From IMG/VR virus record IMGVR_UViG_3300044464_000110, positions 1 through 51,148 of that record: DNA of 51,148 bases. One strand, given 5' to 3'. A program made the position numbers and the translations under genes. The first letter of the stretch is position 1. The number at the start of each line of letters is the position of its first letter. This document shows positions 1 to 51,148 of the stretch, in pieces. Origin of the DNA: a virus. The notes under the pieces are model-generated. The model was given only the letters and a program-made list of their open reading frames with translations, did no database searches and had not been told where the DNA came from.

Positions 1-140
1 GCGTCGGGGCCAGCGTCGCGGCCAGCGTCGGGGCCAGCGTCCAGGCCAGCGTCCAGGCCAGCGTCTGGGCCAGCGTCGGGGCCAGCGTCGGGGCCAGCGT
101 CAAGGCCAGCGTCTGGGACAGCGTCTGGGCCAGCGTCGGG
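1..140 (+). repeat. 12-bp in-frame coding repeat, left end of array
   Basis: Eleven complete 12-bp units (GCCAGCGTCNGG type) and the end of a twelfth encode [AD]SV[GQWKA] tetrapeptides. This is the right part of an array that starts at 50881 and crosses the window ends, about 34 units in total. Units differ mainly at the fourth codon (GGG, TGG, CAG, AAG, GCG) and at GCC/GAC. Confidence 0.95.
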
Positions 141-767
141 TGCGCCTTCAAGGGCTGCCACGATGCCGGCTTTCCGGCATGGACTTCGTTCTTCGTTGAG
201 GGCTGCGGGCTCTCGCTCGCTCCGCCAGCCGCTGCGAAAGAAGCCGCGTGGCGCGTGATGCAATCCGGCTGTGGCTGGTGGCTGCCGTACCGCAACCTGC
301 TTGTGCTCTCCGACCGGCCGCGCGAAATCCACCGCGACGCCCGCGGACGGTTGCACCGCGAGAACGGCATGGCGCTGTCCTACCGTGACGGCTGGGGCCT
401 GTGGGCGCTCAACGGCGTCGCCGTCACCGAGCAGATCGTCATGCGTCCCGAGACGCTGACGGCAGCGGAGATCGATGCCGAGCGCAACGCCGACGTGCGC
501 GCCGTCATGGTCGAGCGGTACGGCTACCGCCGCTACCTGCACGAGAAGGGCGCGCGCTCTCTCGATGTGCAGGTGGATCGCTTCGGGCGCCCGATGGCCC
601 TGATGGCCACAGCCGACGAGCGCGATCCGCACATCCTCGTCTGCACGGATGGGTCCACGACCCGCGTGCATCACTGTCCCGTCCCCCGCGCCGTCCGCGA
701 CTGCATGGCTGCCGAGTCGTGGCTGATGGGCGGGATCGACTTCCAGCGCGTGAAGGCAGCCTCCTGA
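1..767 (+). CDS. Tetrapeptide-repeat DUF6745-like protein, C-terminal part
   Basis: This is the C-terminal 255 residues of a protein whose N-terminus lies at the other end of the window (50635 onward). The frame is open from base 3 with no start needed, and the terminal A at 51148 plus the first two bases here make the AGC codon of the repeat. Eleven more [AD]SV[GQWKA] units are followed by a globular region beginning CAFKGCHDAGFPAW. It contains an HRDARGRLHRENGMAL stretch and a PETLTAAEIDAERNADVR helix, both as I recall them from DUF6745 proteins. Joined, the protein is 426 residues. Its function is unknown. The next gene follows after 10 nt. Confidence 0.85.
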   Translation, partial: VGASVAASVGASVQASVQASVWASVGASVGASVKASVWDSVWASVGCAFKGCHDAGFPAWTSFFVEGCGLSLAPPAAAKEAAWRVMQSGCGWWLPYRNLLVLSDRPREIHRDARGRLHRENGMALSYRDGWGLWALNGVAVTEQIVMRPETLTAAEIDAERNADVRAVMVERYGYRRYLHEKGARSLDVQVDRFGRPMALMATADERDPHILVCTDGSTTRVHHCPVPRAVRDCMAAESWLMGGIDFQRVKAAS

Positions 768-777
768 GGAGTTCATC

Positions 778-1242
778 GTGACGACCAAGACCAAGGCCCT
801 GCCCGACGCCGCGACGGCGCACAAGCTCGTGGAGGACGCGGCGGCGAAGGTGGCCGCGCTGCCCGAGACCGAGCGCGTGGCGAGTCTGTCGGTGGGCGAC
901 ATGGTGCAGCAGGGCGACGTGTACCTGCTGCGCGTGAAGGACAAGTCCCAGCCGGCGAAGGACAAGACCGGCAGCCGGCAGCTCGCGCCGGGCAACAACC
1001 CGGGCGCGCGGCATGTCATCGACCCGGACGCGGACGTGACGGTCTACCCGTCGGGAATCGCGGGCGGGCTGGAGGCGCTGGGCGTGCCGGTGGCGAGCCA
1101 CGCGCTGCTCGGTCCGCTGGTGCGGGCGCTGTCGCGCTTCACGCTGATGCATCCCGAGCACGGCCACAAGGACATGCCGGCAGGCTGCTACCAGACGCTG
1201 TTCCAGGTGGACGCGGTGACGATGCAGCGGGTGCAGGACTGA
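778..1242 (+). CDS. Conserved hypothetical companion of the DUF6745-like repeat protein
   Basis: A 154-residue protein starts at GTG behind a GAGGAG ribosome site (766-771), 10 nt after the repeat-protein gene. A QGDVYLLRV strand comes early and the C-terminal half has HPEHGHKDMPAGCYQT. From memory, small proteins with a QGDV start and an H-E-H...LPAG(x)Y motif often sit beside DUF6745 repeat genes in phages and bacteria, so the two are probably a functional pair. No catalytic residues can be assigned and no membrane segment or signal peptide is visible. Its function is unknown. Confidence 0.8.
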   Translation: MTTKTKALPDAATAHKLVEDAAAKVAALPETERVASLSVGDMVQQGDVYLLRVKDKSQPAKDKTGSRQLAPGNNPGARHVIDPDADVTVYPSGIAGGLEALGVPVASHALLGPLVRALSRFTLMHPEHGHKDMPAGCYQTLFQVDAVTMQRVQD

Positions 1243-1245
1243 CCC

Positions 1246-1353
1246 GTGAAGACCCGTGACACGACCATCGGCATCGTTGGCGAGGCGGCGCTGATGCTGT
1301 TCGCGCTGTACGCGCTCTGGCTCGCGGTGTCGCTGATGGCGGCGCACCCGTGA
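1246..1353 (+). CDS. Small single-pass membrane protein (35 aa)
   Basis: A GTG-started reading frame of 35 residues with one hydrophobic helix (AALMLFALYALWLAVSLMAA) and an Arg/Lys-containing N-terminus. It starts 3 nt after the preceding stop, and its TGA overlaps the next GTG, so it fits a translationally coupled chain. Its function is unknown; a lysis or membrane-modulating role is possible but unsupported. Confidence 0.5.
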   Translation: MKTRDTTIGIVGEAALMLFALYALWLAVSLMAAHP

Positions 1354-1661
1354 GCACCACCGGCGGGCGCGGCGAGCTGCTCGTCGGCTTCGTCCGGCAC
1401 CGACATGACCTGCGTGGCGGCGGGGGCCCGGCGCTCGACGATGTGGCCCGAACGCGCATCGTCGGCGCTGGATGCCACGACCCCAACGTGACGGCCCCCG
1501 TCGCCCGCTCTTTCGGCGTGTCGGCCCTGTTGCCCCTCGGCCTGCCGGTGTGGGGCCTGTGGGCGCTGCTGCTCGCTACCGCGTCGCTGGCGCTCTGGTC
1601 GCACTGGCGCTTCCGCCGCGCCGGCTGCCCGCGCAGTGGCGGCTGGAGGAACGGGCCATGA
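1350..1661 (+). CDS. Hypothetical small membrane protein (103 aa)
   Basis: The GTG start overlaps the previous stop (GTGA) and its own stop overlaps the next ATG (ATGA). The first half is polar and Arg/His-rich. Residues of about 58-87 form one strongly hydrophobic segment (LPLGLPVWGLWALLLATASL) followed by basic WRFRRAG, which predicts a cytoplasmic C-terminus. No family was recognised. Confidence 0.5.
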   Translation: MSTTGGRGELLVGFVRHRHDLRGGGGPALDDVARTRIVGAGCHDPNVTAPVARSFGVSALLPLGLPVWGLWALLLATASLALWSHWRFRRAGCPRSGGWRNGP

Positions 1662-1879
1662 ACGCCGACCTGCACTCCGCCGGCGTGGCCATGGCGGCGC
1701 TGGCCCTCTTCGCGCTGGCGCTGCTCGGCGCGCGTGCCCTGGCCCGCGCGATCTTCCGCTCGCACGACGAGCCCACCGAATCCATGGCCCACGGCGCGGA
1801 CGACCCCCGCGCGCCGGAGACGGGAGACCAGCGGGGGGCCAGCTCCACAGCGCCCGGGAGGCGGCCGCTTCGACCCTGA
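1658..1879 (+). CDS. Hypothetical small membrane protein (73 aa)
   Basis: An ATG start overlaps the preceding stop as ATGA. One hydrophobic helix (AGVAMAALALFALALLGARA) near the N-terminus is followed by a polar, probably disordered tail rich in Asp, Pro and Arg. It is the third consecutive tiny membrane protein (1246-1879), and together they may be a membrane-directed operon. No family was recognised. Confidence 0.5.
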   Translation: MNADLHSAGVAMAALALFALALLGARALARAIFRSHDEPTESMAHGADDPRAPETGDQRGASSTAPGRRPLRP

Positions 1880-1941
1880 CCACGGGCCGGCGGTCCGACC
1901 CCTCGGATCGTCGGCCACTCAACCCACGGGAGACCCTGACC

Positions 1942-2394
1942 ATGGACGACACCACCGCCATGCACAAGCCAGACGAGCGGGCGGACTACCTCACGCGCTT
2001 CCGCGAGAAGGGCCAGTCGCAGGCCCTCGCCTGGATCCACGACATGCGTCCCGGCGGCGAGGCCGGCATGGCGTGGGCGCTGGGCGTGGCCGACGTCGTG
2101 GTGCACAAGTTCGGGCGCGCGCTGCAGCGGCCGCAGCCGCCGCTCAACCTCGGCGTGGACCTGGTGCTGCCGTGGCGCACGCGCTGGGCGCTGTTCCGGC
2201 GCGGGCGCGTCTCGGTGTCCGCGCGCGCTGTCGTGTCGTCGGCTGGCCCGGCGCCGCTGTTGGGCTCGACGGTCGCGCTCGAGCTCGACGGCAGGATCCT
2301 CGACGCGAAGGTTGCGCTGGCGCCGAAGTTCGTGGCGCCCGAGGAGCCAGTGGGCGTTCAGACCGCTGAGACAGCGGGCGAGGACGGGCCATGA
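1942..2394 (+). CDS. Hypothetical protein (150 aa)
   Basis: The ATG start sits 10 nt after a GGGAG ribosome site. The N-terminal 60 residues look helical (DYLTRFREKGQSQALAWIHD) and the C-terminal half is strand-rich (VSVSARAVVSSA, STVALELDGR). It is followed by an ATGA-coupled gene. There is no signal peptide or membrane segment and no recognised domain. Confidence 0.65.
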   Translation: MDDTTAMHKPDERADYLTRFREKGQSQALAWIHDMRPGGEAGMAWALGVADVVVHKFGRALQRPQPPLNLGVDLVLPWRTRWALFRRGRVSVSARAVVSSAGPAPLLGSTVALELDGRILDAKVALAPKFVAPEEPVGVQTAETAGEDGP

Positions 2395-2729
2395 AGAAGC
2401 GGCTGAAGAAGCCAGAGCTGGCCCCAACGGCCATCCTTGTGGCAAACGCAATCGCGTCCTCGCTCAGGAATGGATCGCCGTGGACCGAAGGCGTTCACGC
2501 CTTCGTCGGGCCAGACACGCACCTGATCGTCGTCGTGGCCGTCATGGGCGCCGATTTGAGCGCGGCGCAGCGCGCGTTTGATTCCGTCAGCGAAGCTGCC
2601 TACGCCCAGAGTGGCCTACTCGCGGCGGCCACCGTGCTGGACCCATGGAAGGCGAAGCCCTGTGCCGCGGAGCCCGAGACCGCGGATAAGCCGCAGCGGT
2701 CGGCCCCGGGCGTGGCCGGCGCCGACTGA
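2391..2729 (+). CDS. Hypothetical protein (112 aa)
   Basis: Coupled to the previous gene by ATGA. A lysine-rich start (MKKRLKKPELAP) precedes a mixed alpha/beta core with a hydrophobic strand (THLIVVVAVMGAD) and a Pro/Ala/Glu tail. The hydrophobic stretch is short and looks like a buried strand rather than a membrane helix. No family was recognised. Confidence 0.6.
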   Translation: MKKRLKKPELAPTAILVANAIASSLRNGSPWTEGVHAFVGPDTHLIVVVAVMGADLSAAQRAFDSVSEAAYAQSGLLAAATVLDPWKAKPCAAEPETADKPQRSAPGVAGAD

Positions 2730-2920
2730 TGGCCACGCGCGAGACGCAGTGCGGCAACAAGCACCGCCACGAGACGTGGCGCTCGGCGCAGCTCGAGGCA
2801 GCCAGCGCCGCGAAGCGCAACCGCCACGGCGCGATCCGCGTGTACCGCTGCCCATGGTGCCGCGGCTTCCACATCGGCCACGACGCGCCCGCGCGCCGCA
2901 TCAAGGCGCTCGCATCGTGA
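2729..2920 (+). CDS. Small Cys/His-containing, probably zinc-binding protein (63 aa)
   Basis: The start shares one base with the preceding stop. The C-terminal half carries CPWCRGFHIGH, a CxxC followed by two histidines, with an earlier Cys and His (TQCGNKHRH), which gives a plausible small zinc-binding fold. The protein is basic (many Lys and Arg), so nucleic-acid binding is possible. Small phage proteins with a CPxCxxxHxGH motif are familiar but have no defined role. Confidence 0.65.
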   Translation: MATRETQCGNKHRHETWRSAQLEAASAAKRNRHGAIRVYRCPWCRGFHIGHDAPARRIKALAS

Positions 2921-3051
2921 GCAGCAACGTCTACCCGCTGCGCGCTCGTCGTGCGCAGCACCGCGCCACGCCGGGAGCCCCCGGTTCCTTCCACGGGCTG
3001 GCGGGCGCGGTCTCTTCTTCACCCGCGGCCCCGCGCCGCACGGAGACCTGA
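2917..3051 (+). CDS. Possible small basic protein (44 aa)
   Basis: A GTGA-coupled 44-residue frame fills the gap before the next gene, whose ribosome site (GGAG) lies in its last codons. Composition is Arg/Ala/Pro/Ser-rich with no domain. The only support is its position and coupling, and it may be spacer sequence. Confidence 0.3.
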   Translation: MSSNVYPLRARRAQHRATPGAPGSFHGLAGAVSSSPAAPRRTET

Positions 3052-3052
3052 C

Positions 3053-4030
3053 ATGACCGCACCCATTCACATCGCCCGCGCCTACAACGAGATATTCGCG
3101 CAGGACGTTGACCGCGCGCTGGGCTTCATGCCCACCGTGCAGACGGTCATCTACGCGATCGGCGCCGGGACCATCGACGGCGACATCAAGCACGCGCAGG
3201 TGACGCTTGATCTCGCGCGCCAGCGCGGACAGTTCCTTGAGGCGTGGTTCTACCCCGGGGCGGGCGGCATCACCTCGGGCAAGATCAAGGTCACCGACCC
3301 CGCGCTGGTGGCTGACGCGAAGAAGGCCGCCGACCAGTTGCGCGCTCACATCGCCAATGGTGGCCTCGGTGGCGGGGCCTCGATCCTGTCGGAGTGCGGC
3401 GACGACTGGAAGATCACGCCGGCGACGTTCATCGCGGCCTACGAGGCCGTGGCGGCGGTGGTGCCGAAGGAGTTTGTCCGCGTGTGGGCGCTGACTCCGA
3501 TGAAGGGCCTGTCCGGCGCGATGGCCTACCGCCCGCCGTCGGCGCAGCTCTTCGCGCTGCACCCCTACGGCCTCAAGTCCGTGGACTTCACCGCGCTGGC
3601 GGACGGCACGCCGAAGGCCAACACGACGCCGGCCGCGCGCACGCTGGCGCTCCTGGAGGCAGCCGCGGTGGCGGGGTTGCCGCTGCTGGGCTTCGACGAG
3701 GCTGGCGTGATCGACCTGCCGGACATCGCGACCACGGGCAAGGCCGCGTGGCTGTCGTACTACAAGCCGTGCTTCGATCTGCTCACCCGCTACGGCGGCC
3801 GGATGATGTTCATGGCGTCCGAAGACTGGAAGTTCGGGACGTGGCTCGATGGCCGCTGGGCGCCGACGCTCTCGGCCGAGGAAGGGCACGCGAAGTACCC
3901 GCTGGCACCGCTGGCGTGGTTCGGCGCGCCGGGCTGCCCGGAGGCGTGCGAGATCATGGCCAAGAAGTTCTCCACGGGTATTGTGGCCAAGGCTGTCGCG
4001 AGCCCGTTCGCGATTGGAGGTGCGGCGTGA
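3053..4030 (+). CDS. Hypothetical protein, possible TIM-barrel glycoside-hydrolase-like fold (325 aa)
   Basis: The ATG follows a GGAG site by 7-8 nt; the frame is open further upstream but has no better start. Alternating hydrophobic strands and helices end in motifs such as EAWFYPGAGG, LFALHPYG, LPLLGFDEAG and MMFMASEDWKFG, with acidic or aromatic residues at strand ends as in (beta/alpha)8 sugar hydrolases. That assignment is a weak inference and no catalytic pair can be fixed. There is no signal peptide. A membrane-protein gene overlaps its stop by GTGA. It is one of the few candidates for a degradative enzyme outside the tail. Confidence 0.7.
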   Translation: MTAPIHIARAYNEIFAQDVDRALGFMPTVQTVIYAIGAGTIDGDIKHAQVTLDLARQRGQFLEAWFYPGAGGITSGKIKVTDPALVADAKKAADQLRAHIANGGLGGGASILSECGDDWKITPATFIAAYEAVAAVVPKEFVRVWALTPMKGLSGAMAYRPPSAQLFALHPYGLKSVDFTALADGTPKANTTPAARTLALLEAAAVAGLPLLGFDEAGVIDLPDIATTGKAAWLSYYKPCFDLLTRYGGRMMFMASEDWKFGTWLDGRWAPTLSAEEGHAKYPLAPLAWFGAPGCPEACEIMAKKFSTGIVAKAVASPFAIGGAA

Positions 4031-4254
4031 GCAAGTTCACCGCCGCCTGCCTCGCGTGCGCCGTGACACTCGTGTTCCTCGCCGCGCTGGCCGAGCGCGA
4101 GCGGCGGCATGACCGCGCGCACATCGAGAAGATGCTGATGCCCCCGCCGCCGCAGACGCAGTCGGTGGTGCCGGTGCCGGGGCAGTGCAAGGGATTCCAT
4201 GCGACGCCGATGGTCGTGACGGTGCCGTTCGCGACCGGGCCGGACCTGCCGTGA
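4027..4254 (+). CDS. Small protein with N-terminal membrane anchor or signal (75 aa)
   Basis: GTGA-coupled to the preceding gene. Residues 5-21 (TAACLACAVTLVFLAAL) form one hydrophobic helix. A charged segment (AERERRHDRAHIEK) and a proline-rich tail with PPPPQTQ follow. The layout of one helix, charged linker and Pro-rich tail is compatible with a spanin-like or other periplasm-facing anchor protein, but there is no lipobox and no firm family. Confidence 0.55.
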   Translation: MSKFTAACLACAVTLVFLAALAERERRHDRAHIEKMLMPPPPQTQSVVPVPGQCKGFHATPMVVTVPFATGPDLP

Positions 4255-4697
4255 CCGCCACGGAGTATTGCGAGGACTGTGCGTGGTTCGGCGCGCGCCG
4301 TGAGGGGCAGCCGTGCAGCACCGTGGCGTGTCTGCATGCCGGCGCGCTGAACACGCCACCGGCAATATGCCGCGACCAACCGGAGACTCCGTGGCGCGAT
4401 GACTGCGAACGCTCGCGCAAGTCGTACTCGCATTGTCGTGGCGCGCGGCACTGGAAGTCGAAGGAGCCGCCAGACGCGACGGCCATATCCAAGGCGAAGC
4501 GTGACCGCGTGGCGGCGCAGGTTGGCGCGCGATTCGTCACGGTGATGGTCCACCTGTTCCTTTGGCTGCCACTTGCCTTGCTGAACATGGACAGCGCCAG
4601 CGAGCATATCCAAGGCGCGGTGGTCGGGTGGGCCTGTGCAAGCATCGCGCTGGGCGCGCTGCGTCCATTCCGCTTCATGTTGGAGCCGCAGCCATGA
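4251..4697 (+). CDS. Cys-rich membrane protein (148 aa)
   Basis: The GTG start overlaps the previous stop. The N-terminal 80 residues hold eight cysteines (starting CEDC) with interspersed His and Trp, as in a small metal-binding domain. The C-terminal half has two hydrophobic segments (FVTVMVHLFLWLPLALL and GAVVGWACASIALGAL). It therefore looks like a two-helix membrane protein with a cytoplasmic zinc or disulfide domain. Its function is unknown. Confidence 0.6.
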   Translation: MTATEYCEDCAWFGARREGQPCSTVACLHAGALNTPPAICRDQPETPWRDDCERSRKSYSHCRGARHWKSKEPPDATAISKAKRDRVAAQVGARFVTVMVHLFLWLPLALLNMDSASEHIQGAVVGWACASIALGALRPFRFMLEPQP

Positions 4698-4963
4698 CCG
4701 CCCCCGCGACCGCGCTTGACAGCGCGAGAGAGGCCGTGCGGCTCACGACGGCCATTCCGTTCGATTCGGTTGCCGTAGCAGCGCACGCCAGCGTCCACTA
4801 CCGCCAGATCGCGCAAGCACTGATCGTGGCGGTGGATCTGCTGGAGGATGCACTCGCGGAGCTACTGGCGATGGAGGCTGCCACCGGCTTGGCCGGGCCC
4901 GGCTCATCGGACGGGCTCGACGCCTTCCTCGCCGCCCAGCGCGGCGCCGGAGGAGCAGCATGA
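4694..4963 (+). CDS. Hypothetical protein (89 aa)
   Basis: ATGA-coupled on both sides. It is mostly helical and Ala-rich (QIAQALIVAVDLLEDALAEL), with a Gly/Ser break and a short C-terminal helix. It lies directly upstream of the methyltransferase. No family was recognised. Confidence 0.55.
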   Translation: MTAPATALDSAREAVRLTTAIPFDSVAVAAHASVHYRQIAQALIVAVDLLEDALAELLAMEAATGLAGPGSSDGLDAFLAAQRGAGGAA

Positions 4964-5802
4964 AGCTCGGCTCGTTCTTCTCCGGCATCGGCGGCCTTGA
5001 GCTGGGCCTTGAAGCTGCGCTGGGGGCGGAGACTGTCTTCCAATGCGAGCGCGATCCATACGCGCGCCGCGTGCTGGCGAAGCACTGGCCCGGCGTGCCG
5101 CGCTTCAACGACGTGCGCGCGTTCGCGTCGCGGCGCTGGACTGACTCGCACCCGATCCCGCATGCCGACGTGTGGTGCGGCGGCTTCCCGTGTCAGGACA
5201 TCTCCGTTGCCGGAAAGCAGGTCGGGATTCATGGAGCGCGCAGCGGACTCTTCTTCACCTGGATGCGAGCCGTTCGCATCTTTCGACCGCGCTTCCTGGT
5301 GCTGGAGAACGTTCCAGCGATCCTTGCTGGAGACAGCTACGGTCCCGTTCTCGGGGCGCTGGCCGAGGCGGGGTACGATGCGGAATGGGATGTGCTATCC
5401 GCGGCGGACGTCGGCGCTCCGCATCTGCGCGAGCGGTGGTTCTGCATCGCCCGAGATGCTTCCGACACCGAGCGCGTCGAACTTCGAGTGCGCGGACGTG
5501 CCGCGGCTGCTGGAGCGGAGAGCGAAGCTGGCGGCGAAGCACGGGAACAACGGATTCGGGCTGACGCTGGCGCAGCACGTCAAGGCGTGGCCCACGCCGA
5601 CGGCGATGTCCGACACCGGTGGAGCGGCTCTCTGCAAATGGGGCGGAGCTCGCGCCAGGCAGTCGATGCGGGATCAGGGAGTTTCGGAAGCGGAGATGAA
5701 TGGCGCACTGAACCCAACGTGGGTCGAGTGGCTCATGGGGTTCCCGCTCGGGTGGACCGACTGCGCGGCCTCGGCAACGCCGTCGTCCCGCAGTGCGCCT
5801 AA
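4960..5802 (+). CDS. DNA (cytosine-5-)methyltransferase with frame conflict in C-terminal half
   Basis: C5-cytosine methyltransferases transfer a methyl group from S-adenosylmethionine to cytosine in DNA; phages use them to evade restriction. Motif I (FSGIGGLELGLE, residues 7-18), motif IV with the catalytic Cys (GGFPCQDIS, C78), motif VI (ENV, 116-118) and motif VIII (APHLRERWFCIA, 153-164) are intact. After residue 164 the frame continues through low-complexity sequence and ends at residue 280 with a motif-X-like GLGNAVVPQ, three residues before the stop. The +1 frame over the same bases (5453-5815) also encodes a family-like C-terminus with more typical codon use, so this gene may be frameshifted or recoded. 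ATGA overlap with the upstream gene. Confidence 0.85.
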   Translation: MKLGSFFSGIGGLELGLEAALGAETVFQCERDPYARRVLAKHWPGVPRFNDVRAFASRRWTDSHPIPHADVWCGGFPCQDISVAGKQVGIHGARSGLFFTWMRAVRIFRPRFLVLENVPAILAGDSYGPVLGALAEAGYDAEWDVLSAADVGAPHLRERWFCIARDASDTERVELRVRGRAAAAGAESEAGGEAREQRIRADAGAARQGVAHADGDVRHRWSGSLQMGRSSRQAVDAGSGSFGSGDEWRTEPNVGRVAHGVPARVDRLRGLGNAVVPQCA

Positions 5803-5815
5803 GTCATTGGACTGA
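5453..5815 (+). other. Alternative +1-frame C-terminus of the methyltransferase
   Basis: From codon GAG at 5453 the +1 frame reads EMLPTPSASNFE, then KAWPTPTA, then LNPTWVEWLMGFPLGWTD, and stops at 5815. These are typical C-terminal motifs of phage-type cytosine methyltransferases. By hand count its third codon positions are about 83 percent G or C over 113 codons, against about 62 percent for the zero frame over the same interval. A single-base shift near 5449-5453 (GCCCGAG) would give a 284-residue enzyme. It could be a mutation, an assembly error, recoding, or a separate product from ATG 5456. Confidence 0.55.
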
Positions 5816-5858
5816 GGCTGCGCGAACTCATCTCAGCGGCGCGCCAGGAGTCAGCAGC

Positions 5859-6089
5859 ATGAAGCCCAAGGCCGCGAAGTCCCGCTTCAGCTATGCCACG
5901 AAGGCCGAGGTGCTCGCGCAACTTCGCTTCGATGTGGCGCTTGCTGGCTCACAGAAGGCGTGTGCCAAGGCGCTCGGATGCTCTCCGCAGTACCTCAACG
6001 ACATCCTCAACGGTAAGCGCCAGCCGGCGCGGGAAGTGCTGAACCGCATCGGGTTCCGCAAGGTCACTCTGTACGAAAGGCTCCAATGA
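5859..6089 (+). CDS. HTH DNA-binding protein, XRE/Cro-like (76 aa)
   Basis: The start at ATG 5859 is chosen because CAGGAG lies 8 nt upstream. Residues of about 30-65 read GSQKACAKALGCSPQYLND then ILNGKRQP, a Cro/CI-type helix-turn-helix with the SPQYLNDILNGKR recognition region. With only 76 residues there is no dimerisation or peptidase domain, so it resembles a Cro-type regulator. It lies in the plus-strand chain after the methyltransferase and couples by ATGA to the next gene. A direct role in controlling the early operon is an inference. Confidence 0.8.
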   Translation: MKPKAAKSRFSYATKAEVLAQLRFDVALAGSQKACAKALGCSPQYLNDILNGKRQPAREVLNRIGFRKVTLYERLQ

Positions 6090-6283
6090 CGCCCAAGGCC
6101 AAGCGCGCGGGGAGGAAGGCGAGGACGTGGAAGGCGTGGGCCTGCCCGCTCTCAATGGGAGTGGCCGAGTGGCCCCTCGTGTTCAGCAGCAAGACGATGC
6201 TGAACTGCCGCGGCGCGCCGGGGCATCACGCCATCCGCGTGCTCGTCACCGAAGTGCTGCCCGCGCGCCGGAGGAAGCCATGA
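6086..6283 (+). CDS. Hypothetical basic protein (65 aa)
   Basis: ATGA overlaps with both neighbours. The N-terminus is strongly basic (TPKAKRAGRKARTWKAW); the rest may form a small beta-rich fold (VAEWPLVFSSKTMLNC, HHAIRVLVTEVL) with two cysteine or histidine positions. No family was recognised. Confidence 0.5.
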   Translation: MTPKAKRAGRKARTWKAWACPLSMGVAEWPLVFSSKTMLNCRGAPGHHAIRVLVTEVLPARRRKP

Positions 6284-6510
6284 CCAGCGAGGTAGACGAG
6301 GACATCTGCGGCCTGTGCGGTTTGCCCGGCGCAGACAAGATGGCTCTATGGACTGGCGGCGGCGTTTACTGGCCCGGCGAGCGGAAGCCTGACGCTGAAG
6401 TGGTCCGCGCTGAATGCGAGCAGGAGGAAACGCGGCGCGCGCATTCGATGCTGACGCAGGCGCAGCGTGATGCCGTGATCCGATCAGTCTCTGGCGGAGT
6501 GTGGCCATGA
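6280..6510 (+). CDS. Hypothetical CxxC protein (76 aa)
   Basis: Starts in an ATGA overlap. The N-terminus is MTSEVDEDICGLCGLPGADK, with one CxxC close to the start. The middle is Gly/Trp-rich and the C-terminal half is helical and charged. It is the first of three consecutive genes whose coding begins ATGACCAGCGA (see 6507 and 6728). No family was recognised. Confidence 0.55.
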   Translation: MTSEVDEDICGLCGLPGADKMALWTGGGVYWPGERKPDAEVVRAECEQEETRRAHSMLTQAQRDAVIRSVSGGVWP

Positions 6511-6731
6511 CCAGCGAAGCGAAGATTCCGGCGCACATCATCGCCCAGTACGGATCGGCCCACGCTTTCAGGGCCGAGAAGCGGCGGCAGGTTGATGCCG
6601 TACTGCGGAGGCTGTCCGACGCGATGTGCGGCTGTGCCTTCCTGCCCGGAGGATCTGGGCGTCTGCGCGCCGCGGATGACGTGATTAAGGAGCAGCGCCG
6701 CGACATGCAAGTATGGAGATGGGGCCCATGA
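6507..6731 (+). CDS. Hypothetical protein (74 aa)
   Basis: ATG 6507 is preferred over GTG 6501 because it gives the ATGA overlap used throughout this cluster. It begins MTSEAKIPAHIIAQYGSAHA, is helical and basic in the middle (AEKRRQVDAVLRRLSDAM) and holds one CGC. Its first residues match those of the gene at 6728. No family was recognised. Confidence 0.5.
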   Translation: MTSEAKIPAHIIAQYGSAHAFRAEKRRQVDAVLRRLSDAMCGCAFLPGGSGRLRAADDVIKEQRRDMQVWRWGP

Positions 6732-7342
6732 CCAGCGAGGCGAAGGTGCTGCCGTGGATGCGGGAGGCGGCCATTGAGTCTCTGTCGGCATGCTCGGCCT
6801 ACTCGCAGGCCAGCGACGTGCGGAAGGTGGACATGATCGCCGCTGCTATCGCCCGCCGCGCGCCCCCATCGCCGCCAGCGCGCGGGGGGACGGAGGGGAT
6901 CGGCCCGGACGGCCGACGCATCGGGCGCACGCCGATCAAGGTGAAGCCCGGGCAGTCACTCGGCGCAGCAATCGAGGAAGCCCGCGCGTCGCCGCCAGCG
7001 ACGGCGGAGGCGGAGGCGCTGTGCGCAGAGATCAACGACATCGCTGAAGCCGTGGACGCGAGCGGCTATGGCGACCGTGCGCTTGGCAATCGGCTGCTGG
7101 AGGCAGCCGCCCGCCTCCGCGCGCTTGGCCAGCCCGCCGCGGCGCAGGCGTGGACGACGGTGACCTACGACGAGGCGACGTGGTCGCCAGACACGAAGGA
7201 TGTCGTCCTGAGCGAATGGCGTGAGGGCAGCAGGAATGCCGGCCCCGCGTACTTGGCGCGGCTCAACTGCGAGAACGGCCACCTCGTCATCCGCTGGATG
7301 CCGTGGCCTCGCCAGCCCGACGCGCAGGGAGGCGCGCCATGA
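6728..7342 (+). CDS. Hypothetical protein (204 aa)
   Basis: The ATGA-coupled start at 6728 gives MTSEAKVLPWMREAAIESLS. Residues up to about 45 are helical; a proline/glycine-rich linker, a helical AEINDIAEAVDASGYGDRA region and a C-terminal domain (AWTTVTYDEATWSPDTKDVV) follow. The modular look suggests a fusion of a short conserved N-terminus with an unrelated C-terminal domain. Its function is unknown. Confidence 0.6.
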   Translation: MTSEAKVLPWMREAAIESLSACSAYSQASDVRKVDMIAAAIARRAPPSPPARGGTEGIGPDGRRIGRTPIKVKPGQSLGAAIEEARASPPATAEAEALCAEINDIAEAVDASGYGDRALGNRLLEAAARLRALGQPAAAQAWTTVTYDEATWSPDTKDVVLSEWREGSRNAGPAYLARLNCENGHLVIRWMPWPRQPDAQGGAP

Positions 7343-7788
7343 TGGAGAAGCCAGTGAGTCGCAGTCGGGAAGAGAAGTTGGCCTACCAGCGTGGATATCA
7401 GTCCGGCATAGCAGGCAGATGGCCGAAGGAGCTCGCCTCCTCGGTGCCGCAGCCGCGCGTCCGCGATCTGGCGGTGGCGTCACAGCAACTTCAGGAGGCA
7501 GCAGACGGATTCATGGCATGCTTCGATGATCGGGATACCGACCCAGCCATGGTGGCGCTTGACCGCGCCCGCGAAGTTGCGTGCGAGGCCATCGCCAACT
7601 TGCCGAATGAGAAGCCGGCCGCCGCCACCGCGCCTTCCGCGCCGGGCGAGGCGGAGAGGCTGCCGCGGCGCGTCCTCGCGATGATTGCCGCCGAGAGCGT
7701 CTGGGACAACGACACGGTGAAGGAAATCCGCGACATGTGCGAGGAAGCCCTCCGCGCCGTCGCCGCCGCAGCCAAGGGCGCTCCGTGA
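7339..7788 (+). CDS. Hypothetical protein (149 aa)
   Basis: Starts in ATGATG right after the previous gene. A basic Ser/Arg start leads to YQRGYQSGIAGRWP, a pattern often seen in small phage proteins. Two helical segments are separated by a Pro/Ala linker. No domain was recognised. GTGA-coupled to the next gene. Confidence 0.55.
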   Translation: MMEKPVSRSREEKLAYQRGYQSGIAGRWPKELASSVPQPRVRDLAVASQQLQEAADGFMACFDDRDTDPAMVALDRAREVACEAIANLPNEKPAAATAPSAPGEAERLPRRVLAMIAAESVWDNDTVKEIRDMCEEALRAVAAAAKGAP

Positions 7789-8045
7789 ACATCTACATCG
7801 AAGATCCCGAGGGCGTGGTCGAGCAGGAGGTAGCCGCCGGCCTTACGCGCAAGGACGTCGCGCTGACGTATGCGCTGGCGATGTGGTGCCACTTCCAAGG
7901 CCAGCTTCCGGTGGACTGGCCACGGATCAACCGCGCGATCCTGACGCGCTGGAAGTCGTCAGGGCTGACCTGGATCAAGGAGAGCGCGTGGAAGCTGTAC
8001 GACGAGAAGAAGGCCGCCGCCGGCACGCCCGGCGAGGAGAAGTGA
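7785..8045 (+). CDS. Hypothetical protein (86 aa)
   Basis: The GTG start overlaps the preceding stop. It begins NIYIEDPEGVVEQEVAAGLT and ends with a helical, Trp-rich and Lys-rich stretch (INRAILTRWKSSGLTWIKES). Cytoplasmic and compact; no family was recognised. Confidence 0.6.
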   Translation: MNIYIEDPEGVVEQEVAAGLTRKDVALTYALAMWCHFQGQLPVDWPRINRAILTRWKSSGLTWIKESAWKLYDEKKAAAGTPGEEK

Positions 8046-8047
8046 GC

Positions 8048-8227
8048 ATGGACGGCAAGGCAACGCGCACCAGCTACGGCGTCACGGCTATTGAGTGGGT
8101 AACTTGCGGCAGCATTCCGATTCGCTGGTATCCGAACCGGCGCACAATGCTTCGTCACTGGAAGTCGCTGAGACGCAGCGGCACGCGGGCGCTGAAGGTT
8201 ACGCAGGAGGTCCACGATGGACGATGA
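8048..8227 (+). CDS. Hypothetical protein (59 aa)
   Basis: ATG 8048 lies 2 nt after the preceding stop. Basic (many Arg and Lys), with an aromatic beta-like core (GVTAIEWVTCGSIPIRWYPN). It overlaps the start of the next gene by 11 nt, and that gene's CAGGAGG site lies in its last codons. No family was recognised. Confidence 0.45.
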   Translation: MDGKATRTSYGVTAIEWVTCGSIPIRWYPNRRTMLRHWKSLRRSGTRALKVTQEVHDGR

Positions 8228-8990
8228 GGCTTTGCATGACATCGCAGCCGGCTGTCAGTACCGGCCCGAGGAGTACGCAGTCATGGCCCGCGAACTCCTC
8301 GCCCTCCGCCGCGCCGACGCGGTGAAGCAGGCGCTAATCGAGGCCGCGACACGCTGGCGTTACGCCGCGGCGCACGTAACTGTGCATGCTGTCGGCGGGC
8401 ACGACCAGCGCATTGAAGATGAGTATTCCGGCGCCGCGTGCGCGCTGTGTCGAGCGTTGGACCGCGCCGCCAACCACGCCTCGCCCGCCCCCGCCGAAGC
8501 CGCCGCGCCGATGCGGGAGGGCGGGGCGGAGACGATCCCGCGCGGCGAAGGTTGGCGTGTCACGGCTCCGTGGCGCATCGGCTTCGGCCCACACGACGGA
8601 GACGCCTTGGGGGCTGCTGTCGAGAATGCCATCCGCGCCGCCGAGGCCCGCGTGCGCGCCGAGTGCTGGCCCGAGACCGAGAAGGCCATGCGCGAGCGCG
8701 ACGCGGCGGAGAAGGAAGTCGAGCGACTGAATGGCTACGTGCAGCGACTCACCACCCAGCGCGATGCCGCGCGGCGCGAGCGGGACGCGGCCACGGCCCA
8801 GCAGACGCGGGCGGCGGGCGTTGGCAAGGCGGCAGAATGCCAGGCTGCGCGTACCGCCTTGGCGTGCGAACCGAGCGCGCTGCGCGATGGCGGAGAAGGC
8901 TATTCCGTCGTGCGCGCCCTCGACGCCTACCTCGCCACGCGGCCGGGCGCGGCGGCTATCATGTCGACGACACCGGAGGAAACCCGATGA
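8217..8990 (+). CDS. Hypothetical protein with coiled coil (257 aa)
   Basis: ATG 8217 follows a strong CAGGAGG site by about 7 nt. The N-terminal region (MDDEALHDIAAGCQYRPEEY) resembles small phage accessory proteins. Residues of about 140-200 form a long charged coiled coil (EKAMRERDAAEKEVERLNGY, then QRDAARRERDAA). Two CxxC-like Cys positions (ACALC) lie near residue 78. Probably a cytoplasmic oligomeric protein; its role is unknown. Overlaps the next start by 4 nt. Confidence 0.6.
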   Translation: MDDEALHDIAAGCQYRPEEYAVMARELLALRRADAVKQALIEAATRWRYAAAHVTVHAVGGHDQRIEDEYSGAACALCRALDRAANHASPAPAEAAAPMREGGAETIPRGEGWRVTAPWRIGFGPHDGDALGAAVENAIRAAEARVRAECWPETEKAMRERDAAEKEVERLNGYVQRLTTQRDAARRERDAATAQQTRAAGVGKAAECQAARTALACEPSALRDGGEGYSVVRALDAYLATRPGAAAIMSTTPEETR

Positions 8991-9115
8991 CCGCGCGTCT
9001 CTTCTTCATGCTCATGTTCCCCATGGTCCTGGCCTACGTCATCGCCGCCCAGCACTTCGAGAGCCGCTCCGAGCTGCGGCGCTGGATGGGGGCCAACGTG
9101 GAGTGGGTGCGATGA
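8987..9115 (+). CDS. Small single-pass membrane protein (42 aa)
   Basis: ATGA-coupled on both sides, with a GGAGG site (8976-8980) about 6 nt upstream. Residues 4-21 (RLFFMLMFPMVLAYVIAA) form one hydrophobic helix, followed by a charged tail. Too small for family assignment. Confidence 0.55.
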   Translation: MTARLFFMLMFPMVLAYVIAAQHFESRSELRRWMGANVEWVR

Positions 9116-9519
9116 GATCCGGGCCCTGGATCTATCGCCACGTTAAGGGCGGAGGCTGGCGCGCGCAGGTGACGGTCCGGCGTGTCCCGACTCGCGCGTG
9201 CTTCGCCGACACGGACTACGAAGGCAAGGCAGGCGCACTCAGGGCGGCGCAGGCGTGGGTGGCGGAGGAGCGCAGACGGCGCGGGCTGCCGCTGGGGATC
9301 GCCTGCGTCCAGACAGCCAGGCGGATGCGAGGGCGGTCGCGCAGCCTGCCAGTCGGCATCACGCGACATGGCGGCCCGTGGGGCGGCTTCGATGTGGGGC
9401 TGCAGGTCGCTGGTCACCGGAAGCGCCGCTGGGTGCGCACGCTGGCGCAGGCGCTGCGGGTGCGCGCGCTGCTGGAGACCGTCATGCTGGGTGGCCGTAG
9501 GCGCGCGCCCATGCCTTGA
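9112..9519 (+). CDS. AP2-like DNA-binding protein, two repeats (135 aa)
   Basis: Two related modules are visible. Residues 4-50 (WIYRHVKGGGWRAQVTVRR, then a helix GALRAAQAWVAEERRRRG) and residues 78-125 (SLPVGITRHGGPWGGFDVGL, then RTLAQALRVRALLE) each give a three-strand sheet plus helix as in AP2 domains of phage DNA-binding proteins and HNH endonucleases. The protein is very basic. No HNH nuclease motif is present, so it is either a free AP2 protein or a remnant of one. ATGA-coupled to the gene before. Confidence 0.55.
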   Translation: MRSGPWIYRHVKGGGWRAQVTVRRVPTRACFADTDYEGKAGALRAAQAWVAEERRRRGLPLGIACVQTARRMRGRSRSLPVGITRHGGPWGGFDVGLQVAGHRKRRWVRTLAQALRVRALLETVMLGGRRRAPMP

Positions 9520-9592
9520 AAGGCGGCCCGCGTCTGGCACCATAGCCCCGGGGTCTTAACCCGGCACAGTGCGCCCGCGCGCGCGCCGGGCC

Positions 9593-10162
9593 ATGGCGCG
9601 CTCCGCGGGCGACAGGCGGCGGTTGGCGAAGAAGACGATCCGGAAGGGGGGCAAGGGGTGGCGGCCTGCCAGCCGCGCGCACCGGACGGAACGGACGCCA
9701 CAAAAGGCCGTCCCGCCGGAGCTGCGCTTCAGCGACTGGCGCGGCCGGTTCCTGAAGACACTCAAGCGCTGGCCTCACAACATCACGCGAGCCGCTGCGG
9801 CTGGCCGCGTGTCCAGGTCTCATGCCTACGCGCTGCGCGAGAAGGACCGCGCCTTCTCCCTCGCGTGGGACGAGATCCGGGACGGCGCGCGCGACGAGGC
9901 TGGGCATGCCCTCTACCACCGGGCGGTGCACGGCTGGAACGAGCCCGTGTTTCACGAGGGCTGCGTCGTGGGGCGGCGGCGCGTCTTCAACGCCGCGCTC
10001 CTGATCTTCGTCAACAAGTGCCTCGACCCGCGGGTCTACAACCTGGCCCCTGGCGATGCGGGCGAGGCCGGGTCCGGCGGGCGCGAGGTCGCTGCCGAGT
10101 TCGGGCGGGCGCTCGCTGGCATGTTCAGGGCCGTGCCGAAGCCGGCGGCGGCGAGCGCGTGA
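9593..10162 (+). CDS. terS: Terminase small subunit-like protein
   Basis: TerS recognises phage DNA and loads the large subunit for packaging. After a basic tail, residues of about 50-80 form a helix-turn-helix (ITRAAAAGRVSRSHAYALRE). It is followed by AFSLAWDEIRDGARDEAGHA, a G-W-NEPVFHEG strand pair and FNAALLIFVNKCLDP, the layout of terminase small subunits of this type. ATG 9593 is used; GTG 9569 is an alternative. The next three small genes separate it from TerL. The 73 nt upstream contain no gene and are a plausible site for a late promoter, but no clear one is seen. Confidence 0.75.
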   Translation: MARSAGDRRRLAKKTIRKGGKGWRPASRAHRTERTPQKAVPPELRFSDWRGRFLKTLKRWPHNITRAAAAGRVSRSHAYALREKDRAFSLAWDEIRDGARDEAGHALYHRAVHGWNEPVFHEGCVVGRRRVFNAALLIFVNKCLDPRVYNLAPGDAGEAGSGGREVAAEFGRALAGMFRAVPKPAAASA

Positions 10163-10458
10163 CGGCCATGCAACGCAACCGACCCATGCCGCGCCGCTCC
10201 AGGCCGGCTGAAGCCGTGCCCGAGAGCAAGCCGACGGGCGCCAGCGTCCTGTGCCTGCACTGCGGCCGCGTTGGCCACCCCGGAGCCTTCGACCGCGCGA
10301 CCAGCGCGGTGCGCCTGCTCCGCTGCCCGGTCTGCCGCTCCGAGCTGATCGACACGTCGGCGCTGCTGGAGCGGGACCCGGGGTTCCTGTTCGGCGCGCA
10401 CAACCTGTGGAACTTGGACCTCGCGGAGCCGCGGGGAGCATCGGAGCAGCACGCGTGA
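10159..10458 (+). CDS. Zinc-ribbon protein (99 aa)
   Basis: The GTG overlaps the TerS stop (GTGA); ATG 10168 is an alternative start. Two CxxC knuckles (CLHCGRVGHPG and CPVCRSELID, about 19 residues apart) form a classical zinc ribbon after a basic Pro/Arg N-terminus. It sits in the packaging region, so it may help DNA recognition or transcription of late genes, but this is an inference. Confidence 0.65.
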   Translation: MTAMQRNRPMPRRSRPAEAVPESKPTGASVLCLHCGRVGHPGAFDRATSAVRLLRCPVCRSELIDTSALLERDPGFLFGAHNLWNLDLAEPRGASEQHA

Positions 10459-10658
10459 CAGGCAAGTCTCACGTCCGACGACTGAGCCCGGAGATGCGCG
10501 CCTGGATTGAGGAGCTTCGGGATTCGATCCGAAGCCAACTCCCGCTGTCGCGCGAGCTGATCGGAGATGGCCCAGAAGACGACCCGCCTGACGGAACCGA
10601 GGGCTGGCGACGCCTCGCTGCCGATCTCGGCGTGGATGTATCGGACGACGCTCCATGA
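10455..10658 (+). CDS. Hypothetical protein (67 aa)
   Basis: GTGA overlap with the zinc-ribbon gene and ATGA overlap with the next. Helical and amphipathic (SPEMRAWIEELRDSIRSQLP), with an acidic C-terminus ending DVSDDAP. No family was recognised. Confidence 0.5.
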   Translation: MTGKSHVRRLSPEMRAWIEELRDSIRSQLPLSRELIGDGPEDDPPDGTEGWRRLAADLGVDVSDDAP

Positions 10659-10915
10659 GGTTCCCCGTCGGCCTCAAGCGCCTGCTGGGCCACCAGCCAG
10701 CCGCGCCACCTGCAGCGCCCGCGGCCGCGGGTTCCACCTGCAGCGCCTGCGGCAGCGGGGTGACCGAGCCGCGCCGCTACGGCCTGACGCTGGAGACCAC
10801 CCAGGGCGTGGCGTCCGGACTGCAGCGCCTCGTCGACACCGGCCTGTTCGGCCAGACGCCCTCGGAGGCGGCCGAGCGCATCATCGCGCACCACCTCGAC
10901 GACCGGACGCGCTGA
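10655..10915 (+). CDS. Small protein with CxxC and RHH-like C-terminus (86 aa)
   Basis: Begins MRFPVGLKRLLG, then a Pro/Ala linker and CSAC. The C-terminal half (LQRLVDTGLFGQTPSEAAER) has the strand-helix-helix rhythm of ribbon-helix-helix proteins, in which a LVxTGLxGxTxxEAAExII signature is common. It lies 4 nt upstream of TerL, so it may regulate or assist packaging gene expression; this is an inference. Confidence 0.55.
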   Translation: MRFPVGLKRLLGHQPAAPPAAPAAAGSTCSACGSGVTEPRRYGLTLETTQGVASGLQRLVDTGLFGQTPSEAAERIIAHHLDDRTR

Positions 10916-10919
10916 GCTG

Positions 10920-12440
10920 ATGCGCGCCGCCGCTGCACTGCCGCCGGCGCTGGGCTTCGAGCTGCCGGCGCGCTGGACGCCGCTCGACTACCACCCCGTC
11001 CAGGCCGCGTGGTGGGCGACCCGCCCGGACTTCTCGATCTTGCTGAAGGGGCGCCAGTCGGGTGGCACCGAGCTGGTGAAGCGCGGCGGGGTGGTCGAGG
11101 CCATGGGCCGGGCCTACCTGCTGGCGCTGCAGGCCGGCGGGCACGGGCTGTCCGACGCCGAGTTGCGGCAGCAGATTCGGGGCACCGTCGAGCTGCTGCT
11201 GCCGGGGCGGCCGCCCGACTCGATCACGCGGGCGGACGTGCAGGCCCTGCTGCTCGAGGACTACACGGTCAAGTTCTGTGCCCCGACGCGCGACCACGCC
11301 AAGGACCTGTACTGGGAGTCGATCAAGGCGCTGGTGCCGCCGGCCCTGATGCGCGGCGAGCCGTCCGAGAGCGAGCTGAAGGTCAAGCTGCGCCACGGCC
11401 CGCGCCTACAGGTCGTGGGCATGGACAAGCCGGCGCGCGCGGAGGGCGGGCGCAACGACCTCGTGGTCCTCGACGAGTTCGCCGACATGAAGCCCGAGGT
11501 CCTGCCGGCCACCGTGATGCCGGCGGTCTCGACGCGCGGGCGCCTCGGGAAGGTCTGGCTGGTCGGCAAGTCCAAGCTGGGCAAGAAGCACTACAAGGCC
11601 GTGTGCGATGCCGCGCTGGCCAAGCCCGGGAAGCCGTGGCGGCTCTTCACCTGGCCCAGCACCGACATCTGGACGCCCGAGGCCGTCGAGCGCGCGCGCG
11701 GCTCCATGTCGCCCCTCGAGTTCGCCTGCGAGGTCATGGTCCAGTGGGTCGCTGCCGAGGGGCGCGCCTACTACACGTTCGACCGCGCGGTGCACACGCG
11801 CTGGAAGCTGCGGCCGCTGTACGCGCCGCGGGCGCCGCTGCTCATCGGCCTGGACTTCAACGTCGAGCCGGGCGTAGCGACCGTCGCGCAGGACATCCGC
11901 GTCCCGGACGAGTGGCGCGCGGAGGAGCCCAAACTGGACGAGGTCGTGACCGGCTGGATCGGCCAAGTGCACATCCCGAAGGCGTCCAACACGCCCGCCG
12001 TCTGCCGGAAGCTGATCGCCGACTGGGGCAAGCACCAGGGCGAGGTGCGGGTCTACGGCGACGTCACGGGCGGCAGCCGCCACACGAGCCAGACGCAGGG
12101 GAGCGACTGGGACCTCGTGCGCGCCCACCTCGGGCCGGTCTTCGGCGACCGGCTGCGCCTCGTGCTGGCCCACGTCAACCCGCCCGAGAGGGACCGGGTC
12201 AACGCCATGTGCTGCCGGTTCCGCACAGCCGACGAGAGGATCCACGCCCTCGTGGACCCGGACGCCTGCCTGGCGCTGATCGACGACCTCGAGGCCGTGC
12301 AGCTCCTGAAGGGCGGGTCGGGCGAGCTGGACAAGAAGAGCGACCCGGGCGTGACGCACTGGACGGACGCCATGGGCTACCAGGAGCACGTGCGCTTCGG
12401 CGTCACCGGCGCCCCGAAGTGGGCCGAGCATCCGCTGTGA
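10920..12440 (+). CDS. terL: Terminase large subunit
   Basis: The ATPase and nuclease of the packaging motor. The Walker A region is atypical (KGRQSGGTE, residues 43-51): the usual GK(T/S) lysine is replaced by Gly, with R45 available as in terminases that use an SRQ-type P-loop. Walker B is LVVLDE (D185, E186). The RNase-H-like nuclease has GLDFN (D312), YGDVTGG (D381) and HWTDAMGY (D483). At 506 residues it is of normal length. No holin or lysis gene follows directly; 214 nt without a recognisable gene precede the next one. Confidence 0.95.
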   Translation: MRAAAALPPALGFELPARWTPLDYHPVQAAWWATRPDFSILLKGRQSGGTELVKRGGVVEAMGRAYLLALQAGGHGLSDAELRQQIRGTVELLLPGRPPDSITRADVQALLLEDYTVKFCAPTRDHAKDLYWESIKALVPPALMRGEPSESELKVKLRHGPRLQVVGMDKPARAEGGRNDLVVLDEFADMKPEVLPATVMPAVSTRGRLGKVWLVGKSKLGKKHYKAVCDAALAKPGKPWRLFTWPSTDIWTPEAVERARGSMSPLEFACEVMVQWVAAEGRAYYTFDRAVHTRWKLRPLYAPRAPLLIGLDFNVEPGVATVAQDIRVPDEWRAEEPKLDEVVTGWIGQVHIPKASNTPAVCRKLIADWGKHQGEVRVYGDVTGGSRHTSQTQGSDWDLVRAHLGPVFGDRLRLVLAHVNPPERDRVNAMCCRFRTADERIHALVDPDACLALIDDLEAVQLLKGGSGELDKKSDPGVTHWTDAMGYQEHVRFGVTGAPKWAEHPL

Positions 12441-12654
12441 TTCTCTCAGGCCCATGCTTGAACCCACCCCGGCGGTCTGGTGCGATTGTGCTTGTCCGGG
12501 CCTCCTGCTCGGGCGGGTGCCGGTCGCGCGAGGGATTCAAGCGCCGGGCCTGACGACCGCGAGAGAGGGATTCGATCGCAAGCCGTCGCAGCGTAATCCG
12601 CGCTGCGCTGTGCAGCGCGGGAGTGCTTCGACACTTCCCGGCGGTCGAGTCCCC

Positions 12655-13914
12655 ATGAGCGCACAGCGCCTGCCCGTGGCCCATCGTTTCCTGCTTGTCG
12701 CCGCGGCGGTGCTGTACTTCGCCGCTCTGCTCGTGCTGCTGTGCCAGCCGTCCGGCGCGCAAGTCGCGAACGGCAGCTATCTGCAGTGGGCCACGCGCGA
12801 CGCGCCGGCCAGCTACCCGCAGACCGTCACGGCGGCGCTGGCGGCGCTGGCCGACTTCCCGCAGTACCCGAAGGTCGAGGTGCAGGGCTCGCCGCGCATC
12901 GTCCCAGGCGTGCTGCCGCACCTCTGCCAGCCGCTCGCGCTGGGCGCCGCGACGCCCGCGGCTGTCGCGGCCTATGCGCACTGGTGCGATGAGGAGACGC
13001 AGCGACACCTGCCGGCCGGGCCTGGGGATTCCCCGTTCTTCGCGTGGAAGTCCGGCGCCTGGGCGGCGTGGCCGCAGAAGACCGACGGCGGTGTGGTCCC
13101 GACGACGCTGTGGGACGCAGGCCACCTGACCGTAGACCAACTGCTCGCGGCGATGTCGGCGGCCCCGGACCTCGCCACGCGCAAGCGGGCCGCGAAGCTG
13201 GCCGACGCGCTGCGCATCGCGGTCTACGGGGTGACGCTGGACCCGGAGAAGGTGAAGAAGCAGGGACAGGCGCTGTCAGGCAACGCGCGCGCCGCCGGCT
13301 GGACAGCTTCCTTCGCCGTTCGCATGCAGCGCGCACTGCCGTCCACGACCGGCCAAGACGTCGCCGTCATGTCCGCGATGGTCGACGGGCTCTATGCCCT
13401 TGTGCTGCAGCAGCGCGCGGCGGGCATCCTCGGCCTGACCGACCCGTTCGTGCCCGTGAACCCGGCCGATGAGTTCGCGCCGCCCACCGATGACCACGGC
13501 GGGTGCGGCTGGTCGCTGTGGATGATCGAGGGGCCGTACCTGCGCGGCCTGTGCGAGATCCGCGAGTTCGGCACGAACGACAAGCTCGATGCCCTCATCG
13601 GCGGCGCGCTGGACCTCGGCGAGATGGGCTTCACGCTGGCCAAAGCCGACGGAAAGCCACCGGGCACGCTGCCCGACGACATGTCGCCCGTCGACCCGCC
13701 GCACTACCTGAAGAACAGCGCGCTCACGCCGTGGTGCCTCATGGGCCTGCGGGCCGCGGATGCGCAGGGCCTGCTGTCGCCCGCGCTGAAGGCCGACGCC
13801 GTCGCGCTGCGCGACAAGACGACGTGGCTGCACGCCTCGGCCTGCAAGCCCGGCATCGACTTCAAGAACCTGTCCCTGCTGCTGCTGGTCGGTGACTGGC
13901 TCGGCTGGAACTGA
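12655..13914 (+). CDS. Secreted protein of unknown function (419 aa)
   Basis: The start at ATG 12655 gives a clear signal peptide (HRFLLVAAAVLYFAALLVLL, ending near CQPSGAQ). The mature part is helix-rich with repeated Ala/Trp helices (AAVAAYAHWCDEETQRHL; ALIGGALDLGEMGFTL; DPPHYLKNSALTPW), which suggests an alpha/alpha-type fold, but no catalytic motif is recognised. It is inserted between TerL and portal, an unusual place for an exported protein, together with a lipoprotein gene and a membrane-protein gene. Candidate roles are host-envelope modification, lysis or virion decoration; none is proved. Confidence 0.7.
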   Translation: MSAQRLPVAHRFLLVAAAVLYFAALLVLLCQPSGAQVANGSYLQWATRDAPASYPQTVTAALAALADFPQYPKVEVQGSPRIVPGVLPHLCQPLALGAATPAAVAAYAHWCDEETQRHLPAGPGDSPFFAWKSGAWAAWPQKTDGGVVPTTLWDAGHLTVDQLLAAMSAAPDLATRKRAAKLADALRIAVYGVTLDPEKVKKQGQALSGNARAAGWTASFAVRMQRALPSTTGQDVAVMSAMVDGLYALVLQQRAAGILGLTDPFVPVNPADEFAPPTDDHGGCGWSLWMIEGPYLRGLCEIREFGTNDKLDALIGGALDLGEMGFTLAKADGKPPGTLPDDMSPVDPPHYLKNSALTPWCLMGLRAADAQGLLSPALKADAVALRDKTTWLHASACKPGIDFKNLSLLLLVGDWLGWN

Positions 13915-13926
13915 GGGAGGGAACCC

Positions 13927-14343
13927 ATGGCCCGAGGCATCCTGATCGCCGTCGTCGTCGCGCTGTGGCTGCTCGCGCTGGCCGCGTGCGTGACGGTCAA
14001 CACGCCGGCCACGGCCGAGCACCCGGACGGCGGCACGGCGCTGACGTTCGGCATGTCCAGCGACAACGCCGCCGCACTGCAGGACTCTGGGCTGCTGGAC
14101 TTCCTCCCGGCGCCATTGCGCGGCGTGGCGAAGGCCGGGCTCATGTACGCCGGCGTGCGCCTCGGGCAGTCGGCCGTCACGAAGAGCGGCCGGGCCAACT
14201 GGGCCGTACTCGCGGACCCGGACGCCTCGCGGGGCGCCAAGGGAGCAGCGGCGATGCACAACGTCCTCGGCACCAGCAGCCCGCTCGAGGCCGTGGACCG
14301 TCGGATCGCCTCCGAGGTCACGCCAAACAGGCCGCCCGCGTGA
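13927..14343 (+). CDS. Putative lipoprotein (138 aa)
   Basis: A GAGGGAGGG site precedes ATG 13927. The N-terminus ILIAVVVALWLLALAAC contains a lipobox (LAAC) with the lipidated Cys at about residue 21. The mature chain includes a small hydrophobic-helical part (LLDFLPAPLRGVAKAGLMYA). Outer-membrane lipoprotein is the likely location. In this position it could be an outer spanin or an exclusion lipoprotein; there is no family match by eye. Confidence 0.7.
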   Translation: MARGILIAVVVALWLLALAACVTVNTPATAEHPDGGTALTFGMSSDNAAALQDSGLLDFLPAPLRGVAKAGLMYAGVRLGQSAVTKSGRANWAVLADPDASRGAKGAAAMHNVLGTSSPLEAVDRRIASEVTPNRPPA

Positions 14344-14576
14344 GCGGCGCGGCCGACCACGACGGGCCAGTGCGGCTGCCGATGCAGTTCGGCAAGCCGC
14401 GCGACGTGGACTTCACGCTCAAAGCTTGGGCCGATAGCGCTCTGATGCGCGAGGCCGAGGCGTCCGTGGCTCTGGACCGCGAGTCACCGGGGCACACCGT
14501 CTGCACGCGCGACGACGTGACGTGCTGCGACGAGCCGATGCTCGGGCCCACGGATGCGAACGGCGCGCCGGCATGA
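14340..14576 (+). CDS. Hypothetical protein (78 aa)
   Basis: GTGA overlap with the lipoprotein gene and ATGA overlap with the next. It contains DVDFTLKAWADSALMREAEA and a Cys cluster (CTRDDVTCCDEP) near the C-terminus. No membrane segment. No family was recognised. Confidence 0.5.
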   Translation: MSGAADHDGPVRLPMQFGKPRDVDFTLKAWADSALMREAEASVALDRESPGHTVCTRDDVTCCDEPMLGPTDANGAPA

Positions 14577-15007
14577 TCGCCGCCCTCTTCGGCCGCCGGC
14601 ACACGTGCGAGACCTGCGGGGAGAGCTGCGGCGCCATGATGGTCTGCGACTGCGAGGTACGCGCCGCGATCGAGTGCGGCGGAATCTCGCTGGCCCTGCT
14701 GCTGATGTCGGCCGTCCCGCTCATGGCGCAGACAGGCGGCGGGCCCGCGCCCGTGGTCAACAGCGACCAGCTCGTCTTCACGCTGCCGGTCTTCACCGTC
14801 TGCATGCTGGCATGCATCGGGTTCACGTGGGTTGTGGCCCGCTACGAGAGCGACTGGCGCCGCCGCTTTGACGAGCGCGAGGTCCAGCGCAAGGCGGACC
14901 GCGAGCAGCAGGCGCGCCAGATCCAGGTGCTGCAGCACGAGCTGCGCACGATGAAGGAACGCATGGGCCGCGAATCTCCGCGCGGTCCGGAGGGGCCCGG
15001 CGGGTGA
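14573..15007 (+). CDS. Two-helix membrane protein with C-terminal coiled coil (144 aa)
   Basis: The N-terminal 32 residues carry six cysteines (CETCGESCG, CDCE). Two hydrophobic segments follow (ISLALLLMSAVPLMA and VFTLPVFTVCMLACIGFTWV), then a strongly charged coiled coil (RRRFDEREVQRKADREQQAR) to the end. A membrane protein with a long charged C-terminal helix resembles inner spanins or holin accessory proteins. With the lipoprotein just upstream this may be part of the lysis module; that is an inference. Confidence 0.6.
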   Translation: MIAALFGRRHTCETCGESCGAMMVCDCEVRAAIECGGISLALLLMSAVPLMAQTGGGPAPVVNSDQLVFTLPVFTVCMLACIGFTWVVARYESDWRRRFDEREVQRKADREQQARQIQVLQHELRTMKERMGRESPRGPEGPGG

Positions 15008-15186
15008 GCGTCATGGCCCACCCGCTGGGAGACGGTTCCGGGCACGGCCGGAGTGAGCGTGCGTCGGTCGCGTCCGTGCACCATTTCCAGCGGCGTAACC
15101 CGTCGCTTCCGGAGCGTGCGCGGCCTCGTGCCCGCAGCGCCGGCGCTCGCTGTCCGGGCCGACGCTCGGCGGCGGGCAACTATTGA
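15004..15186 (+). CDS. Doubtful small basic protein (60 aa)
   Basis: A GTGA-coupled frame that ends just before the portal ribosome site. It is Arg/Ser/Pro-rich with no secondary-structure pattern. It fills an otherwise gene-free 190-nt interval, which may simply be leader sequence of the portal gene. Confidence 0.25.
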   Translation: MSVMAHPLGDGSGHGRSERASVASVHHFQRRNPSLPERARPRARSAGARCPGRRSAAGNY

Positions 15187-15197
15187 GGAGGACGAGC

Positions 15198-16712
15198 GTG
15201 GCCTACGACACGGCACCTGCGGGACTGGGGTTCGACTCCGTGGCGCTGAAGGACCTCGATGTCCCGTGCGCCAACTGGCGGGCCATGCAAGACCACTGGG
15301 AGCTGGTCCACGACCTGCGCGGCGGCACGTTGACGATGCGCGAGCGGCGCACGCGCTGGCTTCCGCAGGAGGACGGCGAGAGCAACGACCACTACGACAC
15401 GCGCATCCGGCGCACCGTGCTCTACGAGGGCTACGCCAACACCGTCGACGACATCGCAGGCAAGCCGTTCTCCGAAGAGGTCACGGTCACTCCCGATACG
15501 CTCGACGAGCAACTGCAGCCCATCGAGTCCGACGCCGACTACGAGGGTACTACGCTCACGCAGTTCTGCAAGGACGTGTTGGTCGACGGGATCGACCACG
15601 GGCTCGTGCACCTGTTCGCGGACTACCCGGTCGACAGCGCAGGCGTCCTCATCGAGGACATCCGCGCGCAGCAGCTTCACCCCTACTTCACGCACGTTAG
15701 CGCGGCCAACCTGATCTGGTGGGCCTCGCGCAAGGCCAGCAACGGCCGGCGCATCCTGACGGAGATGCGCGTCCGGGAGTGGGGCGATCCCGAGCCTGGG
15801 CGCGAAGCCAAGGCCGGGGCCTACCGCATCCGCGTGTTCCGCGAGGCGGGGGCCCACTTGCCCGTCGAGTGGGAGCTCTTCGAGAAGTCCGCCGAGACAT
15901 GGGCGTCGGTGGGCGCCGGCCGGCTGTCAGTCTCCGAGATCCCGCTGGTGACGGGGTACTTCCGGAAGACGGGCTTCATGCAGGGCCGGCCGTGCCTCGA
16001 GGGCCTCGCCTGGCTCAACCTCCTGCACTGGCAGAGCAGCAGCGACCAGCGGCACTCGCTGCACTTCGCGCGCGTGCCCATGATGTACGAATCCGGCACC
16101 GCGACCGAGGACGTCGCCAAGCCCATCGTGGTCGGCGCAGGCAAGTGCATCCGCAACGTCAACCCGAATGCGAAGCTCACCGTGGTCGAGCACTCTGGCG
16201 CCGCGATCGAGGCGGGGCAGAGGGACCTCGACATGCTCGAGTCGCGCATGGAAGCGATGGGGGCCGAGCCGCTCGCGCAGAATCGGCAGGACGTCACGGC
16301 CACGGGCCAGGTCATCGACGCGACCCGGCAGATGTCGAAGCTCGAGGCGTGGGTGCGCTCACTCGAAACGCTGCTGTGGCGCGGCTACCAGCTCGCGGCC
16401 GCATACATCGAGGTCGAGCTGCCCGAGGACTTCGCCGTCAAGATCTTCGACGACTTCGGCCTGCCGGCCAAGGCGCAGGCCGAGTGCGACTTCCTGCTGC
16501 GCCAGCGCCAGGCGGGCGAGCTGTCGCGGAAGACCTTCCTGCGCGAGGTCGCGCGACGCGGGGTCTACGCCGAGGACTTCAACGTCGACGACGAAGCCGA
16601 GGCCATCGCGGTCGAGGGGCCGCGGCTGGGCAACCTGTTCGGGGGGTCTGGCGGCCAGCCACCGCCCGAGGACGCGCCGCCCTTCGATGAGGGCGGCAAG
16701 CAGGCCGCGTGA
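15198..16712 (+). CDS. Portal protein, DUF4055-like
   Basis: The dodecameric portal forms the DNA entry channel of the head. GTG 15198 is chosen because TTGAGGAGGACG sits just upstream. The N-terminal DHYDTRIRRTVLYEGYANTV and DDIAGKPFSEEV, the central HWQSSSDQRHSLHFARVP and the ASKLEAW-type helices near residue 380 match DUF4055 portals. At 504 residues it has the expected size. It overlaps the MuF-like gene by GTGA, the usual portal-MuF order. Confidence 0.85.
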   Translation: MAYDTAPAGLGFDSVALKDLDVPCANWRAMQDHWELVHDLRGGTLTMRERRTRWLPQEDGESNDHYDTRIRRTVLYEGYANTVDDIAGKPFSEEVTVTPDTLDEQLQPIESDADYEGTTLTQFCKDVLVDGIDHGLVHLFADYPVDSAGVLIEDIRAQQLHPYFTHVSAANLIWWASRKASNGRRILTEMRVREWGDPEPGREAKAGAYRIRVFREAGAHLPVEWELFEKSAETWASVGAGRLSVSEIPLVTGYFRKTGFMQGRPCLEGLAWLNLLHWQSSSDQRHSLHFARVPMMYESGTATEDVAKPIVVGAGKCIRNVNPNAKLTVVEHSGAAIEAGQRDLDMLESRMEAMGAEPLAQNRQDVTATGQVIDATRQMSKLEAWVRSLETLLWRGYQLAAAYIEVELPEDFAVKIFDDFGLPAKAQAECDFLLRQRQAGELSRKTFLREVARRGVYAEDFNVDDEAEAIAVEGPRLGNLFGGSGGQPPPEDAPPFDEGGKQAA

Positions 16713-17836
16713 CCCCGCAGCCCCCCGGCATCGACGAGCACCTGCTGGCCGCTCTCGACGGGCGCCCGGTCGACGACGTGCTCTTCGACCTCGGGATCCG
16801 CCGAGCCCTCTTCCTCGAGCGCTACAAGAGCGGCGAGGTGCGGAAGTTCGTCGCGGCCCTCAACGAGGACGTGTTCCCCGACCTGCTCGACAAACTGGAG
16901 GCCCGCCTGCGGCGCATCGACGACCGCGGCGAGGACGTCGGGATTGAGTCCACCGAGCGCCTCAAGAAGCTGGCCACCGAGCTGCGGGGCACGCTGGCCG
17001 AGGGCATCCACGCGGCGTCCAAGCCCCTGCGGGACGAACTGAAGGAGCTGGCTGTCAAGGAGTCGCGCTGGCAGAAGGCCGTGCTGCAGGCGAACGTGCC
17101 GCTGCAGGTGAGCATGACCGGCCCGAACCTGCCGCTGTTGCGCTCCATCGTGGGGCGGCGGCCCTTCGCTGGCGCGACCCTGGACCAGTGGTTCGGGGAC
17201 CTGACCACCAAGGCGCAGCGCGGCGTCGAACGCCAGCTCACCATCGGGCTCACCCAGGGCGAGACGGTGCCCCAGCTCGTGCAGCGGATCCGGGGGACCA
17301 GAGCGCTGGGGTTCAGCGACGGGGTGCTGGAGGCCACACGCAGCGAGGCGGAGCGCCTCGTGCGGACGGCGGTCGGGCACGTCAGCAACAACGCCAGGCT
17401 GGAGACCTTCCGGGCCAACGCCGACGTCGTCGCCGGGCGCGTCTGGCACGCGACCCTGGACGAGCGGACCTGCCCGATCTGCGGCCTGCGGGACGGCCAG
17501 GTCTTCGACCTCGAGGACGACACGGCGCCGGTCCCGCCGGCGCACCCCAACTGCAGGTGCGTCCTTCAGGCGCGCACGAAGACCTGGAAGGAGCTGGGCA
17601 TCCGGCTCCGGGACGCGCCACCAGGAGTCCGGGCGTCCATGGACGGCCCGGTGAAGGCGACGACGACCTGGTCCGATTGGATCGACGGGCCGGGCAGCGA
17701 CCACGCCGCCGAGGCCCTCGGCCCCGGGCGCGTGGCGCTGTGGCAGGCCGGCAAGATCACCCTCGACGACCTCGTGTCCCAGCGGGACCGGATCCTCACG
17801 CTCGACGAGCTTGAGAAACTGTCAGGTGGCAGTTGA
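16709..17836 (+). CDS. Head morphogenesis protein, SPP1 gp7/MuF-like (minor capsid)
   Basis: Helical N-terminal half (EARLRRIDDRGEDVGIES) followed by the diagnostic C-terminal region: RTAVGHVSNNARLETF, then TLDERTCPICGLRDGQVF and HPNCRCVLQ. The Cys/His positions there are typical of the MuF domain. It acts inside the procapsid near the portal. A short helical C-terminal extension (TLDDLVSQRDRILTLDELEK) follows. About 90 nt separate it from the scaffold gene. Confidence 0.85.
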   Translation: MTPQPPGIDEHLLAALDGRPVDDVLFDLGIRRALFLERYKSGEVRKFVAALNEDVFPDLLDKLEARLRRIDDRGEDVGIESTERLKKLATELRGTLAEGIHAASKPLRDELKELAVKESRWQKAVLQANVPLQVSMTGPNLPLLRSIVGRRPFAGATLDQWFGDLTTKAQRGVERQLTIGLTQGETVPQLVQRIRGTRALGFSDGVLEATRSEAERLVRTAVGHVSNNARLETFRANADVVAGRVWHATLDERTCPICGLRDGQVFDLEDDTAPVPPAHPNCRCVLQARTKTWKELGIRLRDAPPGVRASMDGPVKATTTWSDWIDGPGSDHAAEALGPGRVALWQAGKITLDDLVSQRDRILTLDELEKLSGGS

Positions 17837-17927
17837 AAGTGCCCATGCCGTGCCGTAGCACTGGAGCCCGTGGCGATGGCCGAGGCGTGGACTGGGGTCC
17901 TGCGCGCGGCGCTGAGACCTGACGACC

Positions 17928-18728
17928 ATGGCCCTGAAGGCCCGACTGGCCTCGCTCGATGCTGTGCCTGACGCCCTCCGCGGCCTCTACAAGGCCGACG
18001 CCGACGGCAAGTCGTTCATCCTGGACGTCGAGTCCGTCGGCGACTTCAAGCTCGATGACACGGCCAAGCTGCGCGGGGCCCTCGAGGCCGAGCGCGCGCG
18101 CGGCGACGAGCTGAAGGGCGCGCTGCACCTGTTCGACGGTATCGACCCCAAGCTGGCGCGCGCGGCCATGACCAAGGCTGCCCAAATGGAGAAGTGGACG
18201 CCCGAGGACAAGGTCCGCGAGCAGATGGAGGCCCACGCCCGCCAGCTCAAGGAGAAGTTCGACGGTGAGATCGACGGCGAGCGCAAGACGGCCGCGCGCT
18301 ACCGCGAGATCCTGGAGCGCAAGGTCGTCGACGCCGCGGCCACGGCCGCGATCTCCAGGCTGAAGGGCGTGCCGGAGCTGCTGCTCCCGCACGTCAAGAA
18401 CCGCGTCAAGGTGGTCGAATCCGACGGCGACTTCATCGCCCGGGTTCTCGCCGACGACGGCAAGACATTCGCCGTGACCCGCAAGTCGGGCGCGACGGGC
18501 GACATGAGCATCGAGGAACTGGTCGAATCCATGAAGGGCAGCGACGTCTTCGGTCGCGCCTTCGAGGGCTCCGGCGCCGCGGGAAGCGGATCCGGGGGCT
18601 CTGGCGGAGCGGGACGCTCCAGCGGCCGGGTCACGATCACACGCGCTGAAGCCCGCAACCCGGCGGTCTTCAAGGCGCGCGAGGAGGCTGCCGCGAAGGC
18701 CGGCACCACGGTGGAGTACGTCGAGTAG
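17928..18728 (+). CDS. Scaffolding protein (266 aa)
   Basis: An acidic, highly helical protein just upstream of the coat gene, as expected for a scaffold. The LRGALEAERARGDELKGAL and EAHARQLKEKFDGEIDGER coiled-coil regions, a short beta segment (VVESDGDFIARVLAD), a Gly/Ser-rich linker and a basic C-terminal tail (RVTITRAEARNPAVFKAREE) fit phage minor structural or scaffolding proteins. No protease was found, so scaffold exit rather than cleavage is likely. Confidence 0.75.
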   Translation: MALKARLASLDAVPDALRGLYKADADGKSFILDVESVGDFKLDDTAKLRGALEAERARGDELKGALHLFDGIDPKLARAAMTKAAQMEKWTPEDKVREQMEAHARQLKEKFDGEIDGERKTAARYREILERKVVDAAATAAISRLKGVPELLLPHVKNRVKVVESDGDFIARVLADDGKTFAVTRKSGATGDMSIEELVESMKGSDVFGRAFEGSGAAGSGSGGSGGAGRSSGRVTITRAEARNPAVFKAREEAAAKAGTTVEYVE

Positions 18729-18743
18729 CTGATCGGGGAGCCC

Positions 18744-18788
18744 GTAGGCGGGATGCCGCGGGCGCGGACGTGTAGGCGGGATGCCGCG
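18744..18788 (+). repeat. 17-bp direct repeat upstream of coat gene
   Basis: GTAGGCGGGATGCCGCG occurs at 18744-18760 and again at 18772-18788, in the 110-nt gap between scaffold and coat genes. Its function is unknown; it could be a regulatory site or a recent duplication. Confidence 0.6.
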
Positions 18789-18838
18789 CGGACGAGTGGC
18801 TCAGTCATTCGTGCACACACGTTTCGCGAGGAACTCCC

Positions 18839-20053
18839 GTGACCAACGTTCTCGGCAACTACGTCCCCATCCTGTACGCCAACAAGGCCCTCGAGGCGCT
18901 GATGAAGCGTCTCGGCCTCGCCGCCCGCGTGAACCGCGGCTACGACGCCGAACGCCGCAACGTCGGCAAGGGCAAGGTCATCAGCATCAAGAAGCCGTCG
19001 GTCTTCACGGCGCAGAGCGCCCCCGGCTCGGCGGTTGACCTGAGCGTCGGCACCGTGGACATCACGCTGTCCACCTTCAAGGAAGTGCGCTTCGCACTGC
19101 CGGACAACGAGCAGGCCTGGACCGGCTCCGACATCATCACGGACCACATCATGCCGGCCGGCTACGCCATCGCGGACGCCATCGACCTGGACCTGGCCGC
19201 GCTGATTCCGACCGTGGCGCACGCCTACGTCGAGCCCTCCGCGGCCACCGCGGCCACGATGGCCGGCATTCTGGCCGTGCAGAAGGCGCAGTTCGACCTC
19301 AAGGTGCCGATCGACGACGAGGCCGCGATGCACTTCATGATCGGCGGCAAGGAGCAGGCCGACCTGCTCGCTCTGTCGGCCTTCGCGCAGTGGCAGGGTG
19401 CCGGCCAGGTCGGCCTCGACACGCAGCTCCGCGGCTTCCTGGGCCGCCGCTACGGGTACGAGTTCTTCGCCAACCAGAACCGCGGCACGCAGGCCTACGC
19501 CGACATCACGGACTTCCTGGGCGCGGGCCCGACGGCCGCGGCCGGTGCGACCTCCATCGCGGTCACGGCGCTCGGCACGACCGAGGCCTACAAGAAGGGC
19601 TCGATCCTGAAGTTCACGTCGGGCGCCGAGAGCGGCAACCAGTACGCCGTGACGGCGGACGTGACGATGTCCGGCGGCGGCGGCACGTTCGTCATCAACC
19701 CGGGCCTGCGCGTGGGCTGCACCTCGGGCGACACCTTCGCGATCAACGACCTGGCGGCCCTGAACCAGGGCGCGGCGGGCACGGGCGCGCTGGACAACGT
19801 CACGGACAACCTCAACCTCGCCTTCCATCGCGACTGGGCCGCCGTCGGCTTCGCCGCGCTGCCGGACGAGACGATCCGCGACCTCGGCGTGCGGGTCTTC
19901 ACGGTGCAGGATCCGGTGACGGGCATTTCGCTGCGCGCGCGCATCTTCTACGACGGCGCGAACAGCAAGACCGTGTGCGTCGTCGACGCCCTGTGGGGCG
20001 TGCGCGAGATCGACGCCGACCGCGCCTGCCGCTACGAGATCAAGAACTCGTAG
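18839..20053 (+). CDS. Major capsid protein, P22 coat-like
   Basis: GTG 18839 lies 7 nt after GAGGAACT. The N-terminus (TNVLGNYVPILYANKALEAL) and the following KGKVISIKKPS and VDITLSTFKEVRFAL strands are typical of P22-type coat proteins with an HK97 fold. Residues of about 228-305 form an inserted beta module (ATSIAVTALG...KKGSILKFTSG...GDTFAINDL) like the P22 insertion domain. The C-terminus returns to the core (ISLRARIFYDGANSKTVCVV). At 404 residues it is of normal length. Confidence 0.9.
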   Translation: MTNVLGNYVPILYANKALEALMKRLGLAARVNRGYDAERRNVGKGKVISIKKPSVFTAQSAPGSAVDLSVGTVDITLSTFKEVRFALPDNEQAWTGSDIITDHIMPAGYAIADAIDLDLAALIPTVAHAYVEPSAATAATMAGILAVQKAQFDLKVPIDDEAAMHFMIGGKEQADLLALSAFAQWQGAGQVGLDTQLRGFLGRRYGYEFFANQNRGTQAYADITDFLGAGPTAAAGATSIAVTALGTTEAYKKGSILKFTSGAESGNQYAVTADVTMSGGGGTFVINPGLRVGCTSGDTFAINDLAALNQGAAGTGALDNVTDNLNLAFHRDWAAVGFAALPDETIRDLGVRVFTVQDPVTGISLRARIFYDGANSKTVCVVDALWGVREIDADRACRYEIKNS

Positions 20054-20067
20054 CCCGGTGAGCTGAT

Positions 20068-20107
20068 GCCGTGACCGGCGGGGGTGGCGGCCCTCGCCGG
20101 TCACGGC
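20068..20107 (+). terminator. Strong hairpin after coat gene, possible terminator or attenuator
   Basis: A perfect 13-bp inverted repeat GCCGTGACCGGCG / CGCCGGTCACGGC (20068-20080 and 20095-20107) with a 14-nt loop begins 15 nt after the coat stop codon. Only a weak CTTCCC follows, so it may attenuate or protect the coat mRNA 3' end rather than fully terminate. Confidence 0.65.
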
Positions 20108-20143
20108 CTTCCCGAACTCCGCCGCCATACGAAGGAGCCAGCC

Positions 20144-20323
20144 GTGCAGCAGGACAATGCGATCTACGACCCCAAGGTGCACGAGACCATCGAGGTCGAG
20201 CACAAGGGCCGCAAGGCCCGCAAGCGCATCTTCGCCGCGCGCCTCGCCGACTATGAGGCGACGGGCTGGACGGTCGTGGCTGCGCCCGAGGCGGCCCACA
20301 GGCACAAGCCGAAGGGCGAGTGA
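20144..20323 (+). CDS. Hypothetical head-region protein (59 aa)
   Basis: GTG 20144 follows GAAGGAG by 7 nt. Small, charged, probably beta/alpha (DPKVHETIEVEHKGRKARKR, then LADYEATGWTVVA). It sits in the usual place of a small head or connector accessory protein. No family was recognised. Confidence 0.6.
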   Translation: MQQDNAIYDPKVHETIEVEHKGRKARKRIFAARLADYEATGWTVVAAPEAAHRHKPKGE

Positions 20324-20404
20324 AGACATGGAGGGCCGGCTGCCTTCCGGTGGCAGGCCCCGCGGGCAGCGAGTTGACAGTCGCATGGCGTGGAGGGTGA
20401 GCAC

Positions 20405-20950
20405 GTGACGACACGCACGATTCCGTACTTCGAGGCGAGCGGCGCGCGGCTCGTGAACTCCACGCCGGCGGAGATTGCCGCGGCGGTGGCGCTGGGCTGG
20501 CTGCCAGGCTTCGAGTACTCGACGGGTCCGATCACGGACGCCGACCTGCTGCTGCCGGTGCTCTTCAGCGACAAGGAGCTGCGCGACAAGATCGCCGCTG
20601 CTGGCGGGCCGATCTACGACGCCGGCATGACGTCCGCGCAGCTCGCGATCGCGCTCCTGCGCGTGGCGGGCAAGACGGCCTACGACCGCGTGGAGGTCTC
20701 GTCCGTCACGGCCAACACCGGCACCACGGCCGGTGGCGACGCGCGCACGATCGCCGGCTTCGGCTTCAGCTTCGGCCGCGGCGGCACGCCGACCGTGACG
20801 TTCGGCGGCAACCCGGCGACGTCGATCGTCGTGGTGAGCGACACCAGCATCACGTGCGTCACGCCGGCTCACGGCGCGGGCGCGGTGTCGGTCATCGTGG
20901 GCAACGCCAACGGCTCGCATACCAAGGCCTCGGCCTTCACCTACTCCTGA
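20405..20950 (+). CDS. Head or neck accessory protein with C-terminal IPT/TIG Ig-like domain (181 aa)
   Basis: GTG 20405 is preferred for its GGAGGGTGAG site. A tiny 26-codon frame (20328-20408) overlaps its start and is not counted as a gene. The first 95 residues include LVNSTPAEIAAAVALGWLPG and a helical DKELRDKIAAAGG. Residues of about 98-181 form an Ig-like IPT/TIG domain: VTANTGTTAGGDARTIAG, then TPTVTFGGNPATSIVVVS and an ITCVTPAHGAGAVSVIV strand pair. Such domains decorate phage heads or necks and may bind carbohydrate. Confidence 0.7.
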   Translation: MTTRTIPYFEASGARLVNSTPAEIAAAVALGWLPGFEYSTGPITDADLLLPVLFSDKELRDKIAAAGGPIYDAGMTSAQLAIALLRVAGKTAYDRVEVSSVTANTGTTAGGDARTIAGFGFSFGRGGTPTVTFGGNPATSIVVVSDTSITCVTPAHGAGAVSVIVGNANGSHTKASAFTYS

Positions 20951-20962
20951 TCCGGGGGCGTC

Positions 20963-21490
20963 ATGGCGCACGTCGTCGAGACTGGCTCGGGCCTGAGCAA
21001 CGCGAACGCGTACCTCTCGGCGGCAGAGGCGGACCTGTACTGGGCCGACCACGGCGCGCCTGACGACTGGACGGCTGCGCTCACGGCCGAAAAGGAGGAG
21101 GCCATCCGGGCCGCCACCGAGGCGCTCGACGCACTCTACGGCCAGCGCTGGCGCGGCAGCCGCGTGCAGTCCGCCCAGGCACTCGACTGGCCCCGCACGA
21201 GCGTCGAGGACGACGATGGCTTCACGGTCGAGTCCACCAGTCTGCCGCTGCGCCTGAAGAGCTCCTGCGCCATCCTGTCCTTCGAGGCGCTGACCGGGGG
21301 TGGCGAGACCTCCTCCCTCGTGCCGGACATCACCGACACCGGAGCCCTGTCCGCCCTGACGGAGACGCTGGGCCCGCTCTCGCGCACGCAGCAGTGGGTT
21401 GGCGGCCGCAGCCAGGTGAAGTGGCGCCCCCTGGTCGATGGCCTGCTCCGGCCCCTGATCCTGGCGGGCGGGACGGTCATCCGGGCGTGA
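20963..21490 (+). CDS. Head-tail connector, DnaT-like (DnaT_2) protein
   Basis: A 175-residue protein begins AHVVETGSGLSNANAYLSAA, then AEADLYWADHGA, and has YGQRWRGSRVQSAQALDWPR. This is the signature of the neck proteins often annotated DnaT-like. It is an all-helical head-completion adaptor at the portal. Followed by a GTGA-coupled gene of the same neck module. Confidence 0.8.
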   Translation: MAHVVETGSGLSNANAYLSAAEADLYWADHGAPDDWTAALTAEKEEAIRAATEALDALYGQRWRGSRVQSAQALDWPRTSVEDDDGFTVESTSLPLRLKSSCAILSFEALTGGGETSSLVPDITDTGALSALTETLGPLSRTQQWVGGRSQVKWRPLVDGLLRPLILAGGTVIRA

Positions 21491-21849
21491 CCACCGAGCT
21501 CGACACCGCCTTCGCCGACATGGCCCTCGAGATGGTCGAGGCGTTCGGACCGACGGCCATCTTCACCGACGTGCCTGGCACCTACGACCGCGTGACGGGC
21601 AGCGCGCCGGCGGGCGCGGTCCTCGGGCCCTTCAAGGTCTCGCCGCCGTTCCCCTACGAGCAGCGGTACATCGACGGCGACGTCATCCAGCGGCGCGACC
21701 TGCGCGTCATCCTGCCGGCGAAGGGCGCCTTCGTGCCGCTGCTGGGCATGACCGTCTCGCTCTCCGGCGTCTCGCACATCGTGGTGACCGTGCGGCCCTA
21801 CCAGTCGGGCGACGACATCGCGGCCTACGAACTGCAGGTGCGCGCATGA
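21487..21849 (+). CDS. Head closure / head-tail adaptor protein (120 aa)
   Basis: GTGA overlap with the connector gene. Short helical start (FADMALEMVEAFG) followed by a beta barrel: ATYDRVTG-like strand pair, GAVLGPFKVSPPFP, RRDLRVILPAKGAFVPLLG and SHIVVTVRPYQSGDDIAAYE. The position, size and strand pattern fit head-closure (gp16-like) proteins. Confidence 0.7.
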   Translation: MTTELDTAFADMALEMVEAFGPTAIFTDVPGTYDRVTGSAPAGAVLGPFKVSPPFPYEQRYIDGDVIQRRDLRVILPAKGAFVPLLGMTVSLSGVSHIVVTVRPYQSGDDIAAYELQVRA

Positions 21850-22268
21850 CCGGCACCAGCAACATCGAGGAGTTCAATCGCGAGGTGCAGGCCTGGGCCG
21901 AAACGATGCCGGCCAATGTGGTCGTCACGGCGCAGAAGAAGCTGGCCTTCGACGCCTTCGCCGGCATCGACGACAAGATGCCCGTCGACACGGGGCACGC
22001 GCGCTTCAACACGCAGGTCTCCGTCAACGACTACGCGCGCGGCGAGATCCCAGGCGTCGACCCGACCGGCAGCGTGGCGCGCGGGCGCGCCGAGGCCGCG
22101 CTGGCCGACATCCCGCCCTTCGCGCTGGTCGTGATCCACAACTCCGTGCCGTACATCGAGCGGCTTGAGGGCGGCAGCAGCACGCAGGCCCCCTCCCCCG
22201 GCGGCATATTCGACCTCACGGCCCACGAACTGCTCGCGACCTTCGACGTCGAAGGCCTGCCCCCGTGA
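21846..22268 (+). CDS. HK97 gp10-like tail completion protein (140 aa)
   Basis: ATGA-coupled. It has a helical N-terminus (NIEEFNREVQAWAETMP), MPVDTGHARFNTQVSV and a C-terminal VVIHNSVPYIERLEGGSS. The DTG...SVxYxxxLE pattern is the signature of HK97 gp10-like neck and tail proteins. It precedes the expected tail terminator, which here is inside the next giant gene (4-nt overlap). Confidence 0.8.
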   Translation: MTGTSNIEEFNREVQAWAETMPANVVVTAQKKLAFDAFAGIDDKMPVDTGHARFNTQVSVNDYARGEIPGVDPTGSVARGRAEAALADIPPFALVVIHNSVPYIERLEGGSSTQAPSPGGIFDLTAHELLATFDVEGLPP

Positions 22269-25200
22269 CGACCTACACCGCCATCGCCACGCGCGCCTTC
22301 ACAGTCAGCCCGGTGCCAGATCACCCGCACGCGATCCTGAAGGTCTTCCTGCCGAACGGCACGCCGAACCCCGAGGGGCACCCGGCGTGCATCTACAACA
22401 TCCTCGAGAACGTCATCGACTGCGACATGATCGACGTGATCGACGAGAGCCGGCCGGAGCTCGCGGCGATCCTCGATGCCCACAGCGCCCTCATCCTCGT
22501 GGCGAGCCCGGTCGCGCGTGGCGACAACACGGGCAACACGGAAGCCAGCGTCGCCTACGACCCGGACAACAACCTGTTCGGGCCCAGCTACCGCGGCAAC
22601 GGATGCAACTGGGCGCCGACGCTGGGCGTGCCCACGGGCCTGCCGACGGGCACGCATCCGATGGCCGACCCGCTCTGGTTCATGACCATCAAGTCCTACC
22701 CGCAGGCGGTGCAGTACGTCGTTACGCAGCTCGTGGCCGAGTTCAATCTCGACCCGACGCGGCTGTGGGGCGGCGGCAGTTCGGCGGGCGGCCTCGGCGT
22801 GCTCGCGACGATGTGGGGCCCCAACCGCGCGCCGCAAATGTTCCCCGGCGGCAGCGGGCAACTCGCGGTCGACACGCGCGCCGCACTGCGTTGCGCAGCG
22901 ATCGAGCGCACGCAGACGTTCGGGCCCGTCTTCCAGCAGACCGGCGCCGGATGGTTCTTCCCGCAGGTGCCGGGCACGGGCACCGGCTACAAGGTCAACG
23001 CCCCGGGCGGCCTGCCCATCGGCACCACCGTGATCCCGGTCGACACCGGCACCGGCACGATCATCAAGGGCGACTTCCTCGTGCTCTCGGGCATCGGCGA
23101 CCGGCCACGCGTCTCGGTGGGACTGGCTGGCGGGCAGATCACGATCGCTTCGCCGCTCACCGCGGCGCTGGCCGACAACGCGAACATCACGATCCTGAAG
23201 ACGTGGGACTGGCCCAGCTTCCCGATCTCGATCGGCGACCAGACGAACCTCTTCGAGATGGCGCCGCTCGTCATGGCCGAGGCGCCCGCAGAGTACGCGG
23301 ACAACGTGGCGAACAAGAAGTGCTGGATGCGCTACCTCGCGCCCGCGACCGCTGGCGCGCCCTACGACAAAACGCACCTGACCCACGACGAGCCGAACGT
23401 CCACAGCGTGTGGTCTGGCCGCGCGATGAAGGAGCTCATGGGCACGGGCCTGCGGCTCGTGGTCAACGGCGCCGACGCGGCCGATGGCGTGCACGAGGAC
23501 GCTGTGATCCTGACCGGCGACGCCGACGTCTACGCCGACATGATGGCCACGATCTACGAGTGGCTCGAATACGAGTACCTCGGCGACGGCGGCGGCGGTG
23601 GCAGCGAGCCCGAGGGGGTCGCCTGGTACACGCGCATCGACCGGGCGATCCGCCAGCACTTCGGGACTGAGGTGGAGGACGCCCTCGTGATCCCGGCGGT
23701 CTACGACAACGAGAGCGAGGCCGTGGCCCTGGCGTCCGCGCGCTGGGCCCGCGTGCGGGTCGACCACGCGGGCACGAATCAGACGCACTTCGGGTCCATC
23801 CCCAAGTACCGGCGCGCCGGAGACCTCGTCGTCGAATGCCGCTGCCGGGTAGTCCAGGGCGACGGCTCGGCCGTGCAGCTCGCCGACGCGGTCGTGGCGG
23901 TCTTCCGCGGCGCCACCGTGGGCGACGACGTGAACGTCATCTTCCGGCAGCCGCGCGTCGACGGGCCGCACAGGGACGGCGCCTGGTGGGTTGCGACCGT
24001 GCGCGTCCCTTGGTACAGCGACGAGTCCGTCGAGCACAGCGAGGCCGGCCCGGACGATGCGGCCGCCACGTTCGGCGACATCACCGAGGCGCTGCGGGCG
24101 CGCTTCCAGAGCTACGTTGAGGCGCCCCTAGGGCTGACGACGCAGTACGACGACCAGGCCTTTGCGCCTGAGCTGGGCCAGGCCTGGGCGCGCTTCAGTG
24201 TGCTCCTGGGGAGCCAGATCCACCCCGAGGGCAGCGAGCGGCAGTGGTATCGGCAGATCGGCATGGCGGTGGCCCAGGTCTTCGTGCCGGCTGGGATCGG
24301 CCATGGCCAGGCCCTCACCATCGTCGACACGATCGACGAGGCCTTCCGGTCGACCAGCCAGCAGGGCGTGGTGCTGGGCGAGCCGGCGCTGCGCACGGTT
24401 GGTCGCGACGGCGCGTGGTGGCAGCTCAACGTGACGCTGCCGTTCCAGGCGCCCATCACCGTCGCCGACGACGTGGTCGACAGCATCTACCCCACGGGCT
24501 CGCTCTACGAGCCGCCCACGGGCATGGTGCTGTACGGCCTCTCGCACTTTCCTTCCGACGCCCTGTCCTACGTGGACGCGCTGGCCAACGGCGTCCCCGG
24601 AGGTGGTGGCGGCGGCGGCCCGCCGTCGGACTACCTGCCGCTGGACGTCAGCGTCGCGAAGGTCATACCGGCCGCGCTGACGGCGTGGACCGACACCGAC
24701 ACGCTCGTGACCTTCGCGGTGCCGCTGCCCGACCTGCTCGTGGCCGACCTTGCTGGGCGCCCGGAGCTGTCGCTCTCCGGGGCCTCGATCTGGCAGGCCC
24801 GCACGCTGCAGAAGTGGCCCAGCGGCTTCGCGAAGTGGGCGCTCTTCAAGGCGCGGGTCAACCCGGCCACCACCACGACCCTCACGATCAGCGGGTCCGG
24901 CGTTGGCAAGTCGGCCGGGTCCGACCTCCTGAGCCTGACGGGCGGGGTCTACACGCTCGCCACGGGCGCCGTGACGGCGACGGTGAAGGTCCCGTCCTTC
25001 AATCTCTTCGACAGCGTCAAGATCGGCGCGCTCACCATCATGGCGTCCGGCACGGGCGGCCCAGGCCTCCTCGGCACGATGGCAGACGGGGTGACGGGCC
25101 TCGTCATCCGCTCCACGGCGGTCGGCCGCGTCGAGGACAACGGCCCCGCCAGCGCGTGCCTGCGGATCGACGGCGAGCTGGCGGCCAGCACCGCCCCGAC

Positions 25201-28018
25201 CGTCACGGTGGCGAAGTTCGCATGCCGCTTCGTTGCGGCCGCGCAGTCGCCGGACATCGCCGTCACGTTCACGGTGCAGAACGACACCTGGCACCTGAAC
25301 GCCTCGCCCTCGACCGACGACAACAAGCATCTGCAGCTCGGCTGGGTCGAGATCGGGTTCCGCATCAACGCGGGCGCCAGCCGCACGCTCGTGTGTTGCA
25401 ACCCTGGCTCCGAGACGGCGCAGAGCATCGGCGGCGTCGGGCAGCCCAAGGACGTCTACTGCTACCAGAAGTACAGCACGGCAGCGACCACCGACGTCTC
25501 GGGCACGGGGCCGGCGTACAAGCCGCACATCACGAAGGACGGAGCCGGCGTCTTCACGCAACAGGGATGGGAGAAGCGCGACGACAACGTCCTCACCGTG
25601 GACCTGCCGGCCGGGAGCTGGCCCCAGCACGGGTACCTGAACCTGTCCGGCGCGTCCGCGGGCTGCACCATCGGCATCCGGCACATGCCCTTCTTCTGGC
25701 CCGCATCGCTGCGCGGGAATGACAACGGGTCGGTGGGCGTCGGCCTCTTCCCCCGCTACAACCCGGACAAGTACGTCTTCCCGTGGCGGATGCACGAGAG
25801 CCGGGAGTGCGTCTTCTCGTTCCACGCCGGACCGATCGGCGCGCTGCCGTCGACCAGCCTTCCGTCGCAGGTCGTCAAGCGCCTCGACTACCCGCTGTAC
25901 GGGCGTCTCGCCGACTACAGCAAGTACGACGCGGCGGGCGTCTTCCCCTATCGGCTGGCGACCATAGCGGAACAGCAGGAGCTCTACACCGCGCTGGGGA
26001 TCGCGCACACGCCGGCCGTCAGCAACGAGAGCATGCAGGTGCTGCGCTTCCGCGCCTCGAGCACGACGGGCGGCGACAACAACCACGCGGCCGGCGAGGT
26101 CCGGCTGGTCGACGCGTTCCTGCGCTACGGCAAGGGCGGGCAGCTCTTCCGCGGCCTCGACATGGCCGTCTACCTCGCCGAGTGGGCCATCCCGCGCTCT
26201 TCGGACTTCGCGGACGCGGACGACCCTGGCGCCAGCAACGACGGGACGCTTGCCCACACCACCGGCACCTTCGACGACGGGAACAGCGACCAGCACCTCT
26301 ACGACGAGAACATGCTTGACGCCTACTTCCTGACGGGCGACGAGCGCCTGCACGCGTCGCTGTTCGACGAGGCCGACGTGCTCGCCGCGGTGACTTTCTC
26401 GGTCAACGGCAACGAGCGCGGGAACTACCAGTGGTTCCGCGCGGCCTCGCTCGTCGCCGAGTTCCTGGCGGATCAGAGCCCGACGGAAGCGGCGACGCTC
26501 AAGGCCTCGCTCAAGGCGCGGATCACGGCGCACTCTGCCACCACAGTGGACGTCGACGCGGTTTCCTCCGGGTCGGGGTGGGACAACGCCACAGCCGGCG
26601 CGGGCGCGCGCGGGTACTACGCCAGCTCGCTGCAGAACCTCGGCGAGCAACTGCCTGGCGAGTTCTTCGTGGCGCGTGGCTTCGTGAGCGCACGCCTCGG
26701 TCCCGTCGCCTTCAAGATCACGCAGCGGTACCTCACCGTGGCCGACAGCGACGGCGTCAAGGCCCAGGGCCGCAAGAAGGACTTGGCCAAGTGGACGAAG
26801 AACGAGCTGCTGGCGACGGCCACCGGCCCGGACGTGCCCGCCGGCATGCTCGGGCAGAAGTGCCTGATCTACAGCTACCAGATCCACCTGCAGACGCCGG
26901 GCGCCGACGACGCCAGTCACCCGGGCGGATTCCAGCACCCCGACTTCCACTCAGTGCTCACGGCTGCGGCTGAGGGGTGGCGCGAGACAGCCGACGCGGC
27001 CTACATCGCGATGGGCGTCGCCCACATCGCGGCCTTCGTCGCGGACGGGAACGTCGCCGTGCTTGACTCGGGCCTCGAGGTGCAGGACTTCGTGCAGGCC
27101 TACCACGACTTCGTGACGCCGCCCGAGGAGAGCGAACCGCCCGATCACCTGCCGGGGATCGTGGCCCACGTCTACAACCTCGGGATCAATGATCACCCCG
27201 ACCCGACCACGGAGCAACTGGTCGCGGTGCTCGACGAGCTTGACGGCCTCGGCTACGTGCCGCGGTTCGGGATCACGCTGCAAGACCAGACCGGCGACCC
27301 GCAGATCCCACTCGACGACGTGATCGCGACCACGAGCACCTACGACGATCAGATCGACACGCTCGCCCAGGCGCTCGTGGAGTTCGACAAGCCTGTCTTC
27401 CTCGCGATCGGGTGGGAGTGCAACGGCCACTACACCACCGCGTACTACCCTGCCGCGTTCCGCAAGATCGTGGACATGGTCCGCGCCGCGGGCGCGACCA
27501 AGGTCGCCTTCGTGTGGGGCATCGAGGCCACGCCCGCCAGCAACTACGACGACTGGTATCCGGGCGACGCCTACGTCGACTGGTTCGCCGTCGACGTCTT
27601 CCGCAAGGACAAGTACCTCACCGCCGGGCACCCGGTGAACACGCACTTGGTGACCTTCCTGGCCTACGCGGTGGCGCACAGCCGTCGCGTGATGCTGCTC
27701 GAGGCCGAGGCCGTGGGTGAAGACATGCCGGGCGGCACGATCTTGCCCGATCCCGCGGACGGCACGGCGCAGTACGCCTACTGGTTCCACGCGTTCTTCG
27801 CGCTGCTCGCGGCGAACCCGATCATCGGGTGCTTCGAGTACACGAACCAGGACCTGACGGGCAGCGGGTACGACGTGCCCGGCATGGGCTGGAAGAACGG
27901 CAGACTCGACGTCAACAGCGACGTCTTCTTGCCCTGGGTCGCAGAGATCAGCCAAGAGAAATACATCGACTCGTCGCGGCGCGACCTGCTGCTGCACTGG
28001 TCAGAAAACCACGGTTAG
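22265..28018 (+). CDS. Giant fusion: esterase + two tail-terminator-like modules + RGL-like lyase + GH26-like barrel (1917 aa)
   Basis: Module 1, residues 1-440: alpha/beta hydrolase with WGGGSSAGGLG (nucleophile S173) and candidate His H410; a beta insert lies at about 243-318. Gly linker 440-452. Modules 2 and 3, about 452-592 and 617-733: tandem related domains resembling DUF4128 tail terminators (WAR(V/F)xV, YR-x-G, RDGAWW then a closing strand). Gly linker about 778-790. Module 4, about 790-1615: rhamnogalacturonan-lyase-like beta domain (WPSGFAKWALFK) plus an alpha/alpha toroid (QHLYDENMLDAYFLTGDERL). Module 5, about 1625-1905: GH26-like TIM barrel with IGWECNG (E1718, acid/base) and VMLLEAEA (E1813, likely nucleophile). 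It occupies the terminator slot between gp10-like and tail-tube genes, and no other terminator gene is seen. Probably a virion-bound polysaccharide-degrading protein. Confidence 0.85.
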   Translation: MTTYTAIATRAFTVSPVPDHPHAILKVFLPNGTPNPEGHPACIYNILENVIDCDMIDVIDESRPELAAILDAHSALILVASPVARGDNTGNTEASVAYDPDNNLFGPSYRGNGCNWAPTLGVPTGLPTGTHPMADPLWFMTIKSYPQAVQYVVTQLVAEFNLDPTRLWGGGSSAGGLGVLATMWGPNRAPQMFPGGSGQLAVDTRAALRCAAIERTQTFGPVFQQTGAGWFFPQVPGTGTGYKVNAPGGLPIGTTVIPVDTGTGTIIKGDFLVLSGIGDRPRVSVGLAGGQITIASPLTAALADNANITILKTWDWPSFPISIGDQTNLFEMAPLVMAEAPAEYADNVANKKCWMRYLAPATAGAPYDKTHLTHDEPNVHSVWSGRAMKELMGTGLRLVVNGADAADGVHEDAVILTGDADVYADMMATIYEWLEYEYLGDGGGGGSEPEGVAWYTRIDRAIRQHFGTEVEDALVIPAVYDNESEAVALASARWARVRVDHAGTNQTHFGSIPKYRRAGDLVVECRCRVVQGDGSAVQLADAVVAVFRGATVGDDVNVIFRQPRVDGPHRDGAWWVATVRVPWYSDESVEHSEAGPDDAAATFGDITEALRARFQSYVEAPLGLTTQYDDQAFAPELGQAWARFSVLLGSQIHPEGSERQWYRQIGMAVAQVFVPAGIGHGQALTIVDTIDEAFRSTSQQGVVLGEPALRTVGRDGAWWQLNVTLPFQAPITVADDVVDSIYPTGSLYEPPTGMVLYGLSHFPSDALSYVDALANGVPGGGGGGGPPSDYLPLDVSVAKVIPAALTAWTDTDTLVTFAVPLPDLLVADLAGRPELSLSGASIWQARTLQKWPSGFAKWALFKARVNPATTTTLTISGSGVGKSAGSDLLSLTGGVYTLATGAVTATVKVPSFNLFDSVKIGALTIMASGTGGPGLLGTMADGVTGLVIRSTAVGRVEDNGPASACLRIDGELAASTAPTVTVAKFACRFVAAAQSPDIAVTFTVQNDTWHLNASPSTDDNKHLQLGWVEIGFRINAGASRTLVCCNPGSETAQSIGGVGQPKDVYCYQKYSTAATTDVSGTGPAYKPHITKDGAGVFTQQGWEKRDDNVLTVDLPAGSWPQHGYLNLSGASAGCTIGIRHMPFFWPASLRGNDNGSVGVGLFPRYNPDKYVFPWRMHESRECVFSFHAGPIGALPSTSLPSQVVKRLDYPLYGRLADYSKYDAAGVFPYRLATIAEQQELYTALGIAHTPAVSNESMQVLRFRASSTTGGDNNHAAGEVRLVDAFLRYGKGGQLFRGLDMAVYLAEWAIPRSSDFADADDPGASNDGTLAHTTGTFDDGNSDQHLYDENMLDAYFLTGDERLHASLFDEADVLAAVTFSVNGNERGNYQWFRAASLVAEFLADQSPTEAATLKASLKARITAHSATTVDVDAVSSGSGWDNATAGAGARGYYASSLQNLGEQLPGEFFVARGFVSARLGPVAFKITQRYLTVADSDGVKAQGRKKDLAKWTKNELLATATGPDVPAGMLGQKCLIYSYQIHLQTPGADDASHPGGFQHPDFHSVLTAAAEGWRETADAAYIAMGVAHIAAFVADGNVAVLDSGLEVQDFVQAYHDFVTPPEESEPPDHLPGIVAHVYNLGINDHPDPTTEQLVAVLDELDGLGYVPRFGITLQDQTGDPQIPLDDVIATTSTYDDQIDTLAQALVEFDKPVFLAIGWECNGHYTTAYYPAAFRKIVDMVRAAGATKVAFVWGIEATPASNYDDWYPGDAYVDWFAVDVFRKDKYLTAGHPVNTHLVTFLAYAVAHSRRVMLLEAEAVGEDMPGGTILPDPADGTAQYAYWFHAFFALLAANPIIGCFEYTNQDLTGSGYDVPGMGWKNGRLDVNSDVFLPWVAEISQEKYIDSSRRDLLLHWSENHG

Positions 28019-28030
28019 GAGGGCACTCAC

Positions 28031-29224
28031 ATGGCCAGCGGCGCACTACTCAAGGTCAGTTACAAGTCCGAGAAAGACGCGGCCGGCGGCACGTATGGCG
28101 TCGACCCTGGCGCGGGCAGCGTCCAACTGCGCGAGGTGCGCTACAGCCGCTACGGCGTCGACATGACGCCCGCCTTCGCCGAGACGGACGAGATCCGCAG
28201 CGACCGGCAGACGGTCGACGCGATCATGACCGACTTCGGCGCGGCCGGGCAGATCGAGGCGCCCTTCGCCTACCTGATCCACGACGACTTCATCCGCGCG
28301 GCGATGCTCGTCACCAGCGACTTCCAGGCCGGAGTTCTGCTCGCTGCGCTGACCAATCTGACCTTCGCGGCCGCCGGGAACACGATCACGCGGGCGTCGG
28401 GCGACTTCGTGGCCGCCGGCATCGTGGCCGGTGGCTTCATCCGCATCACGGGCGCCGCGCAGGCTGGCAACAACTCGGTCTGGAAGATGACCAACGTCAC
28501 GACGACGGTCATCACGGTCTCGGGCGGAACGCTGGTGAACGAGTCGGCCGGCGCCTCGGTGGTCATCAAGCAGAGCCAGGACATCAAGCCCGGCACGACG
28601 ATCCACAGCATGATGTTCGAAGCGCAGTTCACCGACCTGTCGAACGAATACGCCGTTGCGACGGGCATGATGGTGTCGCGCTGGGCGCTGTCCGTGCCGA
28701 CGAACGGGCTGATCAAACAGACCTTCGACACACTGGGCAAGACGGTGGCGTCCGCCAGCGCGACAACGGGCACCGGCGCCATCATCGCGGCGCCCACGAG
28801 CGTGCAGTTCTCGTCGGTCAACAACATCGACAAGGCCTGCGTCGCGGGCGCGGTGGTGTCCCTGACGGCCGTGCAGTTCAGCCTCGACAACCGGCTGCGC
28901 CGACACCTGGCGATCGGGACGCTGGGGCCCATCGACCTCGGCATGGGTTCGATCGGGCTGGAGGGCAGCTTCGAGGCCTACTATGCCAGCAAGGCCGACT
29001 GGGACAAGGCGAAGGCCAAGACCGACAGCTCGCTTTGGCTCTCGTTCGTGGACGCCGCGAACGACCGCTACGTCATCGAGTTTCCCGCGATCGTGTACAC
29101 GAGCGCGACGCGCACGGCGGGCGGCAAGGACAGCGACGCAGTCGCAACCATCGGCTTCCGCGCGAAGCGCAGCACCGCGTCCTATGACCTGACGATGATG
29201 CGCTTTTCCAAGATTGCGCCGTGA
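28031..29224 (+). CDS. Major tail tube protein (397 aa)
   Basis: ATG 28031 follows AGGAGG by 7 nt. Typical tail-tube features are LLKVSYKSEKDAAGG at the N-terminus, RSDRQTVDAIMTDFGAAGQI and C-terminal strands IEFPAIVYTSATRTAGGKDS. Residues of about 105-190 are an inserted beta module (GNTITRASGDFVAAGIVAGG then IRITGAAQAGNNSVWKMT) common in tail tube proteins, probably exposed on the tail surface. Confidence 0.85.
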   Translation: MASGALLKVSYKSEKDAAGGTYGVDPGAGSVQLREVRYSRYGVDMTPAFAETDEIRSDRQTVDAIMTDFGAAGQIEAPFAYLIHDDFIRAAMLVTSDFQAGVLLAALTNLTFAAAGNTITRASGDFVAAGIVAGGFIRITGAAQAGNNSVWKMTNVTTTVITVSGGTLVNESAGASVVIKQSQDIKPGTTIHSMMFEAQFTDLSNEYAVATGMMVSRWALSVPTNGLIKQTFDTLGKTVASASATTGTGAIIAAPTSVQFSSVNNIDKACVAGAVVSLTAVQFSLDNRLRRHLAIGTLGPIDLGMGSIGLEGSFEAYYASKADWDKAKAKTDSSLWLSFVDAANDRYVIEFPAIVYTSATRTAGGKDSDAVATIGFRAKRSTASYDLTMMRFSKIAP

Positions 29225-29252
29225 GCCGCAGCAGGCCCCCAACGGAGATCCA

Positions 29253-29666
29253 ATGAAGTTCTACCAGGCCATGATCGACCCGGAGCTAGACCGCGAGGGT
29301 CGCTGGGCCGAGTTCGTGCCCGGGATGCGTTTCCGCATCGCCCGCATGGACAACAAGCGCGCCCTCGACAGCCACCGGCAGCGGCTGGCCGACGAGCAGG
29401 CGCGCGTCGGGCGCGCCAAGATCGCGCCCGAGGTGCTGGGCGAGATTGCGCTCGAGACCCTCGCGCGGCATGTGCTGCTGGGGTGGGATGGCGTGGACGA
29501 CGCCGACGGCAAGCCCATCCCGTACAGCCCGGAGAAGGCGCTGGAGTTCCTGCGCGACGAGCGGTGCCGCGACCTGCGGCGGTTCCTCGAAGAGGCCGCG
29601 AGCGACGCGGCCGCGTACCACGCCTCGGCGAGGAAGGACGCCGAGGGAAACTCGCGGAGTGCCTGA
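29253..29666 (+). CDS. Tail assembly chaperone, zero-frame product (137 aa)
   Basis: ATG 29253 is placed by GGAGATCC just upstream and the preceding stop. Helical, with LLGWDGVDDADGKPIPYSPE and KALEFLRDERCRDLRRFLEE. Position between tail tube and tape measure identifies the lambda G-type chaperone. A G-GGA-AAC slippery site at 29645-29651 lies five codons before its stop. Confidence 0.85.
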   Translation: MKFYQAMIDPELDREGRWAEFVPGMRFRIARMDNKRALDSHRQRLADEQARVGRAKIAPEVLGEIALETLARHVLLGWDGVDDADGKPIPYSPEKALEFLRDERCRDLRRFLEEAASDAAAYHASARKDAEGNSRSA

Positions 29667-29983
29667 CGTGGATCCTCGAGCACGGCAAGCACGCAGAGCG
29701 ACTCGAGCGGCTCGCGGCGCAGGGGCACGACATCCCGGCGCTGGAGAAGCGGCCGGAGCTGGTGTCGGCGCTGCGCCCGTACTGGGACGCCTTCCTCGAG
29801 CTGACGGCGGCGCGCGGCGCCTCGATCGCGGGGTCGCTACCGCTGGCCATGTGCGACATCGGGGCGTGGCTGGACATGCGAGACGTGCCGCGATCCGAGC
29901 GGGGCGAGTGGCTGGACGCGCTCCTGGCCATGGACGTGGCTTGGCTGGCGCACGTGCGCGAACAGGCTGAGGTGGAGGACTAA
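29253..29983 (+). CDS. Tail assembly chaperone, -1 frameshift fusion (about 243 aa)
   Basis: After a -1 slip at GGGAAAC, translation continues from 29651 as LAECLTWILEHGKHAERLER and ends at 29983, adding 110 helical residues. This is the lambda GT-type extension needed to coat the tape measure during tail assembly. The two frames overlap and neither extension frame has a good independent start at the right place. Join: 29253-29651 then 29651-29983. Confidence 0.8.
29645..29651 (+). promoter_or_regulatory. Programmed -1 ribosomal frameshift site G-GGA-AAC
   Basis: GGGAAAC lies in the zero frame as G GGA AAC, the canonical X XXY YYZ heptamer, five codons before the zero-frame stop. The frame gained is the long open frame that ends at the tape-measure gene. 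Confidence 0.85.
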
Positions 29984-29985
29984 AG

Positions 29986-31287
29986 GTGCCGACTCTCGAG
30001 CTGGCGATTGACGCGCGGAGGGCGCGGTACGGCGCCGACGACTTCGCGTCTGCGACGGACCGCGTCAAGGCCTCCGCCACCGGCGCCGCTGGCGCCACCG
30101 AAAAGTTCACCGTCGCGATCGAGGGCCACTCGCGGGCGCAGCACGCGCTGCAGCGCGCCCTCGACGTGTCGGGCAACCTGGCCAAGGGATTCCTGACCTC
30201 ACTGGCCATCGCGCCCGTGCTGGCCCTTGGCTCGGCGCTCTCCACGGCCGCGCTGAAGATGCTCGGCTTCGGCGAGAACACGAAAGCGGCCACGGAGGCG
30301 GGCTCGGCCTTTGCCAAGCAGGCCGATGCGATCACGGAGAGCCTCAAGAGGCTCAATACCGAGGCCGCCCTTGCGGGGAAGTATCCCGGCCTGTTCTCCA
30401 GCGCGCCGGGCGCCGTTGGGTCGAGCCGGCAGGCCCAGATTCAGGACCTGCTGAGGTCCATGACGTCCGCCGGCGGCGCGTACACCACCCCCGAGCAGCG
30501 CGAGGCGATGGGCGCGCTCGGGATCCACGTGCCGAACGTCGGGGATTCGCGCACCCCGGACATGGCGGCGGCCCTCGCCGCACTCGGCCGGGCCGCGCAG
30601 GAGCAGCAGGCCTTCTCCGGTTTCAACGCTGCGCTCAACGCGCCCGGTGGAGCCACGGCGCTCCCCGGATTCGCGGGCACGGGCGCGCCGGGGTTTGCCG
30701 GTTCTCCATCGCGCGCGGCCGCCCTCGCGCGCGCCAGCGCCTACGCCACCAACATATCGCCTGTCTACGGTGGCGGCTACAGCCCCGGCGGCATGTCGCA
30801 GTTCACCGGCTACGGCGACACGATCCCCGGCCTCGTCGGCCTGCAGGGCGCCAACGATCCGCTCGCCGTCTTCCTCGGGCAGAATAGAGCGCCTGGATAC
30901 GTGCCCGGGGCCGGCGGCTTCAACTCGATCACCGGCCTGCAGGGCCCGGACGCCTCCGAGTTCCTGAAGCAGCAAGAGGCGACGCAGCGCAGCGCCGAGA
31001 ACATCGGCGACGCCTTCGCCAACTCCAGCCTGCAGGCGCTGGAGGCAGCACAGAGCCTCGGTGACGGGCTCGCGATGATCTTCCGCAGCGTCCTGCAGCA
31101 GATCCTGGCAGAGACCGCCGGCAAGGCCCTGGCGAGCGCTGGCACGTCGGCTGCCGTCTCCGTGCTCGGCGGCAGCACGGGCGTCCCAGCCGGCGGCGGC
31201 TCCCATGTCGAGGCGTTCTACGGCAGCTTCGGGCGCAGCTCGCGGCAGCTCGCCGACGACCAGCGCCGCGCGATTCGGAGGAGGTAA
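29986..31287 (+). CDS. Tape measure protein, short (433 aa)
   Basis: GTG 29986, two bases after the chaperone stop. The N-terminal 100 residues are helical with a hydrophobic segment (FLTSLAIAPVLALGSAL). The middle is Gly/Ala/Pro-rich (FAGTGAPGFAGSPSRAAALA) and the C-terminus is helical (NIGDAFANSSLQALEAAQSL; MIFRSVLQQILAETAGKAL). Location and composition fit the tape measure. At about 0.15 nm per residue, 433 residues would give a tail of roughly 65 nm, shorter than most siphoviruses. No peptidase or lysozyme domain is visible. Confidence 0.75.
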   Translation: MPTLELAIDARRARYGADDFASATDRVKASATGAAGATEKFTVAIEGHSRAQHALQRALDVSGNLAKGFLTSLAIAPVLALGSALSTAALKMLGFGENTKAATEAGSAFAKQADAITESLKRLNTEAALAGKYPGLFSSAPGAVGSSRQAQIQDLLRSMTSAGGAYTTPEQREAMGALGIHVPNVGDSRTPDMAAALAALGRAAQEQQAFSGFNAALNAPGGATALPGFAGTGAPGFAGSPSRAAALARASAYATNISPVYGGGYSPGGMSQFTGYGDTIPGLVGLQGANDPLAVFLGQNRAPGYVPGAGGFNSITGLQGPDASEFLKQQEATQRSAENIGDAFANSSLQALEAAQSLGDGLAMIFRSVLQQILAETAGKALASAGTSAAVSVLGGSTGVPAGGGSHVEAFYGSFGRSSRQLADDQRRAIRRR

Positions 31288-31289
31288 TC

Positions 31290-32258
31290 GTGGCCAGTGT
31301 GGAGCTGCAGTTCCCGCCCGCGATCAGCAACCACAGCGCCGGCGGGCCAGGCTACCGCACCAGCATCGTGGAGCTGGACAGCGGCGCCGAGGAACGCGTC
31401 GGTTTCTGGTCGGCGCCGCGGTACCACTACAACCTGCAGTACGGCATCCGGAACTTCGCCGACCTGCGCACCGTGCTGAACTTCTACGTGGCGCGGCGCG
31501 GGCCGGCGGTGGCCTTCCGCTACAAGGACTGGCTCGACTACAGCAGCTCGGCCACTGGCAAGCCCAGCAGCAGCACGCCGGTCAACACGGACCAGCAGAT
31601 CGGCGTGGGCAACGCCAGTCAGACGGCCTTCCAGCTCGTGAAGAACTACGCCGACGCCGGCGCCACGGTGGTGCGCACCGTCACGAAGCCGGTCACGGGG
31701 TCCGTCACAATCTCATTCGACGGCGTCGATCAGCCGTCCGGCTGGACGGTCGACACGACCACCGGCATCGTCACGTTCTCGGTCGCGCCCGGGAACGGTG
31801 TCGTCGTCAAGGCCGGCTACCTCTTCGACGTGCCGGTGCGCTTCGGCGGCGAGATCGACGCAGGGCTTCTGCTGGCGCTCGACACGTTCGACGCCGGGTC
31901 GCTGCCGTCCATCCCGCTCGTAGAGGTCATCGGCGAGACGCCGAGTGCGGAGGACAAGCCGCCGGGCGGCTCAGCGGCCGTGTCGCTCGCGGCCAGCGCC
32001 AGCTTCACGCGCGCGACCGGCGAGCTGCTGGTGGTGACGCCAACGACGGGCGGCTTCAACTACACGCAGAGCGAGCCCGAGACGGGGCTGGGCCTCGGCG
32101 GCCCTTACCATCGCATCGTCAACGCCAGCGGCTCCTTCTCCTTCACGCTCAAGGGCCAGCTAGGTGGCACCATCGTCTCGGTCGCCGCTGGCGCGACCTA
32201 CGAGATGTGGATCAAGGACGGCGGCGCCGGCACCAAGCAGTGGGCGGCCTTCCCATGA
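31290..32258 (+). CDS. Distal tail protein, DUF2460 / GTA gp12-like (322 aa)
   Basis: GTG 31290 follows GAGGAGG. The N-terminal signature FPPAISNHSAGGPGYRTSI, FYVARRGPAVAFRYKDWLDY and a central INSFDG-type beta region (GSVTISFDGVDQPSGWTVDT) are those of DUF2460 (TIGR02217). The usual family length is about 200 residues, so the C-terminal about 110 residues (from IPLVEVIGE) are an added beta-rich domain, possibly carbohydrate-binding. Confidence 0.85.
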   Translation: MASVELQFPPAISNHSAGGPGYRTSIVELDSGAEERVGFWSAPRYHYNLQYGIRNFADLRTVLNFYVARRGPAVAFRYKDWLDYSSSATGKPSSSTPVNTDQQIGVGNASQTAFQLVKNYADAGATVVRTVTKPVTGSVTISFDGVDQPSGWTVDTTTGIVTFSVAPGNGVVVKAGYLFDVPVRFGGEIDAGLLLALDTFDAGSLPSIPLVEVIGETPSAEDKPPGGSAAVSLAASASFTRATGELLVVTPTTGGFNYTQSEPETGLGLGGPYHRIVNASGSFSFTLKGQLGGTIVSVAAGATYEMWIKDGGAGTKQWAAFP

Positions 32259-32593
32259 TCGACGAGGCTACGTACTACGGGGGCTCTCTCAAGAAGACGC
32301 TGGCCGCCGAGTACCACATTAGCCCGCGCAGGGAGCGCTTCGGGCACTTCGACGCGACGGGCTCCAACTTCGCCGTGCGCCTGCCTGACGCGACGCAGTT
32401 GCGCACGGGGCTCGACACGATGCTGGTGGCGGCCTTCACCAACACGCTCACGGTCAAGGACAAGACCGGCGCCACGCTGACGACCATTGGGGTCGATCGA
32501 GTGAAGCGCTTCCACCTGCTCGACAACTCCACAGCCGCCGGCGTCTGGCACTTCAGCGCGGGCTTGGCCGTGAGCCTCGGGACAGCCGTCTAG
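32255..32593 (+). CDS. Tail accessory protein (112 aa)
   Basis: ATGA-coupled between DUF2460 and DUF2163 genes. Mostly beta (SNFAVRLPDATQLRTGLDTM; NTLTVKDKTGATLTTIGVDR). Small beta proteins with LPDATQLRTG are familiar in GTA-like tail modules. It may be a distal-tail or fibre-attachment subunit. Confidence 0.65.
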   Translation: MIDEATYYGGSLKKTLAAEYHISPRRERFGHFDATGSNFAVRLPDATQLRTGLDTMLVAAFTNTLTVKDKTGATLTTIGVDRVKRFHLLDNSTAAGVWHFSAGLAVSLGTAV

Positions 32594-33492
32594 TGCCAGC
32601 CACCATCGCCCCGCCGTGCGCCGCCCTGCTGGAGCAGAAGACCCTGCGCTTCGCGTATCTGTGGGCGATCCTGCGCGCGGATGGCGTGCTGCTCTTCTTC
32701 ACGGACCACAACGCCCCGCTCGTGTTCGGCGGGTTCACGTTCTACCCGGGCGGCTTCGACGCCTCGGCGCGGCGCGCGGACGGCGGGCTGGAGACGCACA
32801 GCCTGTCGCTCGAGGGCATGATCCAGTCGGGCGACATCGCGGTCGCCGACCTGCGCTCAGGGCGTTACGACGAGGCGCAGATCTTCGAGTACCTCGTCGA
32901 CTGGCGCTACCCGTGGGCTGGCGCGATTCGCACCAGGACGTGGTGGATCGACTCGGTGTCCTTCGACGGCCAGCGCTGGTCGGCCGAGACGTCGGGGCTC
33001 GTGCGCTTCCCGCAGGTGCCGACCGGCAAGCTGCTGGCGCGCACCTGCTACTGGAAGCTCTACGAGAACTTCGGCGTGTCCGGCAAGGCCGGCTGCAAGC
33101 TGGACCCGGCCGCGTTCACCTTCACGCCGATCGCGGTGGCTGTGGTCACCGACCCGCGACGCATCTTCACCTGCGACACCGGCATCACGGGCTCGCTGGG
33201 CGCCGACTACTTCGCCGATGGCCGCGTGACCTGGCTGACCGGGCCCAACGCGGGCGTTGTCTCCGAAGTCGCCACGCACAACGACCACGCGGGCGGGCTC
33301 TACACCGTCGAGCTGTACGTGGAGACGGACTTCGACATCGCGGTCGGGAACACGTTCACGATCACGGCCGGCTGCGACAAGCTTTTCTCGACCTGCAAGG
33401 CGAAGTTCAACAACGTGGTGAACTTCGGCGGCGCGCCCAAGAAGCCACGCGCGGGCGACCTACTCAAGATCGCGAAGACGCCACAGTCGTGA
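32593..33492 (+). CDS. DUF2163 / GTA gp13-like tail tip protein (299 aa)
   Basis: GTG 32593 overlaps the preceding TAG. It contains FTDHNAPLVFGGFTFYPGGF, the ESLSLEGM-type region (ETHSLSLEGMIQSGDIAV) and a C-terminal domain with spaced cysteines (AGCDKLFSTCKAKFNNVVNF). This is the TIGR02218 signature. It forms part of the tail tip together with the next NlpC/P60 gene. Confidence 0.85.
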   Translation: MPATIAPPCAALLEQKTLRFAYLWAILRADGVLLFFTDHNAPLVFGGFTFYPGGFDASARRADGGLETHSLSLEGMIQSGDIAVADLRSGRYDEAQIFEYLVDWRYPWAGAIRTRTWWIDSVSFDGQRWSAETSGLVRFPQVPTGKLLARTCYWKLYENFGVSGKAGCKLDPAAFTFTPIAVAVVTDPRRIFTCDTGITGSLGADYFADGRVTWLTGPNAGVVSEVATHNDHAGGLYTVELYVETDFDIAVGNTFTITAGCDKLFSTCKAKFNNVVNFGGAPKKPRAGDLLKIAKTPQS

Positions 33493-33920
33493 CGGAGACG
33501 ATGCATACCCGCCAGGACGTGGTCGACCTGACCCGGAGCTGGATCGGCACGCCGTGGGTCCATCAGGGGCGCCGCGCCGGCGTCGGCCTCGACTGTGTCG
33601 GCCTCATCACCAGCGCGCTGGCCGTGCTGGGCGAGCCGACGAGCGACTACACGTGGTACCGGCGCGCGCCCGAGGGCGACAACCTGCTGCGCGAGATCCG
33701 CGCGCGCTTCGTCGAGCTGCCGGCGCCTGAGCCCGGGTCGCTGCTCGTGTTCTTCATCCGCAGCCGGCGCGTGGCCCAGCACATCGGGCTCCTGACCTAC
33801 GACGGCACCATCGTGCACGCCAACGCCGCCGCCGGGCGCGTGTGCGAGCAGCCCTACGACGCCGAGTGGCAGCGCCGCACGCTCGCGGCCTTCGACCTCA
33901 CGCGGAGGGCCACCGCGTGA
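33489..33920 (+). CDS. NlpC/P60 family peptidase, tail-associated (143 aa)
   Basis: Papain-like peptidases of this family cleave peptidoglycan stem peptides; GTA gp14 homologues act at the tail tip during DNA entry. GTPWVHQGRR precedes GLDCVGLI (catalytic Cys C36) and AQHIGLL (catalytic His H98); a third polar residue could be H110. GTGA-type overlaps on both sides (start GTG 33489; ATG 33501 is an alternative). Confidence 0.85.
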   Translation: MTETMHTRQDVVDLTRSWIGTPWVHQGRRAGVGLDCVGLITSALAVLGEPTSDYTWYRRAPEGDNLLREIRARFVELPAPEPGSLLVFFIRSRRVAQHIGLLTYDGTIVHANAAAGRVCEQPYDAEWQRRTLAAFDLTRRATA

Positions 33921-36559
33921 ACTACGTCGGCGATACCTTCCGGTTCGGCGGGACGCTCTTCAGCTACATCCCTGGCGTCGGCGGCCCGTTCGAGAAGCTG
34001 TTCGACGCCGCCGGGCAATACTTCGATCCGCAGTCGCGCATCTCGGCGCGCCCGATCAAGGAGTTCGGCGTCAACTCAGGCGAGCCGTTCTCGCCGCTGG
34101 ACCTCCCTTTCGGCCCGTCGGCTCCCGTCGACGGCGTCGTCGCGTACATCGGGCCGATCACGAAGAAGAAGGTCAGCACCACGAGCGGTAAGGGCGGCGG
34201 CTCGCAGACCGTCGACAGCTACCAGTACTTCGCGGACGTGGCGATCGACTTCTGCGAGGCGCCCGACGGCGGCATCGTCGAGTACACGTCGCTGTGGGCT
34301 GACGGGCAGTTCGTCTACGGCCAGAACCCGGACCAGAACGAGACGAGCGACGAGCTGGCGCTCGAGGTCGTGACCCTGAAGGGCAAGACCTTCGTCGACA
34401 TCAGCAGCCCGCTCGGCGGCCCGAACCTGAAGAAGTTCAAGCCCTCGGGCGACTCGGTCGTCATGACGGGCTGGGCGACGGGCGGCAACAACATCACGGC
34501 CGACCCCGTGTCGTCCAAGAAGAAGAAGAGCGACGGCACCAGCATCCTGCGCCTGCTGGTCGCCCCCGCCGATGCCGCGGGCGTCGCCGACGAGGCCGCC
34601 GGCTCGACCGTGACGCTCTTCCAGGCGAACCAGAAGAGCAACCTGAACGACCTGGCCGACGTCGAGCTGTACCTCGGGACCGACAGCCAGATCGCCTCGC
34701 CGGCCATCGAGGCCAACGAGGGCACCGGCAACGTCGAGGCCGCGCGCGGCCGGTGCCGCGTGGTCATCAACAAGCTCTACCTCAACAAGTGGGGCAACCG
34801 CGTCCCGATGTCATGGCGCGCCGTCGTCCAGGCCCACGCCTCGCTGACGCTCGCTCAGGCCATCTCGGGGCTGCTGCTGCGCGGCGGGCTGACGGCCGGG
34901 CAGTTCGACGTCACCGGGCTCACGGGCGACGTGCAGGGCTTCGTCCTGCGTGCAGGCGACGCCCCGGCCAGCATGGTCGTGGCCCTCATGATGGCCTACG
35001 ACCTCATGGCGCGCGAGGTGTCCGGGCAGCTCGTGTTCTTCCATCGCGAAGATGCCCCGCACGTCACCGTCGGGGCCGAGGACCTCGGGGCCCACGCGGC
35101 CGACGAGAGCCCGCGGCGCGAGATCGACCTCGAGCGCTCCCCTGCGCTGGACCTGCCCAGCGACGTCCGCGTGTCCTTCCTCGACCCGACCAAGGACCTG
35201 CAGCAGTCCGACGCGCGCCAGCAGATCGCCAACGCCACGACCCAGGCCAGCGTCTCGGTCAACCTTCCGATCGTGCTGGACCCCGAGGACGCGCGAGCCA
35301 TCGCCAAGCGGCTGGCCTGGATGCCGCGAGCCACACGGCACGAAGCCACGTTCAACTGCCCGCCGTCGCGACAGGATATCGTCGAGGGCGACGTTCTCGA
35401 CGTCACGGCCCACGGCGAGGCCTGGCACCTCGTGGCCCAGCGGGTCGAGGCAGGCAAGAGCGGCATCGTGGCCGTGCGGGCCCAGTCCGACAACACGGGC
35501 GTGGTCTCCGTCGCGCCCATCGCCGGCAGCGACGACGACAGCGACTCGCTGCAGGTGCCGCCACCGATTGCGCTGGACGTCATGGACATCCCGGCCATCA
35601 CGCCCGAGCACGTGCTCCTGCCGGGCCGGTACTTCGCGCTGGCGCTGTACGACACCGAGCAGCCGTGGCCCGGCGGCGTGGTCTACGAGAGCACAGACGA
35701 TGGCGACAGCTTCCTGCCGATCGCGCTGGCGCAGACCGAAGCCATCGCGGGCTACGTCTCGGCCGTAGCGGTGTCGGGCTCCAGCGGTGGCGGTCTGGTG
35801 TGGGACCTGCGCTCCAGCTTCACCGTCACGATCTGGAACGGCGAGCTGGAGTCGATCTCCGAGGCCGACGCGCTTGCGCTGCACAACCTCGCGGCGCTGC
35901 GCACGCCGGGCGGCGAGTGGGAGCTGATCATCTTCCGCAACGCCACGCTCATCGGCACCACGAACCTCGGGCACAAGGAATATCAGGTTGACACGATCCT
36001 GCGCGGCGTGCGCGGGACCGAGTACCTCATCACGACGATCACCGCCGGGTCGGCCTTCGTCCTGCTGGAGCCATCGCAGTTCTCGCAGGGGTTCATCGCG
36101 GACCTCGGCACCGAGCGGCTGTACAAGGCCGTCCCAAACGGCGGCGCCTCCTCCGACTTCAGCGACACCGAGGAGCTGACGGTGGCGCTGCACACGCTCA
36201 CGCCGTGGGCACCGACCCTCATCAGTATCACCCCGGACGTCATCTTCCCACTCCTCGACGGATCGCGTGACGAGACTTTCGTCTGGCATCGCCGGACGCG
36301 CGCGTTCACGGACCCACTCGAGCCGGACCAAGTGACCCTCGCCGAAGAGGTCAACGAGTTCTACGTCGACATCTACGTGTCCGGCGGGTTCGTGCGCACC
36401 GAAATGGTCCCCGGCGGCGACGACGGCGAGACGACGTGGACCTATACGGCCGCGGACCAGATCACCGACGGGGCGAACCCCACGGATATCGGGACCGTCA
36501 TCATCTACCAGCGCAGCACCTCGGTCGGGCGGGGCTCACCGCTCGGCCCGCTCGGCTGA
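33917..36559 (+). CDS. Tail baseplate hub protein, GTA gp15-like (880 aa)
   Basis: GTGA-coupled to the peptidase gene. Features are the N-terminal NYVGDTFRFGGTLFSYIPG, GPSAPVDGVVAYIGPITKKK, a long mixed middle (VVALMMAYDLMAREVSGQLV; LPIVLDPEDARAIAKRLAWM) and C-terminal FLLEPSQFSQGFIADLGTE-like and fibronectin-like segments. This corresponds to the large hub or tail tip protein that follows NlpC/P60 in GTA-like modules. Its size, below the usual about 1300 residues of GTA gp15, indicates absence of the TIM-barrel part. Confidence 0.75.
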   Translation: MNYVGDTFRFGGTLFSYIPGVGGPFEKLFDAAGQYFDPQSRISARPIKEFGVNSGEPFSPLDLPFGPSAPVDGVVAYIGPITKKKVSTTSGKGGGSQTVDSYQYFADVAIDFCEAPDGGIVEYTSLWADGQFVYGQNPDQNETSDELALEVVTLKGKTFVDISSPLGGPNLKKFKPSGDSVVMTGWATGGNNITADPVSSKKKKSDGTSILRLLVAPADAAGVADEAAGSTVTLFQANQKSNLNDLADVELYLGTDSQIASPAIEANEGTGNVEAARGRCRVVINKLYLNKWGNRVPMSWRAVVQAHASLTLAQAISGLLLRGGLTAGQFDVTGLTGDVQGFVLRAGDAPASMVVALMMAYDLMAREVSGQLVFFHREDAPHVTVGAEDLGAHAADESPRREIDLERSPALDLPSDVRVSFLDPTKDLQQSDARQQIANATTQASVSVNLPIVLDPEDARAIAKRLAWMPRATRHEATFNCPPSRQDIVEGDVLDVTAHGEAWHLVAQRVEAGKSGIVAVRAQSDNTGVVSVAPIAGSDDDSDSLQVPPPIALDVMDIPAITPEHVLLPGRYFALALYDTEQPWPGGVVYESTDDGDSFLPIALAQTEAIAGYVSAVAVSGSSGGGLVWDLRSSFTVTIWNGELESISEADALALHNLAALRTPGGEWELIIFRNATLIGTTNLGHKEYQVDTILRGVRGTEYLITTITAGSAFVLLEPSQFSQGFIADLGTERLYKAVPNGGASSDFSDTEELTVALHTLTPWAPTLISITPDVIFPLLDGSRDETFVWHRRTRAFTDPLEPDQVTLAEEVNEFYVDIYVSGGFVRTEMVPGGDDGETTWTYTAADQITDGANPTDIGTVIIYQRSTSVGRGSPLGPLG

Positions 36560-36571
36560 CACGGAGGCCTC

Positions 36572-38593
36572 ATGACCGAGACAATCAATATCCAGGTGCC
36601 CCTGATCCCCGAAGGCGCGGTGAAGGGCCACGTCACGCACAACACCGGCATGACGCTGATCGATTGGGCGCTGCTGGGCAGCCTGAACACGATCACGACC
36701 ACGAACACGCCGCTCGGCTCGCCCGTCGACGGCGACGCACGCATCATCGGCGGCGCGCCGACGGGCGCGTGGGCCGGGCATGCCAGTGAGATCGCGGTCT
36801 ATCTCAACGGCTGGCACTTCATCGTGCCGATCGAAGGCCTGCAGCTCTGGGCCGAGGACACCAATAAGCAATACGTCTACGACGGGTCGGCGTACCAGCA
36901 GGTGTACCCAAGCGGCGGCGGCGGGTCGACGCCGACGGGGACTGGCTTCCGGCACGTCACGGGCGGCGTCGAGGACGCGGCGGCCAAGCTGGTCGACACG
37001 GCGGACATCAACAATGCGCAGGTCACGCTCGCGAAGATGGCGGACCTGGCGCAGGACCTCTTCATCGGCCGCACGACGGCGAGCACTGGCGTCCCACAGA
37101 CGGCGACGATCACAGCGGCGGCGCGCACCGTACTCGACGACACGACCGTTGCCGCGATGGTCGACACGCTGGGCGGCGCGTCATCGACGGGCTCCGGTGG
37201 CCTTGCACGCGAGACGAGCCCGGCGTTCGTCACGCCGGCGCTCGGAACGCCGGCATCCGGCAATGACCGCAACCTCGCGAGCCACGGCGCCGACGTGGCC
37301 TCCTCCGGGACGATCGACCTGGACGCCGCGACTGGCGTGGTGGTGGATGTTACCGGCACGACGAACATCACCGCGATCACACTGGCCGACGGCAAACGGC
37401 GCATCTGCAGGTTCACCGGAGCTCTGACGCTCACCAACGGCGCCTCGCTGGTGCTGCCTGGCGGCGCCAACCTGACGACGGTGGCCGGCGACTACGCCAT
37501 CTTCGCCGGGTACGCCGCGGGCGTCGTCCGTTGCGTCGCCTTCGCCCCGGGCAAGCTGCCGATCGCTCTCGGCGGCACGGGCGCCGTGACGGCTGGCGCA
37601 GCGGCGACCGCGCTGGGTGTCGGCACTGGCGACTCGCCGCAGTTCACCGCCGTCAACGTCGGCCATGCCACCGACACGACGGTCGACCGCGCCAGCGCCG
37701 GCGACATCCAGGTCGAGGGCAACCGCATCTTCCGCGTCGGCGGAACCGACGTGCCGGTGGCAGACGGCGGCACGGGGCAGAGCTCCATCATCGACGCGAT
37801 GGATGCGTTCCACACGAAGAGCAGCGACATCGCCTCGGCCGCCACCACGGACCTGTCGACCGCGACGGGCCTCTACGTTGACGTCACCGGGACCACGGAC
37901 ATCACGGCGCTGGGCACCGAGGCTGCCGGCGTGATCCGGCGCTGCCGCTTCACGGGCGCGGGGCTGACGGTCACCCACAACGCGACGTCGCTCATCATGC
38001 CGGGCGAGGCCAACTTCCGGACAAGCCCGAACGACATCTTGGAGTTCGTCAGCCTCGGCAGCGGCAACTGGCAGTGCGCGAACATCCCGCCGCCGCTCGA
38101 GCACACCTCGCGCCTGAACGCCGACTACACGCTGACCAGCACGATATCTGCACAGGTGCTCCTCGTGGCTGGTCAAAATACCTTCACGCTGCCGCTCGGC
38201 GTCTACGAAGTGAACCTGTTCATCTGCATCGACACCATGTCGGGCACCTCCGGCAATGCGTCCTTCAGCCTGCTCGGGGCGGGCAGCGCGACGGTATCTA
38301 ATCCGCTGTGGCTCAACTTCGGCAACGATCTCGCCGGGAGCGCTGGTGGTGGCGCGGCGGGGGGCTGCTGGCAAGCCAACGTCGCCAACGGCGGCGCCAA
38401 TGCCATTACCGCTGCCACGAATACGGGCATGTCCATGCTTGGGAGTGGCACCATCGACGTAACAGGAGCCGGCACCTTGATTCCCAGCATTACGCTCGTC
38501 ACGGCTGCCGCTGCAGTCGTGCGCCGTGGATCGTTCATTCGCTTCCGGCTCATCGGCCCGAGCGCGATGACCAAGCGCGGCAAGGTGAGCTGA
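36572..38593 (+). CDS. Tail fibre, DUF2793-like N-terminus with duplicated beta module (673 aa)
   Basis: The GGAGG site precedes ATG 36572. Residues 1-110 resemble DUF2793 virion-binding domains (EGAVKGHVTHNTGM; DARIIGGAPTGAWAGHASE; GWHFIVPIEGLQLWAEDTNK). After a Gly linker the shaft is Thr/Ala-rich. Two related beta modules at about 244-325 and 422-505 each contain VVVDVTGTTNI or LYVDVTGTTDI followed by CRFTGA. The C-terminal 150 residues form a beta head ending in SFIRFRLIGPSAMTKRG. Receptor-binding is the likely role. Confidence 0.75.
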   Translation: MTETINIQVPLIPEGAVKGHVTHNTGMTLIDWALLGSLNTITTTNTPLGSPVDGDARIIGGAPTGAWAGHASEIAVYLNGWHFIVPIEGLQLWAEDTNKQYVYDGSAYQQVYPSGGGGSTPTGTGFRHVTGGVEDAAAKLVDTADINNAQVTLAKMADLAQDLFIGRTTASTGVPQTATITAAARTVLDDTTVAAMVDTLGGASSTGSGGLARETSPAFVTPALGTPASGNDRNLASHGADVASSGTIDLDAATGVVVDVTGTTNITAITLADGKRRICRFTGALTLTNGASLVLPGGANLTTVAGDYAIFAGYAAGVVRCVAFAPGKLPIALGGTGAVTAGAAATALGVGTGDSPQFTAVNVGHATDTTVDRASAGDIQVEGNRIFRVGGTDVPVADGGTGQSSIIDAMDAFHTKSSDIASAATTDLSTATGLYVDVTGTTDITALGTEAAGVIRRCRFTGAGLTVTHNATSLIMPGEANFRTSPNDILEFVSLGSGNWQCANIPPPLEHTSRLNADYTLTSTISAQVLLVAGQNTFTLPLGVYEVNLFICIDTMSGTSGNASFSLLGAGSATVSNPLWLNFGNDLAGSAGGGAAGGCWQANVANGGANAITAATNTGMSMLGSGTIDVTGAGTLIPSITLVTAAAAVVRRGSFIRFRLIGPSAMTKRGKVS

Positions 38594-38597
38594 GCGC

Positions 38598-38891
38598 GTG
38601 CCGCGGAAGCCCGCCACCGCCAAGGCCTTCAACGCGCGCGCGTTCGTGGCGTCTGCGCCGCAGAGCCACGCCGGCCGCGGCGGATGCGGGACCTGTCGCA
38701 AGACCGCCGTGGTCAAGGCGGTCCGCGAGATCCTGGAGGCGATGGCCGACTCCGGCAAGTACATCTCGGTGCGGCAGATCCTGGACGCCATGCGCGCGCA
38801 GTTCGGGTACGACCTGAAGCACGAGGCGCTGCGGAGCCACATCCAGCGCTGCGAGCAGGGGCTGTATGAAAAAGCGTACGGCCCGCACTGA
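38598..38891 (+). CDS. Small helical protein, possible winged-helix (97 aa)
   Basis: Begins ATAKAFNARAFVASAPQSHA, then GGCGTCRK and a helical body (VKAVREILEAMADSGKYISV then RQILDAMRAQFGYDLKHEAL), which looks like a winged-helix-type fold. It overlaps the phosphoesterase gene by 26 nt and shares an (N/D)ARAFVA element with it. Role unknown. Confidence 0.6.
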   Translation: MPRKPATAKAFNARAFVASAPQSHAGRGGCGTCRKTAVVKAVREILEAMADSGKYISVRQILDAMRAQFGYDLKHEALRSHIQRCEQGLYEKAYGPH

Positions 38892-39981
38892 CAGGGGATT
38901 CGACGCGCGCGCCTTCGTCGCCCACCAGTCGGGCGAGGTCTCGCAGCTCAAGGCCGAGCGCGATCGGCTCCTGAAGAAGCTGGCGCACTACCAGGATGGC
39001 GGCGGTCTCATCGTCGAGGCCGTCGCGGCCGCCTTTGCCGAGCACGCGCCACAGATCGCTGCGCCACCGGCGCCGGCGCACGTCGGCAAGGGCCGTGACG
39101 TCGAGGTGGCCGTGGTGCACCTGTCCGACGTCCAGTACGGCAAGCGCACCGCCAGCTACAACAGCCACGTCGCCGACGAGCGCATCGCGCTGCTGGGCCG
39201 CAAGGTCGAGGAGATCACGGCCCTGCGCCGGAACGCCGCCACGATCCGCGAGTGCCGCCTCTACGTGGGCGGCGACATCGTCGAGGGTGAGGACATCTTC
39301 CCAGGGCAGGCCTACGAGATCGACCAGGGCGTCTTCGATCAGGCCGTGCGCGGCGCGCCGACGGCCATCGCTTCACTCGTGCTGCACCTGCTCCGCATCT
39401 TCGAGCGCGTGCACGTCGTGTCGGTCTCTGGCAACCACGGTCGCAACGGCCGCAAGGGCAGCAACGGCAGCCACAAGACCAACTGGGACAGCGTGGCCAG
39501 CCGCGTCCTCGAGCTGATGCTGCTGGGCCCGCACGCGCCGGCCGAGCTGCGCAAGCGCCTGACGATCGTCGTCGAGGACGAGCGGTTCTACAACGTCGAC
39601 CGCGTCTTCGACTGGGGCAACCTCGTGGTGCACGGCGACCAGATCACCGGTGGATTCGCTGGGTTCCCGTGGTACGGCACCGCGAAGAAGGCGTGGGGGT
39701 GGATCGACTCCATTCCGGCACCGTGGGACTATCTGTGGTTCGGGCACTTCCACACCTTCGCGTCGGCTGTGCTGAACCACCGGACCTTCCTCGCGAACGG
39801 CACGACCGAGAGCGACAATGCCTACGCGCAGGCGCAACTGGCGGCGGCGGGCTTCCCGTGCCAGCGGCTGTCCTACTTCAACCGCGCGCACGGCCTCATC
39901 GCGGACCACCAGGTCTTCCTGTCGCGAGAGCGCCGGCCGCACAAGATGAGGGCCGAGGCATGGCGGAAGGCGCACGCATGA
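38866..39981 (+). CDS. Calcineurin-like metallophosphoesterase (371 aa)
   Basis: Metal-dependent phosphoesterase, related to SbcD/Mre11-type nucleases. Metal ligands and motifs in order are HLSDVQYGK (D88), VGGDIVEGED (D137), SGNHGR (N190, H191), VVHGDQ and FGHFHT. The N-terminal 60 residues hold a coiled coil (SQLKAERDRLLKKLA) after GFDARAFVAH. It may cut or repair DNA ends, but a direct DNA substrate is not proved. Confidence 0.85.
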   Translation: MKKRTARTDRGFDARAFVAHQSGEVSQLKAERDRLLKKLAHYQDGGGLIVEAVAAAFAEHAPQIAAPPAPAHVGKGRDVEVAVVHLSDVQYGKRTASYNSHVADERIALLGRKVEEITALRRNAATIRECRLYVGGDIVEGEDIFPGQAYEIDQGVFDQAVRGAPTAIASLVLHLLRIFERVHVVSVSGNHGRNGRKGSNGSHKTNWDSVASRVLELMLLGPHAPAELRKRLTIVVEDERFYNVDRVFDWGNLVVHGDQITGGFAGFPWYGTAKKAWGWIDSIPAPWDYLWFGHFHTFASAVLNHRTFLANGTTESDNAYAQAQLAAAGFPCQRLSYFNRAHGLIADHQVFLSRERRPHKMRAEAWRKAHA

Positions 39982-40166
39982 CGACGCAGGACGAAAGCCT
40001 GCGCGCCGTGGACAACACGCGCCTCTTCCTGCTGGCCCTGCTGGACCCAAAGCGGACGCCCGGGGTGCCGCGCACGATCCGGCAGTGGGCCAGCCGCCTG
40101 GCGAAGCACTACCCGAGCAGCGCCCTCGATCTGATCGACCGCTCGCTGCGGGACGAGGTGCGATGA
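39978..40166 (+). CDS. Hypothetical protein (62 aa)
   Basis: ATGA-coupled on both sides. Helical, with DPKRTPGVPRTIRQWASRLA and KHYPSSALDLIDRSL. A small cytoplasmic accessory protein of the phosphoesterase operon; no family was recognised. Confidence 0.6.
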   Translation: MTTQDESLRAVDNTRLFLLALLDPKRTPGVPRTIRQWASRLAKHYPSSALDLIDRSLRDEVR

Positions 40167-40504
40167 CCCTGCACCGTTCCGTCGGCTTCCTGCCGTTGCT
40201 ACGCAGCCTGCGCCAGCACTGCCCGCCGGTGCTGCCCATGAGGGTCCGGCGCTGCAAGATCCCAGCGTCGGTGGGCGCGATCGCCGACTGCGCGCTCATG
40301 TCGGACGACGAGGGGAAGCCGTCGCACTTCTCCATCCGCGTGGACTCCCGGCTGCCGGAGATCGCTGCGTGTGACGCCTTGGCGCACGAGGTCGCGCACG
40401 CGCTGGCCTACACGACGGAACACCCGGCGTTCCTGGATCACGGGCCCGAGTGGGGATTGGCGATGGCACGGGTCTACCGCGCGCACGAGGCGCTGCTGAG
40501 GTGA
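40163..40504 (+). CDS. SprT-like zinc metalloprotease domain protein (113 aa)
   Basis: ALAHEVAHAL gives HExxH (H75, E76, H79), with a downstream H93 in FLDHGPEWG as the likely third zinc ligand, followed by a helix. This is the minimal SprT or WSS1-like gluzincin arrangement; in hosts such proteases act on DNA-protein crosslinks. The N-terminus is basic. ATGA/GTGA-coupled in the accessory operon. Confidence 0.75.
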   Translation: MTLHRSVGFLPLLRSLRQHCPPVLPMRVRRCKIPASVGAIADCALMSDDEGKPSHFSIRVDSRLPEIAACDALAHEVAHALAYTTEHPAFLDHGPEWGLAMARVYRAHEALLR

Positions 40505-40836
40505 CCGCGGTCGAGCAGCTCGTCGAGCGCCTGCACCGCGGCGACCGTGTGCGGCTATTCCTCAGCGGTCCGATGACATCGGTCCCGGGCTGGAACTACT
40601 TCGCCTTCCAGCACGCAGCCGGCATCTGGCGCGCGCGGGGCTTCGACGTCTTCAACCCGGCAGATCTGTTCGGTGGCCGGACCGACCTCCCGCGGCGCGA
40701 GTACATCCGGGCGGGCGTCCTCGAGCTGGTCGAGTGCGACGTGCTGCTCCAGCTCCCGGGCTGGGAGGCTTCGCCCGGCGCGCGGCTGGAGTACGACTTC
40801 GCCTGCGAGCTGGACCTCGAGATCACCGACGCGTGA
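40501..40836 (+). CDS. DUF4406, nucleoside 2-deoxyribosyltransferase-like protein (111 aa)
   Basis: FLSGPMTSVPGWNYFAFQHA, GFDVFNPADLFG and LELVECDVLLQLPGW with a following SPGARLEYDFA helix (invariant E in ARLE) are the DUF4406 signature. It has a Rossmann-like nucleoside deoxyribosyltransferase fold, so it may act on nucleotides or modified nucleosides. Its exact substrate is unknown. Confidence 0.85.
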   Translation: MTAVEQLVERLHRGDRVRLFLSGPMTSVPGWNYFAFQHAAGIWRARGFDVFNPADLFGGRTDLPRREYIRAGVLELVECDVLLQLPGWEASPGARLEYDFACELDLEITDA

Positions 40837-41132
40837 CACCCCTCGAGCAGCTCGCCCGCACGCGCGTCGAAGTCCTCGGCGTGCGGCAGTACGGCCCGTA
40901 CCAGCCGGGCCGCTACGACACCGCGGCGCGGCTGCGCAACGCGCGGGAAGAGCTGGCCGACCTCTTCGCGTACGCCGTGCTGTTCGACCGCGTGGAGCGG
41001 CCGGCGAACGAGGCCGAGCGGTACGCGGTGCGCCTTCTCTGTGAGCGGCTGTGGGCCGCCCTGGACGCGCAGGCGGGGGCCCCGCGGATCGAGTCGCCCG
41101 GGGAGCCGGAGTGCGGGGCGCCGACGGCGTAG
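40833..41132 (+). CDS. Hypothetical protein (99 aa)
   Basis: GTGA-coupled to DUF4406. Helical and charged (YDTAARLRNAREELADLFAY; AVRLLCERLWAALDAQAG). It is the last plus-strand gene before the convergent minus-strand block; a short 7-bp inverted repeat follows at 41153-41175. No family was recognised. Confidence 0.6.
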   Translation: MTPLEQLARTRVEVLGVRQYGPYQPGRYDTAARLRNAREELADLFAYAVLFDRVERPANEAERYAVRLLCERLWAALDAQAGAPRIESPGEPECGAPTA

Positions 41133-41141
41133 GGCGCCGGG

Positions 41142-41585
41142 CTAAACTCCCAAACCTCCAAATAACTCGGAGGTTCGTGCGGGCCGAGCCCGGGGCCCCG
41201 CCTGCGGTGGGCCCGGCAGCTCCCTGCGCGGCGCATCCTTCGCGGCGTCGGCGTCGGCGTCGCGGGCCGCGCGCTGCGCCTCGCTGATGACCAGCGCCCG
41301 GGCGTGCACCGCCGGGATGCGCTTCAGGCGGCAGTTGAGGTCGAGTGGCCCTGGCTGCCACGGGTCGTGCCGGTAGGCGATGGCGCCTGCCTGCGGCATC
41401 GGCTGCTCGCGGACGTAGATCGCGCAGCGGGCCTGACCGGCGCGCCCGATGATCTCGCGGGTGGCGGCGTCGGCCGGCTCGCGGTTCGTGTGGGGCCCGC
41501 ACAGCGCGGCCGGCGGGGTCTCCTCGAGGAAGGTCGCGCCGTCGAAGGGCCCGGCGACCAGGCGCAGCGGGCGCGGCCCGGTCAC
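41142..41585 (-). CDS. Hypothetical protein (147 aa)
   Basis: Minus-strand gene ending close to the convergent plus-strand stop. LRLVAGPFDGATFLEE at the N-terminus and CAIYVREQPMPQAGAIAYRH in the middle are strand-rich; the C-terminal third is Arg/Ala/Pro-rich and probably disordered. Its start overlaps the stop of the membrane-protein gene by 4 nt, so it is coupled to it. No family was recognised. Confidence 0.6.
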   Translation of the reverse strand: MTGPRPLRLVAGPFDGATFLEETPPAALCGPHTNREPADAATREIIGRAGQARCAIYVREQPMPQAGAIAYRHDPWQPGPLDLNCRLKRIPAVHARALVISEAQRAARDADADAAKDAPRRELPGPPQAGPRARPARTSELFGGLGV

Positions 41586-41833
41586 AGGCGCCGCATGTCA
41601 CGCTGCTCTCGCGCGATCTGCTCAAGCGACTTGGCACCTGGCGGGAAGGACGGATCGGCGGGCGGAGGTCCGCGCGCCTCGTCGAGCTTGGCGTTGTCGC
41701 GCATGACCCAGCAGATCACGAGCCCGATGGGCCCGAGCAGCGCGCCCAGCAGCGCGCCGGCGAGGCCCTTGCCGAACCGCTCCAGCGTCATGTAGCCGAT
41801 CGCGCCGCAGGCGATCCAGAAGACGATCAGCAT
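41582..41833 (-). CDS. Two-helix small membrane protein (83 aa)
   Basis: Two hydrophobic helices (MLIVFWIACGAIGYM and GLAGALLGALLGPIGLVICW) with a Gly-rich second helix, then a charged cytoplasmic tail (RDNAKLDEARG) and a basic end. It is in a minus-strand operon with a secreted protein. Compatible with superinfection exclusion or a holin-like role, but no family match was seen. Confidence 0.65.
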   Translation of the reverse strand: MLIVFWIACGAIGYMTLERFGKGLAGALLGALLGPIGLVICWVMRDNAKLDEARGPPPADPSFPPGAKSLEQIAREQRDMRRL

Positions 41834-41843
41834 CGGTTGGCGC

Positions 41844-42455
41844 TCACGGCGTGACCGCCGAGAGTGGCAGCGCCAAGCTCAGTCCGTGCAGCTTGTACTT
41901 CACCTTGCATGGCGCTTCGTGGTCGCCGGCATCCGACGTGCCAGTCAGCGTGAACGAGGCCTTACCGAACAGGCGCACGACGCCGTTCTTCTTGTCGACC
42001 TTCAGCTTCGCCGAGACCTTGTGCTTCACGACGGTGTCGAACGTGGCGTCGATCACGATGGTGGCATACTGGCTGGTGAGGTCGTAGACCAGCTCGTGCA
42101 GCCAGCCCTCGAGCTGCTGCGCGCCGGCGGCGTCAAGGACCATGGTGGCGACCTTGCCAGACTTCGTCAGGGCGCCCCACGGGCCGCTCATGATCGGCGG
42201 CGGGCCAGGCGGCTTCACGAAGTCCCAGTGTCCGTCGTCCCCCAGCGCCAGGTGCCCGCTGCCGGGGACCTTGATCTTCATGTGCAGGGTCTTGTTGAAC
42301 CAGTGGGCCGTGCCACCGACGGAGACCACCGCGTCGGAGAAGGTCCACTCGGTGCCAAACAGGTCGTAGGCCGGCGGCTGCGGCGGCGTGGCGGCCAGCA
42401 GGAGCGCCGCGACGCACGCGGCCGCGAGGCGCCAGCGGACGAGTAATCGAGCCAT
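41844..42455 (-). CDS. Secreted protein of unknown function (203 aa)
   Basis: The start at 42455 has a GGAGAAGG site just upstream on the minus strand. The signal peptide (LAAACVAALLLAATPPQPPA) is clear. The mature protein is beta-rich (AHWFNKTLHMKIKVPGSGHL; SQYATIVIDATFDTVVKHKV; SAKLKVDKKNGVVRLFGKAS). The exported beta sandwich plus the two genes behind it form a three-gene leftward operon, which is a typical layout for lysogenic conversion or exclusion genes. Confidence 0.7.
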   Translation of the reverse strand: MARLLVRWRLAAACVAALLLAATPPQPPAYDLFGTEWTFSDAVVSVGGTAHWFNKTLHMKIKVPGSGHLALGDDGHWDFVKPPGPPPIMSGPWGALTKSGKVATMVLDAAGAQQLEGWLHELVYDLTSQYATIVIDATFDTVVKHKVSAKLKVDKKNGVVRLFGKASFTLTGTSDAGDHEAPCKVKYKLHGLSLALPLSAVTP

Positions 42456-42475
42456 AGCCTTCTCCGGCCCCAACT

Positions 42476-42493
42476 GCGGGAGCCTACTCCCGC
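42476..42493 (-). promoter_or_regulatory. Leader hairpin of the minus-strand operon
   Basis: GCGGGAG CCTA CTCCCGC forms a perfect 7-bp stem with a 4-nt loop between the predicted leftward promoter and the ribosome site of the 203-aa gene. It may modulate translation or stabilise the mRNA. Confidence 0.5.
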
Positions 42494-42516
42494 TGCAACT
42501 ACCTGTCCACACGCTG

Positions 42517-42546
42517 GTTATGCGCATGCCGTAACAGCATGCGAAA
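42517..42546 (-). promoter_or_regulatory. Predicted leftward promoter
   Basis: On the minus strand, TTTCGC and CATAAC are separated by 18 bp, matching a weak sigma70 -35/-10 pair. The spacer contains the first arm and loop of the GCATGC dyad. Transcription would start near 42509 and serve the three minus-strand genes. Confidence 0.4.
42523..42543. promoter_or_regulatory. Putative operator dyad CGCATGC-N7-GCATGCG
   Basis: A perfect 7-bp inverted repeat with a 7-nt spacer sits between the divergent promoters; a third GCATGC core lies in the palindrome TGCATGCA at 42561-42568. These are plausible binding sites for the HTH protein encoded next to it (42589). Confidence 0.6.
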
Positions 42547-42550
42547 ATGC

Positions 42551-42581
42551 TTGCGTAGTCTGCATGCATTAGTGCTATAGT
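42551..42581 (+). promoter_or_regulatory. Predicted rightward promoter of the HTH gene
   Basis: TTGCGT (42551-42556) and TATAGT (42576-42581) are 19 bp apart. The start would be close to 42588, next to ATG 42589, so the message may be leaderless. TGCATGCA lies in the spacer. Confidence 0.5.
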
Positions 42582-42588
42582 TGCCGCC

Positions 42589-42882
42589 ATGAGCAGGCCG
42601 AAAAGGCCACCACCGGAGGCAACGCAATGCGAGATTCCAAGAGGGCATGCGCCGATGTACGATCCTGCGACCATGGTCACCCCGAAGCCCTTCTCCGAGA
42701 CCTTCAAGGTGCTCCGCGAGCAACTGGGCCTGACGCAGATGGAAGCGGCCGTGCTGCTCGACTCGACGCCGTCGCAGGTGTCGCGGTGGGAGGGCGGCAC
42801 CAGCGTGCCACACACGCTGACGCAGGAGGGCATCCTCGCGCGGCTGCGGAAGGCCGGCCGCAAAGGCAAGCCCGCCGGCTGA
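42589..42882 (+). CDS. XRE-family HTH regulator (97 aa)
   Basis: Residues of about 34-75 (FSETFKVLREQLGLTQMEAA, then TPSQVSRWEGGTSVP) are a classical XRE helix-turn-helix. ATG 42589 matches a leaderless start after TATAGT; ATG 42655 with a GAGGG site is an alternative giving a shorter protein. It faces the three minus-strand genes across the GCATGC sites, so it probably represses that promoter and its own. At 97 residues it lacks a large C-terminal domain, so it is Cro- or antirepressor-sized rather than CI-sized. Confidence 0.8.
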   Translation: MSRPKRPPPEATQCEIPRGHAPMYDPATMVTPKPFSETFKVLREQLGLTQMEAAVLLDSTPSQVSRWEGGTSVPHTLTQEGILARLRKAGRKGKPAG

Positions 42883-42950
42883 CCCCGCCGTCCGGCCGGG
42901 GCGCGCCGCGCGCCCTGCTGCCCGAGTCCTGCCCGCGCGACCCGCGGCCG

Positions 42951-43190
42951 GTGTACCTGCTGCCGTGGCGCGGCTTCCCCGCGCCCATCGCGTGGCACGT
43001 CGGGGAGTGCCTGTGCGGCGCCACGGCGCGCGTGGTGCTGGGCCAGTCGCTGGAGTGCCCCCGCTGCGCTGAGCGCGGCTGGCGGGCCTACCACTCGGCC
43101 AACAGGCTCTTCGCGGCCATGGGGCGCAAGGACGGCGTGGCCTTCGCCGCGGCGGCCTTCGACCTGCTGGCGCCGCGGGTGGGGGCCTGA
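42951..43190 (+). CDS. Zinc-ribbon-like protein (about 79 aa, start uncertain)
   Basis: The frame is open back to 42627, but the upstream part mirrors the HTH gene; GTG 42951 is the first ordinary start after it (CTG 42879, overlapping the HTH stop, would be the coupled alternative). CLCG and CPRC with spacing of 15 residues form a zinc ribbon, and VYLLPWRGFPAPIAWHVGEC precedes it. Basic and helical C-terminus. Function unknown. Confidence 0.55.
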   Translation: MYLLPWRGFPAPIAWHVGECLCGATARVVLGQSLECPRCAERGWRAYHSANRLFAAMGRKDGVAFAAAAFDLLAPRVGA

Positions 43191-43192
43191 CG

Positions 43193-43603
43193 ATGGGGAC
43201 GCTTGACTCCACCGGCGGCGTGCGGCACCCTGCCGCGGTCGAAGCAGCCGCTTCCCGGGCAGGGGTGCCCGGGATGCCGAAACAGGAACCGTCGCAGACG
43301 CAGCAGGCGCCCGCCTCCAAGGCGGCGCCGCGCGCAGTCCTTCGTGCCGCCAGCGACTTGCGGGCCGGCGATGAGGTCTACTGCACCATCGGCTCGGCCG
43401 GCGCTGAGCCGACGCGCGAATCCGCCCAGCGGCTGATTGCCGGCGGCGCCGCCGGCGACGTCGTGGAGTCCGTCGAGTCCTTCCGCCGCTCGGTGGACGT
43501 GACGTTCGCCGGGCGCGCGGGCGCCATGATGATGGGGCCAGGCGAGCTCGTGGTGGTCGTCGAGCGCGAGGCGGTGCATGGCGGCGCGGGTGGTGCACCG
43601 TGA
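43193..43603 (+). CDS. Hypothetical protein (136 aa)
   Basis: ATG 43193 directly follows the previous stop. The N-terminal 60 residues are disordered (QEPSQTQQAPASKAAPRA). The second half is a compact beta/alpha domain (DLRAGDEVYCTIGSAGAEPT; SVDVTFAGRAGAMMMGPGEL). Coupled to the nuclease gene by GTGA. No family was recognised. Confidence 0.6.
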   Translation: MGTLDSTGGVRHPAAVEAAASRAGVPGMPKQEPSQTQQAPASKAAPRAVLRAASDLRAGDEVYCTIGSAGAEPTRESAQRLIAGGAAGDVVESVESFRRSVDVTFAGRAGAMMMGPGELVVVVEREAVHGGAGGAP

Positions 43604-44685
43604 CGGCCACCGAGGCTCCGACTCTCCCGCTGCTCACGGTATCAAGCGCGCGCACGTTCAAGCGTTGCGCACGCGAGTACCAGCTCCGCAATGAACTACT
43701 CTTGGAGCCCGCTGGCGAGAAGGCCGCGGCGCTTCGGTTTGGCGCGCTCATCCATGCGGGCCTCGAGGCGTGGTGGCTGGTGCCGTCCGGGCCAGGCCCT
43801 CGGCTGGAATCCGCTCTGCTCGCCATCCAGCCGCCACCCGGTGAAGAGCGCGACCCCTTCGACCAGGTGCGAGCCGAGGAGATGCTCAGGGGCTACGACG
43901 CACGCTGGGCCGCCGCCGGCATCGAGGCGCTGTCCGTCGAGGCGCAGTTCCTGACCGAGCTGCGTAACCCGGAGACAGGCGCGCCTTCCAGGACGTGGAG
44001 CCTCGCCGGAAAGATCGACGCCGTCGCGCGGCTGCCCGACGGTCGCGTCGTGCTGGTTGAGCACAAGACCAGCTCGGACGACATCATGCCCGGCTCGGAC
44101 TACTGGAAGCGGCTCGTGATCGACGCACAGGTGTCCACGTACTTCGTGGCGGCCCGCGCGCTCGGCTTCGACGTGTCAGCCTGCCTGTACGACGTGCTCG
44201 GCAAGCCGACGATCAAGCCGCGCGCCATCCCGCTCACCGACGCCGACGGAGTCAAGATCGTCCTGGACGCGGCCGCCGCGCGCGTGCGCACGAAGGACGG
44301 CAAGAAGTACCGCGAGACGGCCGATGCCGAGCAGGGCTTTGTTCTGCAGACGCGCCCAGAGACGCCCGAGGAGTATCGCGCGCGGCTGCGCGCCGACATC
44401 GCCAGTGCGCCCGAGGCGTACTACCAGCGTGGCGAGGTCGTGCGTCTCGAGGAGGAGGAGCGCGACGCGGCCTTCGATGTCTGGCAGATCGGCCGCGAGA
44501 TCCGCGACGCGCAGCTCGCCGGCCGCTGGCCGCGGAACCCGGATGCGTGCATCCGGTACGGCAGGCAGTGCGACTACTGGCCGGCCTGTTCCCGCACGGC
44601 CTCGCTCGACGACCCCGCCGCCTTCCGCAGGCGTGAGCGCGCGCACAGCGAGCTGACGATGGGGGCCGCCGATGCGAAGGCTTGA
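43600..44685 (+). CDS. PD-(D/E)XK exonuclease with Fe-S cysteines (Cas4/RecB-like, 361 aa)
   Basis: AGKIDAV (D140) and VLVEHKTSS (E154, K156) give the D-x13-E-x-K nuclease core of the PD-(D/E)XK superfamily. Four cysteines, C23 near the N-terminus and C317, C324, C330 ([14 protein letters not shown]), match the iron-sulfur cluster arrangement of Cas4 and AddB-type nucleases. It is likely the 5'-3' exonuclease of the recombination system that includes the Sak4-like ATPase downstream. The 44672 HNH gene overlaps its last codons. Confidence 0.85.
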
Positions 44686-45241
44686 TCTGGCTGGCCAGCG
44701 ATTCGGGCGACTCGCTGTCGTGGCTTTCTCATGCGCGACCCACGGTAGGACGTGGTGGGCGTGCCTTTGCGATTGCGGGCAGAGCGTCGTCCGCAACTCA
44801 AATGTCCTGAAGTATGGAAAGACGCGCTCCTGCGGTTGCTTGGTGCGGGACACGGCCAGGGCGAACGGCGCTAAGAGCCGCGGCCCCGCGCCCAAGCATG
44901 GGCACACAGTCGGTGGTCGCAAGTCTCCCGAGTACGCCATCTGGTCGGCCATGAAGCGCCGCTGCAGTCCGAAGGCCGGCGCGGAAGCCCGGCCTAAGTA
45001 CTTCGCTCGCGGCATCCGGGTCTGCGCGCGCTGGGCGGACTTCGAGGCGTTCTTCGCCGACATGGGCCCGCGTCCCGGCGAGCGGCACTCCATCGACCGC
45101 ATCGACAACGACGGCGATTACCAGCCGGGCAACTGCCGCTGGGCCACGGCCCGCGAGCAGGCCAACAACCGCCGCGCGCGCCGCACGCGCGCACAAATCA
45201 ACGCCTCACTGTCAACCAGTCGTTCCCCTATTGGAGCCTGA
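44672..45241 (+). CDS. HNH homing endonuclease (189 aa)
   Basis: The N-terminal zinc-binding part ([13 protein letters not shown], then RSCGCL) and the core [20 protein letters not shown], followed by AREQANNRR, are typical of free-standing phage HNH endonucleases of the NUMOD/AP2 type. It overlaps the 3' end of the nuclease gene by 14 nt and lies 2 nt before the Sak4-like gene, so it is an insertion within a recombination operon. Its mobility is inferred from its family. Confidence 0.9.
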
Positions 45242-45243
45242 CC

Positions 45244-46218
45244 GTGTCCACCGCACCCGCAGCCCCCGCCGTCCAGTCACCTAAGGTGACACTGTCCGCC
45301 ATCACGCGCGGCAAGATCCGGCGCCCGCGCCGCATCCTCGCCTATGGCCCCGAGGGCGTCGGCAAGTCGACGTTCGGCTCAGACGCGCCCGGCGCCGTGT
45401 TCCTCGCGCCCGAGGATGGCACAGCGCAGCTAGATGCCGCGCGCCTTCCGGAGCCCGCGACGTGGGCCGACGCGATGGCCGGGCTTGACGCGCTCGGCAG
45501 TCAACCGCATGAGTTCAAGACGCTGGTCATCGACACGCTGGATTGGCTTGAGCCGCTGATCAGCGCGCACGTCTGCTCGCTCAACGGCTGGAAGTCTCTC
45601 GAGGACCCAGGCTACGGCCGCGGCGCGGCGGCTGCGCTCGACGTCTGGCGCGCGCTGCTCGCCCGCCTCGACGGCCTGCGCAACAGGTGCGGCATGGACA
45701 TCATCCTGCTCGCGCACTCGCAGATGCGCACCTTCCGCAACCCCGAAGGCGAGGACTTCGACCGCTACGAGCTGAAGCTGCAGCCGAAGGCGAGCGGGCT
45801 GTGCAAGGAGTGGTGCGACGCCGTGCTGTTCGTCAACTACGAGACGCTGACCCACAAGAAGGACGGCAGGACGCGCGGCCTCTCCACCGGCGCGCGCTTC
45901 ATCCACACTGAGCGGCGCGCGGCCTTCGACGCGAAGAACCGCTACAGCTTGCCTGAGCAGCTCCCGCTGTCCTGGCCCGACTTCGACGCGGCGGCGAAGG
46001 CCGGGCAGGTTGACACGACGGAGAACCTGCGCGCCCAGGTCGACGCGCTGCTGCCGCGCGTCGACGCGGACACGCGCGGCAAGGCCGAGGCGTGGCTGTC
46101 CAACGCGGCCAACAGCAACCCGCGGTCGCTCGCGCAGATGGCCGACCGGCTGCGCGCGCGCGCCGAGATCCTGAATCCCAACAACAGCGCCGAGCAGGCG
46201 CAGGAGACCGTCAAGTGA
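45244..46218 (+). CDS. Sak4-like single-strand annealing ATPase (AAA_24, 324 aa)
   Basis: RecA-like fold. Walker A is YGPEGVGKSTF (residues 34-44) and Walker B is KTLVIDTLDW (D97). A conserved LLAHSQMRTFRNPEGEDFDR region and CDAVLFVNYETLTHKKDGR follow, as in Sak4/UvsX-like phage recombinases. It anneals or pairs single strands together with the SSB-like protein and exonuclease. GTG 45244. The stop overlaps the next GTG. Confidence 0.85.
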   Translation: MSTAPAAPAVQSPKVTLSAITRGKIRRPRRILAYGPEGVGKSTFGSDAPGAVFLAPEDGTAQLDAARLPEPATWADAMAGLDALGSQPHEFKTLVIDTLDWLEPLISAHVCSLNGWKSLEDPGYGRGAAAALDVWRALLARLDGLRNRCGMDIILLAHSQMRTFRNPEGEDFDRYELKLQPKASGLCKEWCDAVLFVNYETLTHKKDGRTRGLSTGARFIHTERRAAFDAKNRYSLPEQLPLSWPDFDAAAKAGQVDTTENLRAQVDALLPRVDADTRGKAEAWLSNAANSNPRSLAQMADRLRARAEILNPNNSAEQAQETVK

Positions 46219-46772
46219 GCATCATCGCCGGCAAGTACCGGGCCCGCGCCATCGCGTCGAGCGTCCAGTGGGGCGTCTCGAGCAACAACAACGAGCAGGT
46301 GGCCGTGACCTTCGAAATCGTGGGGGGCGAGTTCAACGGGTTCCACACGACGTGGGTCGGCAACTTCAGCGAGCGCGGCCAGGAGATCGCGCTTAAGGCG
46401 CTGCGCGCGTGCGGCTGGAATGGTGACGACCTGACGGATCTGTCGGGCATCGAAGCCAACGAGGTCGAGCTGGTGCTGAAGGAGGAAACCTACACCGGAT
46501 CGGACGGCGTGGAGCGCACGACGGTGAAGGTCCAGTGGGTCAACGGCGGCGGGAAGTTCGAGTTCCGCAAGCCGCTGGACCGCGGTGGCCTCGCGGCCTT
46601 CGCCGCGAAGATGAAGGGCGCGGCCGTGGCCTCGCGCCAGCCGCAGGCGAGCGGCGACGGGAGCGGCCGGCCGCGCATCGCCAAGCCGGCCGAGGTCGGC
46701 AAGACGCCCGGCGGCAATCCGATGTCCGAGCAGATGGACAACGCGCAGGAAGCAACCGAACTCCCCTTCTAG
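46215..46772 (+). CDS. Single-stranded DNA-binding protein-like (185 aa)
   Basis: GTGA-coupled to the Sak4-like gene. Beta-barrel-like N-terminal half (VAVTFEIVGGEFNGFHTTWV; ELVLKEETYTGSDGVERTTV) and a disordered tail ending ATELPF. An acidic linker and a final (D/E)LPF resemble the C-terminal protein-interaction tip of SSB proteins. Phage Sak4 genes are often followed by such DUF669/SSB-type proteins. A 169-nt gap follows with no gene. Confidence 0.7.
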   Translation: MSIIAGKYRARAIASSVQWGVSSNNNEQVAVTFEIVGGEFNGFHTTWVGNFSERGQEIALKALRACGWNGDDLTDLSGIEANEVELVLKEETYTGSDGVERTTVKVQWVNGGGKFEFRKPLDRGGLAAFAAKMKGAAVASRQPQASGDGSGRPRIAKPAEVGKTPGGNPMSEQMDNAQEATELPF

Positions 46773-46941
46773 GGGGGCGGCGCGCGAAGCATTCATTGAG
46801 AGGAAGTCGCCCTGGGAGGGCTGGTCTGGTGGTTGGGTTCGACTGCAGGACGTGGACGCGGGTGCGAGTGAGCTGTTCCGTTGGCCGGGGCATCGGCGTG
46901 CGTGCCGGTGCTCCGGCCTCTTTGTTCGGCGTGGGCTGGCC

Positions 46942-47295
46942 ATGATCGCCCTCCCCGACGAGCCGCCGGAGCGTCAAGCCTCGCTCTTCTCCCGAGCGAC
47001 CGCGCGCGCGACCGACCCCGAGACGTCGCACCTGGCCGCGGCCTCCGTCGACGCCGACAAGCTGGAGGTGCAGGTGCTGGACTACCTGCGGTACTGCCGC
47101 CACCTCGGCGCTACGTCGCATGAGATCGCGGCGGGGCTTGGGCTGAGCCTCGTCACGGTCAGCCCGCGGCTCCGCCCCCTGCAGCGGCACGGGCTGGCGG
47201 CGTGGGCGCGTGACGCGGACGGGCATCCGATTCGGAGGAAGGGCGCGGGGCATCGGGTGGCGTCGCAGGTGTGGGTGGCAGGGGAGTTCGCATGA
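46942..47295 (+). CDS. Winged-helix protein (117 aa)
   Basis: It begins PDEPPERQASLFSRATARAT then DPETSHLAAASVDADK, and residues of about 50-95 (DYLRYCRHLGATSHEIAAGL, then LVTVSPRLRPLQRHGLAAWA) form a MarR-like winged helix. The TDPETSHLAA motif is common in phage DNA-handling proteins. ATGA-coupled to the resolvase gene, so it may act in replication or recombination. Confidence 0.7.
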   Translation: MIALPDEPPERQASLFSRATARATDPETSHLAAASVDADKLEVQVLDYLRYCRHLGATSHEIAAGLGLSLVTVSPRLRPLQRHGLAAWARDADGHPIRRKGAGHRVASQVWVAGEFA

Positions 47296-47762
47296 TGAGC
47301 AGCTTCATCGGCATCGACCCGGGCACCTCGTGCGGCTGGGCCGTGCTCTCCGCCGCCGGCGGACGCATCGGCTCCGGCACGTGGGACTGCAGCACGCGCC
47401 GCGGCGAGGGCGCCGGCTTCCGCTTCGTGCGATTCGAGCGGTGCCTGCGCGAGCTGCTGGGCGCGCATCCCGGCGCGCAGCTCGCCTACGAAGAAGTACG
47501 CCGGCACGCTGGCACCGACGCCGCGCACGTCTACGGCGGTCTTCGGTCCCACATCCTCCGCGTGTGCGAGGAGCTGGGCGTGCCCTACTGCCCCGTGCCC
47601 GTGGGCACGGTGAAGAAAGCCGCCACCGGCAAGGGCAACGCCGACAAGAACGCCATGGTCTCGGCGGCGCGCGCGCGGTGGGGCGCACCCGATCGAGCGA
47701 AGGACGACGACGAGGCCGACGCGCTGTTCATCGCCGAGTGCCTGCGCGGAGGGTTCGCATGA
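47292..47762 (+). CDS. RuvC-like Holliday junction resolvase (156 aa)
   Basis: RNase-H-fold nuclease that cuts four-way junctions. GIDPGTSCGW (D9), YEEV (E67/E68) and KDDDEADA (D139-D143) give the four acidic catalytic residues. Helical segments PVPVGTVKKAATGKGNADKN and AMVSAARARWG match phage RuvC proteins. It likely resolves recombination intermediates before packaging. ATGATG start, the first ATG used here. Confidence 0.9.
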   Translation: MMSSFIGIDPGTSCGWAVLSAAGGRIGSGTWDCSTRRGEGAGFRFVRFERCLRELLGAHPGAQLAYEEVRRHAGTDAAHVYGGLRSHILRVCEELGVPYCPVPVGTVKKAATGKGNADKNAMVSAARARWGAPDRAKDDDEADALFIAECLRGGFA

Positions 47763-47854
47763 AGACGCTGGCGGATCGCTTTGAGGCCCGCGTGGAGCGC
47801 GCGCGCGGCAAAACGTGGGCTCACGTCACCGAGCAGCAGCGGGGGGCGGCATGA
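47759..47854 (+). CDS. Tiny helical protein (31 aa)
   Basis: ATGA overlaps with both neighbours. Single amphipathic helix (TLADRFEARVERARGKTW). Position and coupling support translation; function unknown. Confidence 0.45.
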   Translation: MKTLADRFEARVERARGKTWAHVTEQQRGAA

Positions 47855-48324
47855 GCACGCGATTCGGCCTGCCACCGACCCGGGCGCGCCGGCACAACTT
47901 CAGCCCCGAGTACCTCGCCCAGCGCCTGGCCGCCGGCGCCATCGTGGCTGAGATCGCCGCTGACCACTGCTGCAGCGAGTGGACCGTCCGCTCCCGGTGC
48001 GTGGAATACGGCATCGAATGGCACGTCCGCTGGCATTCCAGCGAGAGCCTGCGCGCGCAGCTCACCGACTTCGCGGCGCAGGGGATGCCATGCGCTGGTC
48101 AAGCCAAACTTCTGGGAATGGACGTCGAGGCGGTGCGCTACCACGTCCGCCGGCTCGGCCTGCCTAGGCTGCAGTGGGGCGGCAAGCGGCGCGGCTTCGG
48201 CGTGCGGATGCGCGAGGTCGTCAAGGGCGTGGGCTGCTCGCCGGGCGTGGGCATCTTCGACTGGCCGGACGGCGTGCCGGCCGCGGCCGTGCTGCGCGAT
48301 GACGCGGCGCAGGAGGCGGCCTGA
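47851..48324 (+). CDS. HTH DNA-binding protein (157 aa)
   Basis: Two helix-turn-helix-like segments: LAAGAIVAEIAADHCCSEWT and FAAQGMPCAGQAKLLGMDVE with VRYHVRRLGLPR, which resemble tandem sigma70-like/HTH_23 units. The C-terminus is basic. It directly precedes the replication initiator, with a TGATG overlap, and may regulate or load it. Confidence 0.65.
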   Translation: MSTRFGLPPTRARRHNFSPEYLAQRLAAGAIVAEIAADHCCSEWTVRSRCVEYGIEWHVRWHSSESLRAQLTDFAAQGMPCAGQAKLLGMDVEAVRYHVRRLGLPRLQWGGKRRGFGVRMREVVKGVGCSPGVGIFDWPDGVPAAAVLRDDAAQEAA

Positions 48325-49280
48325 TGGAGTGGATGAAGATCCGCGAGGACCTGCCCGAGGACCCAGTGACGCTGTTCATCGCGGACGTCGTGGGGATCCA
48401 CCCCGACGAGGTCGTCGGCAAGCTGGTCCGGATCTGGCGCTGGTCGCGGCACCACACGGCCAGCGGATTCGTGCCCGGTGTGAAGCCCGGTGTCGTGGAC
48501 ACCATGGTCGGCAGGCGCGGCTTCGCCCAGGCGATGGCCTCAGCTCCTGATGGGCCGTGGCTCGTGATCGAGCCAAGGGGGCTGACCTTCCCGAAGTGGG
48601 ACGAGCACAACAGCAAGGCCGCAAAGTCGCGCGCCCTCGCCCGCGAGCGCGTGCAGACCATGCGCTCGAAGCGTAACACCCGTAACGCTGGTGTTACGCC
48701 GGAGTCACGCTCGGAGCGTAATGCATTAGACGAGACGAGACGAGACGAGATGAAGGAAGGCCCTTCGCTTCGCTCAGGGCTTGCGCCGCCTGCCGGCGAC
48801 GCCCCCGCAGCGCATCCGACCAAGAAGCGCCCCCCCAAGTCCGCCCAGGACGTGATCCGAGTCCCCGACGGGCGCGCTGCCACCTCCGCGTTCACGGACG
48901 GCTGGGATGCCCTGTTCCGGCTGCACAAGGGCGCTGGCTACGGCTTCGACGGTCCGAAGGACATGCAATCCGCCAAGGCAATCCTCGGGTTTGCCGGGTT
49001 GCGCGTGCGGCCGGTGCCGTCCACGGCCGACGAGGCGGATGCCGCCGTGGCCGTGGCGCTCGACATGGCCGAGCGGCTGCTGACGAGTACCGACCCGTTC
49101 TTCGTCGGCAAGGGCGTCGACCTCGGCCTGCTGCGCTCGCAGTGGAACCGCATCAGCTCGGCCGGCGTGGGCGCCATCGCGCAAGCGCCTGGCCAGCGCC
49201 AGACCAACGTCGAGCGCAGCCTGTCGGCGCTGGAGTCTTTCAAGGCGCGCGTCACGCAACAGGAGCCCCGCCGTGGCTGA
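48324..49280 (+). CDS. Replication initiator protein, lambda O/DnaD-type layout (318 aa)
   Basis: The N-terminal winged-helix region (WMKIREDLPEDPVTLFIADV, then HPDEVVGKLVRIWRWSRHHT) is typical of phage replication initiators. A low-complexity linker follows, encoded by iteron-like repeats, and the C-terminal part (SAFTDGWDALFRLHKGAGYG; DMAERLLTSTDPFFVGKG) resembles a DnaD-like domain. As in lambda O, the origin lies inside the gene (48671-48753). ATG 48324 overlaps the preceding stop. The next gene is a helicase-loader candidate. Confidence 0.8.
   Translation: MEWMKIREDLPEDPVTLFIADVVGIHPDEVVGKLVRIWRWSRHHTASGFVPGVKPGVVDTMVGRRGFAQAMASAPDGPWLVIEPRGLTFPKWDEHNSKAAKSRALARERVQTMRSKRNTRNAGVTPESRSERNALDETRRDEMKEGPSLRSGLAPPAGDAPAAHPTKKRPPKSAQDVIRVPDGRAATSAFTDGWDALFRLHKGAGYGFDGPKDMQSAKAILGFAGLRVRPVPSTADEADAAVAVALDMAERLLTSTDPFFVGKGVDLGLLRSQWNRISSAGVGAIAQAPGQRQTNVERSLSALESFKARVTQQEPRRG
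48671..48753. other. Putative replication origin with iterons, inside the initiator gene
   Basis: GCGTAACACC (48671-48680) faces GGTGTTACGC (48690-48699); CGTAAC also occurs at 48681 and GCGTAATGC at 48715. They are followed by five GACGA-type units (48729-48753) in the linker-coding part of the initiator gene. The arrangement matches initiator-gene-internal origins of lambdoid phages. Confidence 0.6.
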
Positions 49281-49884
49281 TCCCGTCGAAGTCGCCAACG
49301 TCCTCGGCGTGCTCTCCGCGGCTTTCCCCAGCGTGACGCTGACCGAGCAGACCGCGGCCGTGTGGGCCGGCGCGCTGCACGACGTGCCGGCCGACGCGCT
49401 CGCGGCGGCGGCGCAGAAGCTCATCGTGACGGCGAAGTTCTTCCCAGCCATCGCCGAGGTGCGCGAGGCCGCGCTGTCGTCGATGGGTTTGCTGCCGGAC
49501 CGCGCCGCGGAGCTGGCGTGGGGCGAAGTCCTCGATGCCGTCAGCCGCTTCGGCTGGGCGCGCGCGCCCCTCTTCGCGGACCCGCTCGTGGAGCGCGCGC
49601 TGCAGTGCACGATCGGCTGGCGCGACTTGTGCACGTCGGACCTGTCGGACGGGTCGTCGCATCGGGCGCGCTTCATCGCGGCCTACGACGCGCTGCAGCG
49701 CCGCGTGCGCGAGGGCCTGCTGCTGCCAGACGCGCTGCGGGCGCAGATCGCGGAGTGCCGCAAGGATTACGTCGCAGGCGTGCTTGAGGACCAGCACCCG
49801 GACCGCGAGAGCGTGAGCGACCAGGCGAAGCGAGCACGCGCGCTGGTGGCCGGCCTTGGCGCCGGCCCGAAGGCAGCGCCATGA
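49273..49884 (+). CDS. Replicative helicase loader/inhibitor-like protein (203 aa)
   Basis: VEVANVLGVLSAAFPSVTLT, AALHDVPADALAAAAQKLIV-type helices, FFPAIAEVREAAL and LAWGEVLDAVSRFGWA resemble phage helicase-loader proteins of the G39P type that bind DnaB. It overlaps the initiator gene by 8 nt (GTG 49273). No separate helicase gene was seen, so the host DnaB is probably recruited. Confidence 0.75.
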   Translation: MADPVEVANVLGVLSAAFPSVTLTEQTAAVWAGALHDVPADALAAAAQKLIVTAKFFPAIAEVREAALSSMGLLPDRAAELAWGEVLDAVSRFGWARAPLFADPLVERALQCTIGWRDLCTSDLSDGSSHRARFIAAYDALQRRVREGLLLPDALRAQIAECRKDYVAGVLEDQHPDRESVSDQAKRARALVAGLGAGPKAAP

Positions 49885-50040
49885 GCGCGCGACTTGATTC
49901 CGTCCTCGCGATGGCTACTCTCGGCTCCATCGGGCGACAGGCGCCTGGGAGCTGGGCTGGGAGGCCCGGTGGACGCCTGCCGCGGCGGGTCCGTGCAGAC
50001 GCCACGGATTTCTTTCGGGAGGTTGCGATGGCCGGGATGA

Positions 50041-50226
50041 GCCGCCAGCCGCTCGTGCTTCACGTCCTTCGCGCCGAACGATGCGAAGTTGCTCATGCGC
50101 GGCATGGACATCCGGCACATCCAGCTTCTACTCGGGCACGCCTGCCTCAGCACGACGGCGATCTACACGCACGTGCCGCTGCCGCATCTGCAGAAAGCGT
50201 ACGCGCGAGCGCACCCGCTGGGCTGA
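50041..50226 (+). pseudogene. Tyrosine recombinase (XerC/D-like) C-terminal remnant
   Basis: In one frame 50095-50226 encodes [20 protein letters not shown], then [20 protein letters not shown]. These are the LGH and nucleophile Tyr (IYTHV) motifs of tyrosine recombinases. A stop at 50038-50040 closes the frame upstream. HVLR, expected in the HxLRHSFAT box, occurs in another frame just before, which suggests indel decay. A 120-codon frame (49881-50243) also covers the region in a different phase but resembles nothing. No intact integrase is present. Confidence 0.7.
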
Positions 50227-50239
50227 TCGGCGGTGGCCG

Positions 50240-50524
50240 ATGACGCCGGCCGACCGCTGCGAATGCCGTGGCCACTGCGCCAAGCACGAGAGCCGCTGCG
50301 TAGAGCTGTTCGGCCAGAAGCGCCTCTTCGATGAGCGCGTGGAGGAGCCGGCGTTCAATCGCTACGCGCGCGGCCGGCGCTTGTGCGCGGCGTGCGCGAC
50401 GACCTTCGACCCGTACCGCAAGGCGCGTGAGCGCCGGGCCGAGCGCGCCGCGAGCGAGCGGCAAAGCGTCGGTGACGAGTACGTCCGGTCGTATTTGGAG
50501 CGTCTGCGCAATGCACCGCGCTGA
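50240..50524 (+). CDS. Cys-rich zinc-binding protein (94 aa)
   Basis: Begins MTPADRCECRGHCAKHESRC and continues LCAACATTFDP, giving several Cys/His zinc-ligand candidates. The C-terminal half is a basic helix (YRKARERRAERAASERQSVG). A DNA- or RNA-binding regulator is possible. It overlaps the next small gene by 14 nt. Confidence 0.6.
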   Translation: MTPADRCECRGHCAKHESRCVELFGQKRLFDERVEEPAFNRYARGRRLCAACATTFDPYRKARERRAERAASERQSVGDEYVRSYLERLRNAPR

Positions 50525-50642
50525 TTCCATCTTCGTGGTCCGCGATTCGCGCCTCGGCGGCAGCCGAGTCGCTGTCTCCCGCAGCGAGCCCCCGCGGATC
50601 GCGGGCCACACTTGCCTCATGCGCGGAGCGACCGATGACTAG
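50511..50642 (+). CDS. Hypothetical protein (43 aa)
   Basis: ATG 50511 lies in the end of the previous gene; its stop overlaps the start of the repeat-protein gene (8 nt). Beta-strand-like SIFVVRDSRLGGSRVAVSRS. The only support is coupling and position. Confidence 0.4.
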   Translation: MHRADSIFVVRDSRLGGSRVAVSRSEPPRIAGHTCLMRGATDD

Positions 50643-51148
50643 CAAGATCACCAAGCTCACGCCCGCGCAGACCGCACTCATGCCCGAGTGGGTCGAGAAG
50701 TGGACGGCTATCGGGCTGTGTACGGACGAGGTGAACTGGCAAGCCGCCGAGCAGAATGGCCGCGCGATCTACCGCGCGGCCGGATTGCCGGAGCCGCGGC
50801 TGGTGATCCATGTGCCGTCGCCGCTGGGCGCTTGCCTCGTCATGCCATTCGTCTCGGCGCTGTTGACGCAGAAGCTGGGGGACAGCGTCGGGGCCAGCGT
50901 CGGGGCCAGCGTCCAGGCCAGCGTCTGGGACAGCGTCTGGGCCAGCGTCTGGGACAGCGTCGGGGCCAGCGTCTGGGCCAGCGTCCAGGCCAGCGTCTGG
51001 GACAGCGTCTGGGACAGCGTCTGGGACAGCGTCGGGGCCAGCGTCGGGGCCAGCGTCCAGGCCAGCGTCGGGGCCAGCGTCCAGGCCAGCGTCCAGGCCA
51101 GCGTCTGGGCCAGCGTCGGGGCCAGCGTCGGGGCCAGCGTCCGGGCCA
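50635..51148 (+). CDS. Tetrapeptide-repeat DUF6745-like protein, N-terminal part
   Basis: ATG 50635 starts MTSKITKLTPAQTALMPEWV, a globular domain of about 80 residues (EVNWQAAEQNGRAIYRAAGL; PFVSALLTQKLG), followed by 22 [AD]SV[GQW]-type tetrapeptides up to the window end. The last base, A, continues as AGC with the first two bases of the window, so the 426-residue protein ends at 767. The gene spans the point where the genome was opened. The array is built from 12-bp units, so length variation in four-residue steps is expected. Function unknown. Confidence 0.85.
   Translation, partial: MTSKITKLTPAQTALMPEWVEKWTAIGLCTDEVNWQAAEQNGRAIYRAAGLPEPRLVIHVPSPLGACLVMPFVSALLTQKLGDSVGASVGASVQASVWDSVWASVWDSVGASVWASVQASVWDSVWDSVWDSVGASVGASVQASVGASVQASVQASVWASVGASVGASVRA
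50881..51148 (+). repeat. 12-bp in-frame coding repeat, right end of array
   Basis: Twenty-two complete GCCAGCGTCNGG-type units plus four bases; the array continues at position 1. The four-codon period encodes [AD]SV[GQWR], and variation concentrates at the fourth codon. Confidence 0.95.

Follow-up and report, generated by a model that had tools for sequence, protein, structure and literature searches.

A duplicated tail terminator in one chain with a glycoside hydrolase: a possible anchor for enzymes at the phage neck

For virion enzymes directed against host-surface sugars, the usual places to look are the tail tip and the head fibres. The locus described here raises the question whether the head-tail junction could carry them too, and by what kind of anchor. 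The window analysed is the whole stretch of 51,148 nucleotides of the virus record IMGVR_UViG_3300044464_000110, which has a GC content of 70%. At 22265..28018 (+) it holds a single uninterrupted frame of 1917 codons with a GTG start that overlaps the stop of the upstream neck gene (GTGA). The gene order is portal, head morphogenesis, scaffold, P22-like coat, TIG protein, Ad1, Hc1, Neck1 and the 1917-codon gene, followed downstream by the tube, a tail assembly chaperone and then an RcGTA-like tail tip (Table 1). The 1917-codon gene occupies the terminator slot, with Neck1 before it and the tail tube after it. The original prediction had placed one such frame there, between a gp10-like and a tail-tube gene, and frame, position and both neighbours are as it described, the latter recognised by phrog_169 upstream and by PF18906 and phrog_290 downstream. 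A 433-residue product encoded at 29986-31287 is without any match and is, from its position, probably a short tape measure.

Third-position GC is 0.91-0.95 across all 150-codon blocks of the frame, so that it appears to be coding along its full length, with no frameshift or non-coding joint evident. The original prediction had named a sequencing error as a possible source of the fusion.

Table 1 Features of the 1917-codon gene and its neighbours in the window
Feature	Residues	Position	Strand	Basis
Head-tail adaptor Ad1		20963..21490	+	phrog_477 4.5e-37
Head closure / stopper Hc1		21487..21849	+	phrog_161 4.5e-13
Neck1 / tail-completion protein (gp10-like)		21846..22268	+	phrog_169 2.9e-26
Whole gene: hydrolase-like - G5 - T1 - T2 - G7 - unassigned region - GH26	1917 aa	22265..28018	+	
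Probable alpha/beta-hydrolase	1-440	22265..23584	+	GGGSSAGG at 169-176, DGVHED at about 407-412
Insert resembling insertion domain of P22-like coat proteins	~234-314 (~80)	22964..23206	+	sequence matches
Gly5 linker	442-446	23588..23602	+	sequence
T1, first (diverged) tail-terminator module	~452-595	23618..24049	+	phrog_179 2.3e-22, AF2 + Foldseek fold
T2, second (conventional-looking) tail-terminator module	~600-735	24062..24469	+	phrog_179 1.3e-23, AF2 + Foldseek fold
Gly7 linker	779-785	24599..24619	+	sequence
Large middle region	~788-1600 (~810 aa)	24626..27064	+	no family above cut-off
GH26 domain, E1718 acid/base and E1819 nucleophile present	~1640-1905	27182..27979	+	7xjr, 2ddx, PF02156
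Tail tube, predicted two-domain type forming trimeric pseudo-hexamer rings		28031..29224	+	PF18906 2.1e-22, phrog_290, model
433-aa product, probable short tape measure	433 aa	29986-31287		position in gene order

Is the slot filled by a terminator at all? Two stretches of the 1917-residue protein match the family Phage_tail_terminator_5 (PF13554; 63.6 bits against a cut-off of 27, E 2.6e-17) and the 'tail terminator' family phrog_179 (E 1.2e-40). These two modules, T1 and T2, are bracketed by the glycine runs G5 and G7 and are clearly related to each other: BLASTP aligns them with 28% identity across ~132 residues (E 2e-12), and their local alignment score of 120 lies far above that of 1000 shuffles (mean 30.5, SD 5.3, maximum 59). 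The relatedness of the modules and their resemblance to DUF4128 terminators, both part of the original prediction, are thus borne out. A six-frame search of the whole record with phrog_179 gave no match beyond T1 and T2; since both sites lie in the 1917-residue gene, the record has no other terminator of that family, again as foreseen.

Structure prediction of the tandem, which had been proposed as a test, gave a terminator fold and not some other fold. In an AlphaFold2 model of residues 446-742, built with nine relatives, T1 and T2 share the same order of elements (helix, long hairpin, helix, sheet) at a mean pLDDT of 79; the pTM is 0.50, which makes the mutual orientation of the two modules in the model unreliable. 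Foldseek matched the model to the stopper-terminator of phage T1 (9l0e; TMt 0.84, 2.3 A) and to the FCWL1 terminator (9jlf; TM 0.84, the two spanning 2.3-2.4 A), also to the NMR structure 2l25, which is of the same family as the modules, and more weakly to the terminators of lambda (gpU), T5 (p142), Mu, RcGTA and R4C. Judged by profiles and predicted structure, both modules are tail-terminator folds, and by the same profiles the gene is the only terminator in the record, duplicated inside one chain.

The cargo on this chain is best defined at its C terminus. The terminal region matches AlXyn26A (7xjr, E 6.6e-17) and the beta-1,3-xylanase XYL4 (2ddx, E 7.4e-12), and it reaches the PF02156 cut-off of 20.2 bits both in the whole protein (20.3 bits) and as an isolated region (23.5 bits). 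By homology it is a GH26 glycoside hydrolase, in the same chain as the terminator modules. Residues 1-440 are probably an alpha/beta-hydrolase, putatively of an esterase class: a nucleophile motif, GGGSSAGG, is followed further on by DGVHED, a combination typical of these enzymes, and no alpha/beta-hydrolase profile exceeds its cut-off there, the best being a sub-threshold BD-FAE match around the nucleophile motif (E 0.24). An insert in this region matches the coat protein of Microcystis phage Me-ZS1 (E 6e-7) and that of L023 (E 8e-5). The middle region, residues ~788-1600, gave no significant family match in profile and similarity searches; a PcRGLX-like rhamnogalacturonan lyase was considered and rejected, as neither PcRGLX_1st nor PcRGLX_2nd matched above its cut-off (PcRGLX_2nd, E 0.087, 12.2 bits against a cut-off of 23.5). 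The region is perhaps carbohydrate-active. Two of the three cargo regions are accordingly without a firm family. No relatives of the hydrolase-like and middle regions were found in viral contigs; the middle region had none in genome contigs or phages and one chance-level match in plasmids, and the hydrolase-like region had none in plasmids. The original description of a multi-enzyme polysaccharide degrader holds, by homology, for the GH26 domain and is not carried by a profile above cut-off for the hydrolase-like and middle regions; that the protein is multi-enzyme is likely, with one enzyme domain identified in this way.

The duplication is not confined to the window. With a profile built from the terminator modules, doubled terminators were found in three further lineages. 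In L004 (MW202657, Manatee Spring) a gene annotated as 'hypothetical protein' in the terminator slot encodes 546 residues, with an N-terminal domain, a Gly/Ala/Ser-rich stretch and T1-T2. The corresponding protein of L014, an IMG/VR contig, has 994 residues, with an N-terminal region of ~570 residues before the Gly/Ala/Ser-rich stretch and T1-T2. The third lineage (L011, L015 and L017) has a gene for an N-terminal domain, Gly/Ala-rich repeats and T1, and then an overlapping, separate gene for T2. Six other relatives (L001, L008, L010, L013, Pan1 and R26L) carry a single plain module; Dinoroseobacter phage R26L had been considered as a two-module case, but the longer match behind this extended into the upstream gene, translated out of frame. 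Scans of genome contigs and of plasmids for T1-T2 found none. The N-terminal domains of L004 and L011 have no detectable similarity to each other, and a comparison of the N-terminal region of L014 with the middle region of the window's protein showed no similarity either. As a side observation, L011 (PF00884, 1.5e-35) and L015 have a sulfatase-like gene between Hc1 and Neck1; the same protein start as in L011 is seen in L023, which is L015 reversed.

How the two modules arose can be read in part from their divergence. In a tree of 16 terminator modules all five T1 modules lie on one side of one branch, with T2 and the single modules on the other (support 78/90, 81% of bootstraps); such values fall short of what is customarily asked, and two of the T1 branches are long and could attract each other. 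The tree suggests, not decisively, that the T1 modules form one group. On average T2 shares 33.7% identity with the stand-alone terminators and T1 24.0%, compared with 37.1% among the stand-alone terminators themselves, a value that T2 almost reaches. In solved terminators one hairpin is turned towards the tube; every T1 retains it at its usual length, 26-27 residues, and an R..G pair is invariant, T1 included; the C-terminal WWQLN motif is mostly lost in T1. The simplest reading would be one duplication, after which T2 kept the job and T1 became the carrier, with fusion or splitting coming later.

The symmetry of the tube bears on how such a chain could be built into a virion. Solved tail terminators are hexamers (PMC10276861, PMC7296036, PMC11784142). 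The tubes of P74-26 and T5 are made of trimers that form pseudo-sixfold rings with C3/pseudo-C6 symmetry (PMC10034513), and the T5 terminator ring on its two-domain tube has C3/pseudo-C6 symmetry as well (PMC11784142). Modelled with seven relatives (pLDDT 71, pTM 0.72), the window's tube matches the two-domain tubes of SH-Ab15497 (TM 0.81), P74-26 (0.66) and T5, and is predicted to be of the two-domain, trimer-ring type. On such a tube, three copies of the T1-T2 chain could line up with the ring below to form a pseudo-hexamer. Phages with single-module terminators carry the same tube family as the window, so that a tube of trimers need not be paired with a duplicated terminator. A pseudo-hexamer of three chains was already part of the original prediction, and the predicted tube gives it a new argument. 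The prediction had also pointed to the trimers that depolymerases tend to form; we have abandoned that argument, because neither of the recognised cargo domains (GH26, probable alpha/beta-hydrolase) is a beta-helical trimer.

We propose, as a reading that we hold to be somewhat probable, that the duplicated terminator in one chain holds enzymes in place where head and tail join, built as a pseudo-hexameric ring. Three chains would together form a single ring of six modules (T1-T2-T1-T2-T1-T2) on the final ring of the tube; that final ring, as a predicted trimer of two-domain subunits, would offer two alternating kinds of seat. T2 would play the ordinary terminator role and T1 would occupy the alternate seats and hold its N-terminal cargo outside the ring; the glycine or Gly/Ala/Ser-rich linkers would let the cargo hang free, and in the window's phage C-terminal cargo would join it. 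Each enzyme would then be present three times per virion, as part of a neck collar, and might loosen polysaccharide of the host surface or of a matrix around the particle; binding and penetration would be left to the RcGTA-like tail tip. For the wider set of phages the fused T1-T2 of three lineages implies a 1:1 stoichiometry of T1 and T2. A broader reading is that such a ring recurs at the neck of phages with trimeric tubes, as a C3 pseudo-hexamer (or as a hetero-hexamer in which T1 and T2 alternate), and that the diverged T1 has specialised in displaying exactly three copies each of exchangeable enzymes or binding domains; we judge this to be as likely as not.

The same chain could also be stacked. 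In a double-layered hexamer six chains would form two rings, one of T2 next to the tube and one of T1 nearer the stopper, or with these places exchanged, and each cargo domain would be present in six copies. There is a solved precedent in gp53 of phiCD508, where an extra domain of similar fold makes the hexameric ring effectively double-layered (PMC13324602), and a gp53 chain, 9gb5_H, is the top-ranked Foldseek match of the tandem; however, the TM is just 0.32 and depends on an inter-module orientation that is unreliable in the model. The greater divergence of T1 is what one would expect if its contacts differ, but in T1 the hairpin on the tube side has its full length and the invariant R..G is present, neither of which a ring remote from the tube would need, and the predicted trimeric tube gives a simple reason for alternating modules. 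We consider the double layer unlikely; the sequences lean towards the single alternating ring, in our estimate roughly two to one, without settling the matter.

Quite improbable, in our view, is that the enzymes are absent from mature virions because the chain is cut, or because the fusion has a role in assembly or lysis alone and the enzymes act unattached. The flexible Gly5 and Gly7 linkers could indeed be cleaved, but free enzymes would have no reason to be kept in one reading frame with a structural protein, and cargo on terminators in four lineages, with dissimilar N termini, is the pattern of a display anchor. That an assembly or sequencing error joined adjacent genes is hardly credible, even for a single metagenomic record, given the uniform third-position GC, the glycine linkers at the joints, the independent T1-T2 fusions in L004 and L014 and the cargo-T1 genes of L011, L015 and L017.

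Taken together, the sequences suggest a previously unrecognised virion site for displaying enzymes or binding domains. If terminators carry enzymes, annotation that expects a terminator of ~140 residues misses a display site, as the 'hypothetical protein' of MW202657 illustrates; if the proposal is true, very large cargo can be borne at both ends by a ring protein with a structural role. The series from a single terminator via separate T1 and T2 to fused T1-T2 would be a testable case of a homomeric ring becoming an alternating one. In the literature searched, mostly outside subscription journals, we found no description of enzymes fused to a tail terminator.

Known systems share parts of this arrangement. 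The siphophage terminators (lambda gpU, SPP1 gp17, phage T1, R4C, RcGTA Rcc01690; PF13554/phrog_179) have the same family, fold and slot as the window's modules, but they are single modules of ~130-160 residues that form hexamers, whereas the window's protein has two modules in 1917 residues and large domains at both ends. The catalytic glutamates of AlXyn26A (7xjr) and XYL4 (2ddx) are kept in residues 1650-1901 of the window's protein, which align over most of the domain; these enzymes are not known as virion proteins. In T5 pb6 and the P74-26 tube, duplication and fusion of a ring module turns a hexamer into a C3 pseudo-hexamer, and the window's tube is predicted to be alike (PMC11784142, PMC10034513); there, however, the duplication is in the tube and not in the terminator, and the T5 terminator consists of six single-module chains. 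For the duplication, phiCD508 gp53 offers the closest structural precedent: it has two terminator-like folds per chain as in the window (PMC11948020, PMC13324602) but belongs to a contractile phage, has 272 residues in the solved chain, is without enzymatic cargo and forms a double-layered hexamer. The nearest functional analogue is the lactococcal neck passage structure (NPS), with its carbohydrate-binding, pectin-lyase-like or esterase-like neck domains that are exchanged between phages (PMC6669499); its anchor is a BppU-like N-terminal domain in a separate collar and not a terminator, whereas the N terminus of the window's protein is hydrolase-like. As far as homology can tell, the window thus presents a known family, the tail terminators, in a new and recurring architecture.

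In two related phages (L011 and L023, the latter being L015 in reverse orientation), a sulfatase-like gene represents a further carbohydrate-active gene of the neck cluster. Immediately before the gene that joins cargo to the first terminator module, L011 also encodes a protein that is perhaps a neck-attached fibre. In the window, the TIG/Ig-like protein is possibly a head decoration protein.

Within the hydrolase-like domain of the 1917-residue protein lies an insert of about 80 residues that is similar to the insertion domain found in P22-like coat proteins, among them the related phages' own coats. The window phage itself pairs a P22-like coat with an RcGTA-like tail tip. Its tail tube, which has an extra inserted stretch at about residues 103-185, is predicted by modelling to be of the two-domain, trimer-ring type known from T5 and P74-26.

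Features of the window and related phages
Feature	Location	Match or neighbours
Sulfatase-like gene	L011:3543-4847	between Hc1 (head closure) and Neck1 (neck) genes
Sulfatase-like gene	L023:5074-6411	between Hc1 and Neck1 genes
Possible fibre	L011:5408-6106	podophage GP4 fibre protein gp80, weak (PF23140, 4.7e-7)
TIG/Ig-like domain protein	window 20405-20950	PF01833, 4.2e-12; between coat and Ad1 (head-tail adaptor)
Insert in hydrolase-like domain	window 22964-23206	
Tail tube	window 28031-29224	
RcGTA-like tail tip	window 31299-36559	DUF2460, phrog_778, phrog_4271 with Rcc01698_C

Follow-up and report, generated by a model that had tools for sequence, protein, structure and literature searches.

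The window is a stretch of 51,148 nucleotides from a single metagenomic virus record (IMGVR_UViG_3300044464_000110). Positions 22265-28018 of its plus strand, the strand of all features given below, form one uninterrupted open reading frame (ORF) of 1917 codons, exactly where an earlier sequence-only reading of this DNA had placed it, and its GTG start overlaps the stop of the preceding gene. The encoded 1917-amino-acid protein is a fusion composed, from N- to C-terminus, of a putative esterase, two tail terminator domains, a PcRGLX-like module, and a GH26 module, with poly-glycine linkers at residues 442-447 (23588-23605) and 779-785 (24599-24619). The upstream neighbour (21846-22268) encodes a tail completion/Neck1 protein (phrog_169, 2.9e-26) and the downstream neighbour (28031-29224) the tail tube protein (PF18906, 2.1e-22; phrog_290, 3.9e-41). 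By the local gene order, Ad1-Hc1-Neck1-fusion gene-tube, the gene falls precisely into the slot of a terminator, after the neck protein and before the tail tube; in Nanhaivirus phages this slot is occupied by a lone terminator of about 136 amino acids.

The gene encodes a tail terminator, a feature overlooked by the sequence-only reading. Residues 454-735 are two tandem terminator domains, 28% identical to each other: domain 1 at residues 454-591 (23624-24037; HMM match, 1e-29) and domain 2 at residues 599-735 (24059-24469; phrog_179, 1.2e-40; PF13554, 2.6e-17, scoring 63.6 bits against a cut-off of 27). AlphaFold modelled both with pLDDT of about 90. In fold comparisons, domain 1 (residues 454-588) matched the T1 terminator 9l0e_N (Z 13.9, rmsd 2.5, 128 aligned residues), and domain 2 (599-735) matched 2gjv_A (Z 12.9), the GTA terminator 6tba_4A (Z 12.2) and R4C 8gtf_k (Z 10.8). 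Terminator and GH26 were the only matches when the full-length protein was scanned against Pfam, PHROGs and NCBIfam. A purely bacterial gene was rejected as an explanation, as the terminator occupies the middle of the ORF. It is the terminator domains that decide where the protein sits. Because the flanking modules are joined to the tail terminator, they would be carried at the neck of the virion, which is the key point missing from the earlier reading. The gp53 protein of phiCD508 was considered as a tandem precedent and set aside: its match spans both domains, but it is reported to form a hexameric ring (PMC11948020).

The N-terminal module (residues 1-445; 22265-23599) had been read as an alpha/beta hydrolase with S173 and H410 as likely catalytic residues. 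A serine-elbow-like motif of the G-x-S-x-G type is present at G169-G176 (S172/S173), and a similar elbow is found in the one Planctomycetota homolog, which by eye also carries a candidate signal peptide. The proposed catalytic role of H410 found no support, since this histidine has no counterpart in that homolog; H380 is the sole histidine aligned to it, in a segment not significant by itself, and is a candidate. The hydrolase fold itself is putative: the module had no sequence match in Pfam, NCBIfam or PDB, AlphaFold gave pLDDT below 50 almost throughout residues 1-448, and a fold search with the model of residues 1-775 returned no usable row for 1-445, which is not evidence of a new fold. 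Within this module lies an insertion domain of capsid-protein type (residues ~219-313; 22919-23203), which by phmmer matches capsid-protein ORFs of other phages (L175, 5e-12; L074/L124, 1.7e-8) and an L252 ORF that is a phrog_283 major head protein (1.7e-9).

The region that follows the second glycine linker (residues 790 to ~1617; 24632-27115) is a PcRGLX-like module, consisting by family of a RIFT barrel, a beta sandwich and an alpha/alpha part. PcRGLX itself (5xq3; PF19501, PF21345) we take to be an exo-rhamnogalacturonan lyase. The phage module matched no Pfam model at E<=1, nor PF19501 at E<=10, and used as a single sequence it retrieved nothing from genome contigs; likewise, single-sequence scans of viral contigs with each of the four modules gave no matches. 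Profile and whole-genome searches succeeded where these scans had failed. They yielded 15 full-length relatives, 36-41% identical, in six Planctomycetota genomes. Eight of eight Planctomycetota homologs scanned match both PcRGLX_1st/_2nd models, PF19501 and PF21345, at E<=1, and Pfam cut-offs are exceeded by 6/8 for PF21345 and by 4/8 for PF19501. A second phage, L253, has a 66% identical copy that matches PF21345 above cut-off, and the family profile reaches the solved PcRGLX structure 5xq3 (E 0.003). The assignment is therefore more than chance, and at the level of sequence the module is a PcRGLX homolog, a member of the same domain family linked through bacterial and viral relatives, although remote and with phage-specific changes. 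The RGL-like beta domain and alpha/alpha toroid of the sequence-only reading are in this way confirmed, by way of the Planctomycetota and L253 homologs and not by a direct profile match. In L253 the module is carried by an unrelated tail protein (phrog_376), so it is re-used on another tail protein; divergence between the two copies is dN 0.26 and dS 0.64. The 15 bacterial homologs have 53 invariant positions with polar or aromatic residues; the phage copy retains 43 and has altered 10, six of the latter having the same residue in L253. Because of these ten changes, the module could bind instead of cleave, or differ in specificity. The AlphaFold model of the module (alignment of three sequences) had a mean pLDDT of 28 and was left unused.

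The C-terminal module (residues ~1628-1917; 27146-28015) is a GH26 domain with its catalytic glutamates, and its activity is putative. The Pfam match is barely over threshold (PF02156, E 3.9e-4; score 20.3 bits, cut-off 20.2), and phmmer recovers the solved GH26 structures AlXyn26A (7xjr, 6.6e-17) and XYL4 (2ddx, 7.4e-12), both beta-1,3-xylanases. E1718 (27416-27418) and E1813 (27701-27703) align with the catalytic glutamates of both enzymes, presumably the acid/base and nucleophile pair, and among 20 bacterial homologs, 18 and 19, respectively, have glutamate in these columns, the rest having gaps or one arginine. Loss of catalytic residues, named beforehand as grounds for refutation, is thus not seen in the GH26 alignment, and the proposed GH26-like barrel is borne out by profile, phmmer and glutamates alike. 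The phage module differs from AlXyn26A and XYL4 in being part of a phage structural protein, and its specificity is read from these nearest solved relatives only. Every sequence motif checked from the earlier reading is there. Its picture of three such modules joined in one polypeptide is supported, with GH26 and the lyase-fold module placed by family and the alpha/beta hydrolase putative; its proposal that the three would strip, cut and trim a single branched polysaccharide of the host is a hypothesis.

The complete architecture was found in no second record among the viral contigs scanned, and the fusion is therefore known from one record. In metagenomic data this could reflect a chimera in which assembly joined a planctomycete gene to a phage gene. 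We consider this very improbable. GC content at third codon positions, measured in 20 windows of 100 codons, lies at 0.89-0.97 in 19 and at 0.83 in the last, which is short, and codon-position GC is uniform across every joint. In addition, the modules flank the terminator on both sides, in frame and through glycine linkers, the lyase-like module has its closest relative in a virus (66%), bacterial ones reaching 39%, and other terminator fusions exist.

Homologs of the lyase-like module were detected in 27/246 Planctomycetota genomes, compared with 0/299, 0/149 and 1/99 in three other phyla. GH26 was present in 15/246 Planctomycetota genomes, including all six with full-length lyase-like matches. 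One Planctomycetota genome (G051) has homologs of the putative esterase, lyase-like and GH26 modules alike, which fits action on a related polysaccharide. A planctomycete, or else a bacterium that has the same polysaccharides, is the probable host; the assignment is soft because the phage portal turns up about as seldom in Planctomycetota (3/246) as elsewhere (1/209 in Pseudomonadota). The bacterial homologs are secreted-looking proteins with several paralogs per genome. This, and the fact that timing is not fixed by sequence, would also be expected if the enzymes acted after lysis, in release or in spreading through extracellular matrix, and not in entry. Such a role appears rather unlikely to us, as an enzyme built into a structural protein stays with the particle, which suits entry at least as well.

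Taken as a whole, the fusion is best explained as a tail terminator with neck-mounted enzymes that degrade surface polysaccharide, a reading to which we assign a probability of roughly 0.64. Two fused terminator domains would take the place of two subunits in the usual hexamer, so that three chains would form one pseudo-hexamer at the head-tail junction. The poly-glycine linkers would suspend the putative esterase, on the N-terminal side, and the PcRGLX-like and GH26 pair, on the C-terminal side, from this ring, and judging from domain order the modules would surround the neck. There they may cleave surface or extracellular polysaccharide, most likely that of a planctomycete-like host, while the tail tip, for which separate hub and fibre genes are present, seeks the receptor. 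For T5, a terminator ring of C3/pseudo-C6 symmetry is reported to sit on a tube protein with duplicated domains (PMC11784142), which by analogy makes the tandem-terminator stoichiometry plausible. The same source notes that T5 terminator with a C-terminal His-tag formed aberrant polymers, and for this reason C-terminal additions could disturb the ring.

The long flexible glycine linkers could also mean that the fusion is lost from the virion, with the modules cleaved off, or the terminator made from an internal start, and the enzymes acting free. In-frame starts do follow purine-rich stretches, e.g., at residue 475, though this lies inside domain 1, whereas residues 445-455, just before that domain, hold no listed start with a good ribosome-binding site. 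Since fusions to structural proteins recur in other phages, and in viruses the lyase-like module is attached to two different tail proteins, we regard loss of the fusion as improbable.

Terminator fusions recur in other phages. As the terminator alignment (12 rows) was too diverse to serve as query, tail-tube alignments were used instead, taking the best 80 loci each, and 10 of the 132 distinct terminator ORFs collected were of at least 280 amino acids. This is not a population rate, because two of the alignments were seeded with the tubes of fused-terminator phages and only the best 80 loci were taken. Terminator ORFs of 164-232 amino acids (L049, L153, L164, L090, L082, L158 and one of 164) were excluded from the fusion count; several of them look like over-called starts. 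The ten long ORFs represent nine architectures, L018 being a truncated copy of L023, and six of the nine have a second terminator domain or gene. Most commonly, lectin- or CBM-like heads accompany stalk repeats at the N-terminus. L041 and L033 have stalk and terminator in common (77% over 423 amino acids of L041, with the last 107 residues identical) and have unrelated heads, a swap on near-identical anchors that is expected of a host-contact device. In the terminator tree the starred branches require at least five label changes, and a tandem terminator without enzymes occurs in a planctomycete prophage-like region.

These fusions bear on whether the modules studied here are adhesins and not enzymes, binding polysaccharide and raising adsorption as the CBMs on lactococcal neck fibres do. 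Other fusions carry heads without a recognised enzyme (a weak F5/8 type C match in L033; jelly-roll-like by eye in L110 and L002), the lyase-like module has altered invariant positions, and for one 936 phage, weak binding of its neck CBM to host cells is reported (PMC6669499). Against this, GH26 retains both catalytic glutamates and the lyase-like module most of its family's invariant positions. We thus consider pure adhesion unlikely and favour neck-mounted enzymes. In a broader proposal, to which we give an even chance, terminator rings would serve generally as a chassis for neck appendages of a class not recognised so far. In several lineages, a duplicated terminator copy would bear a stalk with exchangeable sugar-binding heads or, here, polysaccharide-processing enzymes, giving the virion, besides its tail tip, a collar for receptor contact or digestion at the head-tail junction.

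We found no description in the literature of a neck-mounted attachment or digestion device on a terminator ring. The tail terminators of lambda (gpU), T5 (p142), RcGTA and R4C share fold, gene slot and profile (PF13554, phrog_179) with the protein studied here, but are single subunits of ~130-160 residues, while here two domains carry large modules at both ends. As far as the available text of the reports shows, the neck passage structure of lactococcal 936/TP901-1 phages is likewise neck-mounted and modular, with exchangeable distal domains, carbohydrate-binding modules and host contact away from the tail tip (PMC6669499, PMC10747895). However, it is a separate protein with a BppU-like N-terminal domain at the portal/adaptor, whereas here the anchor would be the tail terminator itself, with GH26 and PcRGLX-like modules among the cargo. 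Collar whiskers or spikes of T4 and XM1, pre-neck appendages of phi29 (PMC10491603) and neck decoration proteins of phage 812 (PMC12886913) are also extra proteins around the neck; in the portions of these sources available to us they are separate proteins bound to the neck and not terminator fusions, and enzymes are not mentioned.

Should the terminator serve as a mounting point, many of the large "terminator" ORFs of uncultured phages would be host-contact devices, and their swapped heads may inform on host surface sugars. Annotation by best domain hides such proteins: "tail terminator" misses the enzymes and "GH26" misses the anchor. Virion enzymes are usually sought at tail tips and spikes, and virion-associated depolymerases and tailspikes typically bear their polysaccharide-degrading modules at the tail tip, whereas the modules described here are predicted at the head-tail junction, in rings of three tandem chains instead of six subunits. 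To our knowledge, little is known about Planctomycetota phages, and this fusion may be a first sign that virions of phages linked to that phylum process polysaccharide.

The protein encoded at 22265-28018 finds its strongest match in a phage tail terminator, over two stretches (residues 454-591 and 599-735; Pfam 63.6 bits against a cut-off of 27; PHROGs 1.2e-40) that can be aligned with each other at 28% identity over 137 residues. In an AlphaFold model based on 20 sequences, pLDDT was about 90 in both domains. A fold search with this model matched domain 1 to the T1 terminator (Z 13.9, rmsd 2.5, 128 aligned) and domain 2 to 2gjv_A (Z 12.9, rmsd 2.9, 131 aligned), the gene transfer agent terminator (Z 12.2), lambda gpU (Z 11.1) and the terminator of phage R4C (Z 10.8). 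Profile and fold matches together indicate that the gene in the terminator slot encodes a predicted duplicated terminator, flanked on both sides by additional modules. The sequence-only reading had recognized modules in this protein and overlooked the tandem core, which Pfam, PHROGs and the model all bring out.

The open reading frame it proposed was correct: it comprises 1917 codons, its GTG start overlaps the stop of the preceding gene, and third-position GC stays near 0.93 in successive 100-codon windows, all joints included. The surrounding late operon, on a virus record of 51148 bases, is of siphovirus type. Pfam and PHROGs assigned the portal (15183-16712), head morphogenesis (16709-17836), scaffold (17928-18728), major head protein (18839-20053), Ad1 (20963-21490) and Hc1 (21394-21849) genes. 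Neck1 (21846-22268) lies directly upstream of the fusion gene and the tail tube gene (28031-29224) directly downstream, followed by a hub (phiJL001 Gp84-like), an NlpC/P60 gene, an Rcc01698-like tail protein and a DUF2793 fibre-type gene. A 660-codon frame on the minus strand (41844-43826), which matched no PHROGs or Pfam model and has open plus-strand frames opposite, may be a shadow frame.

Fused terminators were also found in other phages. Loci were gathered by tail-tube alignments and every ORF was then searched with an iterated terminator HMM, which located a terminator in 179 of 194 sequences and yielded 132 distinct terminator ORFs, mostly of 125-157 aa. Ten of the 132 were at least 280 aa long, a fraction that is not a population rate, the searches having taken the best 80 loci each and two having been seeded with fused-terminator phages. 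Besides the window's protein (1917 aa, additions on both sides), the fusions are those of viral loci L121 (4555-7989; 1145 aa), L041 (3107-6463; 1119 aa, identical in L115), L023 (610 aa; L018 is its truncated copy), L002, which is ctIqW946 of Manatee Spring (600 aa, annotated as 546), L033 (610-2322; 571 aa), L137 (6298-7989; 564 aa), L110 (486 aa) and L017 (295 aa). Only in the window's protein is the addition not confined to the N-terminal side. Several N-terminal additions are stalk-like, built of ~30-residue repeats of the 'SGSL' kind, and end in a distal head: DUF2341 plus a weak GH16-like match in L041, a weak F5/8 type C match in L033, and jelly-roll-like heads, judged by eye, in L110 and L002. 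L041 and L033 have stalk and terminator in common, with near-identical anchors and unrelated distal heads, a pattern that suggests head swapping on a predicted neck protein. Short repeats make up about 1000 residues of the L121 protein, in whose locus a single terminator was found.

Of the nine architectures, three join two terminators in tandem within a single chain, three pair the fusion with a separate second terminator gene in the locus, and neither was found in the other three. L137 has two terminator genes (3428-3835 and 6298-7989) with several genes between them, the distal one fused to 440 residues of repeats. In a tree of 89 terminator domains, built on few columns and with unsettled bootstrap, the starred branches force at least five label changes; in the same tree the second domains of the window and ctIqW946 pair with 95/93 support. 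A prophage-like region of the planctomycete genome G161 encodes a one-chain tandem terminator without enzymes, adjoining a tail tube gene; at its longest start this ORF spans 8066-9601 of locus L249, and the likely start is near 8726.

The window's lyase-like module is too diverged for Pfam and matched no model. Its proposed RGL-like nature was nevertheless supported through bacterial relatives: matches were found in 27 of 246 Planctomycetota genomes, six of which contributed 15 full-length ones (36-41% identical); all eight homologs scanned matched PcRGLX_1st and PcRGLX_2nd, only part of them above cut-offs, and the family profile reached PcRGLX 5xq3 at 0.003. As controls, the phyla of a Mesorhizobium (0/299 genomes) and of an Acidimicrobiia MAG (0/149) gave empty answers, which count as negative evidence only, and that of a Desulfobacteraceae MAG gave one weak match in 99. 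Five Planctomycetota genomes (G109, G156, G051, G091 and G072) hold 2-4 paralogs each of one PcRGLX-like family; in one of these paralogs a PA14 domain forms the N-terminal part, and another looks coiled-coil.

A final scan of viral contigs returned two more records with this module, L253 and L254, which match each other across their common stretch; the L254 gene copy is truncated. In L253 (4917-10844) a 1976-aa protein joins an N-terminal phrog_376 tail protein (5e-104) to a C-terminal PcRGLX-like module 66% identical to the window's, and the head and tail genes fall in PHROGs other than the window's (phrog_212, phrog_394). This protein also has a glycine linker and, by eye, capsid-type beta inserts. 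The two phage copies (dN 0.26, dS 0.64; NG86) form a single clade (100/100), separate from all 15 bacterial copies in a midpoint-rooted tree. Presence on an unrelated tail protein and these substitution values argue for a predicted virion cassette under moderate constraint, carried by different structural proteins. The 15 bacterial homologs have 53 invariant polar or aromatic positions in common; 43 of these persist in the window and 42 in L253, and six of the ten window changes are identical in L253 (R1019D, Q1176M, K1304L, Q1308A, E1343Q and E1371D). These common changes point to a phage-specific version of the module, with altered specificity or turned binder.

The GH26-like assignment held: the solved relatives are AlXyn26A and XYL4, and the catalytic glutamate columns fall on E1718 and E1813. 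These columns hold glutamate in 18/20 and 19/20 Planctomycetota homologs, the rest being gaps or one arginine. The second catalytic glutamate of AlXyn26A is the residue altered in entry 7xs3 (E243A, from the entry name and the alignment). For the N-terminal module, the AlphaFold model did not establish the alpha/beta hydrolase fold. This module was matched in 2 of 246 Planctomycetota genomes. One, G051, encodes a protein that is homologous to the catalytic part and shows, by eye, a candidate signal peptide; in the other the match is limited to the inserted domain, inside a capsid protein. The putative serine elbow can be aligned to the G051 homolog. The proposed H410 has no aligned counterpart there, and H380 aligns only in a non-significant segment. 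The insert at about residues 219-313 (22919-23203) is of a domain type that also interrupts the major capsid proteins of related phages (L175 at E 5e-12); relatives occur as well in those of L074, L009 and L252 and in a Microcystis phage P22-coat-family protein.

Homologs of all three enzyme modules are present in the single planctomycete genome G051. GH26 matches occur in 6/6 genomes with full-length lyase-like matches against 15/246 Planctomycetota overall, for which hand arithmetic gives a random-draw chance of about 2 in 10^8, related genomes being non-independent draws. Portal relatives were found in 3/246 Planctomycetota and 1/209 Pseudomonadota genomes, and the recorded hosts of Nanhaivirus relatives are Dinoroseobacter and Pseudanabaena. 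A planctomycete host is thus a lead and not a result.

Neck appendages and virion enzymes are both known kinds. Published descriptions include collar whiskers, spikes or pre-neck appendages in T4, XM1 and phi29 (PMC10491603), separate neck decoration proteins in phage 812 (PMC12886913), and lactococcal neck passage structures with carbohydrate-binding modules and a BppU-like anchor (PMC6669499, PMC10747895). The latter are anchored at the portal/adaptor, whereas the predicted anchor in the window is the terminator. Neither a tail terminator bearing fused enzymes or stalks nor a terminator serving as anchor was found in the literature covered, which consisted of titles and abstract openings and represented subscription journals poorly.

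Terminators cap the tail as a ring of six members, as described for R4C, T5 and phage 812 (PMC12886913 for phage 812); the T5 ring is C3/pseudo-C6 symmetric and rests on a tube protein that is domain-duplicated and forms a trimeric ring (PMC11784142). With two terminator domains per chain, three chains would make up a ring, and glycine linkers (442-447 and 779-785) would suspend the extra modules about the neck. Because the tail tip has hub and fibre genes of its own, an accessory role is more likely for these modules. At the neck they may deacylate (provided that the first module is an esterase) and cleave polysaccharide close to the particle, or hold on to it.
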